A stretch of DNA of 64,000 nucleotides, taken from positions 1 to 64,000 of the IMG/VR virus record IMGVR_UViG_3300046697_000246; one strand, written 5' to 3'. Positions 1 through 64,000 of this stretch are shown in pieces. This DNA comes from a virus. Numbering within the stretch: position 1 is the stretch's first letter; the number at the start of each line of letters is the position of its first letter. A program made the translations under genes and the position numbers. Under the pieces are notes generated by a model. The model saw nothing but the letters and a program-made list of their open reading frames with translations, had not been told where the DNA came from and made no database searches.

Positions 1-24
1 GTTTTGCGCCTTTGCGCGGTTTTT

Positions 25-450
25 TCAGTTCCAGTTTTTCGGAAAATTTGTCGGCGTGGCCAAATATGAATTTGGAGAAAAAGCGTAACGCAGCGCCGAT
101 TTTGGGACGTTGAATTTTTCGACAACTCTCGAAACCCAATTTGGAGGCAAACAGCTTTTGCTCATGCCGATTTTTTCAGCCAGCGAAGCCAGTTTTTTTG
201 TGGCTGCCGATTGCGCCGCCCGCGCCGCCGGCACTGGAAAGCCAGGTCCCCAGCCCGCGAGCGTGCCAGCCGCCGAATTTTTTGCGTGCCATTGGTTGCA
301 AAAAATCGCGTCATCTCCGCGATGGCCAAGCAGATGCAGCTTGCCAATTTGTTTTTCGAGCCGCGAAAAAATGCGCTCGAAGGTTAATGCCTCGGTGTTG
401 ATCTTTACGATTACACCCTGTTTTGTTTCAAGAACTTTGAATTTTTTCAT
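25..450 (-). CDS. Hypothetical protein, 141 aa
   Basis: I do not recognise this protein. It starts with a Lys-rich strand-like segment, has an Ala-rich middle (about residues 58-95) and a C-terminus with several Asn and Pro. It lies on the minus strand like all genes of the first 3.4 kb, and its ATG is followed by an AT-rich gap up to the next gene. No signal peptide or membrane segment is visible. It is called because the frame is open, begins with a clear ATG and fits the strand of its neighbours; the plus-strand frames over it look like shadows. Confidence 0.6.
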   Translation of the reverse strand: MKKFKVLETKQGVIVKINTEALTFERIFSRLEKQIGKLHLLGHRGDDAIFCNQWHAKNSAAGTLAGWGPGFPVPAARAAQSAATKKLASLAEKIGMSKSCLPPNWVSRVVEKFNVPKSALRYAFSPNSYLATPTNFPKNWN

Positions 451-574
451 AGTGTTAATTTGTTGTTTTGTTTTCTGCTAACGACTACAGAATAACACAT
501 GCAAACCGCTTTGCAAGGAATGATTGAAGGAAAATGATGCCCATTGTTGGGCTAAACCGAAGTAGAATAACCCT

Positions 575-730
575 TTATTTACAAGGGTTTTTGCAATTAA
601 GCATGGACAATCTTTGCCTTTCCAGATTTGCACGCTTAAGATTTTTCAAGATTGCCGCCCGCTTTTTGACTGTTTTTTTCAAACCGCCAAGCCGGCCAAG
701 CGCAACCGCAAACGGATTTTTAGAACTCAT
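575..730 (-). CDS. Small basic protein, 51 aa
   Basis: A short Lys/Arg-rich protein. Near its start it has the pattern ALGRLGG followed by a run of Lys and Ala, a motif common in small phage and plasmid proteins of unknown role that may bind nucleic acid. I chose the internal ATG at 730 because the 22 residues upstream (to 796) do not look like the rest and the motif normally lies close to the start. The cassette ORF at 56635-56820 carries a similar RLGKLG segment. Function unknown. Confidence 0.5.
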   Translation of the reverse strand: MSSKNPFAVALGRLGGLKKTVKKRAAILKNLKRANLERQRLSMLNCKNPCK

Positions 731-895
731 GCCGGCCAGTGTAACAGCAAAGCGGTTTGGATTGCAAGCAAAATAATCTGTTGACAGGAACGGCAATCAG
801 TTTTTGTTGCAACCTGATACGATTGAAACAAAGTTGCCGAATATCAGCCCAAAAGACCGACGCCAGAAACTCCTGATATTGGACTTGCCTTGCCG

Positions 896-1459
896 TCATG
901 CGTCACCAGCAATGATGCTGTCGGCCAATGCCTGGTTGCCATTGTCCGCCGCTTTGACCGCCCGCCGTTCGCGCGCCATGAATGCTTCAGACGGTGCCTT
1001 GCCGTCGTCGCCGGTGTTGACTCGCCGCCGCCGACCGCCGTGTTTCTTTTCCCGATAACGCTTTGACCGCGCCGCGCTGGTGTGATCCTTCTCCCGATAC
1101 TTCGCAAAATTTAACGCAATGAAACCGCCAGAGACACGCACCAATCTTCGCCCGTCAAAGTCCGGTGTCCGGCTTTCCATCTCCGGTTCTCCCAAACGCT
1201 CAAGAGCCGCCAGTCCAATTTCAGCTTCCATCCCGGATCGGTGGATGATGCCGCTGCCAGCCGCCGCGACAAATCCATACCAACCAACCGGCACGACAAA
1301 CCCCGTTTCATCCAGAGACCGGACCTTGATTTGTTTCGCCGGTTCCCTCAATTCAAACGGCTCCGCCATGAGCAAAGCCGTGATGAACAATTCCCGCGCA
1401 GCGCGGTCAAGCCAGATTGTTGAGTCTAATATCCCGCAGTCAAGTTTTACAAATGCCAT
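896..1459 (-). CDS. Phage replication-type protein, 187 aa
   Basis: The N-terminal 45 residues (MAFVKLDCGILDSTIW, then an aromatic and Leu-rich helix) resemble the winged-helix start of phage replication-initiation and DnaD-like proteins, which begin with a statement such as 'KLDxxIlxSsiW'. The middle part is a beta-rich segment. A basic motif near residue 130 (KYREKDHTSAARSKRYREKK) is typical of the linker in such proteins and could contact DNA. The ATG at 1459 is chosen because a consensus promoter ends 8 nt before it. The three GTCACGC repeats next to the promoter suggest control by a repeat-binding protein, perhaps this one. The family assignment is inferred from pattern only. Confidence 0.6.
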   Translation of the reverse strand: MAFVKLDCGILDSTIWLDRAARELFITALLMAEPFELREPAKQIKVRSLDETGFVVPVGWYGFVAAAGSGIIHRSGMEAEIGLAALERLGEPEMESRTPDFDGRRLVRVSGGFIALNFAKYREKDHTSAARSKRYREKKHGGRRRRVNTGDDGKAPSEAFMARERRAVKAADNGNQALADSIIAGDA

Positions 1460-1467
1460 ATTCCAAC

Positions 1468-1496
1468 AGCATAAACCATGCGTCACGCCGTGTCAA
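1468..1496 (-). promoter_or_regulatory. Sigma70-type promoter of the replication-like gene
   Basis: On the minus strand TTGACA (1496-1491), a 17-bp spacer and TATGCT (1473-1468) form a near-consensus promoter. The -10 box ends only 8 nt before the ATG at 1459, so transcription would start almost at the start codon (leaderless or nearly so). One of three GTCACGC repeats lies inside the spacer. Confidence 0.75.
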
Positions 1497-1532
1497 GTGT
1501 GATGTCACGCGTAGCAAGCCGTAGCGTCACGC
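1482..1532. repeat. Three GTCACGC direct repeats, 22-bp period
   Basis: GTCACGC occurs at 1482-1488, 1504-1510 and 1526-1532, exactly 22 bp apart (two helical turns). The first copy is inside the promoter spacer and the others lie upstream of the -35 box. This spacing suggests operator sites or short iterons bound on one face of the DNA. Confidence 0.6.
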
Positions 1533-1697
1533 AAGCAGAAGCATACTACAGAGAAAAAACTCCCCGCCCGCGGCAAAATCCCCCAAATCCCGCCAATCCC
1601 AAATTCCCCCCATGTCAACACCAAGCCCGACCAATAAAAACGTCCCCAGCGCCAGCCAGACACCAAATTTCATGCGATTTACAAGCCTTTTCACCAT
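1527..1697 (-). CDS. Small membrane protein, 56 aa
   Basis: A short frame with a positively charged start (MVKRLVNRMKFGVW) followed by one hydrophobic segment of about 17 residues, then a Trp/Asp/Gly-rich part and a hydrophobic end. It would be a single-span inner-membrane protein with the N-terminus inside. Its stop lies within the repeat region that controls the next gene. An alternative ATG at 1673 gives 48 aa. No function is recognisable. Confidence 0.45.
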   Translation of the reverse strand: MVKRLVNRMKFGVWLALGTFLLVGLGVDMGGIWDWRDLGDFAAGGEFFLCSMLLLA

Positions 1698-1716
1698 TTT
1701 ACTCGTTTTTGCCGTT

Positions 1717-1848
1717 TTACCAGCTTAACCCAAATCCTGACCAAATGGATTGCCCAAAGCGGATTTTGTGAAAAGGAAAATGGCGAAGAACCACGATTTC
1801 AAGCTGGTTTCGGATTTGTGGAAAATCCTTGAAATTATACGCGCTCAT
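1717..1848 (-). CDS. Small protein, 43 aa
   Basis: The ATG at 1848 lies inside the last codons of the upstream gene (stop at 1835), the kind of overlap seen throughout this genome. The short product is rich in aromatic residues and has an amphipathic first half. It is followed after 19 nt by the small membrane protein gene. I cannot assign a function. Confidence 0.4.
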   Translation of the reverse strand: MSAYNFKDFPQIRNQLEIVVLRHFPFHKIRFGQSIWSGFGLSW

Positions 1849-2050
1849 TTTGACCTTTCGGCGGGTAGTCAGATGATTTGTCGCACTCTTGCTGCATCCA
1901 CTCTGCGAGCGTCTGATTGTAGAGCCGCGCCGTGCGGACATACCAGCCCTTGCGAGCCAATGTCACGCGCAAGTGAATGTGTCCAGTGGCCGCCACGCCG
2001 TCTGTCAGCGGGCGGCCAACTGGATTGGTCGTTTTGTGTGGGACACTCAT
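1835..2050 (-). CDS. Ribbon-helix-helix-like protein, paralogue 1
   Basis: 71 aa. It is closely similar over about 55 residues to the protein at 55843-56157: both have the sequence VAATGHIHLRV, then ARK, WYVR, AR, LAEWMQ and a YPPK end. A strand followed by two helices with LAEWM fits the ribbon-helix-helix DNA-binding fold of small antitoxin or repressor proteins that act on a long list of residues. The gene lies 1 nt downstream of the 65-aa gene and overlaps the next small gene. It may be a DNA-binding regulator; the fold is inferred, the paralogy is seen. Confidence 0.6.
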   Translation of the reverse strand: MSVPHKTTNPVGRPLTDGVAATGHIHLRVTLARKGWYVRTARLYNQTLAEWMQQECDKSSDYPPKGQNERV

Positions 2051-2051
2051 G

Positions 2052-2249
2052 TTATTCGATTTCCTTGTATGATTTCACGTCGGACATTTTCATGCCCAAT
2101 TTCCCCACGGCCTGCTCGATGGTTTTGCCCTCGGAAAAGTCCGTGAAATGTTGGTTGAACTCAATCCAAAATGTCATGGTGTCTTGGTCTTGGTTTAGTG
2201 CGTGGCAGCAGGCCGTTCCTACCCGGTGGATTTGGTTTTCGATTGACAT
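2052..2249 (-). CDS. Hypothetical protein, 65 aa
   Basis: A small acidic protein with a Cys pair (CC) near residue 14 and a C-terminal half that looks helical. It is followed after 1 nt by the ribbon-helix-helix-like gene, so the two are probably translated together. A structured intergenic segment (2279-2330) lies just upstream and would be part of its 5' leader. Not recognised. Confidence 0.5.
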   Translation of the reverse strand: MSIENQIHRVGTACCHALNQDQDTMTFWIEFNQHFTDFSEGKTIEQAVGKLGMKMSDVKSYKEIE

Positions 2250-2278
2250 AAATTTTATTTCTGGTTTAATTGTGTGGT

Positions 2279-2330
2279 CGGGCGCGGCCCCGTTGAGACT
2301 AGCTCAAAATTGCAGTAAATTCCGCGCCCG
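2279..2330 (-). ncRNA. Nested hairpin in an intergenic leader
   Basis: A perfect 9-bp stem (CGGGCGCGG 2279-2287 with CCGCGCCCG 2322-2330) encloses a second perfect 5-bp hairpin (2293-2297 with 2303-2307, loop of 5). It lies between the stop at 2338 and the start at 2249 on the transcribed strand. There is no T-run directly after it, so it looks more like a structured leader or processing site than a simple terminator. Confidence 0.4.
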
Positions 2331-2337
2331 GCATTCT

Positions 2338-3306
2338 TTATTTTCCGTGATCGCTCAAAAGAGCGTAGCCATTCTTCGATTCGATTTTTTCGCGCCTCAA
2401 TCCGGCCAAAATCGCAGCCCGAACATATCTGGCATCCCCGTTGCAAACGGCCATCAATTCGGCTGCGCGATAATGCTTGGAAATATCCAGCGCGTGCCGA
2501 TCCGCAAAAGACTGCGTTCCGGCGACACAATTTCCCGCGCGCTGACTATCAGCGGCGCACACAAAGACACCATTCGCCGCGCCAGAATCCAGCAGCGCTG
2601 TCAATGCCGCTGTATCACGTTGCGCAGCGCGGGCGAAAAAGGCATCGCTTGCGGCGCGAATTGTCCCCCGCACGTCATAGCGGCCATTCGCGCCGGTGAT
2701 ATGATATTCTTCTGCGCCTTGTTTCCATGCCGGGCTTGCTGCCGCGCCCTGGCTCGCTGGAGTAACCACCACAGCCCACCCCGCCGGGCACAGGCGTCGC
2801 ATGGCGCGCACTGCGCGCTTGGTTTGGAGCGTGGTCATAGGAGAGATTTTGTTTTTAGCCGTGCGCCAGCCATACCCCGCCGCGAGGAAATACAGGCCAC
2901 CCAATGCTGTCTCGCGCCAAACTATGTCTCCGTTAGCCCAGCAATTTTTTCGCAAAAATGCGTAGTCAGCAGTGGTGTCTTTCATTCGAGAATCCCAAGG
3001 AGAGCGGCAGCCGAGGGTGGCATTAGCCGCCCCGCTATTGGTGATCTTATTCGCCGGAATACAGGCGTATCGGACATACGCGCGGCCACCGCGCCCACTT
3101 GTGCGGACGGCGCAAGCACCGACGCACTCGCTGTCAGCCGGATATCCGTAGCAATTCGGGACTCCGCCGCCGTGCTCGACATTGGCTGCGAGTCCGGTCT
3201 TGGATTTTGCCACCTCGCGGATTGTCTCCGCGAGGACGGTGAAAGGATTAACCGTGCGGGATCTTTTTTTGGAGGCGAGGCATTCTGCGATTTCTGGATT
3301 TTTCAT
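2338..3306 (-). CDS. Hypothetical protein, 322 aa
   Basis: The protein has a basic N-terminus, a Cys-rich middle (at least six Cys between residues 50 and 120) and an Ala/Arg-rich, mostly helical C-terminus ending in the pattern YRAAELMAVCNG and RYVRAAILAGL, which resembles short repeat helices. No catalytic motif is clear. I chose the ATG at 3306 rather than 3360 because the 40 nt before it match, hairpin and all, the leader in front of the gene at 56404. It is the first gene of a minus-strand run that ends with the ribbon-helix-helix-like paralogue. Confidence 0.55.
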   Translation of the reverse strand: MKNPEIAECLASKKRSRTVNPFTVLAETIREVAKSKTGLAANVEHGGGVPNCYGYPADSECVGACAVRTSGRGGRAYVRYACIPANKITNSGAANATLGCRSPWDSRMKDTTADYAFLRKNCWANGDIVWRETALGGLYFLAAGYGWRTAKNKISPMTTLQTKRAVRAMRRLCPAGWAVVVTPASQGAAASPAWKQGAEEYHITGANGRYDVRGTIRAASDAFFARAAQRDTAALTALLDSGAANGVFVCAADSQRAGNCVAGTQSFADRHALDISKHYRAAELMAVCNGDARYVRAAILAGLRREKIESKNGYALLSDHGK

Positions 3307-3308
3307 AA

Positions 3309-3346
3309 TTTTGTCTGTGTTATTTTCACTTCCCGCATCCGGCGGG
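3309..3346 (-). promoter_or_regulatory. Hairpin leader, copy 1
   Basis: The leader of the 3306 gene contains a hairpin CCCGC-loop-GCGGG (3332-3346), then AAGTGAA and AACACAGACAAAA just before the ATG. The gene at 56404 has the same layout with a CCCGG-loop-CCGGG stem. The stem bases differ but pairing is kept, so the structure itself seems selected. Confidence 0.55.
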
Positions 3347-3375
3347 TCGGTCGTAATCATCTTGATTACAGGGAC

Positions 3376-3403
3376 AAGATACCATATCCAGTAATTATGT
3401 CAA
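3376..3403 (-). promoter_or_regulatory. Promoter of the 3306 gene cluster
   Basis: Minus strand TTGACA (3403-3398), 16-bp spacer, TATCTT (3381-3376). The -35 box sits in TGTGTTGACATAA, which is repeated 48 bp upstream (around 3441-3453) and shares TGTGTTGACA with the region upstream of the 56404 gene (56499-56512), so a family of related promoters is likely. Confidence 0.6.
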
Positions 3404-3513
3404 CACATTATTTGTAGTTTTATTCATTTGATTTTTAACGAGTTATGTCAACACAACGGAAATTGACTTATCGGTGATTGGCTCTGCCCATCCATTTTCA
3501 GCCGACTTGCAGA

Positions 3514-3696
3514 TTACGAGCGACGCGAGCGACGCCGATCCAGACCGGTGATGGAAGCCTCGATCTGAGACACCCCTACAGGTTGTGCTTGTGGTGTTTT
3601 TGGGTGCCCGATTTTGGATTGAACCTGGTCAAAAACCACAAGAGCCATCAAACCCGCGTGGATAAAGGAGAATATGACGCATCCAATTAAATACAA
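3514..3696 (-). CDS. Possible small membrane protein, 60 aa
   Basis: An open frame with a TTG start, one hydrophobic segment near the N-terminus (about residues 3-23) and a polar, Arg-rich tail. It fills much of the 450-nt interval between the genes at 3306 and 3807, on the same strand as its neighbours. With no ATG and no recognisable family it may be spurious. Apart from promoter-like repeats near 3376-3450, I see nothing else in this interval. Confidence 0.3.
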   Translation of the reverse strand: MYLIGCVIFSFIHAGLMALVVFDQVQSKIGHPKTPQAQPVGVSQIEASITGLDRRRSRRS

Positions 3697-3806
3697 TGGA
3701 TATTGTGCATCTATAATTCGACCTCGGATGCTACAACCCAGCAGGCCGGGGGAGGGGTTTTGGGGTGGCCGGGTGGCGGACGAATATGACGTTATGCCCC
3801 ATATCT

Positions 3807-4376
3807 CTATCCTTGCTCAATTTCCGCCGGTAAGGGGGTGGTGTCAATCAACTTTGGTAGATTTACGGCATGGATGGTGTCGGGGGCTTGATTTTTGGGT
3901 AAATGAATCTCTGTTTTCTGTTGGAGGTAGAATTTTGGGGTGGAAACAGGTTCGTCTGAATCGGCAGTTTTTGATGTGGCCGGTCTGGATTTATCGGTTT
4001 GGGCTGCGGCATAGGCAAAGGACTTAGCGACATCGGCTGCGGCTTTGAAGGTATCGGTCATGGCTTTCACAGAAGCAATTTCTTCTTCATCGAGCACGTC
4101 GTGTTTTTTGACACGCTCGCTGATTTCGAGGGCGGTTTCGTAAAGGATGTTGGTGCAATTTTCTCCGATGGCGTTATAGACGAAGTGTTGGATTTCCTGA
4201 TCAATAATATAGCCGCGCGCGACGAGTTTGATGAAAGCCTTGTTGAGTTCGTTATTGTTCTGTGTTTTGATGATTTTCCTGATTTTATCGGCGACGGATT
4301 TAGTGAAGGCGAGCGGGGTGTCAGACTGCGTTGCCGGCAGGATGTCAATGGAGTAGATGCCTTTTCGTTTGGCCAT
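3807..4376 (-). CDS. Helical protein next to terminase, 189 aa
   Basis: A Lys-, Glu- and Asp-rich, mainly helical protein with a Pro-rich tail. It follows the terminase large subunit and the Cys-rich gene on the same strand. The position would suit a small terminase subunit or other packaging factor, but no helix-turn-helix is clear at the N-terminus, so this is only contextual. The ATG at 4376 is preferred over 4412 because it starts 14 nt after the upstream stop and begins with a basic MAKRKG. Confidence 0.6.
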   Translation of the reverse strand: MAKRKGIYSIDILPATQSDTPLAFTKSVADKIRKIIKTQNNNELNKAFIKLVARGYIIDQEIQHFVYNAIGENCTNILYETALEISERVKKHDVLDEEEIASVKAMTDTFKAAADVAKSFAYAAAQTDKSRPATSKTADSDEPVSTPKFYLQQKTEIHLPKNQAPDTIHAVNLPKLIDTTPLPAEIEQG

Positions 4377-4390
4377 GATGATAATGTGGA

Positions 4391-4732
4391 CTATTTGTTG
4401 TGGGAACGCCAACCGAAAGTAAATTGCGTGCTGATGTCATCTCCCCAGCAGGAGGCGTTTAGGATACCGCATTTAATTTCGGTGGAACAATAACAGCCAA
4501 GACCCCGGAATTCTTTTGAGAGCGGGGATCCGCAGGTTCGGAGTGGGGGATAAAAGACGGGGCAATGTCGGCAGGCTCGGTAACGGCGGTAGGTGAGCCA
4601 GAATGGTGCCTGGGTCATGGGTTTGAGCCAGAGGAACCAGGCGGCGCGGATGCGGCTGGCAGACTTGGCCGGCGAGAGGATGCAGGCGATGACGGCGACG
4701 GCGAGAGCGGACAGTAAGCGGATGGTTCTCAT
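4391..4732 (-). CDS. Cys-rich protein with signal-like N-terminus
   Basis: 113 aa. The first 25 residues (a basic start, then LLSALAVAVIACIL and SPAKSA) look like a Sec signal peptide. The rest holds eight Cys in the order CRHC, C, CYC, C, C, suggesting a zinc-binding or disulphide-bonded domain. The start ATG overlaps the terminase stop (ATGA), so it is translated with the terminase. Exported proteins next to a terminase are unusual. Function unknown. Confidence 0.6.
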   Translation of the reverse strand: MRTIRLLSALAVAVIACILSPAKSASRIRAAWFLWLKPMTQAPFWLTYRRYRACRHCPVFYPPLRTCGSPLSKEFRGLGCYCSTEIKCGILNASCWGDDISTQFTFGWRSHNK

Positions 4733-6270
4733 AATCCGACAGAGGAGACACCGGAAGCGGCGTGATCGCGTTTCCAGTCCATTAAGAGGTTGTGGTTCAA
4801 CTCCTCAAAACATTCAGTGGCGACGGCGTAGGTGATGGCGTCGAAAATGTGTTTATGCTTCGACCCCTTGTCAATCGTCGAGTATTGCCCCCGACCTTTG
4901 CACAGTGATTTACACATCTGGATTGCATTTGGTGTTTTCGAGTTTGAAAAGAAGATGCGGCCTTGGAACAGAAGTTTGCGGAACAAATCAATGCGCTGCC
5001 TCACCGTCTCGTTTGTCCTTCGGCCTCGCATTGCCGCCACCAGCGTTATTTTACCATCCGATGATTCGGCTACAAGTTGATGCTGGAAACGTCCCCCCAA
5101 CGGCTCCTTGGTGTCGAATGCGCTTTTATCCGACCAATGATCCCAGATAATTGAGTTGCCAGTGAATTTCTCCCAGAACCGCATCTTGGCCATTGCTTCC
5201 CGAACAAAGTCGTCTATCAAATGATCCTCGCCAACGATGACCGTTTCATCCAGAATCTTGAAGTAGGACACGGGTTTTATCACCGTCTTTCTGATCCCGC
5301 GCTCATCGGTGACTTCGCGCGACTCATCGCGGACATACTTTTCAATGATGGCCATCGCGCTGTTCACAGACTCCCCGATGTCCCAACCGGCAACAAGCTG
5401 GAAGCAGTCCGGTTCCGGCAACAGAAGTTCCGGTGTTGGATTGCTCCGCGTCTCGATTTCGCCGATGACGTGGAATAATGGACGAAACACGCCAAGAAAC
5501 AAGGCATTCTCGCTGGCCGTTACCCACTTGCCTTCAATGTAGCGCGCATACAAATCCGGGTCAGTGGCATATTGGGATTTGACGAGTTCAATTTCCGCCG
5601 GTGAGGAATAAATGTTGTCAGACAAGTCAAACTGCACCAATCCAAGTTGATCTTTGAGAGCCTTCAGCTTGTCGTCGAACTCATCGTCTTGCCCCAGTTC
5701 AAACCACATTTTGTAAATCCAAGAGGCGGCGCCTTCATCCGCCGGATTGCAGTCCCCTAAAAAAAGCAGTTCATTGTCTTTAAGATTTGGCATTCTCAAA
5801 GCCAAGACCCAGGTTGAAAAGGTTTTTAACTTTTTGAACAAATCCAGTTCGGTCACATAAATCATGGAGAACGATTTGTTTTTGAACCGCTTCTCAACAT
5901 CTTCCTCGTGCGACAAGGAATGGAGTTGAATCTTCACCCCCTCGCCGAATTTATTAAAAACGATGCACGACGGCTTTTTCGACGACCCCTCGTTATACGG
6001 CTTCTTTTTGAACTTCAATCCGAAGTGCGGAATTACCCAATCCATGAGTTGTTGCCAGATGCCGCTATCCGTGCCTGCGCCGAGCGTCAAGGTGACGAGC
6101 GCGATATTGCCAAGCCTCGTGTTCCATGCGTGGTCACACACGATATGCAGGCAGTTTATGGTTTTCGTTGACAATCTCGTGCCCGAAGCAAGCGTGAGAC
6201 GTTTCTTTTTACAGACGCTCATCAGCAACTCCCCTTTGGGGTTCATCGGCTTGAGCAGATAATCAGACAT
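4729..6270 (-). CDS. terL: Terminase large subunit
   Basis: ATP-driven DNA packaging motor, 513 aa, with an N-terminal ATPase and a C-terminal RNase-H-like nuclease. ATPase: a variant Walker A near residues 28-37 (ASGTRLSTKT in place of the usual Gly-rich loop), a Walker B with MIYVTELD near 136-143, and a coupling segment LGDCNPAD near 171-178. Nuclease: candidate metal-binding Asp residues at 297 (VAGWDIGES), 377 (IIWDHWSD) and 477 (FDAITYA). Length and order are normal for phage terminases. The gene diverges from the head genes and is coupled to the Cys-rich gene by an ATGA overlap. Confidence 0.9.
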   Translation of the reverse strand: MSDYLLKPMNPKGELLMSVCKKKRLTLASGTRLSTKTINCLHIVCDHAWNTRLGNIALVTLTLGAGTDSGIWQQLMDWVIPHFGLKFKKKPYNEGSSKKPSCIVFNKFGEGVKIQLHSLSHEEDVEKRFKNKSFSMIYVTELDLFKKLKTFSTWVLALRMPNLKDNELLFLGDCNPADEGAASWIYKMWFELGQDDEFDDKLKALKDQLGLVQFDLSDNIYSSPAEIELVKSQYATDPDLYARYIEGKWVTASENALFLGVFRPLFHVIGEIETRSNPTPELLLPEPDCFQLVAGWDIGESVNSAMAIIEKYVRDESREVTDERGIRKTVIKPVSYFKILDETVIVGEDHLIDDFVREAMAKMRFWEKFTGNSIIWDHWSDKSAFDTKEPLGGRFQHQLVAESSDGKITLVAAMRGRRTNETVRQRIDLFRKLLFQGRIFFSNSKTPNAIQMCKSLCKGRGQYSTIDKGSKHKHIFDAITYAVATECFEELNHNLLMDWKRDHAASGVSSVGL

Positions 6271-6279
6271 AAATTTTTA

Positions 6280-6308
6280 TTGACGGCGGCGGCATTTTGA
6301 TGTAAGAC
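6280..6308 (+). promoter_or_regulatory. Promoter for the head-gene operon
   Basis: TTGACG (6280-6285), 17-bp spacer, TAAGAC (6303-6308), in the divergent region between the terminase gene and the plus-strand head genes. It would start transcription about 35 nt before the ATG at 6349. Confidence 0.5.
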
Positions 6309-6348
6309 ATTGATTAACGATAGCAACAAATTAAAATCTTTCAACAAA

Positions 6349-6705
6349 ATGAGAACACAAATTCTTCGCGCGCCCGACATTGCGGATGCCGCCCCAGCCG
6401 GCGGCGGTGGCGCTCCCACATCAACCGAGGAACCCGGAGCCGTTGACAACCGGCTTTCGCTCGACCCGTCAGCGGACGAGTTCAAGGGCTACGTTGACGA
6501 GTGGGAGGATGGGCAGGAATACGTAATCACGCTCAAGGCCACGCAGATTTCTCCCGGCGAACTCACCGTCACGGAAATCCAAGACGCCAAGCCCGCCGGG
6601 GACGCCGAGGCCAAGCCCGGCGACGAGGAAGCAGGCGAGCCGCCGGCCACGGAGATTGACACCACGACCGACAATCCCGCCATCAAGAACTTGATGAAGG
6701 AATAA
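6349..6705 (+). CDS. Acidic Pro/Gly-rich virion-module protein
   Basis: 118 aa, low complexity at both ends: an Ala/Gly/Pro-rich start and an Asp/Glu/Pro-rich end around a short ordered centre (about residues 40-75, with YVDEWEDGQEYVITLKATQI). It is the first plus-strand gene and precedes the portal. The ATG at 6349 is preferred over 6310 because it is preceded by an A-rich stretch and leaves a leader after the promoter. It could be a small head or assembly factor; nothing specific is recognisable. Confidence 0.6.
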   Translation: MRTQILRAPDIADAAPAGGGGAPTSTEEPGAVDNRLSLDPSADEFKGYVDEWEDGQEYVITLKATQISPGELTVTEIQDAKPAGDAEAKPGDEEAGEPPATEIDTTTDNPAIKNLMKE

Positions 6706-6737
6706 TTTTTGTGGCCACGTTACGGCCAACAATAAAA

Positions 6738-6778
6738 GAAGGCGGCGCGGTTGTCCCATGAGACTGCCCGCCGCCTTC
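6738..6778 (+). other. Intergenic hairpin before the portal operon
   Basis: A perfect 10-bp stem, GAAGGCGGCG (6738-6747) with CGCCGCCTTC (6769-6778), and a 21-nt loop. No T-run follows it, so it is more likely an RNA-processing or attenuating hairpin than a strong terminator. Confidence 0.45.
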
Positions 6779-6787
6779 CGCGTAAAT

Positions 6788-7033
6788 ATGAGCAAACAAA
6801 ACACAGATAGCCGGGTGCGCTTTGGGTGGACGTATTCACTCGACGGCGATCCTCAAATAATCTTTGAGAAGAAACCCAAAGACAACTTTCCCGGTGCGTG
6901 TGTTTATCCTGGTGCGTTTGCCGTTGCGGTGCTCCCGATGCCGTTCACGTCCGCACACCGAAGGGCAGTTATTCGGCAGTTCCAAAAAAACGTCCATCCA
7001 TCCCGACTATTTGGAAAACAAAATGAGCGTTGA
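6788..7033 (+). CDS. Small protein overlapping the portal start
   Basis: 81 aa, basic, with a beta-rich middle (VYPGAFAVAVLPM) and a basic end. Its last codons overlap the portal ATG by 11 nt, implying coupled translation. I chose the ATG at 6788 because the earlier ATG at 6758 lies inside the hairpin. Not recognised. Confidence 0.5.
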   Translation: MSKQNTDSRVRFGWTYSLDGDPQIIFEKKPKDNFPGACVYPGAFAVAVLPMPFTSAHRRAVIRQFQKNVHPSRLFGKQNER

Positions 7034-9473
7034 CATCAAAGTGCTGAAGAAGCACGGCATCTCAAGCGGCGAGTATAAGAAATTATTCACCATGCCGCAG
7101 AAGCCACCTCGCGTTCAAAAGCTCATTGATCTCATCAGCAACCGTGTCAAGGACGGTTACACCCGAAATCTTACCGACTGGAAAAATTACGCCGCGATTG
7201 ATCTGGCGCATGACGCACCGTTCAATCAGACGACCGCAACCTTTGTCCGGCATCTGATGTCGCGAAAGTTGAAGGCCGAGGAATTGCTGGCCGAGATCGA
7301 AAAGTGGGGAATCAAGGAGGACGAACTATTTCTGACCGTCAAGACGAAGGGAGGCGAAACCTTGAAGGTGGTCAATCCGCCGATCTTCTTCCAAGTCCTC
7401 ATCCCGCTGGCGCGGGCATATTGTGCCGCTCGCATCGCCACGCTGTTCAACGAACGGAACCGGGTGCCACTACTGCCTTATCGCCCGTTGAAAAAAACCG
7501 CGCGCAACCGCGTCATCTGCGAGATCGTCACCGACCTTATCAATCGGATTTCAACTGATTACGGTTATGTGAACTATCTGGATCAGGCCATCAAGCAGAC
7601 TGTAAAATATGGCGTGGCGCTGTCATTTCCATGTGAGGAATGGCATTGCGAACGGCAGTTGCAGGGAGAGGATGAAGAAAAGGTGACAGTGAAAGAAGGG
7701 TTGCGCTACACCTTTCCGCATCCGACCCGGATGTTTTACGATTTGTATCATCCCCTGCCGAGCATCAACAGCGATTCTGGAATTGAATTCTGCGCCTATT
7801 GGGACGTGGTACCATTCAGCGAATTGCTTGACAATCGCAATTTTTGGAATCGCCGGTCAATTTCCTACGGCACCAACTGGTTTGACAACCCGCTGGCCGG
7901 AAATTATTTCAATGAATTTTACCCATGCCGCCTTCAATTCCCGATTTTGGGTGCGGGCGCGGATGCAAAGCGTCAGGACAAGGCGGCAATTTACAGCACA
8001 TCAGATCGGGACAAAGCGGTGTTCATAACGCGCTATTACATGAAGCTCCGCCCGCGCGACTGGGATTTGGGACGATATGAAGACGGGAAACTGGTTGATA
8101 CCTACGGCCATCCGGTGTGGCACCGTTTTTATCTTGCCGGAGATTCAACGGTTATCTGGGCCGAGCCATGCGCCTACAATCCAAACTGGTTCATGGGTTA
8201 CGACTACGATGCCCAGGCTGGCCGTCAAACAAGCCTTGGACTGGAAACGATTTCATGGCAGGACATTTTGGGAAACATCATCACCCAGATGTTTCTGACC
8301 TCGAAGCAAAATCTTGCCAACGTCATTTTCTACGACACGAACTTGGTGAACAAGACCGACATTGACGAGTTAAAAAATCTGGGAGAAGCCCGCTACCGAA
8401 GTTTGAATTTTCTGCCGTATGATTCAATGAAATCCGGGCGGGGCGGGTTTGATCCGCAGCGCGCATTCACGCCGGTTCAGTTGAATTACCGGACGATTCA
8501 GGACATGATGCAGATGATGGGAGCGGTGCTCGACATCATGGAGCGGGTGTTGCAGTTCACGGCGCAGGAAGTCGGGGCGACGGCAAAACATTATCAGTCC
8601 GCAAAAGAGGTCGAAACCACAAACGAATCATCTGATTCACGCGTGAATTACACGGGGGCCTCGATTGACAATGGCATTGATGCGTGGAAACAGCAACTCT
8701 ACACCGGGGCGCGCGCCTACATGGACGCCGATTTTGAATCAGAGGTTTCAATGGACATCCCCGACGTTGAAAAGGTCATCGAAGAATTGGGCTTCACCAT
8801 CACGGGACGGTCAAAGGACAAGATTTTTGTGAAGGGTGAAAAGCACAAGCTCGAATTGGATGAGTTTGCCCGCACGGGCAAGGATGACGAACCGCAGACT
8901 GACCAGCAGACAGCTCAAGCAATGTTCAATACCATCGGGATCATCGCCTCGCATCCTGAAATCTTCGCGCCGATTGGAGCCAAGCGCGTCATCAGCCTGC
9001 TTGAACAGGCCGCGAAGATGGCTGGCGCTGATGAGGACTTCAAACTTCCGGTGGAAACCCCGCCGACCGGCCAGCCTGTGCCCGGCCAGCCGCCGCAACC
9101 CGGCGCGCAACCGACTGGAGCACCGCCCGCGCCCGCCAGCCAGCCGCCGATGTCCCCAGTTCAGCAGGAAATCATGCCGCTGTTGCAGCAGTTGCAGCAA
9201 GCCATCCTGAAAACCGTTGAGGAAAAGATCGCTAAACCCGCCGCTGATGAGATGGTGAAGCAGGAGAAACAGATTCAACAGGGCGCACAGCAAATCCAGC
9301 AAATCGGCCAGCTTGTCCAGCAGCTTGAAGTGTTGCTCTCCAAACTCGCGCAGCCGCCGCCCGCACCGCCAGCGTTGCCTCCGCAAATGAATGCCCCCGG
9401 AACACCGACGCCAGTTCAGGCAGCATTGCCGCCGGATGGACAAATGCCACCGCCCGCAATGATTCCACGATGA
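7023..9473 (+). CDS. Portal protein (podovirus-like)
   Basis: 816 aa; forms the dodecameric ring through which DNA enters the capsid. The assignment rests on length, on the place between terminase and scaffold/capsid genes, and on a layout typical of large portals: a mixed alpha/beta body to about residue 560, a helical crown (YRTIQDMMQMMGAVLDIMERV near 500), and a Pro/Gln-rich C-terminal tail with a coiled-coil segment (about 690-780). The ATG at 7023 is chosen because the 53 upstream residues of the open frame are in a different style and overlap the small upstream gene. Homology to a named portal family was not tested. Confidence 0.75.
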   Translation: MSVDIKVLKKHGISSGEYKKLFTMPQKPPRVQKLIDLISNRVKDGYTRNLTDWKNYAAIDLAHDAPFNQTTATFVRHLMSRKLKAEELLAEIEKWGIKEDELFLTVKTKGGETLKVVNPPIFFQVLIPLARAYCAARIATLFNERNRVPLLPYRPLKKTARNRVICEIVTDLINRISTDYGYVNYLDQAIKQTVKYGVALSFPCEEWHCERQLQGEDEEKVTVKEGLRYTFPHPTRMFYDLYHPLPSINSDSGIEFCAYWDVVPFSELLDNRNFWNRRSISYGTNWFDNPLAGNYFNEFYPCRLQFPILGAGADAKRQDKAAIYSTSDRDKAVFITRYYMKLRPRDWDLGRYEDGKLVDTYGHPVWHRFYLAGDSTVIWAEPCAYNPNWFMGYDYDAQAGRQTSLGLETISWQDILGNIITQMFLTSKQNLANVIFYDTNLVNKTDIDELKNLGEARYRSLNFLPYDSMKSGRGGFDPQRAFTPVQLNYRTIQDMMQMMGAVLDIMERVLQFTAQEVGATAKHYQSAKEVETTNESSDSRVNYTGASIDNGIDAWKQQLYTGARAYMDADFESEVSMDIPDVEKVIEELGFTITGRSKDKIFVKGEKHKLELDEFARTGKDDEPQTDQQTAQAMFNTIGIIASHPEIFAPIGAKRVISLLEQAAKMAGADEDFKLPVETPPTGQPVPGQPPQPGAQPTGAPPAPASQPPMSPVQQEIMPLLQQLQQAILKTVEEKIAKPAADEMVKQEKQIQQGAQQIQQIGQLVQQLEVLLSKLAQPPPAPPALPPQMNAPGTPTPVQAALPPDGQMPPPAMIPR

Positions 9474-9757
9474 ACATTGAACTCAACGAAACGCCACTGG
9501 AAAAAGGATTGCAAGATTCCGTCGTCAACCTTTTTAGGCGAAGCGATTTTAAAACCCTTGAGCGCATCATCGAGGCCGAGGCCAAGAAATCCGCCTTTGC
9601 CGCAACCAACAAGGCGCTTGAATCTGGAAAATTTCCGAATTACACCGATGCGGCCAATGCCGAACTCGCCATCGCCATTCGCTATCAGACCGCGCTTGAA
9701 GTCCTGCAAGAACTGAAACAGCGCAAGGAAACCTTCACGCTCATCACTTCAAAATAA
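9470..9757 (+). CDS. Small helical virion-module protein, 95 aa
   Basis: A mostly helical, charged protein. It overlaps the portal stop by ATGA and precedes the scaffold-like gene. In comparable podovirus clusters this place is often held by a small assembly factor, but no motif confirms that. Confidence 0.6.
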   Translation: MNIELNETPLEKGLQDSVVNLFRRSDFKTLERIIEAEAKKSAFAATNKALESGKFPNYTDAANAELAIAIRYQTALEVLQELKQRKETFTLITSK

Positions 9758-9780
9758 ACCACCAACCACTCGGAAAAATT

Positions 9781-11190
9781 ATGGCAAAAGAAAAACCGAC
9801 AGACGAAAAAATCATCCCCCTCGTTCAACCAACACCCGAAGAAGTCAAAAAGGCCGGGGGCGAGAAGCCCGTTGAAAGCAAGGCGATTGACTCTTTCACT
9901 TCACGATTCATTCCCAGACCGCCCGGCGAGCAGCCGCTTGTCACGCCAAAGAAAAAGGAAGACAAGCCGGCAGTCAAGCCAAAGGCAAAGCCAGCGCCGG
10001 CGCACGCAGCAGCCTCACCGCCACCGGTTCCGTTGGGCGCGGATGAAATTGCGGAGGCGGCGGCGCGCGGTGTTGCGACTGCACTGGCCGAAACCAAATC
10101 AACCTTTACGCGCGAAACCCGTTTGGCTGATGAGGAAATAAAGAGAGTGGAGGAGTTGAGAAAATTACCAGCCGCCGAGCAGCGCCGCGTTTCGATCTTG
10201 ACTGAAATGGAGAAATCCAATCCCGATAAATACAAAGGCATGGCCGACCTTTACAAAAAATCACTGGCCAATCTTGTTGACTACGCGGCGAAATGGGAGA
10301 CCGAACACCCCGGCGAAACCTTCGACGAGGATGCCGAGGATCACAAGGAATGGATTGCTCAAAATGAGCAGGGTTTGGATTGGGACGATGACGATTACAC
10401 CGACGCCCTTGCCGAAATCAAAGTCCAAAAGGTTGTGGGCGATTCGCAGAAAAAGGACGATATGAAGGTGGCGGCGGCTGCGCGATTGCAGTCAGCAATG
10501 CCGGTCATTGCCGCCGAGCGCCTGGCTGCCGGACGTTCGTTTCTTTCCAAGATGGGCGAGGAATATGCGGCGATTGTCGGCGAAGACGGAGTTGTGAAGA
10601 AGGAAGTGTTCGACAAATTGAACGCCGAAGACCCGGTAAAAACCGAAATCATCATCAGTTCCGCCGACATGGTTGAGCGGCTTGTGGCCGAGAACCACGC
10701 ACTCTTTAACGGGCTGGTGCCGTTCAGCGGGCAGAACCCATTGCATCGTGACATCAGCAATTTCATTCTTCAAAAGGAGGCGCAGCTTTTGAAACTGCCC
10801 TCCGATCAACAGCAAAACAGCAAGGGACATCCATTCAAACCGGCGGCAGTATTTTGGAAGTTGTCCAAGGAACAGCAGGGGAAGTTCTGGACGTTCAACC
10901 AAAAGGATATTCAGGTGTTGCTCGTCAACGGCGTCTATCAGCAGGCGAAAAAACAAATCTCTGTCGAGGATGAAAAGTTTGCCAAGCGCGCAAAGGCACG
11001 CGGGATAAATCTGGAAACACCACTGGAAAAACCAACGGTTCAGTCCACGGTGAAGCCGGTTCCGGCGGATGAAGACGACAAACCGGAGACGCCAGATGTC
11101 CCGATTCAACCGCGAACTTCCAGCGGAAAAGCGCCGGAATCCACCGATTCACAGTCGAAATTCTTTAATAAATTCATCGCCAAAGCCTGA
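9781..11190 (+). CDS. Scaffold-like protein
   Basis: 469 aa, Lys/Glu/Ala/Pro-rich, with a disordered N-terminus (about residues 1-85, rich in PAPKPK), a long helical core and a Pro-rich region near the C-terminus, ending with a short basic helix. Composition, length and the place between portal and major capsid protein fit a capsid scaffolding protein that is removed during maturation. Two terminator-like hairpins follow. No catalytic protease motif is seen. Confidence 0.65.
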   Translation: MAKEKPTDEKIIPLVQPTPEEVKKAGGEKPVESKAIDSFTSRFIPRPPGEQPLVTPKKKEDKPAVKPKAKPAPAHAAASPPPVPLGADEIAEAAARGVATALAETKSTFTRETRLADEEIKRVEELRKLPAAEQRRVSILTEMEKSNPDKYKGMADLYKKSLANLVDYAAKWETEHPGETFDEDAEDHKEWIAQNEQGLDWDDDDYTDALAEIKVQKVVGDSQKKDDMKVAAAARLQSAMPVIAAERLAAGRSFLSKMGEEYAAIVGEDGVVKKEVFDKLNAEDPVKTEIIISSADMVERLVAENHALFNGLVPFSGQNPLHRDISNFILQKEAQLLKLPSDQQQNSKGHPFKPAAVFWKLSKEQQGKFWTFNQKDIQVLLVNGVYQQAKKQISVEDEKFAKRAKARGINLETPLEKPTVQSTVKPVPADEDDKPETPDVPIQPRTSSGKAPESTDSQSKFFNKFIAKA

Positions 11191-11248
11191 TTTCAGGCCG
11201 GTTTTTCAACAAGCCCGTTCGCAAAAGCGCGAACGGGTCTTTTCGTTT
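11185..11248 (+). terminator. Tandem terminators after the scaffold gene
   Basis: First a small stem GCCTGA-TT-TCAGGC spanning the stop codon and followed by CGGTTTTTC; then CCCGTTCGC (11214-11222) with GCGAACGGG (11229-11237), loop of 6, followed by TCTTTTCGTTTT. Together they would end or reduce transcription before the capsid gene. Confidence 0.75.
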
Positions 11249-11330
11249 TCAAGGTGGATTGAACCTAATGGAGCCTTTTATTTGCAAGGCAATATGGCCA
11301 TTTAGGTCGCGGAGTATTAAGCCCGATAGA

Positions 11331-11346
11331 ATGCCAAATATGGCAT
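11331..11346. promoter_or_regulatory. Palindromic operator, copy 1
   Basis: ATGCCAAATATGGCAT is a perfect 16-bp palindrome about 100 nt upstream of the major capsid gene. Two related TGCCA-N4-TGGCA sites lie at other promoters (27376-27389 and 36764-36777), so it is probably the site of a common regulator. A TTGACG further down (11390-11395) may be the -35 box of the capsid promoter, but its -10 box is weak. Confidence 0.55.
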
Positions 11347-11448
11347 CTTCAAAGAATGTGGAAAAATAATTCAACTTTCTTTCAGCAACCCTTGACGAAT
11401 TGAAAGATGCTGTTTGCGTAAAGTTTAACAATTGAACAACGAAAAATT

Positions 11449-13176
11449 ATGGCACTCGTAGCAAACAGTTTCTCGAAATGCGCTCCGGCGATTTCCACCA
11501 ACATCAGGCAATGCGGCAGCGTCACCATCTGTGATGCCGTTCCGCTCGAAGTCGGCGATCTCACCGATGTTTATATGAAATCGGGCAACTACCGCGTCAT
11601 GGAGGCGCTGTTGATGCACGACATGGAAATCAAGATGTGCGAGGCCGTCCAGAACGGGATGTATGATTTCCTGATGGCCAACAGGGTCAATCTGTCGAAA
11701 CGCATCAAGAGCGACAACATGAACAGCGGCCTCATCGAAATCGCGCCGTTCATCATGGCCCGCCAGTTCAGCCCGATCAACGATGAATACTGGATCGTCG
11801 GCAATGGCCGCGCCTCCGCCAGCAATTGGGTTGTCGAAGTCACTTCCTCGACGAACATCCCGATTGATCTCCGCCTGTTCCCCGCCGGCCGCCGCGTTTA
11901 CATTGACTCGATGACCAATGCCGGAACGAAGGCTTCGACGGCATGGGCGATTGTCAGCGCGGTTGACAATGGCGACGACACCGCCGATCTCACGCTCACT
12001 TCGCAGAACGCCAACTCCTTCCTCGACGCCGACAAACTGACCAGCCCGGTCAATGGCGTGATGACGATTGGCTCGAACAATGTCAGCGATTACGAGAAGT
12101 TCTGCAACGAAGACCCCTCCTACATCAACTGGAAGAACGTCCCCTTCTGGTTTGAAACCACGCGCACGAGCCTTTGCAAATCCTCGAACTACGACAAATG
12201 GCGCGCGTTGATTCTCGAAAACAACCCGCTCTTCCGGGAGTTCGGCGACTTGGATGACATCCAGCGCAACAAGCAGCTTGGCCGCTCTTTCCAAAAGAGC
12301 TTAGTCCACAACATCTTTTTCTCGAAACCTCTGCCGAACCAGAGCCTTTCGACCTACAACGACCTCGAAACCATTGACGCATTCGACGGCTCACAGTTCG
12401 GCCTCGGCGTTGACGGCGCGACCTGCCAGGGCAAGCGCGCGAACGTCGTCGGTGTTTACGAACAGTTGGCGGAGTGCGGCCAGATCGTTGACCTTCAAGG
12501 TGCCGGCCTTAACCTGCCCGCGCTGTTCCGGGCGCTCTACAACATTTCGCGTGTCCGCGAGGGCATTGGAAACAAGCCCGACACGATTGACATCTTCACC
12601 GACTCGGTGACTGCCGAGCGCATCAATCAGGCGATGATCAAGTATTACAGCGGCAAGTCGAACAACACTTTGCGGATGACGTTGAGCATTGACGACTCTG
12701 TGAAGTCGTTCAACACGCCCGTTGCTTCGCAGCCGAAGAACGCGGAGTTCGGTTTCCGCTACCGCGCGTATCCGTTGCAGTGGCCGGCGCTGACGATGAA
12801 CATCGTCACCCACTACTTCTTCGACGACTATTTGTCCGCTGGCGCCCGTGCTTACGGTGCGTCATCGAACATGGCGAGGGTGTTGTGGATACTTGACTTT
12901 GCCGGGATCTATCCGGGCATCCTCGCCACAAATAAAGTCATCGCCAAGACTGGCGACCTGAAAACGATGGCGTCTGTCAACTCGGATTACGCGTGCGTGA
13001 TGAAAGTTCCGACGCGCGAGCAGACGTTGACCTCCACCAGTTACACCGTGGTTGTCGAATGTCCCAAGAGCAATCTGATCATCGAGAACTGGGACTCCAC
13101 GGAGATCGAACCGCTGGTTGATAACGGTGCTGATTATCCGAGTGGCGGCACTACGACGACCACACCGCATCATTAA
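11449..13176 (+). CDS. Major capsid protein
   Basis: 575 aa; forms the head shell. The call rests on position (after portal and scaffold, own transcription unit bounded by terminators), on length, and on a body with no low-complexity tails except a short Thr/His end. The segment MYDFLMANRVNLSKRIKS and the long beta-rich C-terminal half fit an HK97-type capsid with an N-terminal arm, though no family signature can be named by eye. It is preceded by a 100-nt leader region with an operator-like palindrome. Confidence 0.7.
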   Translation: MALVANSFSKCAPAISTNIRQCGSVTICDAVPLEVGDLTDVYMKSGNYRVMEALLMHDMEIKMCEAVQNGMYDFLMANRVNLSKRIKSDNMNSGLIEIAPFIMARQFSPINDEYWIVGNGRASASNWVVEVTSSTNIPIDLRLFPAGRRVYIDSMTNAGTKASTAWAIVSAVDNGDDTADLTLTSQNANSFLDADKLTSPVNGVMTIGSNNVSDYEKFCNEDPSYINWKNVPFWFETTRTSLCKSSNYDKWRALILENNPLFREFGDLDDIQRNKQLGRSFQKSLVHNIFFSKPLPNQSLSTYNDLETIDAFDGSQFGLGVDGATCQGKRANVVGVYEQLAECGQIVDLQGAGLNLPALFRALYNISRVREGIGNKPDTIDIFTDSVTAERINQAMIKYYSGKSNNTLRMTLSIDDSVKSFNTPVASQPKNAEFGFRYRAYPLQWPALTMNIVTHYFFDDYLSAGARAYGASSNMARVLWILDFAGIYPGILATNKVIAKTGDLKTMASVNSDYACVMKVPTREQTLTSTSYTVVVECPKSNLIIENWDSTEIEPLVDNGADYPSGGTTTTTPHH

Positions 13177-13202
13177 GTTTTTCGCGTTGGTTTTGTCATC
13201 GG

Positions 13203-13231
13203 CGGCGCGGGGTGGTTCCCGCGCCGTTTTT
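13203..13231 (+). terminator. Terminator after the major capsid gene
   Basis: CGGCGCGGG (13203-13211), 6-nt loop, CCCGCGCCG (13218-13226), then TTTTTG. A perfect 9-bp GC-rich stem followed by a T-run is a standard factor-independent terminator. Confidence 0.85.
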
Positions 13232-13270
13232 GCTTGCAAATCGCGGCGTTAAGATTTACAGTGATGCGAC

Positions 13271-13735
13271 ATGAAACTTTTTTTCAAAAAAGAACTCTGC
13301 GCGAATAAATTCTTCGTTGACAATTCTCCCGTCCCATTCGAGTGTCAGCCATCCAACACCGGCGTCATCGCTTTGGATTCCGAGGCTGACGCAAAACTTG
13401 TCGCCGCGTTGGATGATGCGATTTCCAAACGCAAGGGCGGCATCGGTAAAATTGATGAGGCGACCTACGAAGCCATAAAAAAAAACAAGATCGGCAGAGT
13501 ATCCGCCGCCTTCTTGCCCAGTCAAAGGTTGCAAGTCCTCAAAGTCCCAAGCCCGTTCGGCAAGCCAAAGGACACCGCAGTTGTTGCGGCGGCTGAAAAT
13601 CCAGTTCATCAGCGAAGCCCCGCAAACAGTCCTGGTGAGGCGCTTGGTTCCACGGATCAAAGAGGGTCGTTCATCCCTCGCCGAGGCAAGGTGTTGAACG
13701 ACTCGGACAAGACAAAAGTTCCCGGCAACCCATGA
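13271..13735 (+). CDS. Hypothetical virion-module protein, 154 aa
   Basis: Short ordered N-terminal part (about residues 1-95), then a Pro/Lys-rich tail that looks disordered. It lies between the capsid protein and the adaptor, 3 nt before the latter. It may be a head-completion or decoration protein; this is from position only. Confidence 0.55.
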   Translation: MKLFFKKELCANKFFVDNSPVPFECQPSNTGVIALDSEADAKLVAALDDAISKRKGGIGKIDEATYEAIKKNKIGRVSAAFLPSQRLQVLKVPSPFGKPKDTAVVAAAENPVHQRSPANSPGEALGSTDQRGSFIPRRGKVLNDSDKTKVPGNP

Positions 13736-13738
13736 TAA

Positions 13739-15829
13739 ATGAGCGCCACTTTTGGAAAACTCAAATCAGATGTCCGGGCAATAATTTTTCCAAGCGGGGA
13801 AAGTTCAAATCTTATCGCCGCTCACGACAAGGCATTTGTTGACGCGCTGATTGACCTGCAAATTTTTGTTGAATGCCTTCAAACTGACAACACTTCACTT
13901 TTTCCGCAATGCTCCACGCTTTACAACTGTGGCATCACCGTGTTCGACGCGCCGCGTGGCCGGATTAAAAAAGTGTCAGTCATTGATTCGCAACGGTCGC
14001 CAGCGCCCAGCGGCGACATTTTGTTTTCAGGAACATTCAACCCTCAGATAACGGATGCGGCCAGAGGAATGTCAGACATCGGCACCATCGTCAATCCCGA
14101 TCTTTACATCATTGAAATTATCGGCCAAGGGACAAGGTGCTCCGGGAAAAAGGTGCCGCAATACTTCAACGTCAACATCCTTTACAAGTCCCCTTCAGGT
14201 GTGCAGACCGCAACCAATCGCGTGACGCTCAACGATTGCAACACAGACCAGACAATTCAGGCCAACATCGTGGCCAACTCTGATGTTTATGTTTCCATCG
14301 TTCCGGTCAATGTTCCCGTGAAAAACTCGCCGGGCGATGGCGGCGCGCAAATCACGGTGAATGTCCGGCAAAACATTGCCACGGACATCCTTACGTCGGT
14401 TGATGAATACTGCTCGGAAATTGAATACAAGCAGGTTGATCCGGCTTACGTTCAAAAATACTGGAATGAGACCCGGCACCGGAGATATTGTCCATCCATT
14501 CCATTTTTCTTCGGCTTGGATGCTGAACAAAGCGGGATGCGGAATTATCCGCCCGTGCCAACGGACGCCACGGTTCCCGCCGGGCTTGCCGTTTTGCCGA
14601 TGGGGTTTCATTATCCGCAATCCGACACGGACAAAAAGCATCGCGCGCGCTCCGGCGTGTGGGCGATTGAGCGCGGGAAAATCTATATCGCTCCGTGGAT
14701 TGACAGCACGGAAACCGTGCTGGTCAAGTGGGATGGCATCAAACGAATCTGGGCGGATGCCGACCCGGTTGACGACGACCCGCTGTTGACTGAGGCGGTT
14801 ACGGCGTTTGTCCGGCAAAACCACTACACCTATTGGGATCGGGATTACGAGGCGGCGCAGGTCGCGCAGGGAGCATACAACGAGGCGCGAGCCAAGCTCA
14901 TCCATGAATGCCGGGAAGAAACCCGGATACGCGGCGATGAGCCGAGTTTTGCCAGGGCGGTTTCCTCGGCAAATTCAGCCGGCGGCGGGGCGCTGTTCTA
15001 CAACAACGCGCAGACGGCCACGGCCAGTTGTTCGTCTGGTCAAACCGGAAATCCAGTTTCGGTGACGATTCCGGCAGGAACCGTTGCCAGTTCGCTTTCA
15101 CAGGCTGATGCCGACACACAGGCATTGGCGCAGGCGCAGCAGCAGGCAACGGCGCAGTTGAATTGCCAGTCACCACTGATAACCTATTACAACGCCGCGC
15201 AGAGTTTCACGGCGGTTTGCACGGGAGAAACCGGAGCGCCAAGTCCCACAGGAACACCAGTGACAGTCACAATTTCAGCCGGAGCAATTTCTTCGGTTGT
15301 CAGCCAAGACGATGCAAATGCTCTTGCGTTGGCGCAGGCCACCAGCGAAGCGACCGATCAACTGGTTTGCATCTGGCACAACAAGGCCGTCAGTTTCACG
15401 GCGTCCTGCCCATTGAATCCAAGCATCACCGCAGTAGGCACCACGCCCTCCGGAACCAGTTCATGCGACTCGACATTATCACAAGCGGAAGCCGACAATA
15501 ATGCACTGATTGCCGCGACCAATTCCGCAAATACAGCCCTTAATTGCGGCGGCGGGGTGCTTTATTTCAACACCCTCCAATCAGCAACTAAATTGGCTTT
15601 CTGTAAAGGCCCAGGAGTTTATGCCGGCTGCAATATGCAAGTCATGCTCCTTGTGCCGGCGGGAAGCTTTAATTCCCGCGTATCGCAAGCTGATGCAAAT
15701 CAACAGGCGATCAACTGGGCAAATGGCAGAATTTTAAGTGCCTGGCTTTCGGCCTGCATGAAGTATCCCCCAACTGGGATTTCAGTGTGTCCGCCAATCA
15801 CCATTCAATATCCCAATACGAGCGTATGA
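13739..15829 (+). CDS. Head-tail adaptor fused to DUF5977-like repeats
   Basis: 696 aa. Residues 1-400 suit a podovirus head-tail adaptor: they follow the capsid gene and end in helices with LLTEAVTAFVRQNHYTYW and AAQVAQGAYNEARAKL, a pattern typical of adaptor helices. Residues 420-675 are four Cys-bearing repeats of about 60 residues, each with Asn, paired Cys, a TIPAG-like strand and SQADADTQAL-like helix. This matches DUF5977, a repeat found in surface and fibre proteins, mainly of Bacteroidota. The fusion would place a display or adhesion arm on the neck. The next gene overlaps by ATGA. Confidence 0.65.
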   Translation: MSATFGKLKSDVRAIIFPSGESSNLIAAHDKAFVDALIDLQIFVECLQTDNTSLFPQCSTLYNCGITVFDAPRGRIKKVSVIDSQRSPAPSGDILFSGTFNPQITDAARGMSDIGTIVNPDLYIIEIIGQGTRCSGKKVPQYFNVNILYKSPSGVQTATNRVTLNDCNTDQTIQANIVANSDVYVSIVPVNVPVKNSPGDGGAQITVNVRQNIATDILTSVDEYCSEIEYKQVDPAYVQKYWNETRHRRYCPSIPFFFGLDAEQSGMRNYPPVPTDATVPAGLAVLPMGFHYPQSDTDKKHRARSGVWAIERGKIYIAPWIDSTETVLVKWDGIKRIWADADPVDDDPLLTEAVTAFVRQNHYTYWDRDYEAAQVAQGAYNEARAKLIHECREETRIRGDEPSFARAVSSANSAGGGALFYNNAQTATASCSSGQTGNPVSVTIPAGTVASSLSQADADTQALAQAQQQATAQLNCQSPLITYYNAAQSFTAVCTGETGAPSPTGTPVTVTISAGAISSVVSQDDANALALAQATSEATDQLVCIWHNKAVSFTASCPLNPSITAVGTTPSGTSSCDSTLSQAEADNNALIAATNSANTALNCGGGVLYFNTLQSATKLAFCKGPGVYAGCNMQVMLLVPAGSFNSRVSQADANQQAINWANGRILSAWLSACMKYPPTGISVCPPITIQYPNTSV

Positions 15830-18800
15830 ATTTCGGCTTAATCATCAAAGTGGATTGCGTGAACATCGGATCGGTTCCGAATCAGAATTGCAACGACCCT
15901 GCATTTGCTGAACTCAACCCCGGCATTTGCGGCTCGACACCGCAACTCATCATCCAGCCGTCGAATGTGCTTTGCTGCTTGCTGGGAGGAGTGAAATTTA
16001 GCGCAGTTCAGATTCTAAATGGAGTTGAAACGGACGTGACGGCCTCGACCATTTTCCAGATTTCAGATCCGGCCATAGCTGTGATTGGGGTTTCCAGTGG
16101 CCGGGCGACCGGCGTTGGTGAAGGTGAAGCCGTGGTGAATGCGACCTACAACGGCATGACAACGCAGGCTTCACTCACCGTCATCGGGCAACCAGACGAA
16201 TGCGGGTGTTGCGATGACGTGGAGGTTGCCATGATGGTTGTGGTGGACAACAGCCTTTCGATGTCGCAACAGTTCAATGGGAGTTACCTGACAAAGCTGG
16301 CGTATGCAAAGGCGGCGGCGAAACGATTTATCGGTGAAGTCAACGGGACGAAAGACCTGGTTGGGCTGATGACATTCAACGACAGTGGCGGCACGGTGGT
16401 TTCCGATTTGTCGCACGATGAAAACGCAGTCGCGGCACTCGTGAACGACATCAGCCAGACCAGCCAGTTGACCGGATACGCGGCGGCGCTGACCGCCGCA
16501 ATCGGCGCGCTCAACGCAAGCGGCGCGTCGGAACTGGTGCTCGTTTTGATGAGCGACGGAGTTGACACGTCAACCGCCGATTCAACGGACATGGCGGACG
16601 CGCTGGCCTTGGCAAAACAATTCCAGTCCGGCGGCGGGATAATCATTTGTTTAGGTGTGCGGTCAAGCAGCGGCGGTTTCAGCTTTTTGGAGTCACTGTC
16701 AACGGGCGGTTTCTTTGTCAACGCCTTCGACTCGACGGCGACGGCTGCGCTTGGCTATTTGAGCGGCATGAAGGGATATTTCTGCGCGGGCAATTGCGCC
16801 CCGGTAGGTGATGATTATGTTGCCAAAGGGCAGTTCGATTATTGCGCGTTTGCGAACTGGAATGTGGTTGGAGGCCATGTAGATTTACTGGGGAATGGGT
16901 TTCTGGATTACCTGCCCGGCAACGGGCTTTACGTTGAACTTGCCGGGAGTGATGCACCGCACGGCGGCGCGATGGTCAGCAAGAATTCTTTCGCATTGAA
17001 GTCCGGCCACAATTACCGGCTGTCTTTGAATCTGGCTGGCAATCAGCGCGTGGCGGGATCTCCGAACACGGTTTTGATGAAGATATTCGGGCGCAACAAT
17101 GACGGGCTTTCAAACCCGTCGGGTGCCCCGGTGTTGACGGTGAACAATGCCGGCAACACGCTTTCGACCACGCCGACCTACAAGTATGCATACACCTACA
17201 CCAACGCCAATGGCGAGACGGCGCCAAGCCCGGTGGCATCGGCAACGCCGACAACTGATGGCGCGTCCGTCACCGTCCAAACCGCCGCTGATGCGAGCGC
17301 GGACAAAATACGGATTTACCGGACAATTGGAACTGCACCGGACAGCCCTTATTATCTGATTGCCGAAATTGACAATACCGCCCCGGCCTACACGGATTAC
17401 ATGAACGAGGCGGACATGATTGCAGCGATGGCGGCTGGAACGGTTGACACTTGCGCGGTTGTTCCGACGGCCAACACCACTGGTTCAACGGTGAACTATC
17501 TGAATCAGTCGGTATCCATCAACAATTACCAACAGGGATTCACGCCGCAATCGTTCACGTTCACCGCGCCATCCGATGCGGTGGTCTGGATTTCATTCCA
17601 GCAGACGGCATTCCCGGCGGGCGCGGCGTCAACGGGATTGCTGCTCGACAGCGTTTCCTTTGACGACACGACGGACATCATCAATTTGTTGCGCGACGAT
17701 TTCACGAATGAGAATTTGACGTATATCCCCCCAGCTTGCGGGACTGGAAAGACGTATGTGCCGGTAGGTTACCAGTATTACGGACAATGCGGGTCGTATT
17801 CCAATCAGACAACAACCACACTAATCCCGCTGATGACTTCGGCTAATACGCCGTCTGGAATCGCATCCGCGTCCGATCAATATACGTTTGCAGGACAAAA
17901 TAACTCCCTTTATCCGTGGAAGGCATTCGACGGAAGTGCCGGAATAGCTGTCGGATTATTCAGCGCCTTCGACCACGCATGGGCGACCGTTAGTTACCAA
18001 GGATGGTTGCAATACCAATTCAACACGCCACAATTGGTTAATAGTTATTCATTCTCAATAAACAATTCGTCTCTATCTTGGTCGTTCCAAGGTTCAAATA
18101 ACGGATCAAGCTGGACGACGCTGGACACGCAAACTGGTTTTAATTTTGGCAGTTCGAATGCAAACTTGATGAGGAGCATTAATACGTTTAGCTTCAGCAA
18201 TACGACTGCATATTCGTATTATCGAATCCTGCTATTATACCCACCAGCGCCATATCAAGGTGATTACCTATTGGTTTCATTGTTCCAAATGTATTCCACC
18301 ATAAATGTATCAGGGAATGTCTTATGCTACGTCCAGCCCTACGGCTACGAATCCGGCTATTGCTGCTACGGTGAAGGCTGTCTCGACACGCCTCCTCCCG
18401 CGCAACTCCAAGACCCATCACCGCAACCCGACATCGAGTCCGGTTACACGCCGCCCGGCACCTATCAAAGCACGCAACAAGTTTGTGTCAGTTGTCCCGG
18501 CGAACAGGTTAATTTCCAGCCCGCCAGTCTGATACCCGCGATGACCAGCGATACCATGCCAAGCGGGATTGTGTCGGCATCCAGTTACAGCAGCACGAAT
18601 TATCCGTGGCAGGCTTTCCGGGGTTTCGCCACGATTGCCGGCCAGTTGTGGGATGCGGGCGGGAATTGTCCGCAATGGCTTCAATATCAGTTTGCCGCAG
18701 AACAGACGATTGGAAATTACGGCGTCACGCTCGGATTGATCGGGGCGTCAAATGTCAGTTTTGAATTTCAAGTCTCCGACGATGGCACAAACTGGACGAC

Positions 18801-19752
18801 CGTTGACACCCAGACCGGGCTTTCATTCTACGGCAGCGAGCGGAAGCTGTTCACCCTCGGTGCCCCGGCATCATGCACTTTCATCCGGCTCACCTTAACC
18901 AGCATCACCATTGCCGGAACTCCACAGCAATATCCGTTCGTCAACCTGATTGAAGTATTTGCTCCGGCTCCGCTCCAAGTATGTGCCAGCGCCTCCTACA
19001 CCAGCGAGATCAGTCAGACCGACGCAGATTCAAAGGCCACGGCAGCGGCCACGGCAGCGGCCACGGCACAACTGAATTGTGTTGATGGTTTTACCGCAAC
19101 GGAATCATTCACGGCAAGTTGCATAGTTGGCATGACTGGATCATCTGTAACCAAATCAGTCACGGCAACCAGTCTTATCAGCCTGCAAGACGCGCAGAAC
19201 AATGCACAGGCTGCGGCACAAGCGGCGGCGGAAACCGCCTTGGTGTGCGTTTGCAACGACACGAGCGAAGACACCATCACCATTCCGCTTGAAGGCGCGG
19301 CAACTCTGTATCCTGCCAGTCAATGTGTTTCTGGCAAAACCGGGACGATTACAAAAGTTACGGTCGAACTTGCCGGCTTTTATCATACATCGCCCAGCGA
19401 TGTCAGTGTGGTTTTGATGAGTCCGACCGGAACGATTGTTGAACTGATGCGGAATTGTGGCGGTGAAAATGCGGTATTCGAGGCATCCGACTGCAACATT
19501 ATTTTCGATGACAGCGCGGCAAACCCGCTTCCAGACAACGCACAGATTGTTTCTGGCACTTACAAACCGACGCAACGAGGTCTGACTGTATCACTGCCCG
19601 CCCCATGCCCGTCAGGGACACCGCATAACACCTTGGCGGCATTCATCGGAGAAGACCCGAATGGCGTCTGGAACTTGTTTGTTTTTGACAGCCAGCCGCT
19701 GGATGGCGGGGCAATCGTCGGCGGGTTCGCCGTGAACATAACTTCTGCATAA
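15826..19752 (+). CDS. Giant multidomain adhesin: Big2, VWA, discoidin, P-domain
   Basis: 1308 aa. Domains in order: Big2-like Ig fold (about 40-118); von Willebrand A domain (132-315) with a complete MIDAS (DNSLSMS 141-147, Thr near 216, Asp 244 in LMSDGVD); two jelly-roll/Ig-like parts (325-620, including a fibronectin-like segment 440-530); two discoidin (F5/8C-like) domains (665-825, 895-1045); a DUF5977-like repeat stretch (1050-1142); and a proprotein-convertase P-domain (1145-1308). All are ligand- or sugar-binding modules, so it is probably a host-binding virion protein. It lacks a signal peptide. I chose the ATG at 15826 because it overlaps the previous stop. Confidence 0.75.
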   Translation: MNFGLIIKVDCVNIGSVPNQNCNDPAFAELNPGICGSTPQLIIQPSNVLCCLLGGVKFSAVQILNGVETDVTASTIFQISDPAIAVIGVSSGRATGVGEGEAVVNATYNGMTTQASLTVIGQPDECGCCDDVEVAMMVVVDNSLSMSQQFNGSYLTKLAYAKAAAKRFIGEVNGTKDLVGLMTFNDSGGTVVSDLSHDENAVAALVNDISQTSQLTGYAAALTAAIGALNASGASELVLVLMSDGVDTSTADSTDMADALALAKQFQSGGGIIICLGVRSSSGGFSFLESLSTGGFFVNAFDSTATAALGYLSGMKGYFCAGNCAPVGDDYVAKGQFDYCAFANWNVVGGHVDLLGNGFLDYLPGNGLYVELAGSDAPHGGAMVSKNSFALKSGHNYRLSLNLAGNQRVAGSPNTVLMKIFGRNNDGLSNPSGAPVLTVNNAGNTLSTTPTYKYAYTYTNANGETAPSPVASATPTTDGASVTVQTAADASADKIRIYRTIGTAPDSPYYLIAEIDNTAPAYTDYMNEADMIAAMAAGTVDTCAVVPTANTTGSTVNYLNQSVSINNYQQGFTPQSFTFTAPSDAVVWISFQQTAFPAGAASTGLLLDSVSFDDTTDIINLLRDDFTNENLTYIPPACGTGKTYVPVGYQYYGQCGSYSNQTTTTLIPLMTSANTPSGIASASDQYTFAGQNNSLYPWKAFDGSAGIAVGLFSAFDHAWATVSYQGWLQYQFNTPQLVNSYSFSINNSSLSWSFQGSNNGSSWTTLDTQTGFNFGSSNANLMRSINTFSFSNTTAYSYYRILLLYPPAPYQGDYLLVSLFQMYSTINVSGNVLCYVQPYGYESGYCCYGEGCLDTPPPAQLQDPSPQPDIESGYTPPGTYQSTQQVCVSCPGEQVNFQPASLIPAMTSDTMPSGIVSASSYSSTNYPWQAFRGFATIAGQLWDAGGNCPQWLQYQFAAEQTIGNYGVTLGLIGASNVSFEFQVSDDGTNWTTVDTQTGLSFYGSERKLFTLGAPASCTFIRLTLTSITIAGTPQQYPFVNLIEVFAPAPLQVCASASYTSEISQTDADSKATAAATAAATAQLNCVDGFTATESFTASCIVGMTGSSVTKSVTATSLISLQDAQNNAQAAAQAAAETALVCVCNDTSEDTITIPLEGAATLYPASQCVSGKTGTITKVTVELAGFYHTSPSDVSVVLMSPTGTIVELMRNCGGENAVFEASDCNIIFDDSAANPLPDNAQIVSGTYKPTQRGLTVSLPAPCPSGTPHNTLAAFIGEDPNGVWNLFVFDSQPLDGGAIVGGFAVNITSA

Positions 19753-19772
19753 ACCAAAGGACATCCCGGCAA

Positions 19773-21287
19773 ATGAATAATCCGAAACTCTCGGCGCTGA
19801 TGGTGACGTATGGCAGAACCGCTCACGTCCAGCGCGCGTTGCAATGTTTCCTCAATCAGGATTATCCGAACAGGGAACTCATCATTCTCAACACCTTCCC
19901 CGGCCAGAAATTGACCGGCGACTTCAAGGATGTCCGAATTGTGAATCTTGATCATCGCCCTCCATCGCTAGGCGCGTGCCGGAACATTGGCGTCAAGGAA
20001 ACAACTGGCGACTTGATCGTTACGCACGACGATGATGATTTAGTATTGCCAAACCATCTTTCCAATTTCGCGGAGCAATTCTCGGAAGGAGAATGGGTTT
20101 GGATGGAAAATCAGTTTTACAGCGAGAAGGGCGCAATCCTGAAATTCATGTCTGGGAGTTACAACACGTTTGCGTTCACAAAAAAGGCGTGGGAAACCGT
20201 TGGCGGATTCAACGAGTTGTCGGTCGGTGAGGATCGTCACTTCGTCAGCCGGGTCACGTCGGCGCTGCCGGGGAAACGAATCACACTTGCGCCGGACAAA
20301 ATCAGCTTCATCTACTGCTGGGCAAATGGCGCCGCACACATATCCGGCCTCGGCGAGGACAAGCGCGGATTGCAACCGGCGTATGTCCGCTCGGAATTGG
20401 ATTTGAAGCGGCGCGTGAAAAACGGCATGGAGCCAATGGGCACCGTCGAATTGAAGCCAGAATCAGTTGACACTCAAAAGATGGCGGATGATTTTCTAGC
20501 GAGCGTCGTCCATCCGGGTGACCCGATGCCGGTTTGCATCGTTGAATTGGGGCGCATCGGTGACGTTATCAATCTCCTGCCGATCTGCAAACATATCGCG
20601 GAGCAATATGGGAAACCGCATCTGATGGTCAGCCGGCCATTTGCTTCTGTGCTGGATGGCGTGAGCTACGTCATCCCTGAAGTGGTGGACATTCCTTACG
20701 AGCATTTGAATGCTGGCGTGGCAGAGGCACAGCGCAAATTTCCAATTGTCATGCGCGGCCAGATTTGGGGCAGCGGGCATCATCAGGAAAAGCAATGCGC
20801 GTCCTACAACGAGGAATCGTGGCGTGAACTTGGATTTCTGAAACACTTCAAAGACCCGGCATTCCCGCTGGTGTTCGACCGGCGCGACGCCAAGCGCGAG
20901 CAGCAGCTTGTGGACAAATTGAAGACGGACAAACCGATGCTGTTGGTCAAGGTGACGGGCGGAATGAGTTCGCCATTTCCAACTGGTGAAAGGAATCTCT
21001 ACGCGATTCGGCAGTATTTTGGCGCGGACTTCAACGTGGTGGATTTGAGCATCGTGCAATGTGAACGAATTTACGACCTGCTGGGTCTGATGGATGTCGC
21101 CGCCGGTTTGATAACCATAGACACAGCGACAATCCACCTTGCCGCCGCCTCGACCGTGCCCGTGCTGGCTATCGTCAATCCGACGCCGTGGGCCGGCACA
21201 ACCCCGCGTTGCAACTGCGTGGCTCGGTTGACCTATACCGAGATTGAAAAGAACCCCAGACTGCTTCTTAAAGCCATCCCGAAATGA
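19773..21287 (+). CDS. GT2-GT9 fusion glycosyltransferase
   Basis: 504 aa, two transferase domains in one chain. Residues 1-215 are a GT2 (GT-A) domain with LSALMVTYGR at the start and a DDDD metal/sugar-nucleotide motif at 86-89. Residues 250-500 resemble GT9 (heptosyltransferase, GT-B): ELGRIGDVINLLP near 258 and ITIDTATIHLAAA plus VNPTPWAG near the end. It opens a run of nine coupled transferase genes and overlaps the next by ATGA. It would build or modify a glycan, on virion fibres or host surface. Confidence 0.8.
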   Translation: MNNPKLSALMVTYGRTAHVQRALQCFLNQDYPNRELIILNTFPGQKLTGDFKDVRIVNLDHRPPSLGACRNIGVKETTGDLIVTHDDDDLVLPNHLSNFAEQFSEGEWVWMENQFYSEKGAILKFMSGSYNTFAFTKKAWETVGGFNELSVGEDRHFVSRVTSALPGKRITLAPDKISFIYCWANGAAHISGLGEDKRGLQPAYVRSELDLKRRVKNGMEPMGTVELKPESVDTQKMADDFLASVVHPGDPMPVCIVELGRIGDVINLLPICKHIAEQYGKPHLMVSRPFASVLDGVSYVIPEVVDIPYEHLNAGVAEAQRKFPIVMRGQIWGSGHHQEKQCASYNEESWRELGFLKHFKDPAFPLVFDRRDAKREQQLVDKLKTDKPMLLVKVTGGMSSPFPTGERNLYAIRQYFGADFNVVDLSIVQCERIYDLLGLMDVAAGLITIDTATIHLAAASTVPVLAIVNPTPWAGTTPRCNCVARLTYTEIEKNPRLLLKAIPK

Positions 21288-22015
21288 ATCCTCCAACTCG
21301 CAGAATCTACCACGCCGTTGAACGGCACGAGGGCGGCGATGCCAGGGTGCAGGCCGCGCAAGCAAGCTGGGACACGCTCTACGAAAACGGCGTCATTCCG
21401 TGCCACTACTGGCGATACGAGCGGACGGCGCTGGAAATCGGAGACCACCGCGCGCTCCCGTTCTTGAAGGACGTTTTGAAATCCGCGATGGATCAGGCTG
21501 GTGATGACGACATCATTTTCTGGACAAACGACGACAACCTTTTGCACCCGCAACTTCCCGAAATCCTTCGATTCTGCGTGTCGGTTTATGATGCTGTTTG
21601 CAGCCAGCGATGCGAGTTCAAGCGGCGCATTCCAGTCAACGCCACAACGGAAGACTGGGTGAAAGCCGCCAGCCCTCACATGGGGTGCGACCTGTTCGCG
21701 TTCAAGAAATCGTGGCTCACACAGCATTGGAACGAAATTCCAGACTTCATTCTCGGTGCCTCGATTTTTGACTTGGCGATGGCCTGCCTGATTCGGTTGG
21801 ACAAGGGCATTATCACCACGCAGCGAAACATTAGGCATCATATTTTTCCCGCCGAACTTCCACTTGGTTACATCGGCCATGTCTGGCATAAATCGTCATG
21901 GAATCTGTCTAAAAACGCAAGATCACCGGCGGAAAAGTGGAATAAAAGACTTTTCCAAGAATGGGCGGTAACGAGGCTTCCCGAATTGAAGTTCGACAAG
22001 TTTGGAAATATATGA
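21284..22015 (+). CDS. Putative GT-A glycosyltransferase, 243 aa
   Basis: A GT-A-like protein: IIFWTNDDNLLHPQ near residue 80 holds a DDN that fits the DxD sugar-nucleotide site, and MGCDLFAFKKSWL near 132 fits the acceptor-side part of such enzymes. ATGA overlaps on both sides tie it to the transferase operon. The exact family and sugar cannot be named. Confidence 0.6.
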   Translation: MNPPTRRIYHAVERHEGGDARVQAAQASWDTLYENGVIPCHYWRYERTALEIGDHRALPFLKDVLKSAMDQAGDDDIIFWTNDDNLLHPQLPEILRFCVSVYDAVCSQRCEFKRRIPVNATTEDWVKAASPHMGCDLFAFKKSWLTQHWNEIPDFILGASIFDLAMACLIRLDKGIITTQRNIRHHIFPAELPLGYIGHVWHKSSWNLSKNARSPAEKWNKRLFQEWAVTRLPELKFDKFGNI

Positions 22016-22686
22016 AGATTTGCGTCATCAACGCCCACCTGCCGAATTACCAGCAACTCGCTGAATTGACCACCTATGGCAATCGCGCTGATTATTGCCA
22101 TCGCCACGGCTACGAACTAAAAGTGCAGACAGATGGATTCACCGGCGGGATGCAGCACCCTGTTTCATGGGACAGATTCAGATTCATGCGCGACACACTT
22201 GCCGGCGGATTTGACTGGGCGTGGTGTTCCGGCACGGACACTTTGAACACAAACTTCAACATCCGATTGGAGGATTTGATTGATGAAAACTTTCATGTGA
22301 TTGCATCGGCGGAATGGTGCAGCCCGTTTCAGGCTGATTCATTTCTGGTCAGGAACAGCCCGGAGGGACTCGGCTGGATGGACACGATTCTCTCCATGTT
22401 TGACAAATACAAAACCCATACGTGGGTTGAGCAGCAGGCGATAATTGACACACTGCCAGATTTCAAAGGCATTGTGAAACTGCTTCCGCAAAGGGCGATG
22501 AACTCTTACGATTACTGGCTTTACAGGGAAAAATATCCGAAAGAGAATCGTGTTTATTCTGGTGTGGACATCTTTGGCAATGACGGGCAATGGCGGACTG
22601 GCGACTTCCTGATTCACTGGCCTGGATTGCCACTTGAACAGCGCATGGAGTTGGTGAAAAAATATCTTCCGTTCGTAGTGAAATGA
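22012..22686 (+). CDS. GT34-like glycosyltransferase, 224 aa
   Basis: NRADYCHRHGYEL near residue 24 and CSGTDTLNTN near residue 75 resemble the N-terminal and DxD-like motifs of GT34-type galactosyl- or xylosyl-transferases. A C-terminal FLIHWPG is also typical of that family. The ATG at 22012 overlaps the previous stop by ATGA, which excludes the longer start at 21961. Confidence 0.65.
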   Translation: MKICVINAHLPNYQQLAELTTYGNRADYCHRHGYELKVQTDGFTGGMQHPVSWDRFRFMRDTLAGGFDWAWCSGTDTLNTNFNIRLEDLIDENFHVIASAEWCSPFQADSFLVRNSPEGLGWMDTILSMFDKYKTHTWVEQQAIIDTLPDFKGIVKLLPQRAMNSYDYWLYREKYPKENRVYSGVDIFGNDGQWRTGDFLIHWPGLPLEQRMELVKKYLPFVVK

Positions 22687-23312
22687 AAATCACGCTCATT
22701 TACATCAGCGTTTTGAACAATCGCGGCTTCGATGAATATGCCAAGCGGTTTCTGGTGACTTACGCTTTGTTCCGACCAACGATCCAGCATGAACTCATCA
22801 TCAGAGACGGCGCCGCGGCATGGGACATCGGGACGTTTCAACAGGTGGTGCCGGAGCTTGACTGCGACCTTGCTGTTTGTCTGGGCAGCGCGGCATATTT
22901 CCATCATCAGAACTGGCTGGAGCCATTCGTGGCGGTATTTCAGACCTACGGGCCGGGGTTGTATGGGCCGCAGGCCAGCTACGAGAACCGTCCGCACATC
23001 CGAACCGCCGCCTTTGCAGTTGCGCCCAGAATCATGTGCGATTATCCGGTGAAAGTTCACGCGCCGGACGAGCGTTGGGAGTTTGAATGGGGCGAGCGGA
23101 ACATCACCGCATGGACGTTATCCCGGGGTTGTCCGGTTTTCATGGTGACAAAGGACGGATGCCGCGAACAAACGCAGTGGCGGAACCCGGATAACATCTT
23201 CCGGCGCGGCGATCAATCCAACTGCCTCATCAAAGACCGGCACAACGACATTTACCAGATGGCAACGCCGGCAGAAAAGGCGCGGCTGGAAAAACTTGCG
23301 GACGCCGTATGA
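22683..23312 (+). CDS. Probable glycosyltransferase, 209 aa
   Basis: Fifth-smallest member of the transferase run, coupled by ATGA on both sides. It starts with a beta strand of the GT-A type (MKITLIYISVLN) and has a body rich in aromatic residues, but a clear DxD motif is missing, so the catalytic identity is uncertain. It is called a transferase mainly from context. Confidence 0.5.
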   Translation: MKITLIYISVLNNRGFDEYAKRFLVTYALFRPTIQHELIIRDGAAAWDIGTFQQVVPELDCDLAVCLGSAAYFHHQNWLEPFVAVFQTYGPGLYGPQASYENRPHIRTAAFAVAPRIMCDYPVKVHAPDERWEFEWGERNITAWTLSRGCPVFMVTKDGCREQTQWRNPDNIFRRGDQSNCLIKDRHNDIYQMATPAEKARLEKLADAV

Positions 23313-24088
23313 ATCTCAACATCATCACGCTGGTTTTGGACGGTGCTCCATACATCTTCAGGCACCTGCCAATCTTTGAAAAGCTGTCTTGTCCGTGGAG
23401 GTGGCACATCGTTCACGGCGCGGCGGCGAACGTCGGATCAACAGCTTGGTGCAAACCGCAGGAGCCGCGATTGAGCAGGGATGGGACTTCCGAATTCGTC
23501 AACTCGCTCGTGAAGCACTCGAACGTCAGGATTTACCAGAAACAGTTTTGGCGTGGCGGGAAGGATGAAATGGCCAATGCGCCGTTGAAGGGCATCATGG
23601 AGCCGTGTTGTCTGATGCAAATTGATTCGGATGAAATCTGGACTGCCGACCAACTTGATAAAATCGTCCAGACTTTTGAGGCGCGACCGGAGCTTTACCG
23701 AATGTATTTCTGGTGCAATTATTTTCTGGGGCCGGACATTGTTTCTACCTCAATGAATGGGTATGGAAATCGGTATGGTGAGTGGTTGCGCGCCTTCCGC
23801 TTCGTGCCGGGAATGGCGTTTCAAAAGCATGAGCCGCCCGTGCTGGCTGGAAACAGCCGCGGGCTTTCGCTTGGGCGAGACGCAACGCGCGGCATGGGAT
23901 TGGTCTTCGACCATTTTTCGTGGGTGCATGAGCCGACGGTTCGGGCGAAGATGCAATTCTACGGATACGGCGAACGCGGCCTTGCCGGATGGAAAAGGCT
24001 GCAAGAAAACAAAAGCTGGCCGGTTGACTTGCGGCAATTTCTGCCGTTCGTCGGGCCGGGAGCCAGCGCGGACAAGGTGAAAATATGA
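23309..24088 (+). CDS. Putative GT2-like glycosyltransferase, 259 aa
   Basis: The chain begins with LNIITLVLDGAPYI, a GT-A start, and has LMQIDSDEIWT near residue 105, where DSDE fits the metal-binding site of GT2-like enzymes. A His-rich segment (FDHFSWVHEP) lies near the C-terminus. Overlaps both neighbours by ATGA. Confidence 0.65.
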   Translation: MNLNIITLVLDGAPYIFRHLPIFEKLSCPWRWHIVHGAAANVGSTAWCKPQEPRLSRDGTSEFVNSLVKHSNVRIYQKQFWRGGKDEMANAPLKGIMEPCCLMQIDSDEIWTADQLDKIVQTFEARPELYRMYFWCNYFLGPDIVSTSMNGYGNRYGEWLRAFRFVPGMAFQKHEPPVLAGNSRGLSLGRDATRGMGLVFDHFSWVHEPTVRAKMQFYGYGERGLAGWKRLQENKSWPVDLRQFLPFVGPGASADKVKI

Positions 24089-24996
24089 GCGCCAAACCCA
24101 CCATCGCCTGTGTTGCGCGGTTTGATTTCCCATCATTTTACTGGCTTGGGTTCGTGCCACTATTGGAGTTGGCACAGGATTTAAAAGTCATTATTGACGG
24201 GCGGGACATGGCTTCAAAAGCTGACATCGTTTTCATAATAAAGGGCAGGCCGAATTTGGAATGGGCTGGAATGTTGAAGGCGGGCGGCAAGCGGCTTGTC
24301 TATTGCCCGGCGGACGAGTTCAACAGCGCGGAGGAAATCGCCGAATCTGGAAAGTGGTTGCAGTTTATGGACGTGGTGTTGATCCACTGCGAGCGGTTGA
24401 GGAAATACTTTGCGCCCATTTGCCGCCGGGTCGAGTTTTGCGAGCATCCGGTTTTGTCGAGTCCGGTCAACGCCATGACGCGCGACTCAATCGTGTGGAG
24501 CGGCCAATGCCAAAACCTTCAGCCCGTCATGCAGCATTTGAAGAACAATCTCGACTCCTTTGGAGGACTAAAACTCAAGGTGATGACCAATCTAGAAGTG
24601 AACTGGCGCGAGCCGGAAGGCTTTGACTGGGAGTTCGTGAGCAAGCACGTCGAACTTCTGAATTGGAGTTTTGCCGCCGAGCGCAAGCTGTTCGCATCGG
24701 CAGTCGCCACGCTCGACATCAAGGGTGACTCGTTCAACGCGATGCACAAGCCGCCGCTGAAGGTGAACACGTTTATCTCTTACGGAGTGCCGGTGTGGAC
24801 AAATCCTGAAAGTTACTCGACTGAATATCTACTGAAGAACGGACTGCCCGTTCCAAGTTCGTTTTATGGAATGACTGGAATGACATCAGATTACCGTGTC
24901 GCTTGCTACAACTATGACTGGCAACACATTCTGAAACACTGTTCACCCGCCGCCGTCGCCAATACCTATCGCAACATTTTCAGGCAAATCGCATGA
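24085..24996 (+). CDS. Putative GT-B glycosyltransferase, 303 aa
   Basis: Two-half layout of a GT-B enzyme. The C-terminal half carries KPPLKVNTFISYGVPVWTN near residue 230, the P-x-K...GxPV pattern of GT4-type donor sites. The N-terminal half contains VLIHCERLRKYF. Both ends overlap neighbouring genes by ATGA. Confidence 0.6.
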   Translation: MSAKPTIACVARFDFPSFYWLGFVPLLELAQDLKVIIDGRDMASKADIVFIIKGRPNLEWAGMLKAGGKRLVYCPADEFNSAEEIAESGKWLQFMDVVLIHCERLRKYFAPICRRVEFCEHPVLSSPVNAMTRDSIVWSGQCQNLQPVMQHLKNNLDSFGGLKLKVMTNLEVNWREPEGFDWEFVSKHVELLNWSFAAERKLFASAVATLDIKGDSFNAMHKPPLKVNTFISYGVPVWTNPESYSTEYLLKNGLPVPSSFYGMTGMTSDYRVACYNYDWQHILKHCSPAAVANTYRNIFRQIA

Positions 24997-25646
24997 GCAA
25001 GTTTTACATCTACACTGCATTTTCGAGGGACTACGACAATCTCATGGCGTTGCCGAATGGATTCATTCGAGGTTGCACGCCGGTTGCTTTCGTCAACGGT
25101 CAGACGGCAAACGGCTGGGATGTCCGACTGTTTGAAAACAGAACTGCCACGCAAAAACTCAACGCAAAATTCTACAAGGTGTTGCCACATGTTGTTTTTT
25201 CAGACGCCGACTACTCGCTCTGGATTGATGGCTCGTTCAAGGTGTTCACGCACGACTGCGTCTGGGGCTTGGTTCAGAAATACCTCCAAGATTCAGACAT
25301 CTGCGTTTTCAGGCACCCGAAGCGCAACTCGTGCTACGAGGAGGCCGCTGCGTGCATCGCTCAAAAGTTGGATGACCCGCAAGTGATTTTTGACCAAGCG
25401 GCGCGGTATCAAGCTGACGGGTATCAGGACACCGAACTGTTCGAGTGCTGTGTTATTCTTCGTCGGCGCACTCCGGCAGTGGCACGGTTCAACGAAATCT
25501 GGTGGGATGAGATTGTCAAAGGCAGCACGCGCGACCAAATTTCTTTTGGCTACGCGGCACACAAGGCCGGTCTGAAGGTGTCCACGTTTTACGGTGAGAA
25601 CAAACAGCATTCCGCTGGCTGGATTCAGAAATGGGGACACCGATGA
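24993..25646 (+). CDS. TOD1/MUCI70 (DUF616)-like glycosyltransferase
   Basis: 217 aa. SLWIDGSFKV near residue 74, FRHPKRNSCYEEA near 105 and RDQISFGYA near 180 are the pattern of the DUF616 family (TOD1/MUCI70 glycosyltransferase-like), known from plant and bacterial glycan enzymes. Coupled by ATGA to the genes on both sides. Confidence 0.75.
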   Translation: MSKFYIYTAFSRDYDNLMALPNGFIRGCTPVAFVNGQTANGWDVRLFENRTATQKLNAKFYKVLPHVVFSDADYSLWIDGSFKVFTHDCVWGLVQKYLQDSDICVFRHPKRNSCYEEAAACIAQKLDDPQVIFDQAARYQADGYQDTELFECCVILRRRTPAVARFNEIWWDEIVKGSTRDQISFGYAAHKAGLKVSTFYGENKQHSAGWIQKWGHR

Positions 25647-26446
25647 CCGCAACGCCCTACAACACCGCTGTCGTCTGCCTGCTCAATTACAAGGAGGGTG
25701 AGATTCCGGCGACCTGCGCCTTTTTCCAGAAGTCGGCGGCGCGGCTGGGCATCTCGCCGATGGTCTTTGGCCGTGGCGATACGTTCGGTTCAAACACCCT
25801 GACCCCGGATCACCCTGAATTCCTGTATCACAATTCGTTCAACGCGAAGGTGACGCGGCTTGCCAAGCATATCGCCACAATTCCGCCTGAATTCAAATAC
25901 ATCCTCTATGTTGACGCCCGCGACTCGCTATTTGTCCGGTCATTGTGGGCAATCTGCGATGAATTCAACCGGACTGGCTGGCCGCTCCTGTTCGGTGCCG
26001 GTCCGATAAATCATCCTCACGTTGACCCCGGCTGGCTGGGCAGGTTCCGCCAGAACAAAACCGGGATTAAGTTCCTGAACGCCGGAGTCTGGATGGCAGA
26101 GCGCGGCGCATTGGAGGAGGCATTCGACAAACTGGAAGTGGTAAGTTCAATGGTGAAGGAAAACGAAATTCCGTCGTCGGCGTCCTTCCTCCATGACAAC
26201 GATCAACACGTCTGGCAGGCCGCTTACGCCGAGGAGATGCTGCCCATCCGGCTCGACTTCGAGCGTCAGATTTTTATGAACATGGATCACTCCGACATCA
26301 GCGACTTCGACTTCTCGAAAAGCACGGAAGACGCGCCGGTTGTGCTGAAGAATGGGTCGAGGCCAAGCATCATCCACTTTCCGGGCATTTCGAGCGTGGC
26401 ACTGCCGTTCTTCGCGTGGTTCTTGAGGATAGCTCCGCTGCCATGA
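25643..26446 (+). CDS. PLOD-type glycosyltransferase-like protein
   Basis: 267 aa. YILYVDARDSLFV near residue 93 is the DxxD-containing core of the glycosyltransferase domain found in procollagen galactosyl/glucosyl transferases (PLOD-type) and similar bacterial enzymes; FLNAGVWM near 135 also fits. The ATG at 25643 overlaps the previous stop (ATGA), so the ATG at 25631 is not used. Confidence 0.65.
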   Translation: MTATPYNTAVVCLLNYKEGEIPATCAFFQKSAARLGISPMVFGRGDTFGSNTLTPDHPEFLYHNSFNAKVTRLAKHIATIPPEFKYILYVDARDSLFVRSLWAICDEFNRTGWPLLFGAGPINHPHVDPGWLGRFRQNKTGIKFLNAGVWMAERGALEEAFDKLEVVSSMVKENEIPSSASFLHDNDQHVWQAAYAEEMLPIRLDFERQIFMNMDHSDISDFDFSKSTEDAPVVLKNGSRPSIIHFPGISSVALPFFAWFLRIAPLP

Positions 26447-27363
26447 AAATCTCCGCTGTAATTCCAGTCGTAAATGACCTGCCAGAGCTTTTAGAAACGG
26501 TCAAGAGCCTGCGCGAGACAGCGCCGGATATAGAAATTGTCGTCGTGGATGATTGCAGCGCCGCTCCTGTGGTCATTCCGCGCGAGCTTGGCGTCGTCCT
26601 GCATCGGAACACCTACCGCATTGGCTCCGGCGCGTCCCGGCACGTCGGCGCGCAGATTGCGACGGGAGATTACATGCTGATCACTGATTCACACTGCCGT
26701 TTTGAGCCGGGCTGGGTCGCCGCTGTTGAGCAAGCGGTCGAAAAACATCCCGGCTCTGTGTTTTGTGGAATCTGCCACGGTTTCACGGCCAAGATTCCTC
26801 CATTTTCGAGGCCATCCGGCGTCTATTACGGCGCGCATCTCCAATTTGTCGGCCACGATCCGAACAATCCGAGCCGTGTTCAAGTTTTGGAAGGAGTTTG
26901 GTCGGGATTGAGGCCAGACGACTGCGAAATCTCATGTCCAATGGGTGCCTGCATAATTGTTCCACAAAAAACATTTCTTCATTTGGGTGGGATGCAGCAT
27001 TTTCGCGTGTGGGGCTGCGAAGAAGTGATGTTGAGCCTCAAATTCTGGCTTTCGGGCGGCGAAGTGCGGCTGTTGCACGGGTTGAAAACTTGGCACCGTT
27101 TCCGCGACGGCGAGAAACTGCCATTCCGTTTGGAATACTGGAATGTGATTTACAACAAGCTGTTCACGATCCACACCATCTTTCCAGACGACATGGCGGA
27201 GCGCATGATTTCGCGGCTGCCAAAGGGGTTCGACTTGAACAAGGCGCAGGAAACGATTCGGAAGGACTGGGGGCTGGTCGAGGCGGAGAAGGCGCGGAAC
27301 AAAACGCTGTTCACGGGAGACGTAAAATGGCTCCAAGAAAAATTTAACGTTCCGCTAATTTAG
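26443..27363 (+). CDS. GT2 glycosyltransferase, 306 aa
   Basis: Classical GT2 features: MKISAVIPVVND at the start, EIVVVDDCSA near residue 30, ITDSHCRFEPGW near 82 (DSH as the DxH metal site of GalNAc-transferase-like members) and WGCEEVMLSLKFWLSGG near 200. It closes the nine-gene run. The next promoter begins 4 nt after its stop. The ATG at 26443 overlaps the previous stop. Confidence 0.85.
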   Translation: MKISAVIPVVNDLPELLETVKSLRETAPDIEIVVVDDCSAAPVVIPRELGVVLHRNTYRIGSGASRHVGAQIATGDYMLITDSHCRFEPGWVAAVEQAVEKHPGSVFCGICHGFTAKIPPFSRPSGVYYGAHLQFVGHDPNNPSRVQVLEGVWSGLRPDDCEISCPMGACIIVPQKTFLHLGGMQHFRVWGCEEVMLSLKFWLSGGEVRLLHGLKTWHRFRDGEKLPFRLEYWNVIYNKLFTIHTIFPDDMAERMISRLPKGFDLNKAQETIRKDWGLVEAEKARNKTLFTGDVKWLQEKFNVPLI

Positions 27364-27366
27364 TTG

Positions 27367-27395
27367 TTGACACCGTGCCAGATTTGGCATAGTAT
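27367..27395 (+). promoter_or_regulatory. Promoter with palindromic operator, copy 2
   Basis: TTGACA (27367-27372), 17-bp spacer, TAGTAT (27390-27395). The spacer ends with TGCCAGATTTGGCA (27376-27389), a palindrome matching those at 11331 and 36764. A protein bound there would block the promoter, so this is a likely repressor site. Confidence 0.75.
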
Positions 27396-27449
27396 GACTT
27401 TATGTAAAGACCAACAATCAAATTGTCAGAGTTCCCGCGTGGGATTCCA

Positions 27450-27920
27450 ATGGGTATTTATTTTATACAACTTCCGGCATGGGTGTTTCATGGCGGGATG
27501 CGCGTCTGGTTCAGACACGCAAGCGTTCACGATCACTTCATGAACGATAGCCACTGGTGGCCGGGAGATTTGCCAGAACCCGAATTTAAGCCGACTTCAG
27601 AAGACGTGAAACACGCTTACGATGGGCGCGATAAAAGAACAACGGCAAAAAACTTTTCTAAAACAGTGAAGAACCCAAAACCGGGAAGACCGATCTCGTT
27701 GCTGCACCCCGGCTACGCGGCTACGCGACATAATAAAGGATGCCGGAACCAAAGACTCACCATGAAAAGCCTGTTGAAAAAGAAAGGCGCTACAAACGCC
27801 GAATTAAAAAGGTTGTTTCTTTTGAAGGAACCGACTTCGCGTGTTACCAGACTGAAATTAAAAATCTGCAAACAAGTTGTAAAGAACAATCCCGGAGCGT
27901 TCCAAAAGATAGTTGAATAA
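27450..27920 (+). CDS. Small basic protein before the nozzle gene
   Basis: 156 aa: a hydrophobic, aromatic N-terminus (MGIYFIQLPAWVFHGGM), a His-rich middle and a strongly basic, helical C-terminal half. It is the first gene after the operator-controlled promoter. An in-frame TTG at 27423 would add 9 residues. I do not recognise the family; the basic tail may bind DNA or RNA. Confidence 0.5.
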   Translation: MGIYFIQLPAWVFHGGMRVWFRHASVHDHFMNDSHWWPGDLPEPEFKPTSEDVKHAYDGRDKRTTAKNFSKTVKNPKPGRPISLLHPGYAATRHNKGCRNQRLTMKSLLKKKGATNAELKRLFLLKEPTSRVTRLKLKICKQVVKNNPGAFQKIVE

Positions 27921-27946
27921 GTTCCAGATTCCGTTATTGTAGCGGT

Positions 27947-29803
27947 GTGGCAGCAAAGAAACAAAAGTGGAGCACCGTCAGCCTGCAACCGCTGACCGGG
28001 CAACTGGACGCGAGGTTTCGTCCGACGGAAACCCCGGACGGGGGACTCAAGGAAAAGCAGAACCTTGCCGTCAGCGAAAACGGGCGGTTGACCCGCAAGT
28101 GCGGTTTCGAGCGTTTGTTTGCCGAAAGCGTTTTTTTACAGGGGCCGTATGCTTCTCAAAATTTAACCGGTTGCATCGCAACCGCCGTTTTGCAGGGTGG
28201 TCAATGGTGGTGTCCATCCTACACCAACTGGGATTTTCACCGGCGCAACGTCACCACGCGCAAGCCCATCACCGGACTTTTTGAAATCACCGGCAGCGAC
28301 AAGGCGCGATACCTTTTTGCCACAACCGAATCAGAGATTTCCGTTTTGAATGAAACGACCGGGCAATGGACGGACATTTACCAAGGGGCGATCACGGGCG
28401 GCAAATTCAGATGCGATATGCTGCAAGACACGGTGGTTTTTACCGACCGGAAAAACGTCATTCTGTCATTTAATCTTGGAGGCACACAGGCAGTTACAAT
28501 TTCTGATTTGCAAAACGTTGGCAGCGACACTCCTTTGACCAACGCGCAAGTTGTCATCCAATACAATGGGCTGATGCTCCTGATGAACACGGTTGAGGGG
28601 GGCGTAAATCATCCAAATCGCGTTCGCAATTCAGATTTGAATCTTCCGTTAAGCTGGTTGGTTGAGGGTGCTGGCGGCGGTTCCATCGCCAACTTTCAAG
28701 ACCTTGCTGCTGGCGAGGAAATTCTGGCTGCAGCAGTGTTGCAAGGCAGCCTCATCATTTACACCAACTGTTCATTATGGACTTGCTATATTTCCGTTGA
28801 CGCTGCCGCCAATACCGCACTGGGCTTCGGTAGAATTTACACCGAGCCAAAAAACAACGCGGGCTGTCTGGTTTATCCCGATTCTCTCGTCAGCACTGGG
28901 GACGCTCATTACTACGCCTCGCGGGAAAGTTTCTACACCTACAACCCGTATCTGCCGACGCCGGAAGCCCCGGAATGGCTGCGACAGGCGACCGGGTTGA
29001 TTTACACGGACAAGAACCGAAAGATTGACCCGGCGTGCTGTTTGGCCATGTGCGCAGAATACCGGCCTCTCACGCATGAAATGTGGATAAGCTGGCCGTC
29101 GGCGGGCAACGCCTGCCTCAACAACCAGTCCATGATTGTCAGCACGAAGTATTTGACCGGGTATTACAACGATGCTGGTTTCACGGCGCTGACGAATTAC
29201 AAACCCAACCCGGCGGCGGGCGCTGACTGCAATGTGTTGCAAATCTTGGTTGCGGCGAGTTCGCAGGATTACGCCTTGAAACAGGCGGGCATGGTTTTGT
29301 TCCGGGAATTTGTTGCACAAACGCCGAGGCCTGGGGATGAGACGCCGTTGGTTTCTGAAAACATCACCGTGCCAGTCTGGTCAACGGTTGGATTCAACAG
29401 TATTCTGCGCGGCATTGTCCCGGTGACACTTTTCGACGTGGAGAAGATCATCCGCAAGGTGATTCTGGGGCAATACACAGCGCCGCAAACAACGCCCTGC
29501 ATCGCGCGACTGCGGATTGGGACATCAGCGCAGTTGACCGACCCGAACAACACGACGTATTGTTCAATCGTCTGGCACACCATCACGCCGGATTTGGTGT
29601 TGAAATGCCCGGAGACATTGACGGCGGATGAATTGGCGGCAGACAACTTGATCCCGTCACTGGAATCAGAGTGGAATTGTTACGAGCGCGGGAAATATAT
29701 TTACTTTGAAATCACGGTGTTGAATGCGGACGGGACTCCGGCCATTGGTGCCGAGACGCATTGGTTCAAGATTGACTTCTCGGTCATGTCTTTGCCTGCG
29801 TAA
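27947..29803 (+). CDS. Tail nozzle / stabilisation protein (podovirus-like)
   Basis: 618 aa, GTG start at 27947. It is almost wholly beta-rich, with repeated blade-like strands, as in the beta-propeller 'nozzle' proteins of podoviruses (T7 gp12- or P22 gp10-type). The N-terminus, LDARFRPTETPDGGLKEKQN, fits the start of such proteins, which open with a line about parameters and 'defaults'. It lies after the adhesin and transferase block and ends tail-to-tail with the minus-strand genes, overlapping by 20 nt. Identity by fold pattern and context. Confidence 0.6.
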   Translation: MAAKKQKWSTVSLQPLTGQLDARFRPTETPDGGLKEKQNLAVSENGRLTRKCGFERLFAESVFLQGPYASQNLTGCIATAVLQGGQWWCPSYTNWDFHRRNVTTRKPITGLFEITGSDKARYLFATTESEISVLNETTGQWTDIYQGAITGGKFRCDMLQDTVVFTDRKNVILSFNLGGTQAVTISDLQNVGSDTPLTNAQVVIQYNGLMLLMNTVEGGVNHPNRVRNSDLNLPLSWLVEGAGGGSIANFQDLAAGEEILAAAVLQGSLIIYTNCSLWTCYISVDAAANTALGFGRIYTEPKNNAGCLVYPDSLVSTGDAHYYASRESFYTYNPYLPTPEAPEWLRQATGLIYTDKNRKIDPACCLAMCAEYRPLTHEMWISWPSAGNACLNNQSMIVSTKYLTGYYNDAGFTALTNYKPNPAAGADCNVLQILVAASSQDYALKQAGMVLFREFVAQTPRPGDETPLVSENITVPVWSTVGFNSILRGIVPVTLFDVEKIIRKVILGQYTAPQTTPCIARLRIGTSAQLTDPNNTTYCSIVWHTITPDLVLKCPETLTADELAADNLIPSLESEWNCYERGKYIYFEITVLNADGTPAIGAETHWFKIDFSVMSLPA

Positions 29804-30137
29804 GCTTCAACCACGCTGCCATCTGCCGTTCAAAAGTTCTTCGCGTGATCGGTGACAGGTGTTTGAACTTCACTTTGGCCGTCGCCTGTTTCCGCAAGAA
29901 GGCAACCGCCTTGGCAGTTGAGTTCAGGTCAAAGTTGCAACCACGGCAGAATGGTTTAAGGTGATCCATCGAGCCAGCCCACGTCAAACGGGATGCGATG
30001 CGGGCCACGTTTCGCAGAGACAAGCCAGAAGCGGCGGCAATCTGCGTCAGTGTCAGTCCCTTACCGTGTTCGTCACGCGCAAGTGCGCGCACAAGGAATG
30101 GAGGCCAGTTCTCAAGTTCTTTCACGTCAATCAGCAT
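29784..30137 (-). CDS. Helix-turn-helix DNA-binding protein
   Basis: 117 aa. The segment LTLTQIAAASGLSLRNVARI (about residues 29-48) is a classic helix-turn-helix, followed by a Cys pair (CRGC) near 65 and a basic C-terminal half. It could be the regulator acting on the TGCCA palindromes, but that is a guess. The start at 30137 gives a small overlap with the upstream gene; 30149 is an alternative. Its 3' end overlaps the nozzle gene on the other strand. Confidence 0.65.
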   Translation of the reverse strand: MLIDVKELENWPPFLVRALARDEHGKGLTLTQIAAASGLSLRNVARIASRLTWAGSMDHLKPFCRGCNFDLNSTAKAVAFLRKQATAKVKFKHLSPITRRTFERQMAAWLKLTQAKT

Positions 30138-30540
30138 GAACGCCTCCATTTCCGTTGCTCTTTTTCTTTCCGACTTGGGTTTGAATCGCCTCCCAGACCT
30201 CGCGCGTCACCTGACGGATTTTGCCGGCCATGTCCTGTAATTCAGGTGTCGGTTTGATGAAGGCTCCGGGGTTGTTAGCGTAACAGCAGGCGATCATTCC
30301 GGCATTGAGTTCAATCTGGCAATCCGGGCATACCGCTCCCTCACAAGTGCGTTCGGCTTTGATTTTGATGGTGATGAAGTCGAATGGCTTCAGGCAGATT
30401 TTACAGAGCTTGCGGGGAACGGTGTGCTCGACCGGCTTGCGGCGGTGCGGGATGCGGCCGCGACTGTCATTGCGCACATAATTGACGATGTTGCCAAGCA
30501 GCCGGTTAAGATTGCGCGGGGCTTTTGGGTCATCTGGCAT
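30127..30540 (-). CDS. Zinc-finger-like protein, 137 aa
   Basis: Cys at CKIC (near residue 47), C and CPDC (near 67-73) suit one zinc-binding site; a basic N-terminus and a polar, helical C-terminus surround it. It follows the giant virion gene and overlaps the helix-turn-helix gene. The ATG at 30540 is preferred to 30567. Possibly a DNA-binding regulator. Confidence 0.6.
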   Translation of the reverse strand: MPDDPKAPRNLNRLLGNIVNYVRNDSRGRIPHRRKPVEHTVPRKLCKICLKPFDFITIKIKAERTCEGAVCPDCQIELNAGMIACCYANNPGAFIKPTPELQDMAGKIRQVTREVWEAIQTQVGKKKSNGNGGVHAD

Positions 30541-30579
30541 TTCGATTGACTGTGCCACAACTGGCATTGGATGTCAATG

Positions 30580-33500
30580 TCAAAACGTAAGGCGAGGACG
30601 ATGTAACCGGAGCCGTGGCGCATGATGTCTAGCCAACGTCAGTCGCGGCCTTTTGAGCTTGGGTGCACGGTGACTGATTCTGAACGAAGATGGCCGGGCG
30701 CGGCGCAGCTTGGAAATCCGAATCTTTGGAGTGGCGTAGTGCAGGCGCGCGGCGGACGTGCGGCGTCCGAGCGACACCCGGCGGGGTTTGGAACGTCCAC
30801 CGGCGGGGGTATATCGCGCTGCCGTGGCTGCTGGGGCGGCTTTTCCTACACGGGCGGGCACTTGCACCCCAACTGCGGCCAAAGCCTGCGCGTTGGCCTG
30901 CTGGTAAGCGGCCTTGGCCTGCTGTGGCGTGGCTGATGACCCCAATTGGGCGAGATTTGCCTTCAAATACTGCCCGCGAAGCTCGGTGTATTTGTCCAAT
31001 TCAGCCGCCGTCATTGGCCGCATTGTGCCGCCGATGTCGTAACCCTTTGCGCCGTTGATGGATGGAGGACGGAAACCGCTTACAATCATGGCCTGATACG
31101 CCGCCGAATCAGCCTGATTTACGGCAGACTCGCCCGGCGACACGGGGAACGGATACGATCCGGCAGTAATCGCCTGGATGATGCGCTGGGCGTCGTTTGG
31201 CGTCCTGACGGGATCTCCCAAGGAATTGACCAGCCGCGCGCCGGAAGTGGGCAACGGCACGAGGTAATCGAACACAGACGCCATGTTCTTGTCCATCGAG
31301 ACGCCCATCATGCGCGAAACCTCCTGATACATGGGAACGAGCGGCAAAAGCGGGCTTGCTAGTGCCGCCGCAGTTTTCCTCGCGTTTGGCACCCCAAATT
31401 CGGAGTAACCGGACACGGCACCCGCCGCCGTTGAACCGCCTAAAATGGAGTTCCAAACCGCGGCGCCAGCAACAGCCAGCGTGTCGGCAACGTAGTTGTG
31501 CGGGATTGGGCTTCGCGCCAGTCCTTTCGCATCAGCCGCGGCGTCGGCATTTTTCTGCTGTGCCGCCCTTGCATCGGCGAGTCCAGCCGCCGCGCCCGCG
31601 CCGGCCACATAAGGCGCAATCAGGGAGAACGGCCCCACCGTCATGCTGAACGGCGTGAATGTCCCGTCGTCATGCAGCCATTCCACCGTGCCGACCTTGT
31701 GCCCTTCTTCGATGAATCTGTCACGATCCTTTTTGTCGGTCGGGTATTTCAGTTGCACCTTCAACTTGTGATTTAGAATCATCAGGACAACCGTGCTGCC
31801 GACGAGACTGCCGAAAACCGCCATTATCACGTTATGTTTCCGGTCAAGATCGGTTTCATTCGTGGCATGGGTTCCAACACCCTCCTTGCTGACATCACCC
31901 AAAAACAGTTTGTAGGCCGGAGTCAGGCGACCGTGAAAGTTTATCCCATTTCCGATGGCCTGTGAGAAATACGTCGGGATGAACGGCAGATTATGTTTGA
32001 CGGAGAATTGCCGCGCCGACTGCATCATCTTCGACACCGTTCCACCAAGGCTGCCCGCCGCCGGCGGAGACTGCCAAGCCTGGGACATACGCTGGCGCAG
32101 GATGTAAGCCCGCATCGCATCGGACGGCAGCCCCATCAACTCCATCTTCTGATACATCCGTTCCTTGACCAGATAATCAGCGGCCTCGGCCAATTCAGTG
32201 TTGGGAGCCTTCTTCCCGTCCTCTGCAAACGTGCGCCCGGAATCTATCAGCGCGAGCGCCCATTCTTTCTTCATGTCGCCAAAGTTGCCATTCCACGCCA
32301 TCTCGCTTTCCGCGCGAGTCTTTCCGTTCTTCGCCATCTCGACAAAGAACTGATGACGCAGTTCTTGAAACTCGACTTCTTCGCCCTGGAATGCGTCCAG
32401 CGCGCTCACGACGCGGATTGCGTATTTCCACTGGGCGATGAATCCGGTCATGGCCGCGCGTGAATAATCGCCCTTGGCGTAGTATTCCTTGGAAGCGAGT
32501 TCAGCGCGTTCCAGCGCGTTGATGCCCGTCATCATCCGGTCAATGTTTTGCTGTTTTCCGCGACCTGCCATCTGCGCCCGCGCCTGCCGCAGCCCCGGCC
32601 CCATAGATTGAATCCACTGTGATGCCGCTTCGGAATAAGCCTTGGAAACATTTTGATAAATGTCCAGTGGACGCCCCGCCTTTGCATTGGACCCGATTAG
32701 CTCCCACGCCATTGCCGGCGGACGAGTGGCGATCAGGGTCAAATACTGAAATTGCGTGTGCAACAGGAGCCGGACTGGGAATCCCCATTTCGCCAGCAGG
32801 TTTGCCGTTGTGAATTCAATGACGGCCTTGGACGTGTTCCTGCCGGCATCGGTTGGGTTGAACCACGAGAACGGCGGGATGGCCTTGCGCGGATCGGCTG
32901 ACAGCGGCTTGGTGAACTTTGCCCATTCACCAGCAAGTCGGCGGGTCAACTGGCTGATTTCGCTGGTGTTGATGGCTGTTCGTTCGCCATTGCGTCTTTC
33001 AATTTCAGCCGCCTTATCTTTATCCGTGGACATGGTATCGGCCTGAATTCTGGCGCGCTCGGCTGGCGACACGGTTTGCAGGGATTGGATTTTGGAAACC
33101 AGACCGCGCAGCTTTTCGACTTCTTCAGGTGAAGGCACATTCCAGCCGCGCAGCGCGGCAACCCGGCTCAACAACTGCCCGGTATCAGTTCCGCCCGCGT
33201 TGAAAAATTGGCTGATTCGATTCCACAGTTTAGAGTCGCCGGGCGGCATGGTCGCTATCTCGGCTGGAGTCATCGTTCTCACCGCCTCTTTCATTGCGCT
33301 TTCGCGGGCGAGCTTCAGGCGCGCGGTTAGCGCCGAATCCATCACTTTCCACGCGGCGGCGGCTTGTTCTGGCGGAACGCCAAGCTTGCCCACAAGTTGA
33401 CGCATGAATTCGGCCTTCATGCCGGCCTGATCCGCCGTCGGAGTGGCGAGAATCTTTTTGACCAGATCGCTGACTTTCGGGAGCAGGTTGCGAATGGCCG

Positions 33501-36500
33501 ATTTGCCAGCCACGCGGTTGATCATGTCACCGACGAGTCGCGGGTCGGCGAACAGACCGGCATTGACCTTTTGCGCCATCATTTCATCTGGCGTGAGTTT
33601 GTCCGGGTGCTTTGCAGCCTCGAACATCAGGTCGCGGACGCGCGGGCGAACAACGTCGTTGATCTGCTTCAACAACTGCTCGCGGATGACGCCGGAAACC
33701 TGCTTTTTCGTCTCCGCCGATACACCATCCAAATCAATGTTGTCTTGGATGTTTTTCAGATAAGCATCCAGCACGCGCTGAACCTCGGCATCGGGCTGTT
33801 TCGCCAGTTCTGTGATGCTGATGCGTGTATCCACCGGCTTGACCTTGGCCTGTTGGAAGCGCAAGCCTTTGAAATAACGCTCGGCGACGGAGCGCGCCAG
33901 CTTGACGGTGACGGGATCATACCCAGCCCATTCCTCGCGCATCCGTGCCCATTTCTCGAAGTTCGGCAGCTTCAATCCGGCCTCAATCTGCTCCGGTGTC
34001 GGCAGTTCACCCGCTTCGTAGCGGGCGTCAAGCTCGGCTATGGCATCGGCGTTGCCGGAAACCTCATTGCGCGCCGCCTGCTTGCCGGCCTCGATTTCGC
34101 CAGTCTCAACCGCCCGTTGAATTGCGGCTGTGATTTTGTCCTTGTTTGCGTCCGTGACCATCAGGCGCAACTTTTCCAGCGCGGACATCTTCTCTCCGGC
34201 CGGCGGCTCTTGGACGCCGTATTTCTTCAAAGATTCGAGGATGGTGTTCAATTCCTCTTGGAACAGGGCATTTTTCTCCATCTTGCCCGGTGAAGTCTTG
34301 GCCATACTCAACTTCTGCTGGACGGCGCGATACAGCCGGTCGCTCGCCGTCGCTTGATCGGCGGCAATCAGCTTGTTCAGGTCGGCTTCCATGCTCGGAT
34401 TGTCCTTGAGCATCTTCGCAATCTCGGCTTCGGTGAAGAATCCACGGAAATGCTCGACCAGCCGCTTGAAAAACGTCTCGTAAGCGCGCCCACCGAACGC
34501 CAGAGCGTAGGTCTTTTGCAGGAACACCGGGAGATTGGCCGCGACGGTGAGCAAATCCTTCTGGATGCCTTGAACGGAGCGCAACATCCAACCGCGCCAT
34601 GACGATTCACCGGATGAAATACCGATCAACTGGTTCGCCACGTCCTGCGACATGATTTTATACCAGCCGCCGTCGGGAGAGACGTTGTAATTGATGAACC
34701 GGACGAGTGCGGACGAATAGGCCGGATCTCCGCCGGGCGAATTCTGCTGCTGGATGGCCTGCGTCAACTCCTCAATCAGCTTGCTCCCCTCGGCATCGTG
34801 GTTGAACCCGTCCGGGGTGAGCATGGCGACGTTTTCCTCGTGCGGCTCGACGGGGAGCTTCAGGGAATTGATGAAAGCCAGTGCGCGGGCATCGCCTTGG
34901 CGCTTCTGCGCGGGTTGCAACAGGTCTTTGCCGAGCACCTTGTAATCGTTCCCGGCAATCTGCGTCTTGATGCCGTCATCTTGGTTGTCCGGCTCGGATT
35001 CGTCCGGCGGATTGGTCGAATACTTCGGTTCGCCTTGTCCCGTCAATTCCCCTTGAGATTTTGAGTATTCCGCCAAGGCGTCGGCCATTACATTGCGAGC
35101 GTGTTCGACATCCTTGAAGAACCGGCTGGAACCATATTTTCGCTGATTCAGCCAGTCCATGATGCCGTTCATCCACTTCACCATTTCAGAAACAACCTTC
35201 TGGAAAGTGGATGGTGCTTTTTGCGCGAAGCGTTGCCAGAAGGCAGGCTCGGTGATTTGGTCACCAAGTAAATCCGCCAGCGTTTCTTCCTCAATATCCT
35301 CCGGCTTGTAATACTGACCGTATTGTTTTTCCTGTCTCTGGCGCGATGCGGCCAAGTCATCTTTCAAAGCAGACTGAACCTCGGCATACAAATCAGGACG
35401 CTGAACCTTCATCGCGTGAAGCAGTTCATGTGCTGCCGGCCTAATCCACGGGTGAGGATCGTCAGCATTTACGAACAGAACGTCAGGTCGCGAAGGCAGA
35501 AATATCCCGCCACGGCTTTCGCCTTGGATGTTATCCCGGAAGAAAACGATCCTTTTACCAAATAGTTGTGCAAATCCATCAACTCCTCCCTTGAGAAGTT
35601 CCAACAACTGTGGATCGTTTGGTCTGACAGCAACAAGAGAATCTCCTCTGGTGTAGCGCGGGTCTTTTGTGGTAACTGCTCGCCTTGCTGATTCGACAAG
35701 GTTGGCATCAATGCTTGATTCATGGTCATCGTAACGGCCTTTCGGTTCGTTTGGTTCATTGGTTGAAAATTTGGGCGATTCCGGCGGTATCGGCGGTTGC
35801 TGCGGCGCGGCGGGTTGCGCGGCCTGCTGCACCTGATTCAAAATGTCGTTCGCCTCTTGCGGCTTCATCGCGTTGATTTGCGCCTCTGTGTAGCCGCGCG
35901 CCTTCAAATCAACCGTCATCTGTTTTGTGATGAGCAGCGGAACTTTGACACCGCCTTTCGGAATTGGCGGAGCCGATTTCGGCCTTTCTACCGGCTCATC
36001 TCCGTTCCAAATATCCGCCATGTCGCGGGCGTTTTCTTCAGTAGCCCCACCGTGGGCAATTTTTCCAGTCCTTGAATCTGTAACATCCCAAGCGCCAGAT
36101 TTGTTTTGAGACGCAACGAAGCGTTTTCCAAGCGGTGCTTCTTTTTGAGTGACATCAATGCCTGTAAAATCATTCACGGCTTTCACTGATAACGCAATCA
36201 ACTTTTTGAAAACAGCCGCCTCCTTCGGGGTCAATCCTTGCGGAAGAATGCCCTTTGTAATGTAATCGCCAAAGCTCCACCCTTCCGCTTTGAAATTGTC
36301 CATCTTCTGAATGAAGGACTCTGAACTGAAAGTGGCGCGTTCTTCTGGTGTCAATTCTTCCGCAACCAACTCCTCCATCATGCCGGTGACTTTTTCGTTG
36401 TCGCCAGCGTCAGCAGCTTTTTGAAGAAAGTCCTCAACGGCCTTGTTTTCAATCGCGTCCAAGCCGGATTCTTTTTGCAGCCTTGCACCCTCTTGAACGG

Positions 36501-36696
36501 CTTGATAGAGCGTTCTCCCTTTTGGATCGCGCCAAGTCTTGGCATCCAGCCCCAGCAAGCGGATGGAATTCTCAAGGTCTGGTAGGGTGTTATTGTTCCT
36601 GAAAAAAGCCACATAAGAGCGCGGCTCGCCAATGAATCCAACCAGCCGCTTCCAGGTGGCGGCACTTTTATTGGGACAGACAATGTTGACTGGCAT
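30580..36696 (-). CDS. Giant internal virion protein with HExxH motif
   Basis: 2038 aa. A putative zinc peptidase lies near residues 415-480: HELLH at 423-427 with an Glu-rich helix (EEETLADLLGD, about 469-479) that may give the third ligand. The rest is long helical segments with low-complexity linkers; a membrane-spanning stretch is near residue 1620-1645, and another Gly/Ala-rich one follows. The last 75 residues are extremely Arg/Lys-rich. It has its own promoter and heads a minus-strand run facing the tail genes. Its size, helices and basic tail fit an ejected internal virion protein, as in podoviruses (T7 gp16-like in role only). Confidence 0.7.
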   Translation of the reverse strand: MPVNIVCPNKSAATWKRLVGFIGEPRSYVAFFRNNNTLPDLENSIRLLGLDAKTWRDPKGRTLYQAVQEGARLQKESGLDAIENKAVEDFLQKAADAGDNEKVTGMMEELVAEELTPEERATFSSESFIQKMDNFKAEGWSFGDYITKGILPQGLTPKEAAVFKKLIALSVKAVNDFTGIDVTQKEAPLGKRFVASQNKSGAWDVTDSRTGKIAHGGATEENARDMADIWNGDEPVERPKSAPPIPKGGVKVPLLITKQMTVDLKARGYTEAQINAMKPQEANDILNQVQQAAQPAAPQQPPIPPESPKFSTNEPNEPKGRYDDHESSIDANLVESARRAVTTKDPRYTRGDSLVAVRPNDPQLLELLKGGVDGFAQLFGKRIVFFRDNIQGESRGGIFLPSRPDVLFVNADDPHPWIRPAAHELLHAMKVQRPDLYAEVQSALKDDLAASRQRQEKQYGQYYKPEDIEEETLADLLGDQITEPAFWQRFAQKAPSTFQKVVSEMVKWMNGIMDWLNQRKYGSSRFFKDVEHARNVMADALAEYSKSQGELTGQGEPKYSTNPPDESEPDNQDDGIKTQIAGNDYKVLGKDLLQPAQKRQGDARALAFINSLKLPVEPHEENVAMLTPDGFNHDAEGSKLIEELTQAIQQQNSPGGDPAYSSALVRFINYNVSPDGGWYKIMSQDVANQLIGISSGESSWRGWMLRSVQGIQKDLLTVAANLPVFLQKTYALAFGGRAYETFFKRLVEHFRGFFTEAEIAKMLKDNPSMEADLNKLIAADQATASDRLYRAVQQKLSMAKTSPGKMEKNALFQEELNTILESLKKYGVQEPPAGEKMSALEKLRLMVTDANKDKITAAIQRAVETGEIEAGKQAARNEVSGNADAIAELDARYEAGELPTPEQIEAGLKLPNFEKWARMREEWAGYDPVTVKLARSVAERYFKGLRFQQAKVKPVDTRISITELAKQPDAEVQRVLDAYLKNIQDNIDLDGVSAETKKQVSGVIREQLLKQINDVVRPRVRDLMFEAAKHPDKLTPDEMMAQKVNAGLFADPRLVGDMINRVAGKSAIRNLLPKVSDLVKKILATPTADQAGMKAEFMRQLVGKLGVPPEQAAAAWKVMDSALTARLKLARESAMKEAVRTMTPAEIATMPPGDSKLWNRISQFFNAGGTDTGQLLSRVAALRGWNVPSPEEVEKLRGLVSKIQSLQTVSPAERARIQADTMSTDKDKAAEIERRNGERTAINTSEISQLTRRLAGEWAKFTKPLSADPRKAIPPFSWFNPTDAGRNTSKAVIEFTTANLLAKWGFPVRLLLHTQFQYLTLIATRPPAMAWELIGSNAKAGRPLDIYQNVSKAYSEAASQWIQSMGPGLRQARAQMAGRGKQQNIDRMMTGINALERAELASKEYYAKGDYSRAAMTGFIAQWKYAIRVVSALDAFQGEEVEFQELRHQFFVEMAKNGKTRAESEMAWNGNFGDMKKEWALALIDSGRTFAEDGKKAPNTELAEAADYLVKERMYQKMELMGLPSDAMRAYILRQRMSQAWQSPPAAGSLGGTVSKMMQSARQFSVKHNLPFIPTYFSQAIGNGINFHGRLTPAYKLFLGDVSKEGVGTHATNETDLDRKHNVIMAVFGSLVGSTVVLMILNHKLKVQLKYPTDKKDRDRFIEEGHKVGTVEWLHDDGTFTPFSMTVGPFSLIAPYVAGAGAAAGLADARAAQQKNADAAADAKGLARSPIPHNYVADTLAVAGAAVWNSILGGSTAAGAVSGYSEFGVPNARKTAAALASPLLPLVPMYQEVSRMMGVSMDKNMASVFDYLVPLPTSGARLVNSLGDPVRTPNDAQRIIQAITAGSYPFPVSPGESAVNQADSAAYQAMIVSGFRPPSINGAKGYDIGGTMRPMTAAELDKYTELRGQYLKANLAQLGSSATPQQAKAAYQQANAQALAAVGVQVPARVGKAAPAATAARYTPAGGRSKPRRVSLGRRTSAARLHYATPKIRISKLRRARPSSFRISHRAPKLKRPRLTLARHHAPRLRLHRPRLTF

Positions 36697-36710
36697 AAAT
36701 CTTCACGTCA

Positions 36711-36739
36711 TTTATACACCGAAACCCGCTTGATTTCAA
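36711..36739 (-). promoter_or_regulatory. Promoter of the giant virion gene
   Basis: Minus strand TTGAAA (36739-36734), 17-bp spacer, TATAAA (36716-36711). The -10 box ends 15 nt before the ATG at 36696, leaving a leader of only about 8 nt. It overlaps a divergent promoter on the plus strand. Confidence 0.75.
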
Positions 36740-36752
36740 GCAAAATTAGATG

Positions 36753-36781
36753 TTGACGCAGTATGCCAAATGTGGCATTGT
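36753..36781 (+). promoter_or_regulatory. Promoter with palindromic operator, copy 3
   Basis: TTGACG (36753-36758) followed at about 17-19 bp by a weak -10 (CATTGT or TTGTGT). TGCCAAATGTGGCA (36764-36777) lies between, matching the palindromes at 11331 and 27376. The ATG at 36788 is only a few nt after the -10 box. Confidence 0.6.
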
Positions 36782-36787
36782 GTGGAA

Positions 36788-37198
36788 ATGAAGCGAAAGC
36801 ACAGGCTGGCCGTGACTCAAAACACCACTCCTCCGGGTGAGATTTTGTGGGCGCAATGCAAGGGCGCGTCAAAAAAGAAAATAGATGCGATCAAACGCGA
36901 GATGCGGCGGGATTACAAGCGGTGGAAAAAGCCTTGCCCGAAGTTCACAAAAGCAGATTTTCAGCCGGCTTCGGAATATGAAAAAGGTAGCTTTTGGGTT
37001 CTCGTCACAAGTGAACGGTGGAGCGGTTTTGGTGTTAATGTTGGACTTAATAATTTACCTCAGATTGGTGATGCGCTCAATTTGAACTGGTGGAGGAGTC
37101 CAGCCGATTTTGCAATGGTTGAGGGGCGAAAAGTGCTAAAAGTGGAATATCCAAAACCCACAAAAAGTGATATAGTTAATGCGATAATTTATGTCTAA
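36788..37198 (+). CDS. Hypothetical protein, 136 aa
   Basis: Basic N-terminal half (Lys/Arg-rich helices around residues 24-50), then a beta-rich part with Trp residues. It is a single plus-strand gene inside a minus-strand block and starts from the operator-controlled promoter. The earlier ATG at 36770 lies inside the promoter, so 36788 is chosen. Not recognised. Confidence 0.5.
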   Translation: MKRKHRLAVTQNTTPPGEILWAQCKGASKKKIDAIKREMRRDYKRWKKPCPKFTKADFQPASEYEKGSFWVLVTSERWSGFGVNVGLNNLPQIGDALNLNWWRSPADFAMVEGRKVLKVEYPKPTKSDIVNAIIYV

Positions 37199-37235
37199 AT
37201 CCACTCTGGCAAATTGATGTCTGGGCAGACAATTT

Positions 37236-38468
37236 TCATTTCGATTTCTCCATCAGCTTTACGGCTTCGTCGAGCGCATCGCATTCGGCCTTCAACTGGT
37301 AGCCGCTGACCTTCTCCGCCGCGCCCTTCGCGCTGTCACAGGCTTCCTCGATGGTTGCACCGAGGCCAACAACGCTCGCCACTTCCTCGGCGTGCGTGTC
37401 GTCGGGGATACAATAATCCACGCCGTCAATTCGGCAATGATTGTAAATCTTCATCTGCTCCCTGATTTCTTCGGGGAACAGGATCGCCAAAGGATGATGC
37501 GTTGCCCACGGCGATTTGAAAATGATCTGCGCGACGAACTTCGCCTTTGTCTGCGCGTGAACCAAAACCCCTCCGGCACCTTCCCAAAGGATTTCAGGCA
37601 GGTTGTCAAACGCTTGGCAGAACGTCTCACCCGCCGGGCTTGCGTGGCGCGCGGTAATATCAATCGGAAAACCGTTGCGAAGCTCGATTGACCAGAATTG
37701 GCGATAGCCGTCCATGTGATAGGACAGCTTCGTGTTGGCATCCTTCACTTCCTTGGGCAACGAATCGTAATCCACCAGCTTCCCACAATACGCCTTGTTT
37801 TTGATTTCAAACCCAAAGTAGGAGTTGTTCGGGAACTCGCCTTCAATGCAGTATCCGTCGTAGCCGACCTCGGCGGCATCCGGTATCTCCGCCTCGACGA
37901 TGTAATCGAGCGTTTCCATGATCGGCCCGTGTTGCGCTTCCAACTCGTCCAACTGGCTTTTGACCTCGGTGTAGTTCTTGGATTCAAACGTCTCGGCCAT
38001 GCCGCGGAAGGTGGAAATCTTCACGAACACATTCTCGTGCTTTTGCAAATACAGCCGCAAGTTGGTCATGCCGTGAATCTGCTGCGCCGGATTTGACGGC
38101 AAGCCAACCTCTTTTATCAACCCCTTCGTTTTCCATCGGGCTTGCTCAAGGCTCGACTTCATGCCCGTCCCCCACACGCGCTTCCCGATGCTGCGAAGAT
38201 ATTCCTGCAAATCGCCGTCCCAGCAGTCCGGGAAGATGAACAGATCGTAGTCGTTCACCGCCGGCCAGAAGTATTTGAGCCGCGTCACTCCGAATTCATC
38301 AAGCCCGCTACCGACCGCCAATTCACGGCCATCGCAAAATCCATCCTGCCAAGGTCTGAAATAATCCACTTGCGCGAAAGTGTCTATTGCGGCAAGGCGC
38401 AGCGCGAGCGACACGAACAGGCCGTTGTCGTAGATCAAAACACGTTTCTTGGAAAGGTCTTCGCTCAT
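37236..38468 (-). CDS. ATP-grasp-like ligase
   Basis: 410 aa. KRVLIYDNGL at the start and GTGMKSSLEQARWKTKGLI near residue 98 resemble the N-terminal and ATP-binding parts of ATP-grasp enzymes such as glycinamide ribonucleotide synthetase. FVKISTFRGM (about 148), YIVEAEIPDA (190) and IDITARHASPAGE (275) fit the later ATP-grasp strands, the last near the metal-binding residues. Such a ligase joins a carboxylate to an amine; substrate is unknown. Its ATG overlaps the stop of the upstream gene (ATGA). Confidence 0.65.
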   Translation of the reverse strand: MSEDLSKKRVLIYDNGLFVSLALRLAAIDTFAQVDYFRPWQDGFCDGRELAVGSGLDEFGVTRLKYFWPAVNDYDLFIFPDCWDGDLQEYLRSIGKRVWGTGMKSSLEQARWKTKGLIKEVGLPSNPAQQIHGMTNLRLYLQKHENVFVKISTFRGMAETFESKNYTEVKSQLDELEAQHGPIMETLDYIVEAEIPDAAEVGYDGYCIEGEFPNNSYFGFEIKNKAYCGKLVDYDSLPKEVKDANTKLSYHMDGYRQFWSIELRNGFPIDITARHASPAGETFCQAFDNLPEILWEGAGGVLVHAQTKAKFVAQIIFKSPWATHHPLAILFPEEIREQMKIYNHCRIDGVDYCIPDDTHAEEVASVVGLGATIEEACDSAKGAAEKVSGYQLKAECDALDEAVKLMEKSK

Positions 38469-38845
38469 GGCAATGCGTTGATAGCCTCCTCATACGTCGC
38501 CCAATCAACTCCCAACTCGGCTGCGAGCAATCTCTCCACCGTGGTTGCAAAAAAGTGTTCGCGCCGGTATGGGGCAAGCGCAGAATCTCCAGGTTCACTA
38601 TTGTCACCGTCCGGCCTGCACTGCTCGTATTGCTTGTCGAAGGCGTCCACGAGCGCGCAGGTGATTCCCCTGTCCTCGCACAACGCCACTTCGAGCAATT
38701 CGTGGGTTGCCACGAGGAGGGCATATTTGTCGCCAATTTCTTCACTGACGCGAATGTGAAGAACGCCGTCGGCCTCGCGGCGCCAGTCCCCCACCGTGGG
38801 ATACGGCTGTTCGGAGTGCGGAATTGTTTCGATCAAGATTTTCAT
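38465..38845 (-). CDS. Putative phage metallopeptidase-like protein
   Basis: 126 aa. ATHELLEVALCEDRGI near residue 46 is an HExxE motif, with a further His/Glu-bearing helix near 90 (REHFFATTVERLLA). It begins MKILIETIPHSEQ, a start shared by a widespread phage family of unknown function with the same HEL(L/V/I)E core. It is coupled by ATGA to both neighbours. Whether it is catalytic is unknown. Confidence 0.65.
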   Translation of the reverse strand: MKILIETIPHSEQPYPTVGDWRREADGVLHIRVSEEIGDKYALLVATHELLEVALCEDRGITCALVDAFDKQYEQCRPDGDNSEPGDSALAPYRREHFFATTVERLLAAELGVDWATYEEAINALP

Positions 38846-39000
38846 GGCAATTTGGCTTTGAAAACTTTCGGCTCGCGTTTCTTCTTCGCCTCGGCGATGC
38901 GCTTGGCAAGGTCGAGCGGCAAGTCCCGAATCTCAACCGGCACGTCGCGCAGGTTCAAATACGGCGATGCGTCTTTCGGCTTGATCGGCTGGTTATTCAC
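38842..39000 (-). CDS. Small basic protein, 52 aa (GTG start)
   Basis: A short frame starting with GTG at 39000 (the upstream stop at 38993 overlaps it by 8 nt) and ending at 38842 in an ATGA overlap with the next gene. The product is Lys/Pro-rich with one amphipathic helix. It is called because its overlaps match the genome's style; it is too short for most gene finders. Confidence 0.55.
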   Translation of the reverse strand: MNNQPIKPKDASPYLNLRDVPVEIRDLPLDLAKRIAEAKKKREPKVFKAKLP

Positions 39001-41131
39001 TCAACACGCTCCTTTTTGTCGGAAACTTGCCGGAGCAAAACATCCGTTTCAGGAATTCGGATTTTGATTCCTTCACTCCGGCATCGGCATCCTTGGCGAA
39101 TGCCTTTTCAAACTCGCGCGGGCTGGCTCCAAGATTTTCACGGGCCGACTCGTAAAGTTCGCCGAGCGGTTTTCCAAAGCCAAATTCGTGGCTGTGCTGG
39201 CGCCCGGCGAAACGCTTCGCGGCCTCCTTGCGCGGGATGAACTCGCCGGATGGCAGGATGAAGCCCTCTTCGCCCTTCTTCGCGCCCTTGCCGTAAATCT
39301 CGTCGTGGCTGTTTCCCGTCACCAACTCGCCGGACTTGGCGCGGACGGCGGCGGACACCGGTTCTTGGACAATTTCCGGCTGGACGGGTTTTGGCTGGCC
39401 AGATTCGGGCTTCGGAGCCTGCGCGTCTCGAATTGATTGTGCAACCGTGTCACTGACGTTTCGGGCATAAACGGTGTATTGGTTGATTCCCTTCGCGCCG
39501 GGCTTTGTGGGTTTCTTGATCCACGGCTCAACCTTCGCGTCCACCTTCCCGGACGTTGCGTTGAAAAGCGCGGCGGAAAGCTCGTTTGCGTCCTTCAGCT
39601 TGTCGAAATGTTTGATGACGATGACATTTCCGCCGTTTGGCGTTGTCTGCACGTCTCCCGCCTTGCTGTCGAAAAGCCAGTGCTGTTCTGGTGCAAGCGT
39701 CGGCTTGGCAAGTTGTGGCGATATTGCCGTTTGCTCCGGTTTTGGAGGTATAATTTCGCTGCCAGTTGGCGCTGGCGGCGTTTTTACGACGGCGGGCTGG
39801 ATGGTTGGTGATGTTTGCTTAACCTTGACGCTGACCATGCCTTTCTCGTTTGGCGTCGAAACGTCCACGATGCCAGCATCGGACAACTGCCGCCATGTGG
39901 GTGTATTTCGGCCAAGCACGAGCTTCAGGTGTGGCGTCTGCTGTTCAACTTCCGTGGCGGGAATGAACATCTCGCGGCCCTGCATGTTCTCGAACAGTTT
40001 AGATTTCAGCGCGGGAACTATTTCAGGCGATATTGCTGGCGCAGTAGGTTTGGCGGCGGGCTTGACCGGCTCCGGCGGGAATGCGGCGGCAAACTGTTCC
40101 GGCGTCATCGCGGCCACGCGCCCGATGTCGGCGAAGGTCGAGCCTACTTCTTCGCGCGGCGCAACGACAGGCGGCGTTTGGACTTCTTCCAGTGGTGGTA
40201 TCGGGGCAGCTTCCCCTTGTTGTCGAAGTGGTGCCGTTTCACCCACGCCTTCCCCTTCGTTGCGAACAGGAAGGCCCGTTGTTTCTGGCTGGTCGAGGGC
40301 ATTTTGATCTCCCGTGGTTGTTCCGCCGCCTCCTGGCGGGGATGATTTTCCGAATTTTCTTGGTTCACCGAACAAAAGGAATTGCGCGACGCTTTGCGTG
40401 ATTTCACCGCCGGTCGGTTTCTGGCCTTGGAGTAGCGGATTCACGACGCCCATGCCTGCGCCGAGTCCAGCTTGGACGGCAAGATTTGTGGCAAGGCGTT
40501 TTTCAATGGCCGTGACAGGCTGGCCAGCGGCGATTTTTCTGATTGCGTTTGCCGCCGTCGCCGTCTGGATCGGGTTGGCGAGTTTGAAGGCGGGTAGTGA
40601 ACCGAACAGGCTTCCGGCGAAACTCGCAACCGGATGGTCTTTCAAATCCTCCTGCTGGAACTGTTCGAGTTCGTCAGCAACTTGAGGAGCGGCAACCTTC
40701 AGCGCCTCGTGCTGCGCTTTGTCTGCCACGGTTGAACCGATGATTGCTCCAACAAGTCCCAATCCGACTCCCAAAACATCGGCGAGCGGGTCTTCCGGGC
40801 CGAGGCCGATGGCTTCACCCAATCCCAATCCGCCAAGAAATCTTCCAACAGCGCCAGTCGCGGCTTTCTTCACAACCTGCGAGCCTGCCACTTTTGCACC
40901 AGCCAAAGCGCCATACGCGGGCAGGATGTTTTCGGCAGCTTGGCGGGTGAATGCTCCGGTTGCGGTTGTGGATGTTGGCGCGGGCGTTGCGGGGGCGGCG
41001 GGCGGCGGGGCGAACTGGTAGGCGGATGGAGCGGCGGGCGCGTTTGTCGTCTCTATGTCATCCGGCGACGGCGGAACAAAGCTGCTTGGCGCTTCTTCAA
41101 TTTCATCCGGTGCTGGTGGTGCAAAAGTCAT
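38993..41131 (-). CDS. Putative internal virion protein, 712 aa
   Basis: Pro/Ala-rich N-terminus, a Gly/Ala/Leu-rich helical segment (about 95-150, able to cross a membrane), a mixed middle with many Pro-rich linkers, and a C-terminal ordered part with a compact His and Cys region. It is the last of three large proteins of this composition on the same strand, a pattern of ejected or inner virion proteins. The ATG at 41131 begins MTFAPPAPDE and is preferred to 41167. Confidence 0.6.
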   Translation of the reverse strand: MTFAPPAPDEIEEAPSSFVPPSPDDIETTNAPAAPSAYQFAPPPAAPATPAPTSTTATGAFTRQAAENILPAYGALAGAKVAGSQVVKKAATGAVGRFLGGLGLGEAIGLGPEDPLADVLGVGLGLVGAIIGSTVADKAQHEALKVAAPQVADELEQFQQEDLKDHPVASFAGSLFGSLPAFKLANPIQTATAANAIRKIAAGQPVTAIEKRLATNLAVQAGLGAGMGVVNPLLQGQKPTGGEITQSVAQFLLFGEPRKFGKSSPPGGGGTTTGDQNALDQPETTGLPVRNEGEGVGETAPLRQQGEAAPIPPLEEVQTPPVVAPREEVGSTFADIGRVAAMTPEQFAAAFPPEPVKPAAKPTAPAISPEIVPALKSKLFENMQGREMFIPATEVEQQTPHLKLVLGRNTPTWRQLSDAGIVDVSTPNEKGMVSVKVKQTSPTIQPAVVKTPPAPTGSEIIPPKPEQTAISPQLAKPTLAPEQHWLFDSKAGDVQTTPNGGNVIVIKHFDKLKDANELSAALFNATSGKVDAKVEPWIKKPTKPGAKGINQYTVYARNVSDTVAQSIRDAQAPKPESGQPKPVQPEIVQEPVSAAVRAKSGELVTGNSHDEIYGKGAKKGEEGFILPSGEFIPRKEAAKRFAGRQHSHEFGFGKPLGELYESARENLGASPREFEKAFAKDADAGVKESKSEFLKRMFCSGKFPTKRSVLSE

Positions 41132-41177
41132 TAAATCAGTTGAGTTTCTATACCTCAACAATCCCACCCATTCAAGA

Positions 41178-42302
41178 TTATTGTGTCTGCTGCCAAGAAT
41201 TCGGGTCGTTCGGATCGCCGCCGAGGTAAATCAAACCGCCCTTGTATCGCGTGCCAATTTTGTATCCTCCCATTGCCTGCGCTCCCAAACTTGGAGCGGC
41301 AGAAATCGGGGCTGCTGGCGGCGCTGTAGGCGGAACCCATGACGGAGCGCCGCCGGGCGCTGGCGAGACGTTCCGATACTGGCCGGTCGTCGGGTCGAGA
41401 ATCAGACCGGCGGGGATCGTCGGCGCTCCCTTGGGGCCGGTGTCGTAGGGCGCGAGGCGGGCGTCCATGGCGGCACTTTTCGCTTTCAAAGCGTCGAACC
41501 AACTGGTGTCCGGCGGCGGTGAACCACCAAACATCGGACTCGCGCCAGCCCAGCGCGCCACGGCGCCCGCCCCAATCAGTCTCGCGGGATTGAAATGGTT
41601 CCACCACGATAACCCGGAGTAGTTCGGTGTGATTGGGTTTTGCTGCGGCCCTACGGTTGACATCCCTTTGTCATCAACAGCCTTCGGAGTTTTGGAAATT
41701 TCCGATGACAGCAAACCCTTCAAATTCTCCTGCTTGGCCAGGTCGCCCGTGAATTGATACTGCTGTTCAACCTGTTTCCGGTTGGTTTCATTCGTGTCCC
41801 AAAGTTCGTCAATCTGGTCTTTGGTCGCCTTTGGCAATGCCGCCGCTATTTCATCACGCGATGCGAAATGGCCTTTCAAAGCGAGTCCAGAGACAGCATT
41901 GGCGTCATTCGCGGCATCCACAAGGGCTTGCTGTCGCTGTTCGTCATATTGCTTGCTCGTGAGATTGGCGGCGTTTTCGGCGAGTGTGGCGGCGATTTTG
42001 GATTTTTCGAGGTCAAGATACGCTTGCGAGCTTTGCTGGTCTTGCGCGTTCTTCTCCGCGAACTGGTAGGCTTGCTGCTGGCGTTCCGCGTTCTGATCTG
42101 CCTCGTTCTGCGCGCGGGCTGAGTCCTCACGATTCATCCCGGCAACATCGCGGAAGTATGCGTTGCGCTGGTCGGCGGCGCGGGCATAAGAGTCGAGATT
42201 GGCCCGGTCAACTTGGTTGCTATAACCGGCCCACCCGGCTTGTTGCGCGGCGTCGGCGTCAAAGCCGCTACCGATTACGGGCATGAAAGAAGGCGTAGGC
42301 AT
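41178..42302 (-). CDS. Coiled-coil virion protein, 374 aa
   Basis: Residues 20-210 are heptad-rich helices full of Ala, Gln and Asp; the C-terminal third is Pro/Gly-rich. It lies between the two other inner-virion-like genes, with a 2-nt gap after the upstream stop. Role probably structural or ejected with DNA. Confidence 0.6.
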   Translation of the reverse strand: MPTPSFMPVIGSGFDADAAQQAGWAGYSNQVDRANLDSYARAADQRNAYFRDVAGMNREDSARAQNEADQNAERQQQAYQFAEKNAQDQQSSQAYLDLEKSKIAATLAENAANLTSKQYDEQRQQALVDAANDANAVSGLALKGHFASRDEIAAALPKATKDQIDELWDTNETNRKQVEQQYQFTGDLAKQENLKGLLSSEISKTPKAVDDKGMSTVGPQQNPITPNYSGLSWWNHFNPARLIGAGAVARWAGASPMFGGSPPPDTSWFDALKAKSAAMDARLAPYDTGPKGAPTIPAGLILDPTTGQYRNVSPAPGGAPSWVPPTAPPAAPISAAPSLGAQAMGGYKIGTRYKGGLIYLGGDPNDPNSWQQTQ

Positions 42303-42304
42303 GG

Positions 42305-43930
42305 TTAGGATGTGTAGTTAGTTTCGTCGCCCAGATTCACTCCGGCTGGGAATTGATAGGTTCCGTTTGAACCACTGGCCGGGCCGGATTGCGCGCCGTA
42401 GCCCATCGCTGCCGATCCGAGATATTGCTGGTTGGCGTTGTAATAATTTCCACCGCTGTCAACGTAACCCTGTGTCCCGTCCGGCAACACAACCGATGTC
42501 ATTCCTGCGTTGGTGCCGGAATAATTACTTCCGTAATTGCCTCCGCCGGCTTGTGCTGGCGCGGGCTGTTGCGGCTGTTGCGGCTGTTGCGGATAGCCGC
42601 CTCCCGGCATCACTCCACTGTAGCGAGAGCCGGTCGGATAAGCCCCCGCCCCTCCGGGATTGAAAGTCGTCGTGGTCGGCTGTGATGGATTGGCACCGAA
42701 TAAATCCTGCAAACCCTGATACTGGCTGCCGCCGTAGAGCGAGTTCAATCCGCCCAAAGTCGAGATGTTGCCCTGATTCAACCCTTGATTGGTCGCAAGA
42801 ATTTGCTGAATGGTCTGGTCGGGCACCGCCATTGCCTTCATGTAATTCGTGGCGTCGGCGATGCTCATGCCTGCCGTCTGCAACTTCAAGTTTTGAAGCT
42901 GGGTCGCCGTGTTGTAGGAATTCTGATAATTCTGCTGCGCCATCGGCGCGGTGAATCCAGTCAACTGGCCGATTTGTGCCTGCGTCAACTGTTGCTGCAA
43001 TGGGGTGACGTAGCCCTGAAGCAACTGCTGCGCGGCCTGCGTCTTGGCCAGTTGCGTCGGAAGCTGGATGTTCTGGACGCCCTGCGCGATCAGCGATTCC
43101 TCGCCGCCGCCCAGTCCACTTGGCGTTCCGGTGCCGAGCTTGTAGCGGCTGACCTGTGCTTGCAAGGCGTTCTGTTCGGCATCCGCCACGTTTTGCGCTG
43201 CGGTGTCGTAACTGTCCAAGTTCTGATTGGCCTGTGCAATATCGGATGCGGTCGTGTCTGCCTGATTGCCGAGGATGTTGGAATATGTCGTGTTGAGTCC
43301 GCTGGTGGTATTCGCGTAGCCGGCGTTGAGATTGTTCAGCGTGGTTGTCAGCGGGTCGAGATTGATGGCGTTCTGATCGCTGGCGAGGCCGGAGGTTGCC
43401 GTTGATTGCGCTGAACGCGAGGCATTGAGCAAATCGCTGAAATCTGTGATTCCCTGTGTTGGCTGAAAAGTGGACGTGAGATTGTTGGTAGCCGCTAAAA
43501 CGCCGGGGTTTTTGGCAATGTTGACAGACGCATAGCGCGAATTCGGATTGTTGGCCATCTGCTGGTATGACTGGCCGGCGTTAAAAGATTGGCCGAGATA
43601 TGTGCCGGTGAACGGCTGGCCGGTCGTCGAGGACACCCAGCTTGATCCATTCCAAGTCGGGTTTCCCGGCGTCTGCGAGAGGTAGCTGTTGGTCGTCGGA
43701 TTGTAATTTGGGCTGGTTTGGCTGCCGTAAGTATTGTTGATCAGGCCGCTGTAGGTGGTCTGGTTTTGTGACGGCGCAGACAACGACTGTCCGGGCGACC
43801 ATATATTGTTGTTCGTCCCTTGAGGAGTTGTGGGGAATGGCGTGTTCAAATACTGACCCTGCGAAAACATACTGTTGTTTGGATTATTATTGCTCCCGCC
43901 GCCAGCGGATGTAAATGATGTGTCAGCCAT
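42305..43930 (-). CDS. Gln/Asn/Ser-rich virion protein, 541 aa
   Basis: The N-terminal 150 residues are Asn/Ser/Gly-rich and poorly ordered; a long helical middle (about 165-400, Gln/Asn/Leu-rich) follows, then a Pro/Gly/Tyr-rich end. Such composition is common in internal or tail-fibre-associated virion proteins of podoviruses. It is 2 nt from the next gene and 3 nt after the first gene of the run. Confidence 0.6.
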   Translation of the reverse strand: MADTSFTSAGGGSNNNPNNSMFSQGQYLNTPFPTTPQGTNNNIWSPGQSLSAPSQNQTTYSGLINNTYGSQTSPNYNPTTNSYLSQTPGNPTWNGSSWVSSTTGQPFTGTYLGQSFNAGQSYQQMANNPNSRYASVNIAKNPGVLAATNNLTSTFQPTQGITDFSDLLNASRSAQSTATSGLASDQNAINLDPLTTTLNNLNAGYANTTSGLNTTYSNILGNQADTTASDIAQANQNLDSYDTAAQNVADAEQNALQAQVSRYKLGTGTPSGLGGGEESLIAQGVQNIQLPTQLAKTQAAQQLLQGYVTPLQQQLTQAQIGQLTGFTAPMAQQNYQNSYNTATQLQNLKLQTAGMSIADATNYMKAMAVPDQTIQQILATNQGLNQGNISTLGGLNSLYGGSQYQGLQDLFGANPSQPTTTTFNPGGAGAYPTGSRYSGVMPGGGYPQQPQQPQQPAPAQAGGGNYGSNYSGTNAGMTSVVLPDGTQGYVDSGGNYYNANQQYLGSAAMGYGAQSGPASGSNGTYQFPAGVNLGDETNYTS

Positions 43931-43933
43931 AAA

Positions 43934-44161
43934 TCAAGGGGGTGGGATTGCGCCAAAGATGGCGACGTTGGTTTGAACACGCCATGCTTCCAACGCGGCG
44001 TGATTGGTCTTGTGCCACGCGGACAATTCCGGGAAAGCATCCGAAACCCTTTTGGGAATGGACACAAAAGGGATTTTCGGAATGACCAGCGCCGGCTTTA
44101 CTGTCGCCACATTCGCCAGTGCATTTTGCTTAATCTGTTGCGGTGTTGGTGTTGATGACAC
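43934..44161 (-). CDS. Small protein opening the inner-virion operon
   Basis: 75 aa; an N-terminal helix, then a Val/Pro-rich middle and a Trp-containing end. It follows a strong promoter and precedes three inner-virion-like genes. Not recognised. Confidence 0.55.
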   Translation of the reverse strand: MSSTPTPQQIKQNALANVATVKPALVIPKIPFVSIPKRVSDAFPELSAWHKTNHAALEAWRVQTNVAIFGAIPPP

Positions 44162-44199
44162 GAACGCCTTTTGACCCTGCCGGGGTGGGCGTCAGATAT

Positions 44200-44228
44200 T
44201 TAATAACGCAAAATCCAGCCCGTGTCAA
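44200..44228 (-). promoter_or_regulatory. Promoter of the inner-virion operon
   Basis: Minus strand TTGACA (44228-44223), 17-bp spacer, TATTAA (44205-44200). It drives the gene at 44161 and those after it. The -35 context, TGTTGACA, matches the other promoters. Confidence 0.75.
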
Positions 44229-44300
44229 CATTCTGCTTGCCAATGTCGAACGATTATGCGATAGATTCTTAACGCGCCCCGGCAGGCTCGTAGGTGAATT

Positions 44301-44687
44301 GTGGCTGAAGACGCATACGGAAATTATCAGGCTGGATTGTCGGACAACGTGGATTATGTGACGCCACAATCAGGCGCGCCAGTCCAAACCGGAACTGGAT
44401 CGCCGACTGCCAACACGCCTGTTTCGCCAGTTTATCTGGATTCAGCCAACAATAACATCTGGATCAATCCGTCTTTGACGACAAATGGATGGGTTTTGTC
44501 CACCAGTGGCGGCGGGGGAAGCGTTCAGGTGATGAGCAGCAACGCCGCAAACCCGAACACGGCTTCTGTTTCGCCAGACAATCCGACGCTCGGCGCAATT
44601 TATTATCAAACCGCGTCTGTGACGCCCTACAACATCTGGATTTGGGACACGGCTGGTCGCGTCTGGGTGCAATTTTCCGCTCCGTAA
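44301..44687 (+). CDS. Small beta-rich virion-module protein
   Basis: 128 aa, GTG start. Rich in Asn, Thr, Ser and Pro, with a Gly-rich run in the middle and a beta-rich end. It precedes the GH27-like fibre gene by 5 nt and may be a fibre-tip or linker protein. No signal peptide. Confidence 0.5.
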   Translation: MAEDAYGNYQAGLSDNVDYVTPQSGAPVQTGTGSPTANTPVSPVYLDSANNNIWINPSLTTNGWVLSTSGGGGSVQVMSSNAANPNTASVSPDNPTLGAIYYQTASVTPYNIWIWDTAGRVWVQFSAP

Positions 44688-44692
44688 AATTT

Positions 44693-47665
44693 ATGAAAAT
44701 AACATCATTCGTCTTTCTTGCCTTTATCGCCAGTCTTTTCACCGTGTTTGGGCAACCTTACAGGCCGACGGCATACACGACCAACACGGCGGCTGCCGCA
44801 GACGCCCATGTGCGGGGCATTGTCGTTTCAAACGCGCAGTCGGCGAACTATGCGACCAGCGCGGCCTCGGCTGCGGTTGCGGGGGCGGCGGGCTTGGCGA
44901 CGAATCTTGTCCCGCCGATTGCGAACCTGATTTACACCAACATTGGGAATTTGAGCATCGGCACAAACATCTCGACGCACGCAAACTTCACGTTGAATAA
45001 CGCCACGGGTGACAAGACGACCAGCGGCAGCGAGACGGCGGCGGGCGGGTTTATCGGCGGGGCGTCCACGGCGACGAATGCGCTGGGATTTACTAGTCTC
45101 GGCACGACCAACATCTTCGAGTTCGGAAATTATGCGGCACCGCAGGGTGAATTTCTTGACACCACGGCTGGCAGTCGCGATGCGCACAATTTGAATAACT
45201 GGGGATCGCTTTGGCGGATGACTGGAACTCAATCCAGCCAGAGCGGAAACTTCTATTCCGGCATTGATGATACTGGAAACAATTTCAATAATGAGGGATT
45301 CGTGTATGGGGTTTATCCGCTTTACGGAGACTGGTATTTCAACGGCTACACCACGGCAACCGTGTTTCCGACGAATATAATTTCTTTCAAGTGGAACCTT
45401 TACACCGCTAATCCTGAAAACATCCTGCGGATGTATGGGGCGCAGTATTTTGAAGCCCCGGCCAGTTTGCGGCCAAATGATGCCAGTTATCCCAATGGCT
45501 ACACCGTCTCCACACTGATTCCCTTCGTGGGCGGCTCGGCGTCGGCGATGGATGATTTGCCGCCTTCGCCCACCGCCGTGGCGAACAATATGCCTCTGCC
45601 CATTTTCCGCTTCATGGCGGATGCAGGCAACACGGCGCAGATGACCAACTGGGTTCAATCCGAAATCACCAACACGCTTCCCCGGATTTCCACCGTCCAT
45701 AATTTTCTGACGAACAATGGCGTGACCACCGTTGCCTTTGTGGACGGCTACTGGCAGGCGGCGCACCGGGATTCGGGCGGGGGCATCGTCTGGGATACCA
45801 ATCAATTTCCCAGCGGAATGCCGTGGTTGGCCAACTGGCTGCATACCAACGGCTGGAATTTTGAACTGGCGGATTATTACCTTGGCGGCTACTCGAACGA
45901 AGTCAGTTCCATTATTTTTGGCGGGAGCGCAAATTATGTGATGCTGACTCCCAACACCATCCAGCGCGATATTGCACGGATCCATTCATGGGGCGTTGAT
46001 GGTTTCCGCGCCGAAGATTCAGAACTTGGATCTGGATACCAGCAGCAGATGGTGTTGCAACTGTCCGCCGCCTGCGTTGCGCCGGGCGGAAGTGTTTTCA
46101 ACGACATCGTGAACCAACCCTATCCGCACCCGATGTATTCAAGCGTGCTCCTGCAAAACCCGCCAAACATGAACTGGTCAAGCTGGGTCAACACTGTTGG
46201 AAATGACGGAATCTCCTATTTCCAGCCCGCGTCGCAGACCGTCCAGTTCCAGATTGATATGTGGAATTTCCGGGTGGACTGGACGAATTATGTCCCCGGC
46301 ACTTCGCGCGGGCATTATGTGGATGTGTCAACCTTCAGCGGAGGCGGGTGGGACCCGCCCGTCGGCGATGCTCATATTGTCCTGTCCAGCGCGGCGATGA
46401 TGTTTTCTTCCCTGAACTTCTGGGGCGCAACCAACGATTCCATCGCCGCCAGCTTCAGCAACTCCGTTCTGTCGAACACGAATTGGATTTCCGTCTGGCA
46501 CGATCCGCTGTTTGCCCACGCGCAAAAGGTTTATGACGGCGGGCTGCTCACCACGTCCGTCTGGTCACGGGCATTGTCAACCGGCGGCGCGGCAGTGCTG
46601 ATGGTGAACGAGACGAACACCCAGCCGATGAGCGTGCAATTCGGCGCGCTCGGAATGTCACCGGCGCTCACCACGTTTGACGTGTTCGATTGCTGGTCGA
46701 ATCAGGACTTGGGAAACTTCACGGGCGGCTTCACGAACAGCATCGGTTTTCAAGATTGCGGACTGTATGTGGTCACGCCGGTCAGTTCCATTTCCGCCTC
46801 GTCCCTAAACAACAGCGCGGGCAATCCGGCCAGCCTGACCAACGCGGCCAACTCCTTCTCCGGCACCTTCACCGGCAACGGGAGCGGGTTGACTGGCGTC
46901 AAAGTGGCTGACACGAATATCACCGGGACAATCACAGTGACAAACGGCAACGTCGGCATCGGGACGACGACGCCACTATCAAAATTGGAAGTGGCAGATA
47001 GTCAAAGATGGTCATTGAGTGAAGACCCGAACAATTACTACTTGAACTTAGTCCGAGATATTACATCAGGCAATGTTCGTTGGTCTTTTGACCAAAAAAA
47101 TGCGGGTTTTGATTATGGTCGGGTTCTTACTTTTACAACGGGTAAGATTGGTATAGGTGGAGAATTGAATCCTGCTTCAAATATAAGCGTTTCGGGTAAT
47201 TTATCTGTTGGTGATTCAACTTATACAACCACTGCGGCTCCAACAGGAGGGGCAATAATTCAAGGCAACGTCGGCATCGGGACGAATGCTCCCGACTCTT
47301 TGCTGCACGTCGCTGGCAACGGTCACTTTAACGGCACCGTCACCGCCAGCGGGTTTGCGTCGACGATTACCGTCATGCCCTCAATCACAAACTGGGTGGA
47401 CATGAGCAGTCAGGTTCAACTCATCACGGAGACGACCACGAACATCACACTGCTCGGTTTCAGCAACCTTGTGGCATCCGTGGTCAACACTTGCATCCTT
47501 GAAGTGACCAACTCCACGGCCACGGCAGCGGCAGTTACCCTGTCACCCGCTTTCCACATCGGCGTAAATTCAACGAACTGCCTGTGGATTCCCGCCGGTA
47601 AAGAAGGCCGGATATTTCTTGATTACATAGACCAAACCAACGCCATGACCACTTTATTCCAATGA
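44693..47665 (+). CDS. Exported tail-fibre-like protein with GH27 domain
   Basis: 990 aa. Residues 1-20 are a Sec signal peptide (VFLAFIASLFTVFG, then Q). About 330-680 resembles GH27 alpha-galactosidase: FPSGMPWLANWLH, then DIARIHSWGVDG and FRAEDSE, where Asp442 stands where the GH27 nucleophile lies, followed by the family's C-terminal beta-sandwich. About 690-850 carries two copies of NVGIGT(T/N), a repeat common in tail fibres. It could bind or cut galactosides on the host. The next gene overlaps by ATGA. Activity is untested; a second catalytic acid was not located. Confidence 0.75.
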   Translation: MKITSFVFLAFIASLFTVFGQPYRPTAYTTNTAAAADAHVRGIVVSNAQSANYATSAASAAVAGAAGLATNLVPPIANLIYTNIGNLSIGTNISTHANFTLNNATGDKTTSGSETAAGGFIGGASTATNALGFTSLGTTNIFEFGNYAAPQGEFLDTTAGSRDAHNLNNWGSLWRMTGTQSSQSGNFYSGIDDTGNNFNNEGFVYGVYPLYGDWYFNGYTTATVFPTNIISFKWNLYTANPENILRMYGAQYFEAPASLRPNDASYPNGYTVSTLIPFVGGSASAMDDLPPSPTAVANNMPLPIFRFMADAGNTAQMTNWVQSEITNTLPRISTVHNFLTNNGVTTVAFVDGYWQAAHRDSGGGIVWDTNQFPSGMPWLANWLHTNGWNFELADYYLGGYSNEVSSIIFGGSANYVMLTPNTIQRDIARIHSWGVDGFRAEDSELGSGYQQQMVLQLSAACVAPGGSVFNDIVNQPYPHPMYSSVLLQNPPNMNWSSWVNTVGNDGISYFQPASQTVQFQIDMWNFRVDWTNYVPGTSRGHYVDVSTFSGGGWDPPVGDAHIVLSSAAMMFSSLNFWGATNDSIAASFSNSVLSNTNWISVWHDPLFAHAQKVYDGGLLTTSVWSRALSTGGAAVLMVNETNTQPMSVQFGALGMSPALTTFDVFDCWSNQDLGNFTGGFTNSIGFQDCGLYVVTPVSSISASSLNNSAGNPASLTNAANSFSGTFTGNGSGLTGVKVADTNITGTITVTNGNVGIGTTTPLSKLEVADSQRWSLSEDPNNYYLNLVRDITSGNVRWSFDQKNAGFDYGRVLTFTTGKIGIGGELNPASNISVSGNLSVGDSTYTTTAAPTGGAIIQGNVGIGTNAPDSLLHVAGNGHFNGTVTASGFASTITVMPSITNWVDMSSQVQLITETTTNITLLGFSNLVASVVNTCILEVTNSTATAAAVTLSPAFHIGVNSTNCLWIPAGKEGRIFLDYIDQTNAMTTLFQ

Positions 47666-48225
47666 AAACATTCACTCATTTCCTTCTCATTCTGGCCATG
47701 ACCGTCCTCGACGGCGTGGCTTACGCCCAGCCCAGCTACTGGCAGCAGTCCATGTTGAGCCAGCCGGGGGCGAGTGTGCCGTCAGGTCCGTCTTTGACTT
47801 GCACTCTTTTGGGTGAAACCCTTTCTGGAGGAGGTAACCTATACAACGACGGTTCTGGTTGTCTTTCAACATCATGGACGGCAGTATCAACATCCCAAGT
47901 GTGTGAGTTTGATGTTTTTGCGGCAACGGTTAATTCTAATCCAACTCATATTGAGATATGGACAGGCCCCGGAAGCACAGGGACACTTCTTGGCACTAGT
48001 TCGAGTATAACAGCATCATCAGGCTGGAACGCATATTATTTTTCTTCCCCAGTTTCGATTTCTTCCGGGACAACGGTTTATTTTACTTGGATAACTGGAA
48101 CGGAATGGGATTACTCTAGTTGGGCTTTTGCCGGCGGTGCCGGTGGAGTATTGCCGGGATTGGCATTTAAGACGGGATTGCAAGCTGGGGAACATCCTGC
48201 TTGCCGAGTTTATACTGAACAATGA
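47662..48225 (+). CDS. Exported protein, 187 aa
   Basis: A Sec signal peptide (FLLILAMTVLDGVAYA, cleavage after AYA) precedes a Ser/Thr/Gly-rich beta protein with three Cys. The middle (about 80-165) resembles a jelly-roll or Ig-like module. Coupled to the fibre gene by ATGA and to the next exported gene by ATGA. Confidence 0.6.
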   Translation: MKTFTHFLLILAMTVLDGVAYAQPSYWQQSMLSQPGASVPSGPSLTCTLLGETLSGGGNLYNDGSGCLSTSWTAVSTSQVCEFDVFAATVNSNPTHIEIWTGPGSTGTLLGTSSSITASSGWNAYYFSSPVSISSGTTVYFTWITGTEWDYSSWAFAGGAGGVLPGLAFKTGLQAGEHPACRVYTEQ

Positions 48226-48530
48226 AAAAAATACTGTTTATTTTGTTGTTGTCGGCTTCAGCCTCGGCGCAGATTATGCCCTCCGGCCATCTTCCCGGTG
48301 GTGTCATCTGGGCATCGAATCAGGTTGGTGTCGTTGGCGGCATCCCGAACGTCACAACCATCTACACCAACCTTTATCCCGGTGCTGATGACTGGGGCAC
48401 AATCAATCGAGCGTTGAAGGTCTGTCCTAGCAATGAAGTGGTTTATCTCAATGCCGGAACTTACACGCTTACCAATTATCTGTGGTATGGAACGGCTTGG
48501 GATGCGTGGCTTTCAACTGCGGGACATTGA
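48222..48530 (+). CDS. Truncated pectate-lyase-like exported protein
   Basis: 102 aa with a signal peptide (ILFILLLSASASA). About residues 45-88 (PGADDWGTINRALKVC, then VVYLNAGTYTLTNYL) match the start of parallel beta-helix proteins of the pectate-lyase superfamily, but the chain ends before even one full turn set, so it looks like a cut-down remnant or a short cap. The stop at 48530 is 3 nt before the next gene. Confidence 0.55.
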   Translation: MKKILFILLLSASASAQIMPSGHLPGGVIWASNQVGVVGGIPNVTTIYTNLYPGADDWGTINRALKVCPSNEVVYLNAGTYTLTNYLWYGTAWDAWLSTAGH

Positions 48531-48533
48531 ACC

Positions 48534-49085
48534 ATGAACGATCTTTCAAAAATCATTGACGAAATCCGCGCGCTGGAGTTGAAGATTCGCCGCATTGAGA
48601 ATCGTATTCTCGACAAAGAAATCGAGTTGGCCACGGCTCTTGATGCAAAACTAAAAAGCGGCACTTCTCTTGCGGACACGAGCAAGGAAACTCCAGCTGT
48701 GATTCCGCCATTAACCCGTTCTGAAGCATCCAAGCTGCGGTGGAAATTGATCAGGGAGAAACGGGGCAGCTTTGTGATGTTGATGTTCCTCTTTCTGGCA
48801 ACAACGGCATGGGCGGCAGATGTAAGGCTGTCATGGGTTCCATCGGTTTCAACCAATGCCATTGGCACGAAGATTTACTGGGGTGGACAAAGCCGGGTTT
48901 ATACGAACAGCATTGATGTCGGAAGCGTAACCAACTGCGCGGTCAGCAACTTGATGTCAAACACCAGATACTATTTCGCGGCCACGGCCTACGATTCAGC
49001 CGGGAATGAAAGCACTAATTTTTCAAACGAGGCGGTGTGGCCAATCGTAACCAGTCCCGGCGGATTCTGGCCGGGATTATATTGA
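48534..49085 (+). CDS. FN3-domain protein with internal signal-like segment
   Basis: 183 aa. Residues 1-70 are a charged coiled coil; 81-95 (MLMFLFLATTAWAA) look like a signal or anchor; 96-175 form a fibronectin-III fold (DVRLSWVPS at the start, YYFAATAYDSAGNES near the end). A second start at 48777 would give an exported FN3 protein alone. It may be two genes sharing a frame, or an anchored fibre accessory. Confidence 0.55.
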   Translation: MNDLSKIIDEIRALELKIRRIENRILDKEIELATALDAKLKSGTSLADTSKETPAVIPPLTRSEASKLRWKLIREKRGSFVMLMFLFLATTAWAADVRLSWVPSVSTNAIGTKIYWGGQSRVYTNSIDVGSVTNCAVSNLMSNTRYYFAATAYDSAGNESTNFSNEAVWPIVTSPGGFWPGLY

Positions 49086-49088
49086 AAC

Positions 49089-49172
49089 ATGAAACGCCTC
49101 ATCAAACTGATAGACTGGATTATAGACAGACTGACACCAATAAATGATTGGATTGCAGGCCGTCTTAAATAA
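49089..49172 (+). CDS. Tiny helical protein, 27 aa
   Basis: ATG at 49089, stop at 49172. An amphipathic helix with Ile/Leu/Trp alternating with Asp/Arg/Lys. It lies in the train of closely spaced plus-strand genes and could be a small membrane-active or regulatory peptide. Low certainty. Confidence 0.35.
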   Translation: MKRLIKLIDWIIDRLTPINDWIAGRLK

Positions 49173-49176
49173 AACC

Positions 49177-49275
49177 ATGAAACTTCTCCTACAATTCCTG
49201 CGCGACTTATTCAGCTGTCCTTTGGGCTGGCAGGATGAGACGACGCAGACTTTTAAGTTTGGGAAAGAGCCATGA
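49177..49275 (+). CDS. Tiny protein, 32 aa
   Basis: ATG at 49177, 4 nt after the previous stop. A Leu-rich start (MKLLLQFLRDLF) and a polar tail. Its stop overlaps a further 5-codon frame. It fits the operon spacing, but I see no family. Confidence 0.35.
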   Translation: MKLLLQFLRDLFSCPLGWQDETTQTFKFGKEP

Positions 49276-49297
49276 CCACCAACAACTAAATTGAACT

Positions 49298-49672
49298 ATG
49301 ATTACAAACCTACTCGCAACCATAACAATAATGCTCGTCACCAATACCACAGAGCGTTTCCCATTGGAACAAGTGCCTGACTTTTCTCCGTCTCCTGTCG
49401 TCACTGATTCACACGGTTATGGAATGAATGACTTGGTTTATCGCTACCGCTTGGAGCCGGTCAAAGACCCCACGCAGAAGGATGTCGTGACAGAGGTTTA
49501 TGAGGTCAAGACGCTGACATTCGATTTCGAGGGCAAGCACACGATGGAAATCAGCCGCACAAGAATGTCATCCACGACGAATCATTTCGAGTTGAAGAAC
49601 AACTGGCTGCCTTCAACCAATTCGCTGCCGGAACCCAAAAGTGTTCTATTTTTTAGCCCAACAGGAAATTAA
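49298..49672 (+). CDS. Hypothetical protein, 124 aa
   Basis: A weakly hydrophobic first 16 residues (MITNLLATITIMLVTN), possibly a signal, then a polar, beta-rich body with HGYGMNDLVYRYRLEP in the middle. It lies between the exported proteins and the lysis-like cluster. Not recognised. Confidence 0.5.
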   Translation: MITNLLATITIMLVTNTTERFPLEQVPDFSPSPVVTDSHGYGMNDLVYRYRLEPVKDPTQKDVVTEVYEVKTLTFDFEGKHTMEISRTRMSSTTNHFELKNNWLPSTNSLPEPKSVLFFSPTGN

Positions 49673-49696
49673 ACAACGGATAAAAGGGAAATAAAA

Positions 49697-50089
49697 ATGA
49701 GCGATTCAACCGAGCAAATTCAAGCTGAACATTTGAAGCGGGAAGCCGCCAGGGTAGCTGACGAGCTTCTATCGCACGCAAGGGAAACGGCTCGCCAAAT
49801 GTTGCTTCTGGCAAACAAGGACGCGATTCAAATGAACACGATGCTGCAAAACCTGGCGCAGAAGATGTCGGATGTTCATACGGCTGTTTGCGGCGATGAA
49901 TACGATTTGAAAAAGCCTGGCCTTTTGAGAACTACACAAAAGCATTCTGTGACGCTTTACGGCGAGTCTGGAAAGAATGGTCTGAACGGGGATAATCAAA
50001 AATACAAGCGGATGTTTTGGATCGGGACGGGCGCGGTTGGACTGGCTCAAATTTTATTCGCGTGGTATATCGCCGTCCATTCGCATTGA
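49697..50089 (+). CDS. C-tail-anchored membrane protein
   Basis: 130 aa: a helical, charged cytoplasmic part (about residues 1-105) and one membrane segment at the C-terminus (MFWIGTGAVGLAQILFAWYI). Position before the holin-like gene suggests a lysis or lysis-control role. It overlaps no neighbour but lies 4 nt before the next gene. Confidence 0.55.
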   Translation: MSDSTEQIQAEHLKREAARVADELLSHARETARQMLLLANKDAIQMNTMLQNLAQKMSDVHTAVCGDEYDLKKPGLLRTTQKHSVTLYGESGKNGLNGDNQKYKRMFWIGTGAVGLAQILFAWYIAVHSH

Positions 50090-50093
50090 TTTT

Positions 50094-50294
50094 ATGAACG
50101 AACTGACAACCATCCTGCCGCCGAAATACGCGGCTTACGGCGCGGCGCTGGTCGTGCTTATTCAAGTCTGTGGCCGGGCATATCACTCGCTGGCGAGCGG
50201 CAGCGGGCTTATTGGCGCGTGGCGGGCGTTGCTCTACGGAACCACCAAGACGCCGCAGGAAACGAAAGACGCGGCAAAACCGACTGTCCCGTGA
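50094..50294 (+). CDS. Holin-like small membrane protein
   Basis: 66 aa. A single hydrophobic segment (YAAYGAALVVLIQVC, about residues 12-26) follows a polar start, and the rest is polar with a Pro/Lys-rich end. Size and context fit a small holin or antiholin, the pore-forming protein that times lysis. Its stop overlaps the GTG of the next gene (GTGA). The ATG at 50094 is preferred over 50037. Confidence 0.5.
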   Translation: MNELTTILPPKYAAYGAALVVLIQVCGRAYHSLASGSGLIGAWRALLYGTTKTPQETKDAAKPTVP

Positions 50295-50557
50295 TCGTGA
50301 ATCATGCCAAGCATCGCCGGTTCAAGGAGCGGCTGGCGGCGTTGTCACCCGGCGGCAAGCCGCTGATGAATCTGGCGAAGGTGTCGCTCCATCAGGTGGT
50401 CGTTATCCATGTCTGCACTCGCGTTAAAAAAATCACGAAGCGTCTTTTGTTTTATTGCGCGGCTCTTGCCGCATGGGTCGCGCACCTCTCGGAATGTTTT
50501 GCTCATGGACGCAAAATCAACACGCCCTTGATTGTCGTCTATGGGGTGTTATACTAA
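50291..50557 (+). CDS. Small membrane protein in lysis-like cluster
   Basis: 88 aa; a GTG start overlapping the previous stop. A basic N-terminal half and a hydrophobic segment (LLFYCAALAAWVAHL, about residues 53-67). It may be part of a lysis set; no peptidoglycan-cutting domain is visible. Family unknown. Confidence 0.45.
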   Translation: MIVNHAKHRRFKERLAALSPGGKPLMNLAKVSLHQVVVIHVCTRVKKITKRLLFYCAALAAWVAHLSECFAHGRKINTPLIVVYGVLY

Positions 50558-50562
50558 CACGA

Positions 50563-50712
50563 ATGAAAACCGCCAAGAATCACAATGCGACGATGATGCT
50601 TGAAAGGCTGTTTGAGGCGCTGGGTTGTAAGTTTGTAACGGTCACGCCGCCGCCGGATTTCACCGCCAAAGTCATGCGACGAATACGGAAGGCGAGAAAG
50701 GCTTCAAAGTGA
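50563..50712 (+). CDS. Small basic protein, 49 aa
   Basis: A short protein with a helical N-terminal half and a strongly basic end (RRIRKARKASK). Its stop overlaps the GTG of the metallophosphoesterase gene (GTGA), so it is translated with that gene. Not recognised. Confidence 0.45.
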   Translation: MKTAKNHNATMMLERLFEALGCKFVTVTPPPDFTAKVMRRIRKARKASK

Positions 50713-51587
50713 AAACGTCCGGTCTTTTTACAACGCATCAGTTCACCATCCCGTCAAAATTTTCAAAGGAGGTTCAAATAATTTGCTTCGGCGATGTTCA
50801 CCGCGATTCTCCGAACCATGCGGATACAAAATGGCAGGAGGACTTGGCTTATTTCCGGTCACAAAAAGACGCCTACTTCCTCGGCATGGGAGATTATTTA
50901 GATTCCACATCCACAACTGAACGCGAATGCCTCGGCCACATTTCCAAACAGATGCACGATACTTTCCGCAAGGATATTCAGGCATTGCAACTCGCAAAAA
51001 TTGAAATGATTGCGGGCGAACTTTCGTTTATGAAGGGGCGGCTAATTGGGTTGCTAAACGGAAACCACTACTTTGAATTTCAAAGCGGAATCAACGGCGA
51101 CCAAAAGCTCGCAGAGTTGCTTGAAACAAAATATCTGGGCGTGTGCAGCCTCATGCGGTTTTTTTTCAAGTTTTCACAATCAGGCCAAACGCAAGCGATT
51201 GACATCTTTGCGCATCACGGGATGGGGGCGGCAAGGCTCATTGGCGGATCGCTTAACCGTGTGGCACAAATGTTTGAAGGCGTTGAGGCTGACATAACGA
51301 TAATGGGTCACGATCACAAGCGCGGCGCAGTCCCATCCACTCCGCGATTGTTCCTGCAAAACACGAGCAACGGAGGATTGAAGGTAAGGCAGCGCGAGAC
51401 ATGGGCGGTTCGTTCCGGTTCGTATCTGACAAGTTTCCGAGACGGTGAATCTAATTACAACGTGGACTCCTGCCGGATGCCGTCCAGTCTTGGTCATGTT
51501 GAAATGCGCGTCAAATTCACAAATGGTCGGAATACGGATGGAGGCAATGCGCGAAATGTTCGCAAAGAAATCCACTTCCTGACTTGA
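50709..51587 (+). CDS. Metallophosphoesterase (calcineurin-like)
   Basis: 292 aa, GTG start. All five calcineurin-type motifs are visible in order: GDVH (28-31), GDYLD (61-65), GNH (118-120), HH (169-170) and GHDH (200-203), giving a two-metal site that hydrolyses phosphomono- or diesters. Members act on nucleic acid, nucleotides or proteins; the target here is unknown. Coupled to the preceding small gene, among lysis-like and exported genes. Confidence 0.85.
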   Translation: MKTSGLFTTHQFTIPSKFSKEVQIICFGDVHRDSPNHADTKWQEDLAYFRSQKDAYFLGMGDYLDSTSTTERECLGHISKQMHDTFRKDIQALQLAKIEMIAGELSFMKGRLIGLLNGNHYFEFQSGINGDQKLAELLETKYLGVCSLMRFFFKFSQSGQTQAIDIFAHHGMGAARLIGGSLNRVAQMFEGVEADITIMGHDHKRGAVPSTPRLFLQNTSNGGLKVRQRETWAVRSGSYLTSFRDGESNYNVDSCRMPSSLGHVEMRVKFTNGRNTDGGNARNVRKEIHFLT

Positions 51588-51630
51588 TTTTTTCCTTGCA
51601 ACCCGGCGCGGGCGGGTTTATGATTCCAAT

Positions 51631-51714
51631 GTGATTAACGTCACCACCAATTACATCCTCGTCGCGCTGACACTCCTTTGTGTGTGCTTAAATTTGTTCC
51701 TGTTGAAGAAATGA
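51631..51714 (+). CDS. Tiny membrane peptide, 27 aa
   Basis: GTG at 51631. Almost wholly one membrane helix (YILVALTLLCVCLNLFLL) with KK at the end. Overlaps the next gene by ATGA. A short hydrophobic peptide in a lysis region may be a holin regulator or lysis aid. Confidence 0.4.
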   Translation: MINVTTNYILVALTLLCVCLNLFLLKK

Positions 51715-51818
51715 AACCGGATCACATCATCTGGCTGGTCACGGCGGCTTACGTCCTGTTGACGGCGTTGGTGGTATTTGTCATCATTCATTTTTCTCCA
51801 GTCGCTCTGGAGAAGTAG
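51711..51818 (+). CDS. Tiny membrane peptide, 35 aa
   Basis: ATG at 51711 overlapping the previous stop. One membrane helix (IIWLVTAAYVLLTALVVFV) with a short polar end. It forms a pair with the 27-aa peptide, suggesting joint action in lysis. No homologue can be named. Confidence 0.4.
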   Translation: MKPDHIIWLVTAAYVLLTALVVFVIIHFSPVALEK

Positions 51819-51839
51819 CAAACAAACAACAACTCATAT

Positions 51840-52418
51840 ATGAATAAAATCAAAACATTCGGATCGGGCGCATTGCTGCTTCTGGCGTGCGCGTTCACGG
51901 CAACGGCGCAGACCAATGCGCCAAACTTGTCTGCGGTCACCAACGGTATGTCGTCCGACCTGACAAAGCTCGGATCGGACTTGCTGTTGGATTTCAAAAA
52001 CATCTATCCGCTGACGACCAACGGCGAGGCCACGGTGCTGCTGGCGGCGGGTAAAGGCACGGCCAAAAGTTCCCACTGGGTTGAAGCCGTTGACTTGAAC
52101 GTGCCATTGAGCAAGATGGTTTCCGTGACGGTGATAGGCGACCACATTGGCAGCACCTGGCAGGAGGGCGGCGGCACGCTGACGCTCTCTCGCACGGACA
52201 ACTGGCCGCTCATCGGCACGGTGAATGAATCCATCGGCGACGGCGCGGTGTATGACTTCAAGGCGCACGGCATGGCGAACTACCTTTACACGCAATACGA
52301 CAAGAAGTGGGACATCAGCAATAAGTTCTACATTCACGCGGGAGTGGCCGTGGCGAACATTTCATCGGTGTCAGGCGTTGAGATTCTGGCCGGTGGCGGA
52401 CTCACGTTTCACTGGTGA
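51840..52418 (+). CDS. Exported, beta-barrel-like protein
   Basis: 192 aa. A Sec signal peptide (GALLLLACAFTATAQ, cleaved near residue 24) precedes a beta-rich chain. The last strand is amphipathic and ends in an aromatic residue (VEILAGGGLTFHW), as in small outer-membrane beta barrels. A phage-encoded outer-membrane protein could exclude competing phages; this is an inference. A GC-rich hairpin (52431-52461) follows. Confidence 0.6.
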   Translation: MNKIKTFGSGALLLLACAFTATAQTNAPNLSAVTNGMSSDLTKLGSDLLLDFKNIYPLTTNGEATVLLAAGKGTAKSSHWVEAVDLNVPLSKMVSVTVIGDHIGSTWQEGGGTLTLSRTDNWPLIGTVNESIGDGAVYDFKAHGMANYLYTQYDKKWDISNKFYIHAGVAVANISSVSGVEILAGGGLTFHW

Positions 52419-52430
52419 CCAAAAAAGCCG

Positions 52431-52461
52431 GGCGCGGTGCTCGTTCCTCCGACGCCGCGCC
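52431..52461 (+). terminator. Weak terminator-like hairpin
   Basis: GGCGCGG (52431-52437) with CCGCGCC (52455-52461) and a 17-nt loop, just after the exported beta protein. No T-run follows, so termination would be weak; it could protect the 3' end of the message. Confidence 0.35.
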
Positions 52462-52476
52462 TCGGCAATCTGATTT

Positions 52477-52653
52477 ATGGACACACACGGAATAATTTCA
52501 AAAGCCTGCGAAATCGTTTACCGACTCGTGCCGGACATAACGGTCGCGGAGCGGTTTCAGATCAGCAAGGCAGTTTCAGAGGCGGTGAAAGAAGGAACGA
52601 GACTTGCGGAGGAGGTTAAAAGAACAAAATATATGCCGGTTCGACTCCGGTAG
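52477..52653 (+). CDS. Small helical protein, 58 aa
   Basis: ATG at 52477; a helical, charged protein with a basic end. Its last codons lie in a tRNA-like 3' end (52635-52662). Being short and overlapping that element, it may be a chance frame, but it fits the operon spacing. Not recognised. Confidence 0.35.
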   Translation: MDTHGIISKACEIVYRLVPDITVAERFQISKAVSEAVKEGTRLAEEVKRTKYMPVRLR

Positions 52654-52662
52654 CCCGCGCCA
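52635..52662 (+). other. tRNA-like 3' end (T-arm, acceptor, CCA)
   Basis: GCCGG, TTCGACT and CCGGT form a T-arm with a 7-nt loop (52635-52651), followed by a 7-nt acceptor strand, a G and CCA (to 52662). No matching 5' half (GCGGGCT) exists in the 100 nt upstream, so this is not a working tRNA. Such a 3' tRNA end is what a phage attachment site (attP core) usually contains. Confidence 0.45.
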
Positions 52663-52666
52663 ATTT

Positions 52667-53170
52667 ATGACCCCCGCCGAAACATTTGCCGTGTGCGGCG
52701 TCTATTTGGCGCCGGGGCAGTTCTCGACGAGGATTTCATCGGTTGACACTTCTGATTTCCGGCACTTCATTCCTACGGCCAGCGTTGAGTATTTGTCGCT
52801 GGCCGGCGTGCTGTATCGGTTTCCGCGCTACGCCCCAACCGACTTGGCGAGCATCCCGCGCCCGCTGTGGGCACTGCTTCCGCCGCAAGGTGAGGATGGC
52901 GCGGAGTATGGGCTTGCCGCCAGAGGGCATGATAATTTCTACCAAGACACCGCCTTGGTTTGGCCGGCTGGCGCAACGCCGCCAGGCCTCTTCGTCTTTG
53001 CCCCGAACGATAACACTGGCTGGATCAAGGCAACGCTGCCAAAGGCCGATTGCGATTTACTCCTTTGGGAAATGATGATCGCCTGCAAGGTGCCGGGGAG
53101 CATCGCGGAAGCTATCTACATGGGCGTCAAGCTCGGAGGCGCTAGTGCTTTCGACAAAGATCGCTCTTGA
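52667..53170 (+). CDS. DUF1353 family protein
   Basis: 167 aa. PTDLASIPRPLWALLPP near residue 57 and AARGHDNFY near 85 are the DUF1353 pattern (TDLAS(V/I)PR ... AA..HD..Y), a family common in phage lysis or tail regions, possibly peptidase-like. The ATG at 52667 begins MTPAETFAV; the upstream part of the frame is a shadow of the tRNA-like region. It closes the plus-strand block. Confidence 0.75.
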   Translation: MTPAETFAVCGVYLAPGQFSTRISSVDTSDFRHFIPTASVEYLSLAGVLYRFPRYAPTDLASIPRPLWALLPPQGEDGAEYGLAARGHDNFYQDTALVWPAGATPPGLFVFAPNDNTGWIKATLPKADCDLLLWEMMIACKVPGSIAEAIYMGVKLGGASAFDKDRS

Positions 53171-53216
53171 ACCGTGAACATTGGCTTCGACCATATTGCG
53201 GACTCGCGCAACATGG

Positions 53217-53426
53217 TCAAACATATCTCGTTTTGCGCATCTCCCGCCAAGCCACATTGTAAGCCGAGTGGCCGAGTGCTTTATTTGACAGTCCCGTCCA
53301 CCATCGTCGGTTCGTCTTGCGCGGGACTCTTCGTCTCATTAAACGGGCGTATTCGTTCGCGCCGAGTTCTTTCCATGAAAGCCCGCTTTTGTTTGGACGA
53401 CCAATTTTTGGAAGTGTTGGTTTCAT
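53217..53426 (-). CDS. Small basic protein, 69 aa
   Basis: A Lys/Arg/Trp-rich protein without clear domains, translationally coupled (ATGA) to the zinc-finger gene before it. It faces the plus-strand block tail to tail across about 47 nt. Not recognised. Confidence 0.5.
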   Translation of the reverse strand: MKPTLPKIGRPNKSGLSWKELGANEYARLMRRRVPRKTNRRWWTGLSNKALGHSAYNVAWREMRKTRYV

Positions 53427-53824
53427 GAGGTTAAAACGGCTCGAATCAAATCAGAACATTTGCCCGGATTGTCAGCAAATGTCTCAACCATTTGAGGTGT
53501 TACCGCCGATCCGACGTGTCGGAAATCCATCACGGCACCGTCCATCCGGCCAAGAAGCCCTGTTGCCTTTTTTCTGAATCGGTTTCGCGTCTCCGGCACG
53601 TCAGCGCAATCCTTCTGCATTTGTTGCCATTTTGTAGCCAGTGAATAGAGCGCGTGCGTCACGTCGCGCGTCGTCCGGTAATAACGAGCGCAATGGTCAC
53701 AAGCGATGTGATCTTTGAAACTCATTATTATTTTATCAAGAATTGGATTAAATTTAATAGTTTCATCAAAATTGAATGTGCCGGCTTTGTGGCAGAACGT
53801 GCAATTATAGGGGATTTGTGTCAT
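53423..53824 (-). CDS. Zinc-finger-like protein, 133 aa
   Basis: Cys at CTFC (near residue 8) and CDHC (near 43) form a likely four-Cys zinc site around a helical part, followed by a helical middle and a C-terminal half that looks ordered. Its ATG overlaps the stop of the preceding gene (ATGA). Possibly a DNA-binding or recombination-related phage protein; not identified further. Confidence 0.6.
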   Translation of the reverse strand: MTQIPYNCTFCHKAGTFNFDETIKFNPILDKIIMSFKDHIACDHCARYYRTTRDVTHALYSLATKWQQMQKDCADVPETRNRFRKKATGLLGRMDGAVMDFRHVGSAVTPQMVETFADNPGKCSDLIRAVLTS

Positions 53825-54561
53825 AGCTGGTTTGCGAGGTTGCGGATGCGTTTTTCTTCTTCAGGTGATCTCTCTGGTTTGAAATTTCGGGCTTGGTCAA
53901 CGAACTTCTCCCATCCTGTGACAAGGGAAAAAAGTGATTGCGGCGGTTTCCTGGCCCTCGGAATAAACCGCTCGATCTCGGCAAGTTCTTCCAAAATGTC
54001 CGGTCTGCCCGTCAACCTTGAAATATCAGCCTGTTCAGAATAAGGCATTCCGTTTTGTTTGCGTTTGAATAAGCCAAAAAGACGGATCTCGACCTGGTTG
54101 AAAACATCTATTTCAGGCTTGGGGTTAGAAGCAGAGGTAGAAGCAGAGGCATATGCATATGCAGAGGGTGTTGGGGTGTTTGTTCCTACAGGCTGTTGGG
54201 GGTGTTGTTCATGTTTTGTTCGTGCTATTCCGGACAATCTACCCGCCTTTCTGCGCTCTTCTTTGATTTCACAGTCTCTTTTTCGGCGTCGGCTTGTTAG
54301 AGTTATGTTCCCGTTCCGTTCGTCAATATCGGCAACTTCGCGCGCTTTTAGCTGCTGAATTGCCATCGAAAGTTCAACCGGAAGGCACGAAAGAAGCCCG
54401 CAAAGCTCCTCGTTTGTGCCGGAAATCTGGCAGGCCCCGGACAGCATCATGGTGTTCAACGCGTCAAACCAGATTCCGCGAGTTGATGGCCGGCAGAGGC
54501 GCAATCCAGGCTCGCTCGCCCAGTTGGTCGGATACCACTTTTCCCATGGGAGTTCAGGCAT
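53821..54561 (-). CDS. Phage replication/regulatory-type protein, 246 aa
   Basis: The N-terminus (PWEKWYPTNWASEPGLRLC, then GIWFDALN) is typical of phage primosomal or replication proteins with an N-terminal winged helix. A basic segment follows (RRRKRDCEIKEERRKAGRL, near 95), then a Pro/Ser-rich linker (125-150) and a C-terminal helical domain. The layout parallels the 187-aa protein at 896-1459. The ATG at 54561 is chosen; it lies just after the upstream stop. Overlaps the next gene by ATGA. Confidence 0.65.
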   Translation of the reverse strand: MPELPWEKWYPTNWASEPGLRLCRPSTRGIWFDALNTMMLSGACQISGTNEELCGLLSCLPVELSMAIQQLKAREVADIDERNGNITLTSRRRKRDCEIKEERRKAGRLSGIARTKHEQHPQQPVGTNTPTPSAYAYASASTSASNPKPEIDVFNQVEIRLFGLFKRKQNGMPYSEQADISRLTGRPDILEELAEIERFIPRARKPPQSLFSLVTGWEKFVDQARNFKPERSPEEEKRIRNLANQL

Positions 54562-54578
54562 AATAAAAAAGACCGCCA

Positions 54579-54758
54579 TCAATCTTCACCCACGAGAAAG
54601 TTGTGACGCCCGCAAGCGGGGTCGGATTGACAGCGGCCAAAATGGAAAATGCGGTCGTCACAAGTGCATTCTCGCACACCCGCGCGCCGGATGCAAGCAA
54701 AATCTCGATATTTTTGGAGGGAGGGGTCATAAAAGTGCCAACTCCTGCTCAACGGCAT
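54579..54758 (-). CDS. Small zinc-finger-like protein, 59 aa
   Basis: Cys residues in a compact C-terminal part (C, CTC, C, C, with His), the pattern of a zinc ribbon: CTCDD ... HFGRCQSDPACGRH. The start at 54758 overlaps the HNH gene. A competing frame (54554-54730, 58 aa) begins with an ATG that overlaps the HNH stop by ATGA but has a hydrophobic, unstructured sequence. I favour the Cys-rich frame. Confidence 0.4.
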   Translation of the reverse strand: MPLSRSWHFYDPSLQKYRDFACIRRAGVRECTCDDRIFHFGRCQSDPACGRHNFLVGED

Positions 54759-55293
54759 GGATTTGAGCCGTGGCGGGCGGTGGTGGCGTCGAGTTGCGTT
54801 CCAGCCATGTCCGGGCAGCCGCCGCGCTTTTGAGGCGGTTAAACTCACTAAATGACATGCGTGGTGGCTTTGGCTTCTCTGACAATGCCCTTTCAATACT
54901 CCACCCACGATTTAGGCGGTTGATAATTGTATTGTGCGGGATACCCATTAACTTTCCCCAATCCACCAGACAGCGAACAACTCCATTAAAATTAAGAATG
55001 TGATTAGTGTGTTGGTTTCTGTTTTGCTCTGCACAAGTTGCCCAGCGACAATTTTCTTTTGAGTAAGAAAAATCATTGTCAATTCTTTCAATAGACTTTC
55101 CGCCAGGCCTTGGCCCCATATCTTCAAAGAAATTAGGAAATGAATGCCTCCAACGATCACAGACAAAAATCCCGCGCCCCCCATATCGTGGAAACGCATC
55201 TACGTTCGGATTGTAACACCTTGCAAGCATGGCCTTCCAAATTCGATATTCGGTCGTTTCACCGCCTCTTTTTGCCGCGCCGTGTTTCGTCAT
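54727..55293 (-). CDS. HNH-type phage endonuclease-like protein
   Basis: 188 aa. YRIWKAMLARCYNPN near residue 16, RYGGRGIFVCDRW near 37 and SIERIDNDFSYSKENCRWAT near 68 match a common phage family of HNH-like (AP2/HNH) proteins that bind and nick DNA. The C-terminal part is Pro-rich and basic. The ATG at 55293 overlaps the previous stop (ATGA), so the longer start at 55320 is not used. Confidence 0.75.
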   Translation of the reverse strand: MTKHGAAKRGGETTEYRIWKAMLARCYNPNVDAFPRYGGRGIFVCDRWRHSFPNFFEDMGPRPGGKSIERIDNDFSYSKENCRWATCAEQNRNQHTNHILNFNGVVRCLVDWGKLMGIPHNTIINRLNRGWSIERALSEKPKPPRMSFSEFNRLKSAAAARTWLERNSTPPPPATAQIHAVEQELALL

Positions 55294-55460
55294 AAAATTT
55301 TGGGTTGGCGTTTTAGGCAATCTTCAATTCCACGCTTCATCATGTCATTAGCGAGCGAAGGAGTTGAAAGTGAAAGCCCAAGTTGTTTTTTTAATTTTGC
55401 CAGCAACGCCCAATTATCCGGCGTTACTCGAACCCTGTTATGTTTGTCGCATTTGCTCAT
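55290..55460 (-). CDS. Ribbon-helix-helix-like small protein
   Basis: 56 aa. A strand (KHNRVRVTPDNW), then ALLAKLKKQLGLSLSTPSLA and a second helix fit the ribbon-helix-helix (CopG/Arc-type) fold used by phage repressors and antitoxins. The ATG at 55460 begins 8 nt after the -10 box of a strong promoter. Coupled by ATGA to the HNH gene. Confidence 0.65.
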   Translation of the reverse strand: MSKCDKHNRVRVTPDNWALLAKLKKQLGLSLSTPSLANDMMKRGIEDCLKRQPKIL

Positions 55461-55467
55461 GGCACAC

Positions 55468-55496
55468 AATGTATCGTAGTGGGTTAATATGGTCAA
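55468..55496 (-). promoter_or_regulatory. Promoter of the RHH-HNH gene cluster
   Basis: Minus strand TTGACC (55496-55491), 17-bp spacer, TACATT (55473-55468). The -10 box ends 8 nt before the ATG at 55460, so a leaderless message is predicted. Confidence 0.7.
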
Positions 55497-55559
55497 CAGA
55501 TTTTTTTCCGCTCGGCGTCGGATTGTTCTGGTGGACGGGTTTTCATAAAGTTTTCAGGT

Positions 55560-55826
55560 TCACGCCCGCATTAAAACCTGCTGGACTTTCTTGCCGGCCA
55601 AAGTCGGGCTGATTGTCCAGCCGCCATTCGGAAGTTTGTAGGTGCTGAACTGCATCTGTGGTTGGTCTTTTAGTTTTATGGTGACAACGACATCAGGCCG
55701 GATTTTAGGGCGAAACACACTCTCGTTTTCCGGGATCAATTCGGATGCGGCCTTGTGCTGGTAATACGCAGCAATGTTGCCCCGACGAATCGCCGCCTTC
55801 CAAGTGCTTGAATGAAAACGAGACAT
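55560..55826 (-). CDS. Hypothetical protein, 88 aa
   Basis: Basic N-terminus with Arg and Trp, a middle with VVVTIKLKD and a beta-rich end. It is transcribed from upstream, 16 nt after the next gene's stop. Not recognised. Confidence 0.5.
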   Translation of the reverse strand: MSRFHSSTWKAAIRRGNIAAYYQHKAASELIPENESVFRPKIRPDVVVTIKLKDQPQMQFSTYKLPNGGWTISPTLAGKKVQQVLMRA

Positions 55827-55842
55827 AAATGTTAAGTGATTT

Positions 55843-56157
55843 TCACTTCGGCTTATCAGCTATGTTAGCCGTCACTAGCTGGCTCTTTGGCGGGTAGCCT
55901 GATGCCTCGTCACATACACGCTGCATCCATTCCGCCAATGTCAGATTGTGCAGCCGTGCCATTCGCACATACCAGTTCTTGCGCGCCATCACGACGCGCA
56001 GGTGGATGTGTCCTGTGGCAGCTACGCTGTCATTCAGCGGACGACCAGCCCCGCGTCCTAGGTCGGCGGTTTTAGCGCCACGGGGCCGGTCGTGAGATTC
56101 TTCGTGGCATCGGACGCATACGTCCGAGTCTTTGCCGTGTTCGCATTTGTGGGCCAT
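55843..56157 (-). CDS. Ribbon-helix-helix-like protein, paralogue 2
   Basis: 104 aa. Residues 37-90 match the protein at 1835-2050 (VAATGHIHLRV, ARK, WYVRMARL, LAEWM, YPPK). This copy has an N-terminal extension with Cys and His (CEHG ... CVRCHEE), a possible zinc site lacking in the other copy. It starts 1 nt after the stop of the Cys-rich gene. Confidence 0.6.
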   Translation of the reverse strand: MAHKCEHGKDSDVCVRCHEESHDRPRGAKTADLGRGAGRPLNDSVAATGHIHLRVVMARKNWYVRMARLHNLTLAEWMQRVCDEASGYPPKSQLVTANIADKPK

Positions 56158-56158
56158 A

Positions 56159-56404
56159 TTATTTCAGCAGCTTGGCGACTTCGGAGGCGATGCGGCTATT
56201 GTGCGGCTCGCCGATATTGTCAGCCGTCCACCATCCACGGCGCGAGGCTCGGCAGTCGCCCGGCGCGCAGCCGTATCCGCACTTGCATTGCGGATCGGAA
56301 TGATTGACGTGGGTTGCTCCGGTAGCAGCCTCGATCTTGCTGACGATTTTGCGGGACAGGAATCCGTCGTGGCATCCGAAGATATATTCGCTTGAGGTTG
56401 TCAT
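56159..56404 (-). CDS. Cys-rich protein behind the repeated leader
   Basis: 81 aa, with Cys at CKCGYGC and C, plus His residues, a possible metal site. The ATG at 56404 is preceded by the hairpin leader shared with the gene at 3306. Together with the paralogous gene that follows, this mirrors the layout at 2-3.3 kb. Not recognised. Confidence 0.5.
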   Translation of the reverse strand: MTTSSEYIFGCHDGFLSRKIVSKIEAATGATHVNHSDPQCKCGYGCAPGDCRASRRGWWTADNIGEPHNSRIASEVAKLLK

Positions 56405-56512
56405 ATTTTTGTCTGTGTTGTTTGTTCACTTCCCGGATTCGCCGGGGCGATTTGTTGGTTTCTTCCAACACAGATAGTTTCGCATTTCATCTTCATTTTG
56501 TCAACACATTAT
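56405..56512 (-). promoter_or_regulatory. Promoter-leader, copy 2
   Basis: Hairpin CCCGG-loop-CCGGG (56432-56446), then AAGTGAAC and AACACAGACAAAA before the ATG at 56404. TTGACA (minus, 56504-56499) lies in a 14-bp block identical to 3398-3411. A -10 box at proper distance is not clear. The remaining sequence to 56579 is AT-rich with no gene. Confidence 0.5.
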
Positions 56513-56579
56513 TATCAGATTTTTACGATTTATTTTGCCCTTGAAAACATTGACGATTTTAGTGTTTTTCGCCCGTGAC

Positions 56580-56669
56580 GGCTAACAAATCGGTGCAGCC
56601 AATGCCGGTTGGCGCTCTCAGCCAAGTCCGGGCGTCACTGGCCCGGCATGGCTGACCTCTGCGTTGGGT
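56580..56669 (-). repeat. attC site A
   Basis: Boxes GGCTAAC (56580) and GTTGGGT (56663-56669). Arms CAGCCAATGCCGG and CCGGCATGGCTG pair with one unpaired A. It is the last site of the array, bordering the phage leader region at 56404-56512. Confidence 0.8.
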
Positions 56670-56820
56670 GCAGAAAAGTTTCATGCGGATTCTCCATGCG
56701 CTTGCGGGCGTTTGCCGCTGCGCCGAGTTTGCCAAGTCTTGAGGCGTTTCCTTTGTGAAACCTGCCATGTCTAGCGGTGATTATTATATCAGCCTGTTGG
56801 GCGGCACAGCGCACGCGCAC
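56635..56820 (-). CDS. Possible cassette gene, 61 aa
   Basis: A short frame that ends inside site A, as cassette genes here do. Its start lies in a hairpin near 56820. Residues about 40-55 (ASRLGKLGAAANARKR) resemble the basic RLGG pattern of the protein at 575-730. A different frame (56559-56768) is also open, so the choice is uncertain. Confidence 0.3.
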   Translation of the reverse strand: MRVRCAAQQADIIITARHGRFHKGNASRLGKLGAAANARKRMENPHETFLHPTQRSAMPGQ

Positions 56821-56828
56821 TGTGCCGC
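56796..56828. other. Half attC (A') with strong hairpin
   Basis: GTTGGGC (56796-56802) is the exact partner of GCCCAAC at site B, as expected for the end of the SPFH cassette. GCGGCACAG (56801-56809) and CTGTGCCGC (56820-56828) form a 9-bp hairpin next to it. Inner arms and left box of a full attC are not recognisable. Confidence 0.45.
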
Positions 56829-56835
56829 GTGAGTT

Positions 56836-57243
56836 TTATTTGTTTCGGGTAGCTTCAAGGATTGGCAGGTTGGCTTCGGTCGGCACATAGACCACGGTTT
56901 TATCCGTGCCTTGCGCGGCCACGTCGTTGATCCAGAGGTAGCGGAGATACGCTTCGTTGTTTTTCAGCGATTCGCCGATTATCTGGTTTGCTTTTGCGAC
57001 ACCACCAGCGCGGATTACTTCCGCTTGCGCCAGCAGTTCCGCCGATTCCATTTTGGCCTTCGCTTCGGCCACGGCCACTTCTTTTGCGGACTGAGCGTGT
57101 GCCAGCATTGCCTGGCCGAGTGCGCGGCTCGCATAGATGTTGTATTGAGGATACGCCCACATTGCGCCGAAGATTACGACGCCGATTGCCACGATTGATG
57201 CGACGATCCAGCCCGCGTAGTTTGGTTCACCATTTTCTTTCAT
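56836..57243 (-). CDS. SPFH/band-7-like membrane protein (cassette)
   Basis: 135 aa. One membrane segment near the N-terminus (WIVASIVAIGVVIFGAMW, about residues 12-29), then a helical, Ala/Glu-rich part (50-90) and an end with ENNEAYLRYLWINDVAA-like and VVYVPTEANLPIL segments that match the C-terminal part of SPFH (prohibitin/HflK-type) proteins. The usual SPFH core is missing, so it is a short version. ATG at 57243 is preferred over 57282, which lies in site B. Confidence 0.6.
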   Translation of the reverse strand: MKENGEPNYAGWIVASIVAIGVVIFGAMWAYPQYNIYASRALGQAMLAHAQSAKEVAVAEAKAKMESAELLAQAEVIRAGGVAKANQIIGESLKNNEAYLRYLWINDVAAQGTDKTVVYVPTEANLPILEATRNK

Positions 57244-57267
57244 TGTTGTGTGTCTTTCGATTGTGCC

Positions 57268-57376
57268 GCCCAACAACCGCATGGAGCCAATGCGGGTTGG
57301 ACGCGCAGTTTATTTCGTTGAGGCTCCAGATTGTTTCACGGTTTCAGTCCCGCATGGCTCATGCGGAGCGTTAGAC
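57268..57376 (-). repeat. attC site B
   Basis: Boxes GCCCAAC (57268-57274) and GTTAGAC (57370-57376). Arms CCGCATGGAGCCAATGCGGG and CCCGCATGGCTCATGCGG pair perfectly except for two extra bases on one strand. The boxes differ from each other but fit those of the neighbouring cassettes. Confidence 0.9.
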
Positions 57377-57516
57377 AGCCGGGCGGAGCGTTTTGCTTTA
57401 CGGCGAGCTTTTTGAAGTGCGGCCTGTTGCGCTGGCGTGATTATCCGCGTGCGCTTACGTTTCTTCGGGCCTTGCGCGCCCCACCGCTTGAAATCTTCTG
57501 ACGTGTAGGTTTTCAA
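57310..57516 (-). CDS. Small very basic protein (cassette)
   Basis: 68 aa with a long run of Lys/Arg (KKRKRTRIIT and ARRKAKRS), ending in codons from site B. It overlaps the HNH gene by ATGA, so the two form a small operon in one cassette. Possibly a nucleic-acid-binding partner. Confidence 0.5.
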   Translation of the reverse strand: MKTYTSEDFKRWGAQGPKKRKRTRIITPAQQAALQKARRKAKRSARLSNAPHEPCGTETVKQSGASTK

Positions 57517-57836
57517 AATTGGTGCCGGTCTTTATGGGTTTCATCCCAATGTTCTTTTGCGTGGCAGTTACCGCAAAGTAATTCGCATTTAGAAATCTCA
57601 ATCTTAACCTTTTCTAAAGACTTTGTTTGCGCTAAAAGCCTGTTCACTCTATCCACTTTCGTTGATGGGTCAATATGGTGGAACTGCAAACAGGCCGGAT
57701 GAGATTCACCGCACCTTTTACAGCCTGACAATTTAACACCCAACACATACGCCCTTAATTTAGCTCTGTGAGCGGACTGCCGCTTACGCTCACTCTCTTT
57801 GTAGAGATGTAAATTTTCACGCCCGATGTAACTCAT
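57513..57836 (-). CDS. HNH endonuclease (cassette)
   Basis: 107 aa. CKRCGESHPACLQFHHIDP near residue 39 and CELLCGNCHAKEH near 84 are a classic HNH site with two CxxC zinc pairs; the HH and the later N/H supply catalytic residues. Such enzymes nick or cut double-stranded DNA. Coupled by ATGA to the next gene. Confidence 0.8.
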   Translation of the reverse strand: MSYIGRENLHLYKESERKRQSAHRAKLRAYVLGVKLSGCKRCGESHPACLQFHHIDPSTKVDRVNRLLAQTKSLEKVKIEISKCELLCGNCHAKEHWDETHKDRHQF

Positions 57837-57840
57837 AAAT

Positions 57841-57945
57841 TTATTGCGGGTCTTTCCCCGCTGTCATCACCTTCGGACGATCAATCCAATCCACGGCCAC
57901 GGTGCGGGCCTGTCCCAGCTTCGGTTGCTGCTCCACTTCCGGCAT
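57841..57945 (-). CDS. Short frame, 34 aa, possibly a gene remnant
   Basis: ATG at 57945 to a stop at 57841, 4 nt before the HNH start. The same reading goes on upstream without a start codon to about 58000, so it may be the 3' end of a broken gene. The rest of the interval to 58233 has no convincing gene but contains GTTAGAC at 58047-58053 (see site C). Confidence 0.3.
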   Translation of the reverse strand: MPEVEQQPKLGQARTVAVDWIDRPKVMTAGKDPQ

Positions 57946-58046
57946 TGTTGATGCCAGTTCCTCACGCGGGGCTATGAGTCGGAACCGCCGGAGGCTTTCG
58001 CCAAATTATCTCCGGACTTTCACGCCGTCCGGCTGGCGGCTCTTAC

Positions 58047-58053
58047 GTTAGAC
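58047..58053 (-). other. Half attC (C)
   Basis: GTTAGAC matches the box of site D's cassette, but no RYYYAAC partner and no paired arms are visible upstream; CCGGCTGGCGGCTC next to it is only partly paired with GAACCGCCGG. Possibly a decayed site. Confidence 0.35.
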
Positions 58054-58233
58054 AGATTCCGCGCTCTGCCGTGCTTTCGTGCGGCTCAGTTTATTTTATA
58101 CTCACTTCACTGGAGCCGACTCCGTTTTTCACAAGTCGCACTGCCGGTTTCCCGCGTGCAAGATTATTTATATCATATCCCCGTTACGAATCAAACTCTT
58201 TTTTGATTTATTTTCGTGAATCGCAAACCGGCT

Positions 58234-58330
58234 GTCTAACAACGCGCTGGAACCAACGCCCATTATCGCTGTCAGTCCGCTACGCGGGTCATTCCTCAAG
58301 CTGGGCGTGGTTCAGCTTGAGGCGTTAGAC
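58234..58330 (-). repeat. attC site D
   Basis: Boxes GTCTAAC (58234-58240) and GTTAGAC (58324-58330). Arms GCTGGAACCAACGCCC and GGGCGTGGTTCAGC pair with two extra bases on one strand. Standard cassette-end layout; the preceding gene stops inside it. Confidence 0.9.
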
Positions 58331-58590
58331 GGCTCGGCGAGCGCCTCGCGCGCTATGTCGCCAAGTCCGAAACTGCGGATGCTTTGCGATTCTTCGGACT
58401 CGATGATTTCTTCGAGTGCTTTTTTGTAGCGCTTCACATTCTCACCGAGCGCAAAAATTTGTCTGGCATCGGCTCGAATCAGCCTGTCAGATTCAAGCAG
58501 TTCGCCGATGAGTTGCAGTTTTGACACCTTTTTGTATCGTGCGGCGACTGTAATTTGTTCGCCGAATGTTTGTTCGCTCATAGAGTTCAT
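58312..58590 (-). CDS. Helical protein (cassette), 92 aa
   Basis: Almost wholly helical and Glu/Ala/Arg-rich, without Cys. The C-terminal residues (AEPSNASS) come from site D. Its ATG overlaps the stop of the previous gene (ATGA), so two genes share this cassette. Not recognised. Confidence 0.55.
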   Translation of the reverse strand: MNSMSEQTFGEQITVAARYKKVSKLQLIGELLESDRLIRADARQIFALGENVKRYKKALEEIIESEESQSIRSFGLGDIAREALAEPSNASS

Positions 58591-58727
58591 TTGTTCCTTT
58601 TCACGAGGCGTTCAGCCTCGAACTTGGTCAGCCCTATTGCCAGCTTGGTCACTTTTCCGAACTTGGTCACTTTCACCACCATCCAAGCGTTTCCTACCGT
58701 CGAGCATGGTTTTATTTGAAGTTTCAT
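58587..58727 (-). CDS. Small basic protein (cassette), 46 aa
   Basis: Basic, beta-rich protein with WMVVKVTKFGKVTKLA in the middle. The ATG at 58727 lies just outside site E; an upstream ATG at 58811 falls inside site E. Coupled by ATGA to the helical gene after it. Confidence 0.45.
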   Translation of the reverse strand: MKLQIKPCSTVGNAWMVVKVTKFGKVTKLAIGLTKFEAERLVKRNK

Positions 58728-58741
58728 ATTTTCAATTCGCC

Positions 58742-58847
58742 GTCTAACAACCGCATGAAGCCAATGCGGTTGGGCGTCTCTGGTTTGACGGGAAGTCTCT
58801 GGTGATTTCATGGTTTGGTGTCCGCGTCGCTTATGCGGACGTTAGAC
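58742..58847 (-). repeat. attC site E
   Basis: Boxes GTCTAAC (58742-58748) and GTTAGAC (58841-58847). Arms CCGCATGAAGCCAATGCGG and CCGCGTCGCTTATGCGG pair with the same two unpaired bases. It follows the gene that stops at 58858. Confidence 0.9.
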
Positions 58848-58857
58848 GGCTTCAGTA

Positions 58858-59232
58858 TCACCAGTCTATGAGTATCGTGTGTTCACCGGCTTCAAGCAGC
58901 CCTTTGGCATGGAGGTCATTTGCCACCATTTGCAGGTCAGGGTAGAAGTTTCTATCCCACCAAAGTCCCAGGCTGTAGTCCGTTCGCCCATCGGCCAGCG
59001 CTTTTTTTGGATCTCTTGCGAGCCACGCCGCGAAGCTCACGCCCTTTTCTTCATGGTTCACTTTTTCCGGCACAGTTGTTCGCTCGTGGTCACTTGCTTC
59101 GGATGGCACGTCTATTACCACCGTTCCGCGACTCATGCAGCCATCCTGTTGCTGTAGATTGTAGGGGCGTCCGTAGGTTTTCACCACGAGCGCATCCCAT
59201 TCCGACACTTCGATCACTTGTTTTGTTTTCAT
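58858..59232 (-). CDS. Hypothetical protein (cassette), 124 aa
   Basis: An ordered, mixed protein starting KTKQVIEVSEWDALVV, with Trp-rich GLWWDRNFYPDLQMV near residue 88. It has its own ATG outside site F and its stop lies 11 nt before site E's box. Not recognised; similar small proteins occur in phage accessory regions. Confidence 0.55.
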   Translation of the reverse strand: MKTKQVIEVSEWDALVVKTYGRPYNLQQQDGCMSRGTVVIDVPSEASDHERTTVPEKVNHEEKGVSFAAWLARDPKKALADGRTDYSLGLWWDRNFYPDLQMVANDLHAKGLLEAGEHTILIDW

Positions 59233-59253
59233 ATTTGTTTATCGCTGTTCGCC

Positions 59254-59352
59254 GTCTAACAACTCACTCCAGCCAACCGGCGTTACGACTTGCCGTCCGC
59301 CTTCGCGGGCGACGCGCCTCGGTCGCCGGTGGCTGAGTTCGAGGCGTTCTCC
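59254..59352 (-). repeat. attC site F
   Basis: Boxes GTCTAAC (59254-59260) and GTTCTCC (59346-59352). Arms CTCCAGCCAACCGGCG and CGCCGGTGGCTGAG pair with two extra bases. The boxes do not match each other: GTTCTCC pairs with GGAGAAC of site G, the other end of that cassette. Confidence 0.85.
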
Positions 59353-59492
59353 GGCACGAGTCCTTTGTATTTATGGAGTTGGTAGCGGAGGTGTTGGATT
59401 AGCGCGGCGCAGTTTTTCCCATCATCACCAAAGTCTCGTAAGGCGGCTTCGGCTTGCCACATTTGAGCGGTTGCCTGTGCGATGTGAGACAT
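59283..59492 (-). CDS. Helical protein (cassette), 69 aa
   Basis: Helical, Ala/Gln-rich N-terminal part, then a polar end coded by site F. The ATG at 59492 lies 23 nt inside the cassette; the open frame goes on to an ATG at 59576 inside the loop of site G. Not recognised. Confidence 0.5.
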   Translation of the reverse strand: MSHIAQATAQMWQAEAALRDFGDDGKNCAALIQHLRYQLHKYKGLVPENASNSATGDRGASPAKADGKS

Positions 59493-59508
59493 GACGTGTT
59501 CGCGTGCC

Positions 59509-59636
59509 GGAGAACAAGTCGCTGCACCCGCAACTGCCGCTGCCCGTTTCCGATTCTTGGCTTTTATTTTGGTCATAAAGTTTCAGTGCCGCCCACGGTC
59601 GCGCTCGGCGGCAGTGGGGTGAGCTTCACGTTCGGC
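59509..59636 (-). repeat. attC site G
   Basis: Boxes GGAGAAC (59509-59515) and GTTCGGC (59630-59636). Arms GCTGCACCCGCAACTGCCGC and GCGGCAGTGGGGTGAGC pair with two extra bases. The right box matches the left box of site H across the nucleotidyltransferase cassette. Confidence 0.85.
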
Positions 59637-59640
59637 GTCT

Positions 59641-60288
59641 TCATTTTCGCGCCTCCGGTTTATCGTAGGGCAGTCCGACGAAAGCAAAGACGGCTTCCTC
59701 GGATTCCATCGCTCGCGCTTCGTCACCCCGCGAGAATCCCGCACCGTATGGATTCCATTTCCATCCGCGTTCCTGCGCGGACATGCAGATGCGCGTGTTG
59801 CTGTCCGCCGGGCCGGTTCGGCAGACGAGATAGTTGTGCCAGTTCTCCGCCGTCGCCGCGAAGAAGTCCACGGGCAGCCCGGTGGCACGGTGGCGCATCA
59901 GTTTATTTTTCGCGCCATACATTTCCGATCCGTTCACATTCTTGCGCCGTTCCAGCACGCCGGATTTTTCGAGCGCGGCGATTACTTCGTCCGCGAGATT
60001 TACCGTGATGCTGGCGAACATATCGGCAGGGTCTTGGCGCTCTTCGGTTTTTCCGATGTAGAGGATTTCAGCATCGCCCACGGTGGTCTTTCGCCGGCGC
60101 AGTGAGCCAGCGACGACGAGGCGCTCACAGACTGGCTTGAGCGCCGCGCAGAGTTCCGCAGCCACCTTCATTCCAACGGCGTTGTCGAAGCGAGGTTTCT
60201 GTCCAGACGCCGAACACATCGCTGCACCCGCAATGACTGCTGCGGTCACAGTTTTCGGCGATGGTGGCGTTTTTGGCGCAGCAGTCAT
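59641..60288 (-). CDS. PolX-like nucleotidyltransferase (cassette)
   Basis: About 215 aa. VAGSLRRRKTTVGDAEILYI (near residue 59) is the GS-RR...GD-x-(D/E) site of the Pol beta fold, and LPVDFFAA near 142 supplies the third acidic residue. The C-terminus (ESEEAVFAFVGLPYDKPEAR) matches the end of PolX-family enzymes, which add nucleotides in DNA repair or synthesis. It may fill or extend DNA ends. An internal ATG (GMKVAAE) could also be used; the extra N-terminus is coded by site H. Confidence 0.75.
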   Translation of the reverse strand: MTAAPKTPPSPKTVTAAVIAGAAMCSASGQKPRFDNAVGMKVAAELCAALKPVCERLVVAGSLRRRKTTVGDAEILYIGKTEERQDPADMFASITVNLADEVIAALEKSGVLERRKNVNGSEMYGAKNKLMRHRATGLPVDFFAATAENWHNYLVCRTGPADSNTRICMSAQERGWKWNPYGAGFSRGDEARAMESEEAVFAFVGLPYDKPEARK

Positions 60289-60309
60289 GGGGTGAGCTTT
60301 GCGTTCGGC
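60209..60309 (-). repeat. attC site H
   Basis: Boxes GCCGAAC (60209-60215) and GTTCGGC (60303-60309). Arms GCTGCACCCGCAATGACTGC and GCAGTCATGGGGTGAGC pair with two extra bases; about 10 bp of arm are perfectly paired. Confidence 0.9.
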
Positions 60310-60527
60310 TGCTTTATTGCTTGGGCATTCCAGTTGCGGCGGGCGGTGTGGCGAGTCCACGCCATTTTTCCGCTCCGACCGCATTTGGGACATAGCAGCC
60401 AGATCAGTCCGCCGCCACCGTCCCATATCGGGAGCGTTCCACAGTTACACGGCAGCAGCCGAACAAGCCTGCCGGAGCCAACCGTGGTTGGCCGTCTCTT
60501 TTTATTCGCTACGGATTTCTTTTTCAT
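60285..60527 (-). CDS. Lar-like zinc protein (cassette)
   Basis: 80 aa. LLPCNCGTLPIW near residue 27 and LLCPKCGRSG near 47, then ARRNWNAQAI, fit the restriction-alleviation protein Lar (two CxxC pairs and a final W-N motif), which counters host type I restriction. The cassette itself has no start codon before this domain, so translation must begin at the ATG 60527 in the loop of site I. The stop lies in site H. Confidence 0.65.
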   Translation of the reverse strand: MKKKSVANKKRRPTTVGSGRLVRLLPCNCGTLPIWDGGGGLIWLLCPKCGRSGKMAWTRHTARRNWNAQAIKQPNAKLTP

Positions 60528-60568
60528 AAAGTCTCTAGTCCACGGCGGCGCATCAGGCACCGTTCGGC
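60458..60568 (-). repeat. attC site I
   Basis: Boxes GCCGAAC (60458-60464) and GTTCGGC (60562-60568). Arms GCCTGCCGGAGCCAACCGTGG and CCACGGCGGCGCATCAGGC pair with mismatches and two extra bases. The loop contains the ATG used by the Lar-like gene. Confidence 0.85.
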
Positions 60569-61095
60569 TTCTGATACACGATCCAGTGTGTTCGGGTGTT
60601 TCCGACCCGCTGACCAAATAGCGGCTTCTGGTCGGTGAGCGACAAAACGGTTGTCAGCTTCACCCGATGTTCATTCCATTTGAAAACGAGCGTTCCCAGA
60701 GGACACAGGACGCGGAAGCATTCACGGAAGCCGGCCGAGATTTCGTTGCGCCAGTCGAGCGGAAGGCTTCCGTATTTCTTTATCGTCCTTCCGTTCGGCC
60801 CGCACCAGGTATGCGGCGGGTCGAATACGACGAGCGCGAAAGTGCAGTCAGGGAATGGCAGTTCCTTGAAGTTTGCCAGCACGTCGGGATTTACGACGAT
60901 GCTTGCCGGTTTCGGGCCGGTGTGGTCTATAAGCGTTTCGCGGCGCTTATCCACGAACAGAGCGCGAGGGTCTGATTTATCAAACCAGAACATCCGACTC
61001 CCGCAGCACGCATCCAGCACAGAAGCCGAACAAGTCCTTGGAGGCAAAGACGCCACGCCTTGCGCTCCATCATTGATTTCAATTTGAGTATTCAT
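60553..61095 (-). CDS. SAM-dependent methyltransferase (cassette)
   Basis: Up to 180 aa. VLDACCGSRMFWFDK is motif I of a class I methyltransferase (SAM binding) and LVVFDPPHTW near residue 92 is motif IV (DPP(H/Y)), the usual sign of an N6-adenine or C4-cytosine DNA methylase or a related base methylase. A GTG at 61020, right after the recombination point, would give a 156-aa form; the longer start lies in site J. It could protect phage DNA from restriction. Confidence 0.75.
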   Translation of the reverse strand: MNTQIEINDGAQGVASLPPRTCSASVLDACCGSRMFWFDKSDPRALFVDKRRETLIDHTGPKPASIVVNPDVLANFKELPFPDCTFALVVFDPPHTWCGPNGRTIKKYGSLPLDWRNEISAGFRECFRVLCPLGTLVFKWNEHRVKLTTVLSLTDQKPLFGQRVGNTRTHWIVYQKPNGA

Positions 61096-61146
61096 TTTAC
61101 GTTCGAGGCGGCGCTGTCGGCGTCTTGCCTCAAGTCTGCGTTCGGC
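61025..61146 (-). repeat. attC site J
   Basis: Boxes GCCGAAC (61025-61031) and GTTCGGC (61140-61146). Arms AGTCCTTGGAGGCAAAGACG and CGTCTTGCCTCAAGTCT pair almost fully with two extra bases. Confidence 0.9.
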
Positions 61147-61532
61147 GAAATGAATTGCACCGGCAGCCCCATCTCGTTTGCGATGGCGATTTCACCCGCA
61201 ACGCCTTTTGATTCCTTCCAGCCGTCGAGTGTCAGCACGATCATCGCGCAGCACGCGGCGAGGATGGCGCGGTCATACGCCTGCCAGTATTCCCACCCCA
61301 GAGGCAGATCACCGGCCAGCGCAATTGGATGCGTGTGGCTGATAGGCGAGTAGATGTGCATTCCCTTCCGCATCAGTTCCGCCGCCGCCGCGTTGACGGC
61401 TCGGAAGCGTCCTTCCCGCACCGATGCGTCTGGGTGCGAGTATGGGGTTGCGAGATATACGAGCGTTTTCGCCGAACAAGCGGATGCAGGCAACAGCCGC
61501 TGGCCATCTGGTTTTTCAAGTGTTGATTCCAT
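61092..61532 (-). CDS. DUF1937 protein, nucleoside-transferase-like (cassette)
   Basis: 146 aa. LVYLATPYSHPDASVREGRF near residue 23 and ILAACCAMIVLTLDGWKES near 98 match DUF1937, a nucleoside-2-deoxyribosyltransferase-like family common in phages, probably acting on nucleotides. The conserved start of the family (LVYLATPYSHP) comes immediately after the recombination point and has no start codon of its own; the ATG at 61532 lies in the loop of site K. Stop in site J. Confidence 0.75.
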   Translation of the reverse strand: MESTLEKPDGQRLLPASACSAKTLVYLATPYSHPDASVREGRFRAVNAAAAELMRKGMHIYSPISHTHPIALAGDLPLGWEYWQAYDRAILAACCAMIVLTLDGWKESKGVAGEIAIANEMGLPVQFISPNADLRQDADSAASNVK

Positions 61533-61583
61533 ATTCAAAGTCATTTGGTCTTCGGCGGCTGTGCCTGATCCGCAGCGTTCGGC
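61471..61583 (-). repeat. attC site K
   Basis: Boxes GCCGAAC (61471-61477) and GTTCGGC (61577-61583). Arms GCGGATGCAGGCAACAGCCGC and GCGGCTGTGCCTGATCCGC pair perfectly except for two extra bases on one strand. Confidence 0.95.
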
Positions 61584-61590
61584 GGCATTT

Positions 61591-61839
61591 TCATTCGATG
61601 CAAACAATACGCTCGGAGCCGCATTCAGGACACACGAGTTTCCCGCCGGCCACGCATGGCATTCGTTCCTCTCCGCAGTTATGGCAGCCGTGATATTTTC
61701 CGCAGGCTTGTTCTACGCTCAACGTTGCCGCCGAACAAACCGTTGCAGATAATTCGCTCTGCGCCTTCTGTTCTCGCTGCTCTCGTCGGCGAGCAACGCG
61801 CGCATACACGAGGATGGATGTTGGGTCAAAGTCGCTCAT
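61591..61839 (-). CDS. Zinc-ribbon protein (cassette), 82 aa
   Basis: The C-terminal half has Cys pairs (CHNC, C, CPEC, C) of a zinc ribbon. The N-terminal half up to residue 35 is coded by site L. A TTG at about residue 40 would start the cassette's own gene. The stop lies 8 nt before site K's box. Function unknown; zinc ribbons often bind nucleic acid. Confidence 0.5.
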   Translation of the reverse strand: MSDFDPTSILVYARVARRREQREQKAQSELSATVCSAATLSVEQACGKYHGCHNCGEERMPCVAGGKLVCPECGSERIVCIE

Positions 61840-61860
61840 ATCTGAACTTTCTCGTTAGCC
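61730..61860 (-). repeat. attC site L
   Basis: Boxes GCCGAAC (61730-61736) and GTTAGCC (61854-61860). The arms are less well paired (around CAGATAATTCGC and ATATCTG). GTTAGCC matches GGCTAAC of site M across the cassette. Confidence 0.7.
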
Positions 61861-62144
61861 ATCGGTTCGACATCCACGCCTTTCATTCCAAGAAACGCTT
61901 TTCCGTGGATTGGGCATACAAACATATCGAAGTGGTGCTTGTGACTTCGGACGCGCCACTCAGCCTTGTTCTCGCAGAGTTCGCGGTCAGCTATGACCAT
62001 ACACGTCCGCTGGCTAACCCGGCGCTGCTGCGAATCCGTGCCTCGCTTTACGGACAACGGCATCATCACCATTTCGCGGCACCATCCGGCACAGTAGCCG
62101 TCATCCGTCACCAGTTCTTTTTTGCATTTTGGACACGTTCTCAT
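61836..62144 (-). CDS. Zinc-ribbon protein (cassette), 102 aa
   Basis: CPKCKKE near residue 4 and C, C near 18-22 form a zinc ribbon; a second His/Cys group follows near 75 (FVCPIHG). The first half is coded in the long loop of site M and the second in the cassette itself, where an ATG at 62000 gives a 54-aa form. It may be a fused chain made by recombination. Stop in site L. Confidence 0.5.
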   Translation of the reverse strand: MRTCPKCKKELVTDDGYCAGWCREMVMMPLSVKRGTDSQQRRVSQRTCMVIADRELCENKAEWRVRSHKHHFDMFVCPIHGKAFLGMKGVDVEPMANEKVQI

Positions 62145-62210
62145 ATTCGTTATTTTCCTTTGCGCTCCACATCCGCCGCCGGCACGGATCGCAGAGCTTG
62201 GTCGTTAAGC
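62012..62210 (-). repeat. attC site M (long)
   Basis: Boxes GGCTAAC (62012-62018) and GTTAAGC (62204-62210). Arms GCTGCTGCGAATCCGTGCC and GGCACGGATCGCAGAGC pair nearly fully. At 199 bp it is longer than most such sites because the loop holds a coding segment. Confidence 0.75.
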
Positions 62211-62483
62211 CGCTAGCTTCAGTTTGTGGCAGTTTTTTATTTCCTCACAACATTGCGGACAAGTTATCGCTTGCGGTGGGACATTCTCCCAAGCGGATTG
62301 ATCTTGCTCATTTCCGGTCGCAGTTCCATCGAACGCTTGCCCGCAGATGGTAAATTCCGAATTGAGAGCACTTATCCGGTGGACAAATCCATCACCTGTT
62401 TTTCCGAAGCCCGTATTCTTTCGGGGCCGCGGCTTAACCCGTCGCTGCTGCGGACACGGCTTGGCGTCTTGGGATTTGCTCAT
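62205..62483 (-). CDS. Zinc-ribbon protein (cassette), 92 aa
   Basis: FTICGQAFDG near residue 45 and TCPQCCEEI near 74 give a zinc site typical of small phage proteins. No start codon lies between the recombination point and the conserved part, so the ATG at 62483, in the loop of site N, is the only ATG. The stop lies in the box of site M. Function unknown. Confidence 0.55.
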   Translation of the reverse strand: MSKSQDAKPCPQQRRVKPRPRKNTGFGKTGDGFVHRISALNSEFTICGQAFDGTATGNEQDQSAWENVPPQAITCPQCCEEIKNCHKLKLAA

Positions 62484-62540
62484 AAGGTTTCTGGTTTGCC
62501 TGCGTCCCCATGTGCCGGGTCGCAGAGCGCGTCGTTCGGC
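62432..62540 (-). repeat. attC site N (first of array)
   Basis: Boxes GCTTAAC (62432-62438) and GTTCGGC (62534-62540). The arms GCTGCTGCGGACACGGC and GTGCCGGGTCGCAGAGC pair with gaps. It lies directly at the stop of the phage operon gene at 62541. Confidence 0.75.
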
Positions 62541-62795
62541 CTATTCAGTTTTTTCGAGCCATTTCGCATATTTTTGCGCGGCTTCCTTGACGGCTTCTTC
62601 GAGTGTTTCTTTGCTTTTGGATTCACAGTAGCAGTCACCATGTATTGTAACACAGTAGCCACGACCAGCCCCCATTAACTTGAACATCTTGACCTCTTGC
62701 CCATCATCTAGTGCAGGCGCCAACGACTCTTGGCGATTTCCGTTCGATGTTTTTTTCTTCATTGGTTCTTTTGATTGTGATTTTTTAATTTTCAT
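62541..62795 (-). CDS. Small phage-operon protein, 84 aa
   Basis: A Lys-rich start, then a core with MFKLMGAGRGYCVTIHGDC and a helical end (TLEEAVKEAAQKYAKWLE), a pattern near HicB-like or small phage proteins. Its start overlaps the DUF5131 gene by 11 nt, as in the phage operons, but its stop is followed directly by attC site N. Confidence 0.5.
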   Translation of the reverse strand: MKIKKSQSKEPMKKKTSNGNRQESLAPALDDGQEVKMFKLMGAGRGYCVTIHGDCYCESKSKETLEEAVKEAAQKYAKWLEKTE

Positions 62796-63807
62796 GCGGA
62801 TCGTTAAAATCTTTTGGCCATTCCCTGATTTGAAGATGTTTCGGAAACTTGCTCATGTCGGTTTCAACTTTGCCGTCCATTGAAACTTGTTTTACCCACA
62901 CCGGAATTCCAGCCTCCAAGCCTTGCTCGACCAGCGACTCAATCCATTCGATCTTGCACTCGCGACGGCGCGGGCCGGACTCGCAGCCGATGATGAGCCA
63001 GTCAATCCCAACACCAAGTGCCCAACCGTCTTGAAACTTGGTCGAACCGGTTTTTACTTTCATCAAATCTACCGGCCCCAGCAGCGGTTCGAGCGAAAGA
63101 CCCCGGCACGCCGCCGGAATCTTGAGCGCATCCCGGACGCGCTTGTCGGCCATCGGCTGATTTTCAACCGAAGTCAGAAGGGTGATATTTTTGTGCGGAT
63201 GGTCGTAGGTAATCCATTCATTCAACCAACCAAGCAATCCACAAATCCATTCGTCGCGTCCCCCGGCATTGTGTTTTTCAGCGAGATAATTCACCGTCGC
63301 CGACATTCGCGGAAAGAAATTCTCCGGCCTCTTGGTGCAGTTGATCAGCGTCACGTCCGGGCATCGGCGTTGAACGTCAAGGAAATGAGCGAAGGTTTCA
63401 ATCGGCCACTTTAAGTCCAAGAAGTCGCTGTTTGAATCGCAGAAGATTTTTCTGATGTGGAAATTCATGCGGCACAAATTGTCGCCATCACCACGGCAAA
63501 AATGGTTCGTAGGCTCTTTGAACGCCTCGCCGCAGTCGTCGCAAATCAGCGGTCGCCGGTTCATCGCCAGCATGGACTTCTCGAAGCCCTTGACCGGCAC
63601 GCGGGCGCCATGCGGCCCCCACGTCTCAACACGTTCCCCGCGCATTCCCGGCCATCTGCCAGATCGCAGCACGCGGGCGGGAGTGTCCATCGCGGCAAAG
63701 CAATTTTTGCAGCCTTCCGAAATGCGGGAACAACCGATTACGCAATTTGAGGATGAGTCCGCCCAGGAAATTGAAGTTTTAGTTGCCATTTGTAGTGATG
63801 ACCTCAT
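62785..63807 (-). CDS. DUF5131 phage protein (Gp37/Gp68 type)
   Basis: 340 aa. ISWADSSSNCVIGCSRISEG and CKNCFAA near residue 30 are the hallmark of DUF5131 (phage Gp37/Gp68), with Cys groups that suggest a metal or cluster site. Further motifs: SLEPLLGPVDL near 243 and WLIIGCESG near 275. The family is widespread in phages and its reaction is unknown. Its ATG overlaps the previous stop (ATGA); a start at 63789 is also possible. Confidence 0.85.
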   Translation of the reverse strand: MRSSLQMATKTSISWADSSSNCVIGCSRISEGCKNCFAAMDTPARVLRSGRWPGMRGERVETWGPHGARVPVKGFEKSMLAMNRRPLICDDCGEAFKEPTNHFCRGDGDNLCRMNFHIRKIFCDSNSDFLDLKWPIETFAHFLDVQRRCPDVTLINCTKRPENFFPRMSATVNYLAEKHNAGGRDEWICGLLGWLNEWITYDHPHKNITLLTSVENQPMADKRVRDALKIPAACRGLSLEPLLGPVDLMKVKTGSTKFQDGWALGVGIDWLIIGCESGPRRRECKIEWIESLVEQGLEAGIPVWVKQVSMDGKVETDMSKFPKHLQIREWPKDFNDPHEN

Positions 63808-64000
63808 GCCTCAATGAATGCCGGTGTTTTACCGCCCCGATTTCCGACATTGATGTCCTGATGGGCAATGACGCCGGCAATCTTGCCTTCCGAATCCGTC
63901 AGGGCTTGCTTCAATCCCGTCAAATCCCATTCAACCTTGCGGACCAGGTCCGGCCTGGATTTCATCAATTGGAAATCATTGATCTGGTCAATAATCCAGA
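63804..64000 (-). CDS. Partial gene at window edge
   Basis: The last 64 codons of a minus-strand gene continuing beyond 64000. The chain is mixed and polar, with Val/Ile strands and a Gly-rich end. Coupled by ATGA to the DUF5131 gene. Function not recognisable from this part. Confidence 0.55.
   Translation of the reverse strand, partial: WIIDQINDFQLMKSRPDLVRKVEWDLTGLKQALTDSEGKIAGVIAHQDINVGNRGGKTPAFIEA

What the first reader, a model, noticed from the sequence alone, without database searches (positions are those of the whole stretch)
56580..62540. Integron-type attC cassette array inside a phage genome
Seen: 13 sites of about 90-200 bp, each with RYYYAAC and GTTRRRY outer boxes and long inverted arms having two unpaired bases on one strand (perfect in B, D, J, K). 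Small genes lie between them, all on the strand expected for cassettes. Known: these are the features of integron attC sites recombined by IntI. Inferred: a cassette array has been captured by, or evolved in, a phage, which would let it shuffle accessory genes. No integrase is visible here.
Basis: partly seen in the sequence, partly recalled or inferred. Interest (0 to 1): 0.97.

Follow-up and report, generated by a model that had tools for sequence, protein, structure and literature searches.

The report
Phage gene-cassette array with integron-type sites
This phage carries a row of small swappable genes separated by the hairpin sites that bacterial integrons use to shuffle genes; other phages turn out to carry their own integron integrase next to such rows, so some viruses appear to run a private gene-shuffling system in which the genes face the opposite way from the bacterial one.

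Summary
In detail: 13 attC-type hairpins at 56584-62538 (10 pass a strict scan; 300 shuffles give mean 0.23, maximum 3). All have the same polarity and separate 13 gene units, each with its own 8-13 bp terminal inverted repeat (GTT..AAC), as class 1 cassettes have. One sub-claim is wrong: the genes lie on the strand opposite to that of normal cassettes. In this phage group 43 of 45 callable cassettes are inverted, against 0 of 18 in controls (Fisher 7e-14). A distant, apparently complete phage (TerL 33% aa) carries a 20-site array and shares one cassette gene at 95.5% aa, with edges at GTT..AAC, so cassettes have moved between phages. The window phage has no integrase, but 14 other viral contigs encode a distinct IntI clade; 13 have attC sites upstream of intI (the 14th has almost no upstream sequence), and a conserved candidate attI precedes intI. 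Best reading: an integrase-less array of a phage-borne integron lineage with inverted cassettes, recombined in trans. Recombination itself is not shown. Phage attC clusters are published (Qi 2023); the phage IntI clade, candidate attI and inverted cassettes appear new.

The parts
55827..55866 (+). Left edge of the array, at the place where other phages have attI and intI; weak candidate attI (AACATAGCTGATAAGCC on - strand)
   Evidence: First cassette GTT at 55864; 38 bp from the start of an 88-aa gene; only a loose resemblance to the phage attI element
55864..56586 (-). Gene unit 1 (ORFs 55843-56157 and 56159-56404), 12-bp end repeat GTTAGCCGTCAC
56584..56665 (+). attC-type site; top strand is +
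   Evidence: scan score 33.4; known-attC model 23.5 bits
56796..57274 (-). Gene unit 2 (gene 56836-57282), 13-bp end repeat; 133 bp separate it from the preceding GTT box
57272..57372 (+). attC-type site
   Evidence: score 35.8; z -2.7
57370..58240 (-). Gene unit 3 (ORFs 57310-57516 and 57513-57836), 13-bp end repeat
58238..58326 (+). attC-type site
   Evidence: score 34.9; known-attC model 22.7 bits; z -3.2
58324..58748 (-). Gene unit 4 (58312-58590, 58587-58727), 10-bp end repeat
58746..58843 (+). attC-type site
   Evidence: score 24.3; z -3.3
58841..59260 (-). Gene unit 5 (58858-59232), 10-bp end repeat
59258..59348 (+). attC-type site; 88.5% identical to a site of phage G001 next to other genes
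   Evidence: score 33.4
59346..59515 (-). Gene unit 6 (ORF 59283-59576 starts in the next hairpin loop), 13-bp end repeat GTTCTCCGGCACG
59513..59632 (+). attC-type site
   Evidence: score 38.1; folding not better than shuffles
59630..60215 (-). Gene unit 7: DNA polymerase beta-like protein (59641-60219), 11-bp end repeat; relatives in L003 (83%), L125 (52%) and G026 (49%)
   Evidence: Pfam PF14791
60213..60305 (+). attC-type site, best score of the array
   Evidence: score 47.8; z -5.3
60303..60464 (-). Gene unit 8, 11-bp end repeat, no clear gene
60462..60564 (+). attC-type site, weak; about 90% identical to a site in L095
   Evidence: score 20.7
60562..61031 (-). Gene unit 9: DNA methyltransferase (ORF 60553-61095), 12-bp end repeat; shared with phage G001 at 89% nt
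   Evidence: PADLOC type II/orphan MTase
61029..61142 (+). attC-type site; its loop holds the start codon of the methyltransferase ORF
   Evidence: score 38.7; z -3.5
61140..61477 (-). Gene unit 10: DUF1937 protein (within ORF 61092-61607), 11-bp end repeat
   Evidence: Pfam PF09152 E 2e-22
61475..61579 (+). attC-type site
   Evidence: score 40.4; z -6.5
61577..61736 (-). Gene unit 11 (ORF 61591-61839), 11-bp end repeat
61734..61856 (+). attC-type site, weak
   Evidence: score 18.4
61854..62018 (-). Gene unit 12 (within ORF 61836-62144), 8-bp end repeat
62016..62206 (+). attC-type site
   Evidence: score 39.1
62204..62438 (-). Gene unit 13 (ORF 62205-62483 starts in the next hairpin loop), 10-bp end repeat
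62436..62538 (+). attC-type site; right edge of the array
   Evidence: score 32.3; folding not better than shuffles

Best explanation
The region is an integrase-less cassette array (CALIN-like) of a phage-borne integron lineage. Each cassette is a small gene unit running from G|TT to AAC plus an attC-type hairpin. An IntI-type recombinase would fold the single strand of the hairpin that lies on the gene-coding (-) strand and recombine it at G|TT, so that cassettes are excised, reinserted and exchanged between phages. In other phages with such arrays the recombinase is a phage-encoded IntI with a candidate attI just before its start codon. Here intI is absent, so IntI must act in trans, from a co-infecting phage or from the host. 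Unlike in bacterial integrons, the genes point against the attC top strand: they read as part of the phage's own minus-strand operon, towards the position of intI, and many seem to start translation inside a hairpin loop. Shown: architecture, end repeats, inversion, exchange between phages, the IntI clade and its conserved upstream element. Inferred: action of the enzyme on these sites, its source in this phage, and the accessory role of the genes (for example, a methyltransferase could help evade restriction).
For: Ten strict hairpins against a mean of 0.23 in shuffles. End repeats of 8-13 bp in all 13 gene units; over 93 viral cassettes 50.5% reach 8 bp, against 3.7% for ends of different cassettes; same mark in class 1, Vibrio and Shewanella cassettes. 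Two best hits of a known-attC model in the 64 kb lie in the array. Methyltransferase unit 95.5% aa identical between phages whose core proteins are mostly 29-55% identical, edges at GTT and AAC. A phage IntI clade on 14 contigs with attC sites upstream of intI on 13 and a conserved upstream element, which IntI-less phage G001 also has at its array edge.
Against: No recombination assay. No integrase in this phage or in G001. Several R boxes break GTTRRRY. Two of ten folded sites fold no better than shuffles. The known-attC model detects only 2 of 13 sites below E 1. Hairpins are often not linked to the gene on their R'' side, which simple cassette exchange does not predict.
Confidence: 0.8

Rival explanations
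1. A bacterial chromosomal or mobile integron array was captured once by the phage and is now a passive remnant.
For: No intI in this phage; published phages carry captured bacterial integrons (PMC9892861).
Against: Genes are inverted in this phage group and not in the bacterial-type controls. Cassettes and hairpins are shared among many viral contigs. A phage IntI clade with its own candidate attI exists.
Confidence: 0.1
2. Mirror reading: the genes are not inverted; this lineage's integrase recombines the other strand, with the bulges on the opposite arm, so each gene is followed by its attC as usual.
For: At sequence level an inverted gene and a mirrored attC are equivalent, because the end repeats are symmetric. 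Hairpins are not stably linked to the gene on their R'' side.
Against: In the IntI phages, intI and its candidate attI lie at the end of the array from which the bulge-defined attC top strand reads away, as in the control integrons; so the polarity rule seems conserved and only the genes are turned.
Confidence: 0.15
3. The hairpins are transcription terminators or regulatory hairpins of the phage operon and spread by ordinary homologous recombination, without any integrase.
For: They lie between co-directional genes. Near-identical hairpins recur in many phages with different neighbours. This phage lacks an integrase.
Against: Bulge pattern and spacing match attC. Gene units have matched end repeats from GTT to AAC, which terminators do not need. 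IntI is encoded next to arrays of the same type. Open frames often start inside the loops and run into the gene, which is odd for terminators.
Confidence: 0.06

Closest known systems
CALINs and integrons in phage genomes (Qi et al. 2023, PMC9892861)
   Same: attC arrays without integrase in phages; five of six tested phage sites were recombined by IntI1.
   Different: Their IntI-bearing phages hold bacterial-type integrons (Vibrio, class 1, Shewanella), which in my scans have genes on the normal strand. No phage IntI clade, phage attI or inverted array is described there in the text I read.
Class 1 integron cassettes (in phage P1, MH445380)
   Same: Hairpin architecture, spacing of the two bulges, matched cassette ends of 8-12 bp.
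   Different: Genes on the attC top strand; short hairpin loops; intI1 present.
Vibrio sedentary chromosomal integron (fragment in MK672802)
   Same: Many short gene units separated by similar hairpins of about 120 bp.
   Different: Genes on the attC top strand; AT-rich hairpins of one sequence family; intIA present.
Virus Rctr41k (KX853513)
   Same: Phage contig with an IntI (TIGR02249, 383 bits) and at least 6 attC-type sites.
   Different: Cassette genes on the same strand as the attC top strand; its IntI tends to group with IntI1 (87/90), not with the phage clade.

Membership tests
Integron attC site | Imperfect hairpin with R''/R' boxes (AAC..GTT), L boxes and two or more extra-helical bases on one arm | tested here: met
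   10 strict sites against 0.23 expected; same architecture as control attC sites
Integron attC site | R box consensus GTTRRRY | tested here: inconclusive
   Met by about half of the sites; GTTCGGC and GTTCTCC in the others
Integron attC site | Recognised by a covariance model of known attC sites | tested here: inconclusive
   Best two hits in 64 kb are in the array (E 0.008 and 0.011), the other sites are not reached by this small home-made model; IntegronFinder was not available
Integron attC site | IntI recombines the folded bottom strand of the site | not testable with these tools
   Needs an experiment
Integron gene cassette | Unit bounded by GTT..AAC with matching ends, exchangeable between arrays | tested here: met
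   8-13 bp end repeats in 13 of 13 units; methyltransferase unit shared between distant phages
Integron gene cassette | Gene on the attC top strand, followed by its attC | tested here: not met
   Genes on the opposite strand
Complete integron | intI gene in the same genome | tested here: not met
   No PF00589 or TIGR02249 match in the whole record; so the window is a CALIN, not an integron
Complete integron | attI site at the array edge | tested here: inconclusive
   Clear element in 13 IntI loci and in G001; only a weak resemblance in the window
Integron integrase IntI (enzyme of the other phages) | IntI-specific insert and best match to IntI rather than Xer | tested here: met
   Insert present; TIGR02249 best family, 224-275 bits with cut-off 265 met by one of six; 2a3v best PDB match

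The most novel reading that the evidence does not exclude
These phages run their own integron system in which the gene unit (GTT..AAC) and the hairpin (AAC..GTT) are separately exchangeable: recombination occurs at both boxes, so hairpins that carry start codons are shuffled against gene bodies. This would be a working example of how new genes acquire an attC site.
Probability: 0.3. Interest if true: 0.93.

Novelty: new variant of a known kind. Interest (0 to 1): 0.86.

Why it matters
Integrons are known as bacterial devices, and phages were known to carry pieces of them. A phage-specific integrase clade with its own candidate attI and inverted cassettes would mean that viruses use single-strand cassette shuffling themselves, plausibly to trade accessory or counter-defence genes such as methyltransferases during co-infection. 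The separate movement of genes and hairpins bears on the open question of how a gene acquires an attC site.

Tried and rejected
Rfam gave nothing. Searches with the terminase and a structural gene gave only one near-identical contig and one 70% relative. The known-attC model with filters off scored the same sites lower than the default run, apparently because long loops were not bridged. Phage TJE1 gave no convincing array with my scan, so it was not used as a control. Capture of a bacterial array was rejected as the main reading because of the inverted genes and the phage IntI clade. Terminators were rejected because of the bulge pattern, the matched cassette ends and IntI next to such arrays. 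A remnant of intI at the array edge of the window and of G001 was looked for and not found. The tyrosine recombinase in L104 matches TIGR02249 only at E 2e-5 and was not taken as IntI. I first took the matched cassette ends for something new; the class 1 control shows the same, so they became a membership test. The genome scan with the phage IntI found only two distant proteins (26-28%), but its patterns reach close relatives only, so absence from bacteria is not established.
Full report
Observation. The window is the first 64 kb of a 73,290-bp IMG/VR virus record. The record's ends overlap (70650-72412 equals 1-1763 at 100%), so the genome is probably complete at about 70.6 kb. It has a large terminase (PHROG 2, E 7e-15) and a virion structural protein. 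A scan for AAC..GTT hairpins with bulges in the 5' arm finds 10 sites in 55864-62540, against a mean of 0.23 and a maximum of 3 in 300 dinucleotide shuffles; the other 55.5 kb of the window gives 1 on + and 3 on -, all scoring about 27 or less. The bulges are usually a G and an A on the + strand, at the spacing of class 1 attC sites.

Cassettes. All 13 gene units have an inverted repeat of 8-13 bp between their own two ends, starting at GTT and ending at AAC. Over 93 viral cassettes, 50.5% reach 8 bp, against 3.7% for ends of different cassettes and 7.5% for the two boxes of one hairpin. Class 1, Vibrio and Shewanella cassettes carried by published phages show the same. So this is a mark of integron cassettes in general, and the window passes it.

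Known-attC model. A covariance model built only from 21 class 1, Vibrio and Shewanella sites gives its two best hits of the window at 56580-56669 and 58234-58330, both on +. The other sites do not reach E 1 with this small model. As single-stranded DNA, the - strands of several sites fold far better than shuffles (z -3.2 to -6.5 at 58234, 58742, 60209, 61025 and 61471), but those at 59509 and 62432 do not.

Orientation. In the control integrons the bulged arm is the 5' arm of the strand that codes for the gene; the choice of the bottom strand is held to set gene orientation relative to the promoter (PMC11023631). In the window the genes lie on the other strand. By codon usage, cassettes with matching ends in this phage group are 43 inverted, 2 same and 13 uncalled; controls are 18 same, 0 inverted and 2 uncalled (Fisher 7e-14). 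In 27 of 58 such cassettes an ATG-started frame begins inside the hairpin upstream of the gene and runs into it (no shuffle control was run, so the share is descriptive). The methyltransferase ORF 60553-61095 also begins inside a hairpin.

Relatives and exchange. L019 lies in a 71,632-bp record (G001) with 127-bp terminal repeats, so probably complete. It is a distant relative of the window phage: TerL 33% and most other core proteins 29-55% aa. It carries a 20-site array of the same type. One gene unit, a DNA methyltransferase, is 95.5% aa and 89% nt identical to window unit 60562-61031; the match runs from GTT to AAC, and both flanking hairpins differ. Conversely, site 59258-59348 is 88.5% identical to a G001 site that stands between other genes. 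A block of 879 bp is 98% identical between G001 and contig 3300048821_000195, with edges at CTAAC and GTTAG. Of 42 cross-phage hairpin pairs at 85% identity or more, near-identical contigs left out, 40 share neither flank and 2 share one. A DNA pattern from these hairpins hits 40 stretches of viral contigs.

Integrase. No PF00589 or TIGR02249 match exists in the window record, in G001 or in the L003 contig. But 14 viral contigs encode related IntI proteins. The six full-length ones examined carry the IntI-specific insert (LPGxLAxKY..FPS), have TIGR02249 as best NCBIfam family (224-275 bits; cut-off 265, met by one; XerD control 121) and form one clade with 100/100 support. The one compared with the PDB matches Vibrio IntI 2a3v best (E 6e-48). 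Phage markers on these contigs include TerL and portal (G026), TerL (L126), Bet (L128) and DnaB (L127). On 13 of the 14 contigs attC sites lie upstream of intI, 33 with the top strand opposite to intI and 2 not; the last contig has only 141 bp upstream. Between the first cassette and intI lies a conserved element, consensus AACAGTGTATTCAACAAACCCGGTTC, at 13 loci; the weight matrix was made from 12 of these, and the next best match in 3.9 Mb scores clearly lower (18.7 against 24.4 or more). I take it as the candidate attI. IntI-less G001 has AACAGTGTATTAGGACAAAC at its array edge. The window edge at 55864 resembles it only weakly.

Interpretation. The best reading is an integrase-less array of a phage-borne integron lineage with inverted cassettes, recombined in trans. 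The enzyme's action on these sites, its source in this phage and the use of the genes are inferred. Inverted genes and mirrored attC sites cannot be told apart from the array alone; the intI-attI-attC geometry in the IntI phages favours inverted genes. The frequent separation of gene and hairpin is not explained by simple cassette exchange and is the strangest result; gene conversion between hairpins is a possible dull cause.

Literature. Qi et al. 2023 (PMC9892861) report 17 CALINs in phages and show that IntI1 recombines five of six tested phage sites; their IntI-bearing phages hold bacterial-type integrons. Searches of the held open-access library for phage IntI clades or inverted arrays found nothing closer. 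Subscription papers and preprints were not searched, so novelty is provisional.

Noticed in passing
L132 (KX853513, Virus Rctr41k) 4680-10097: A deposited phage contig whose gene annotated xerD is an integron integrase by TIGR02249 (383 bits), followed by at least six attC-type sites with genes in normal orientation; not labelled as an integron in the record.
   Followed up: partly
record 72413-73290 (L001 18413-19290): The end copy of the terminal overlap carries an insertion with a transposase-like ORF (72482-73144, 34% to an ORF in L128), then a 92-bp stretch 99% identical to window 55886-55977: insertion sequence or assembly chimera.
   Followed up: partly
record 69476-69958 and 70640-71121: A 483-bp direct repeat at 99% identity, one copy inside the terminal overlap.
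   Followed up: no
window 55560-55826; G001 64869-65150: Small genes (88 and 93 aa) with similar C-terminal ends stand right after the array edge in both integrase-less phages, where other phages have intI; relatives of the window one in L074 and L104.
   Followed up: partly
L104 9500-10600: A tyrosine recombinase frame (375 aa, TIGR02249 only E 2e-5) next to a relative of the window's 88-aa edge gene.
   Followed up: partly
window 62785-63807: DUF5131 gene just outside the array; also matches two PADLOC candidate defence models (E about 1e-22).
   Followed up: no
window 30580-36696: A 2038-aa ORF without PHROG match, 41% identical to a G001 protein over 1064 residues.
   Followed up: no
L108 near 6810 (- strand): A candidate attI (score 18.7) in front of an ATG in a contig with this hairpin type; the neighbouring gene was not examined.
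   Followed up: no
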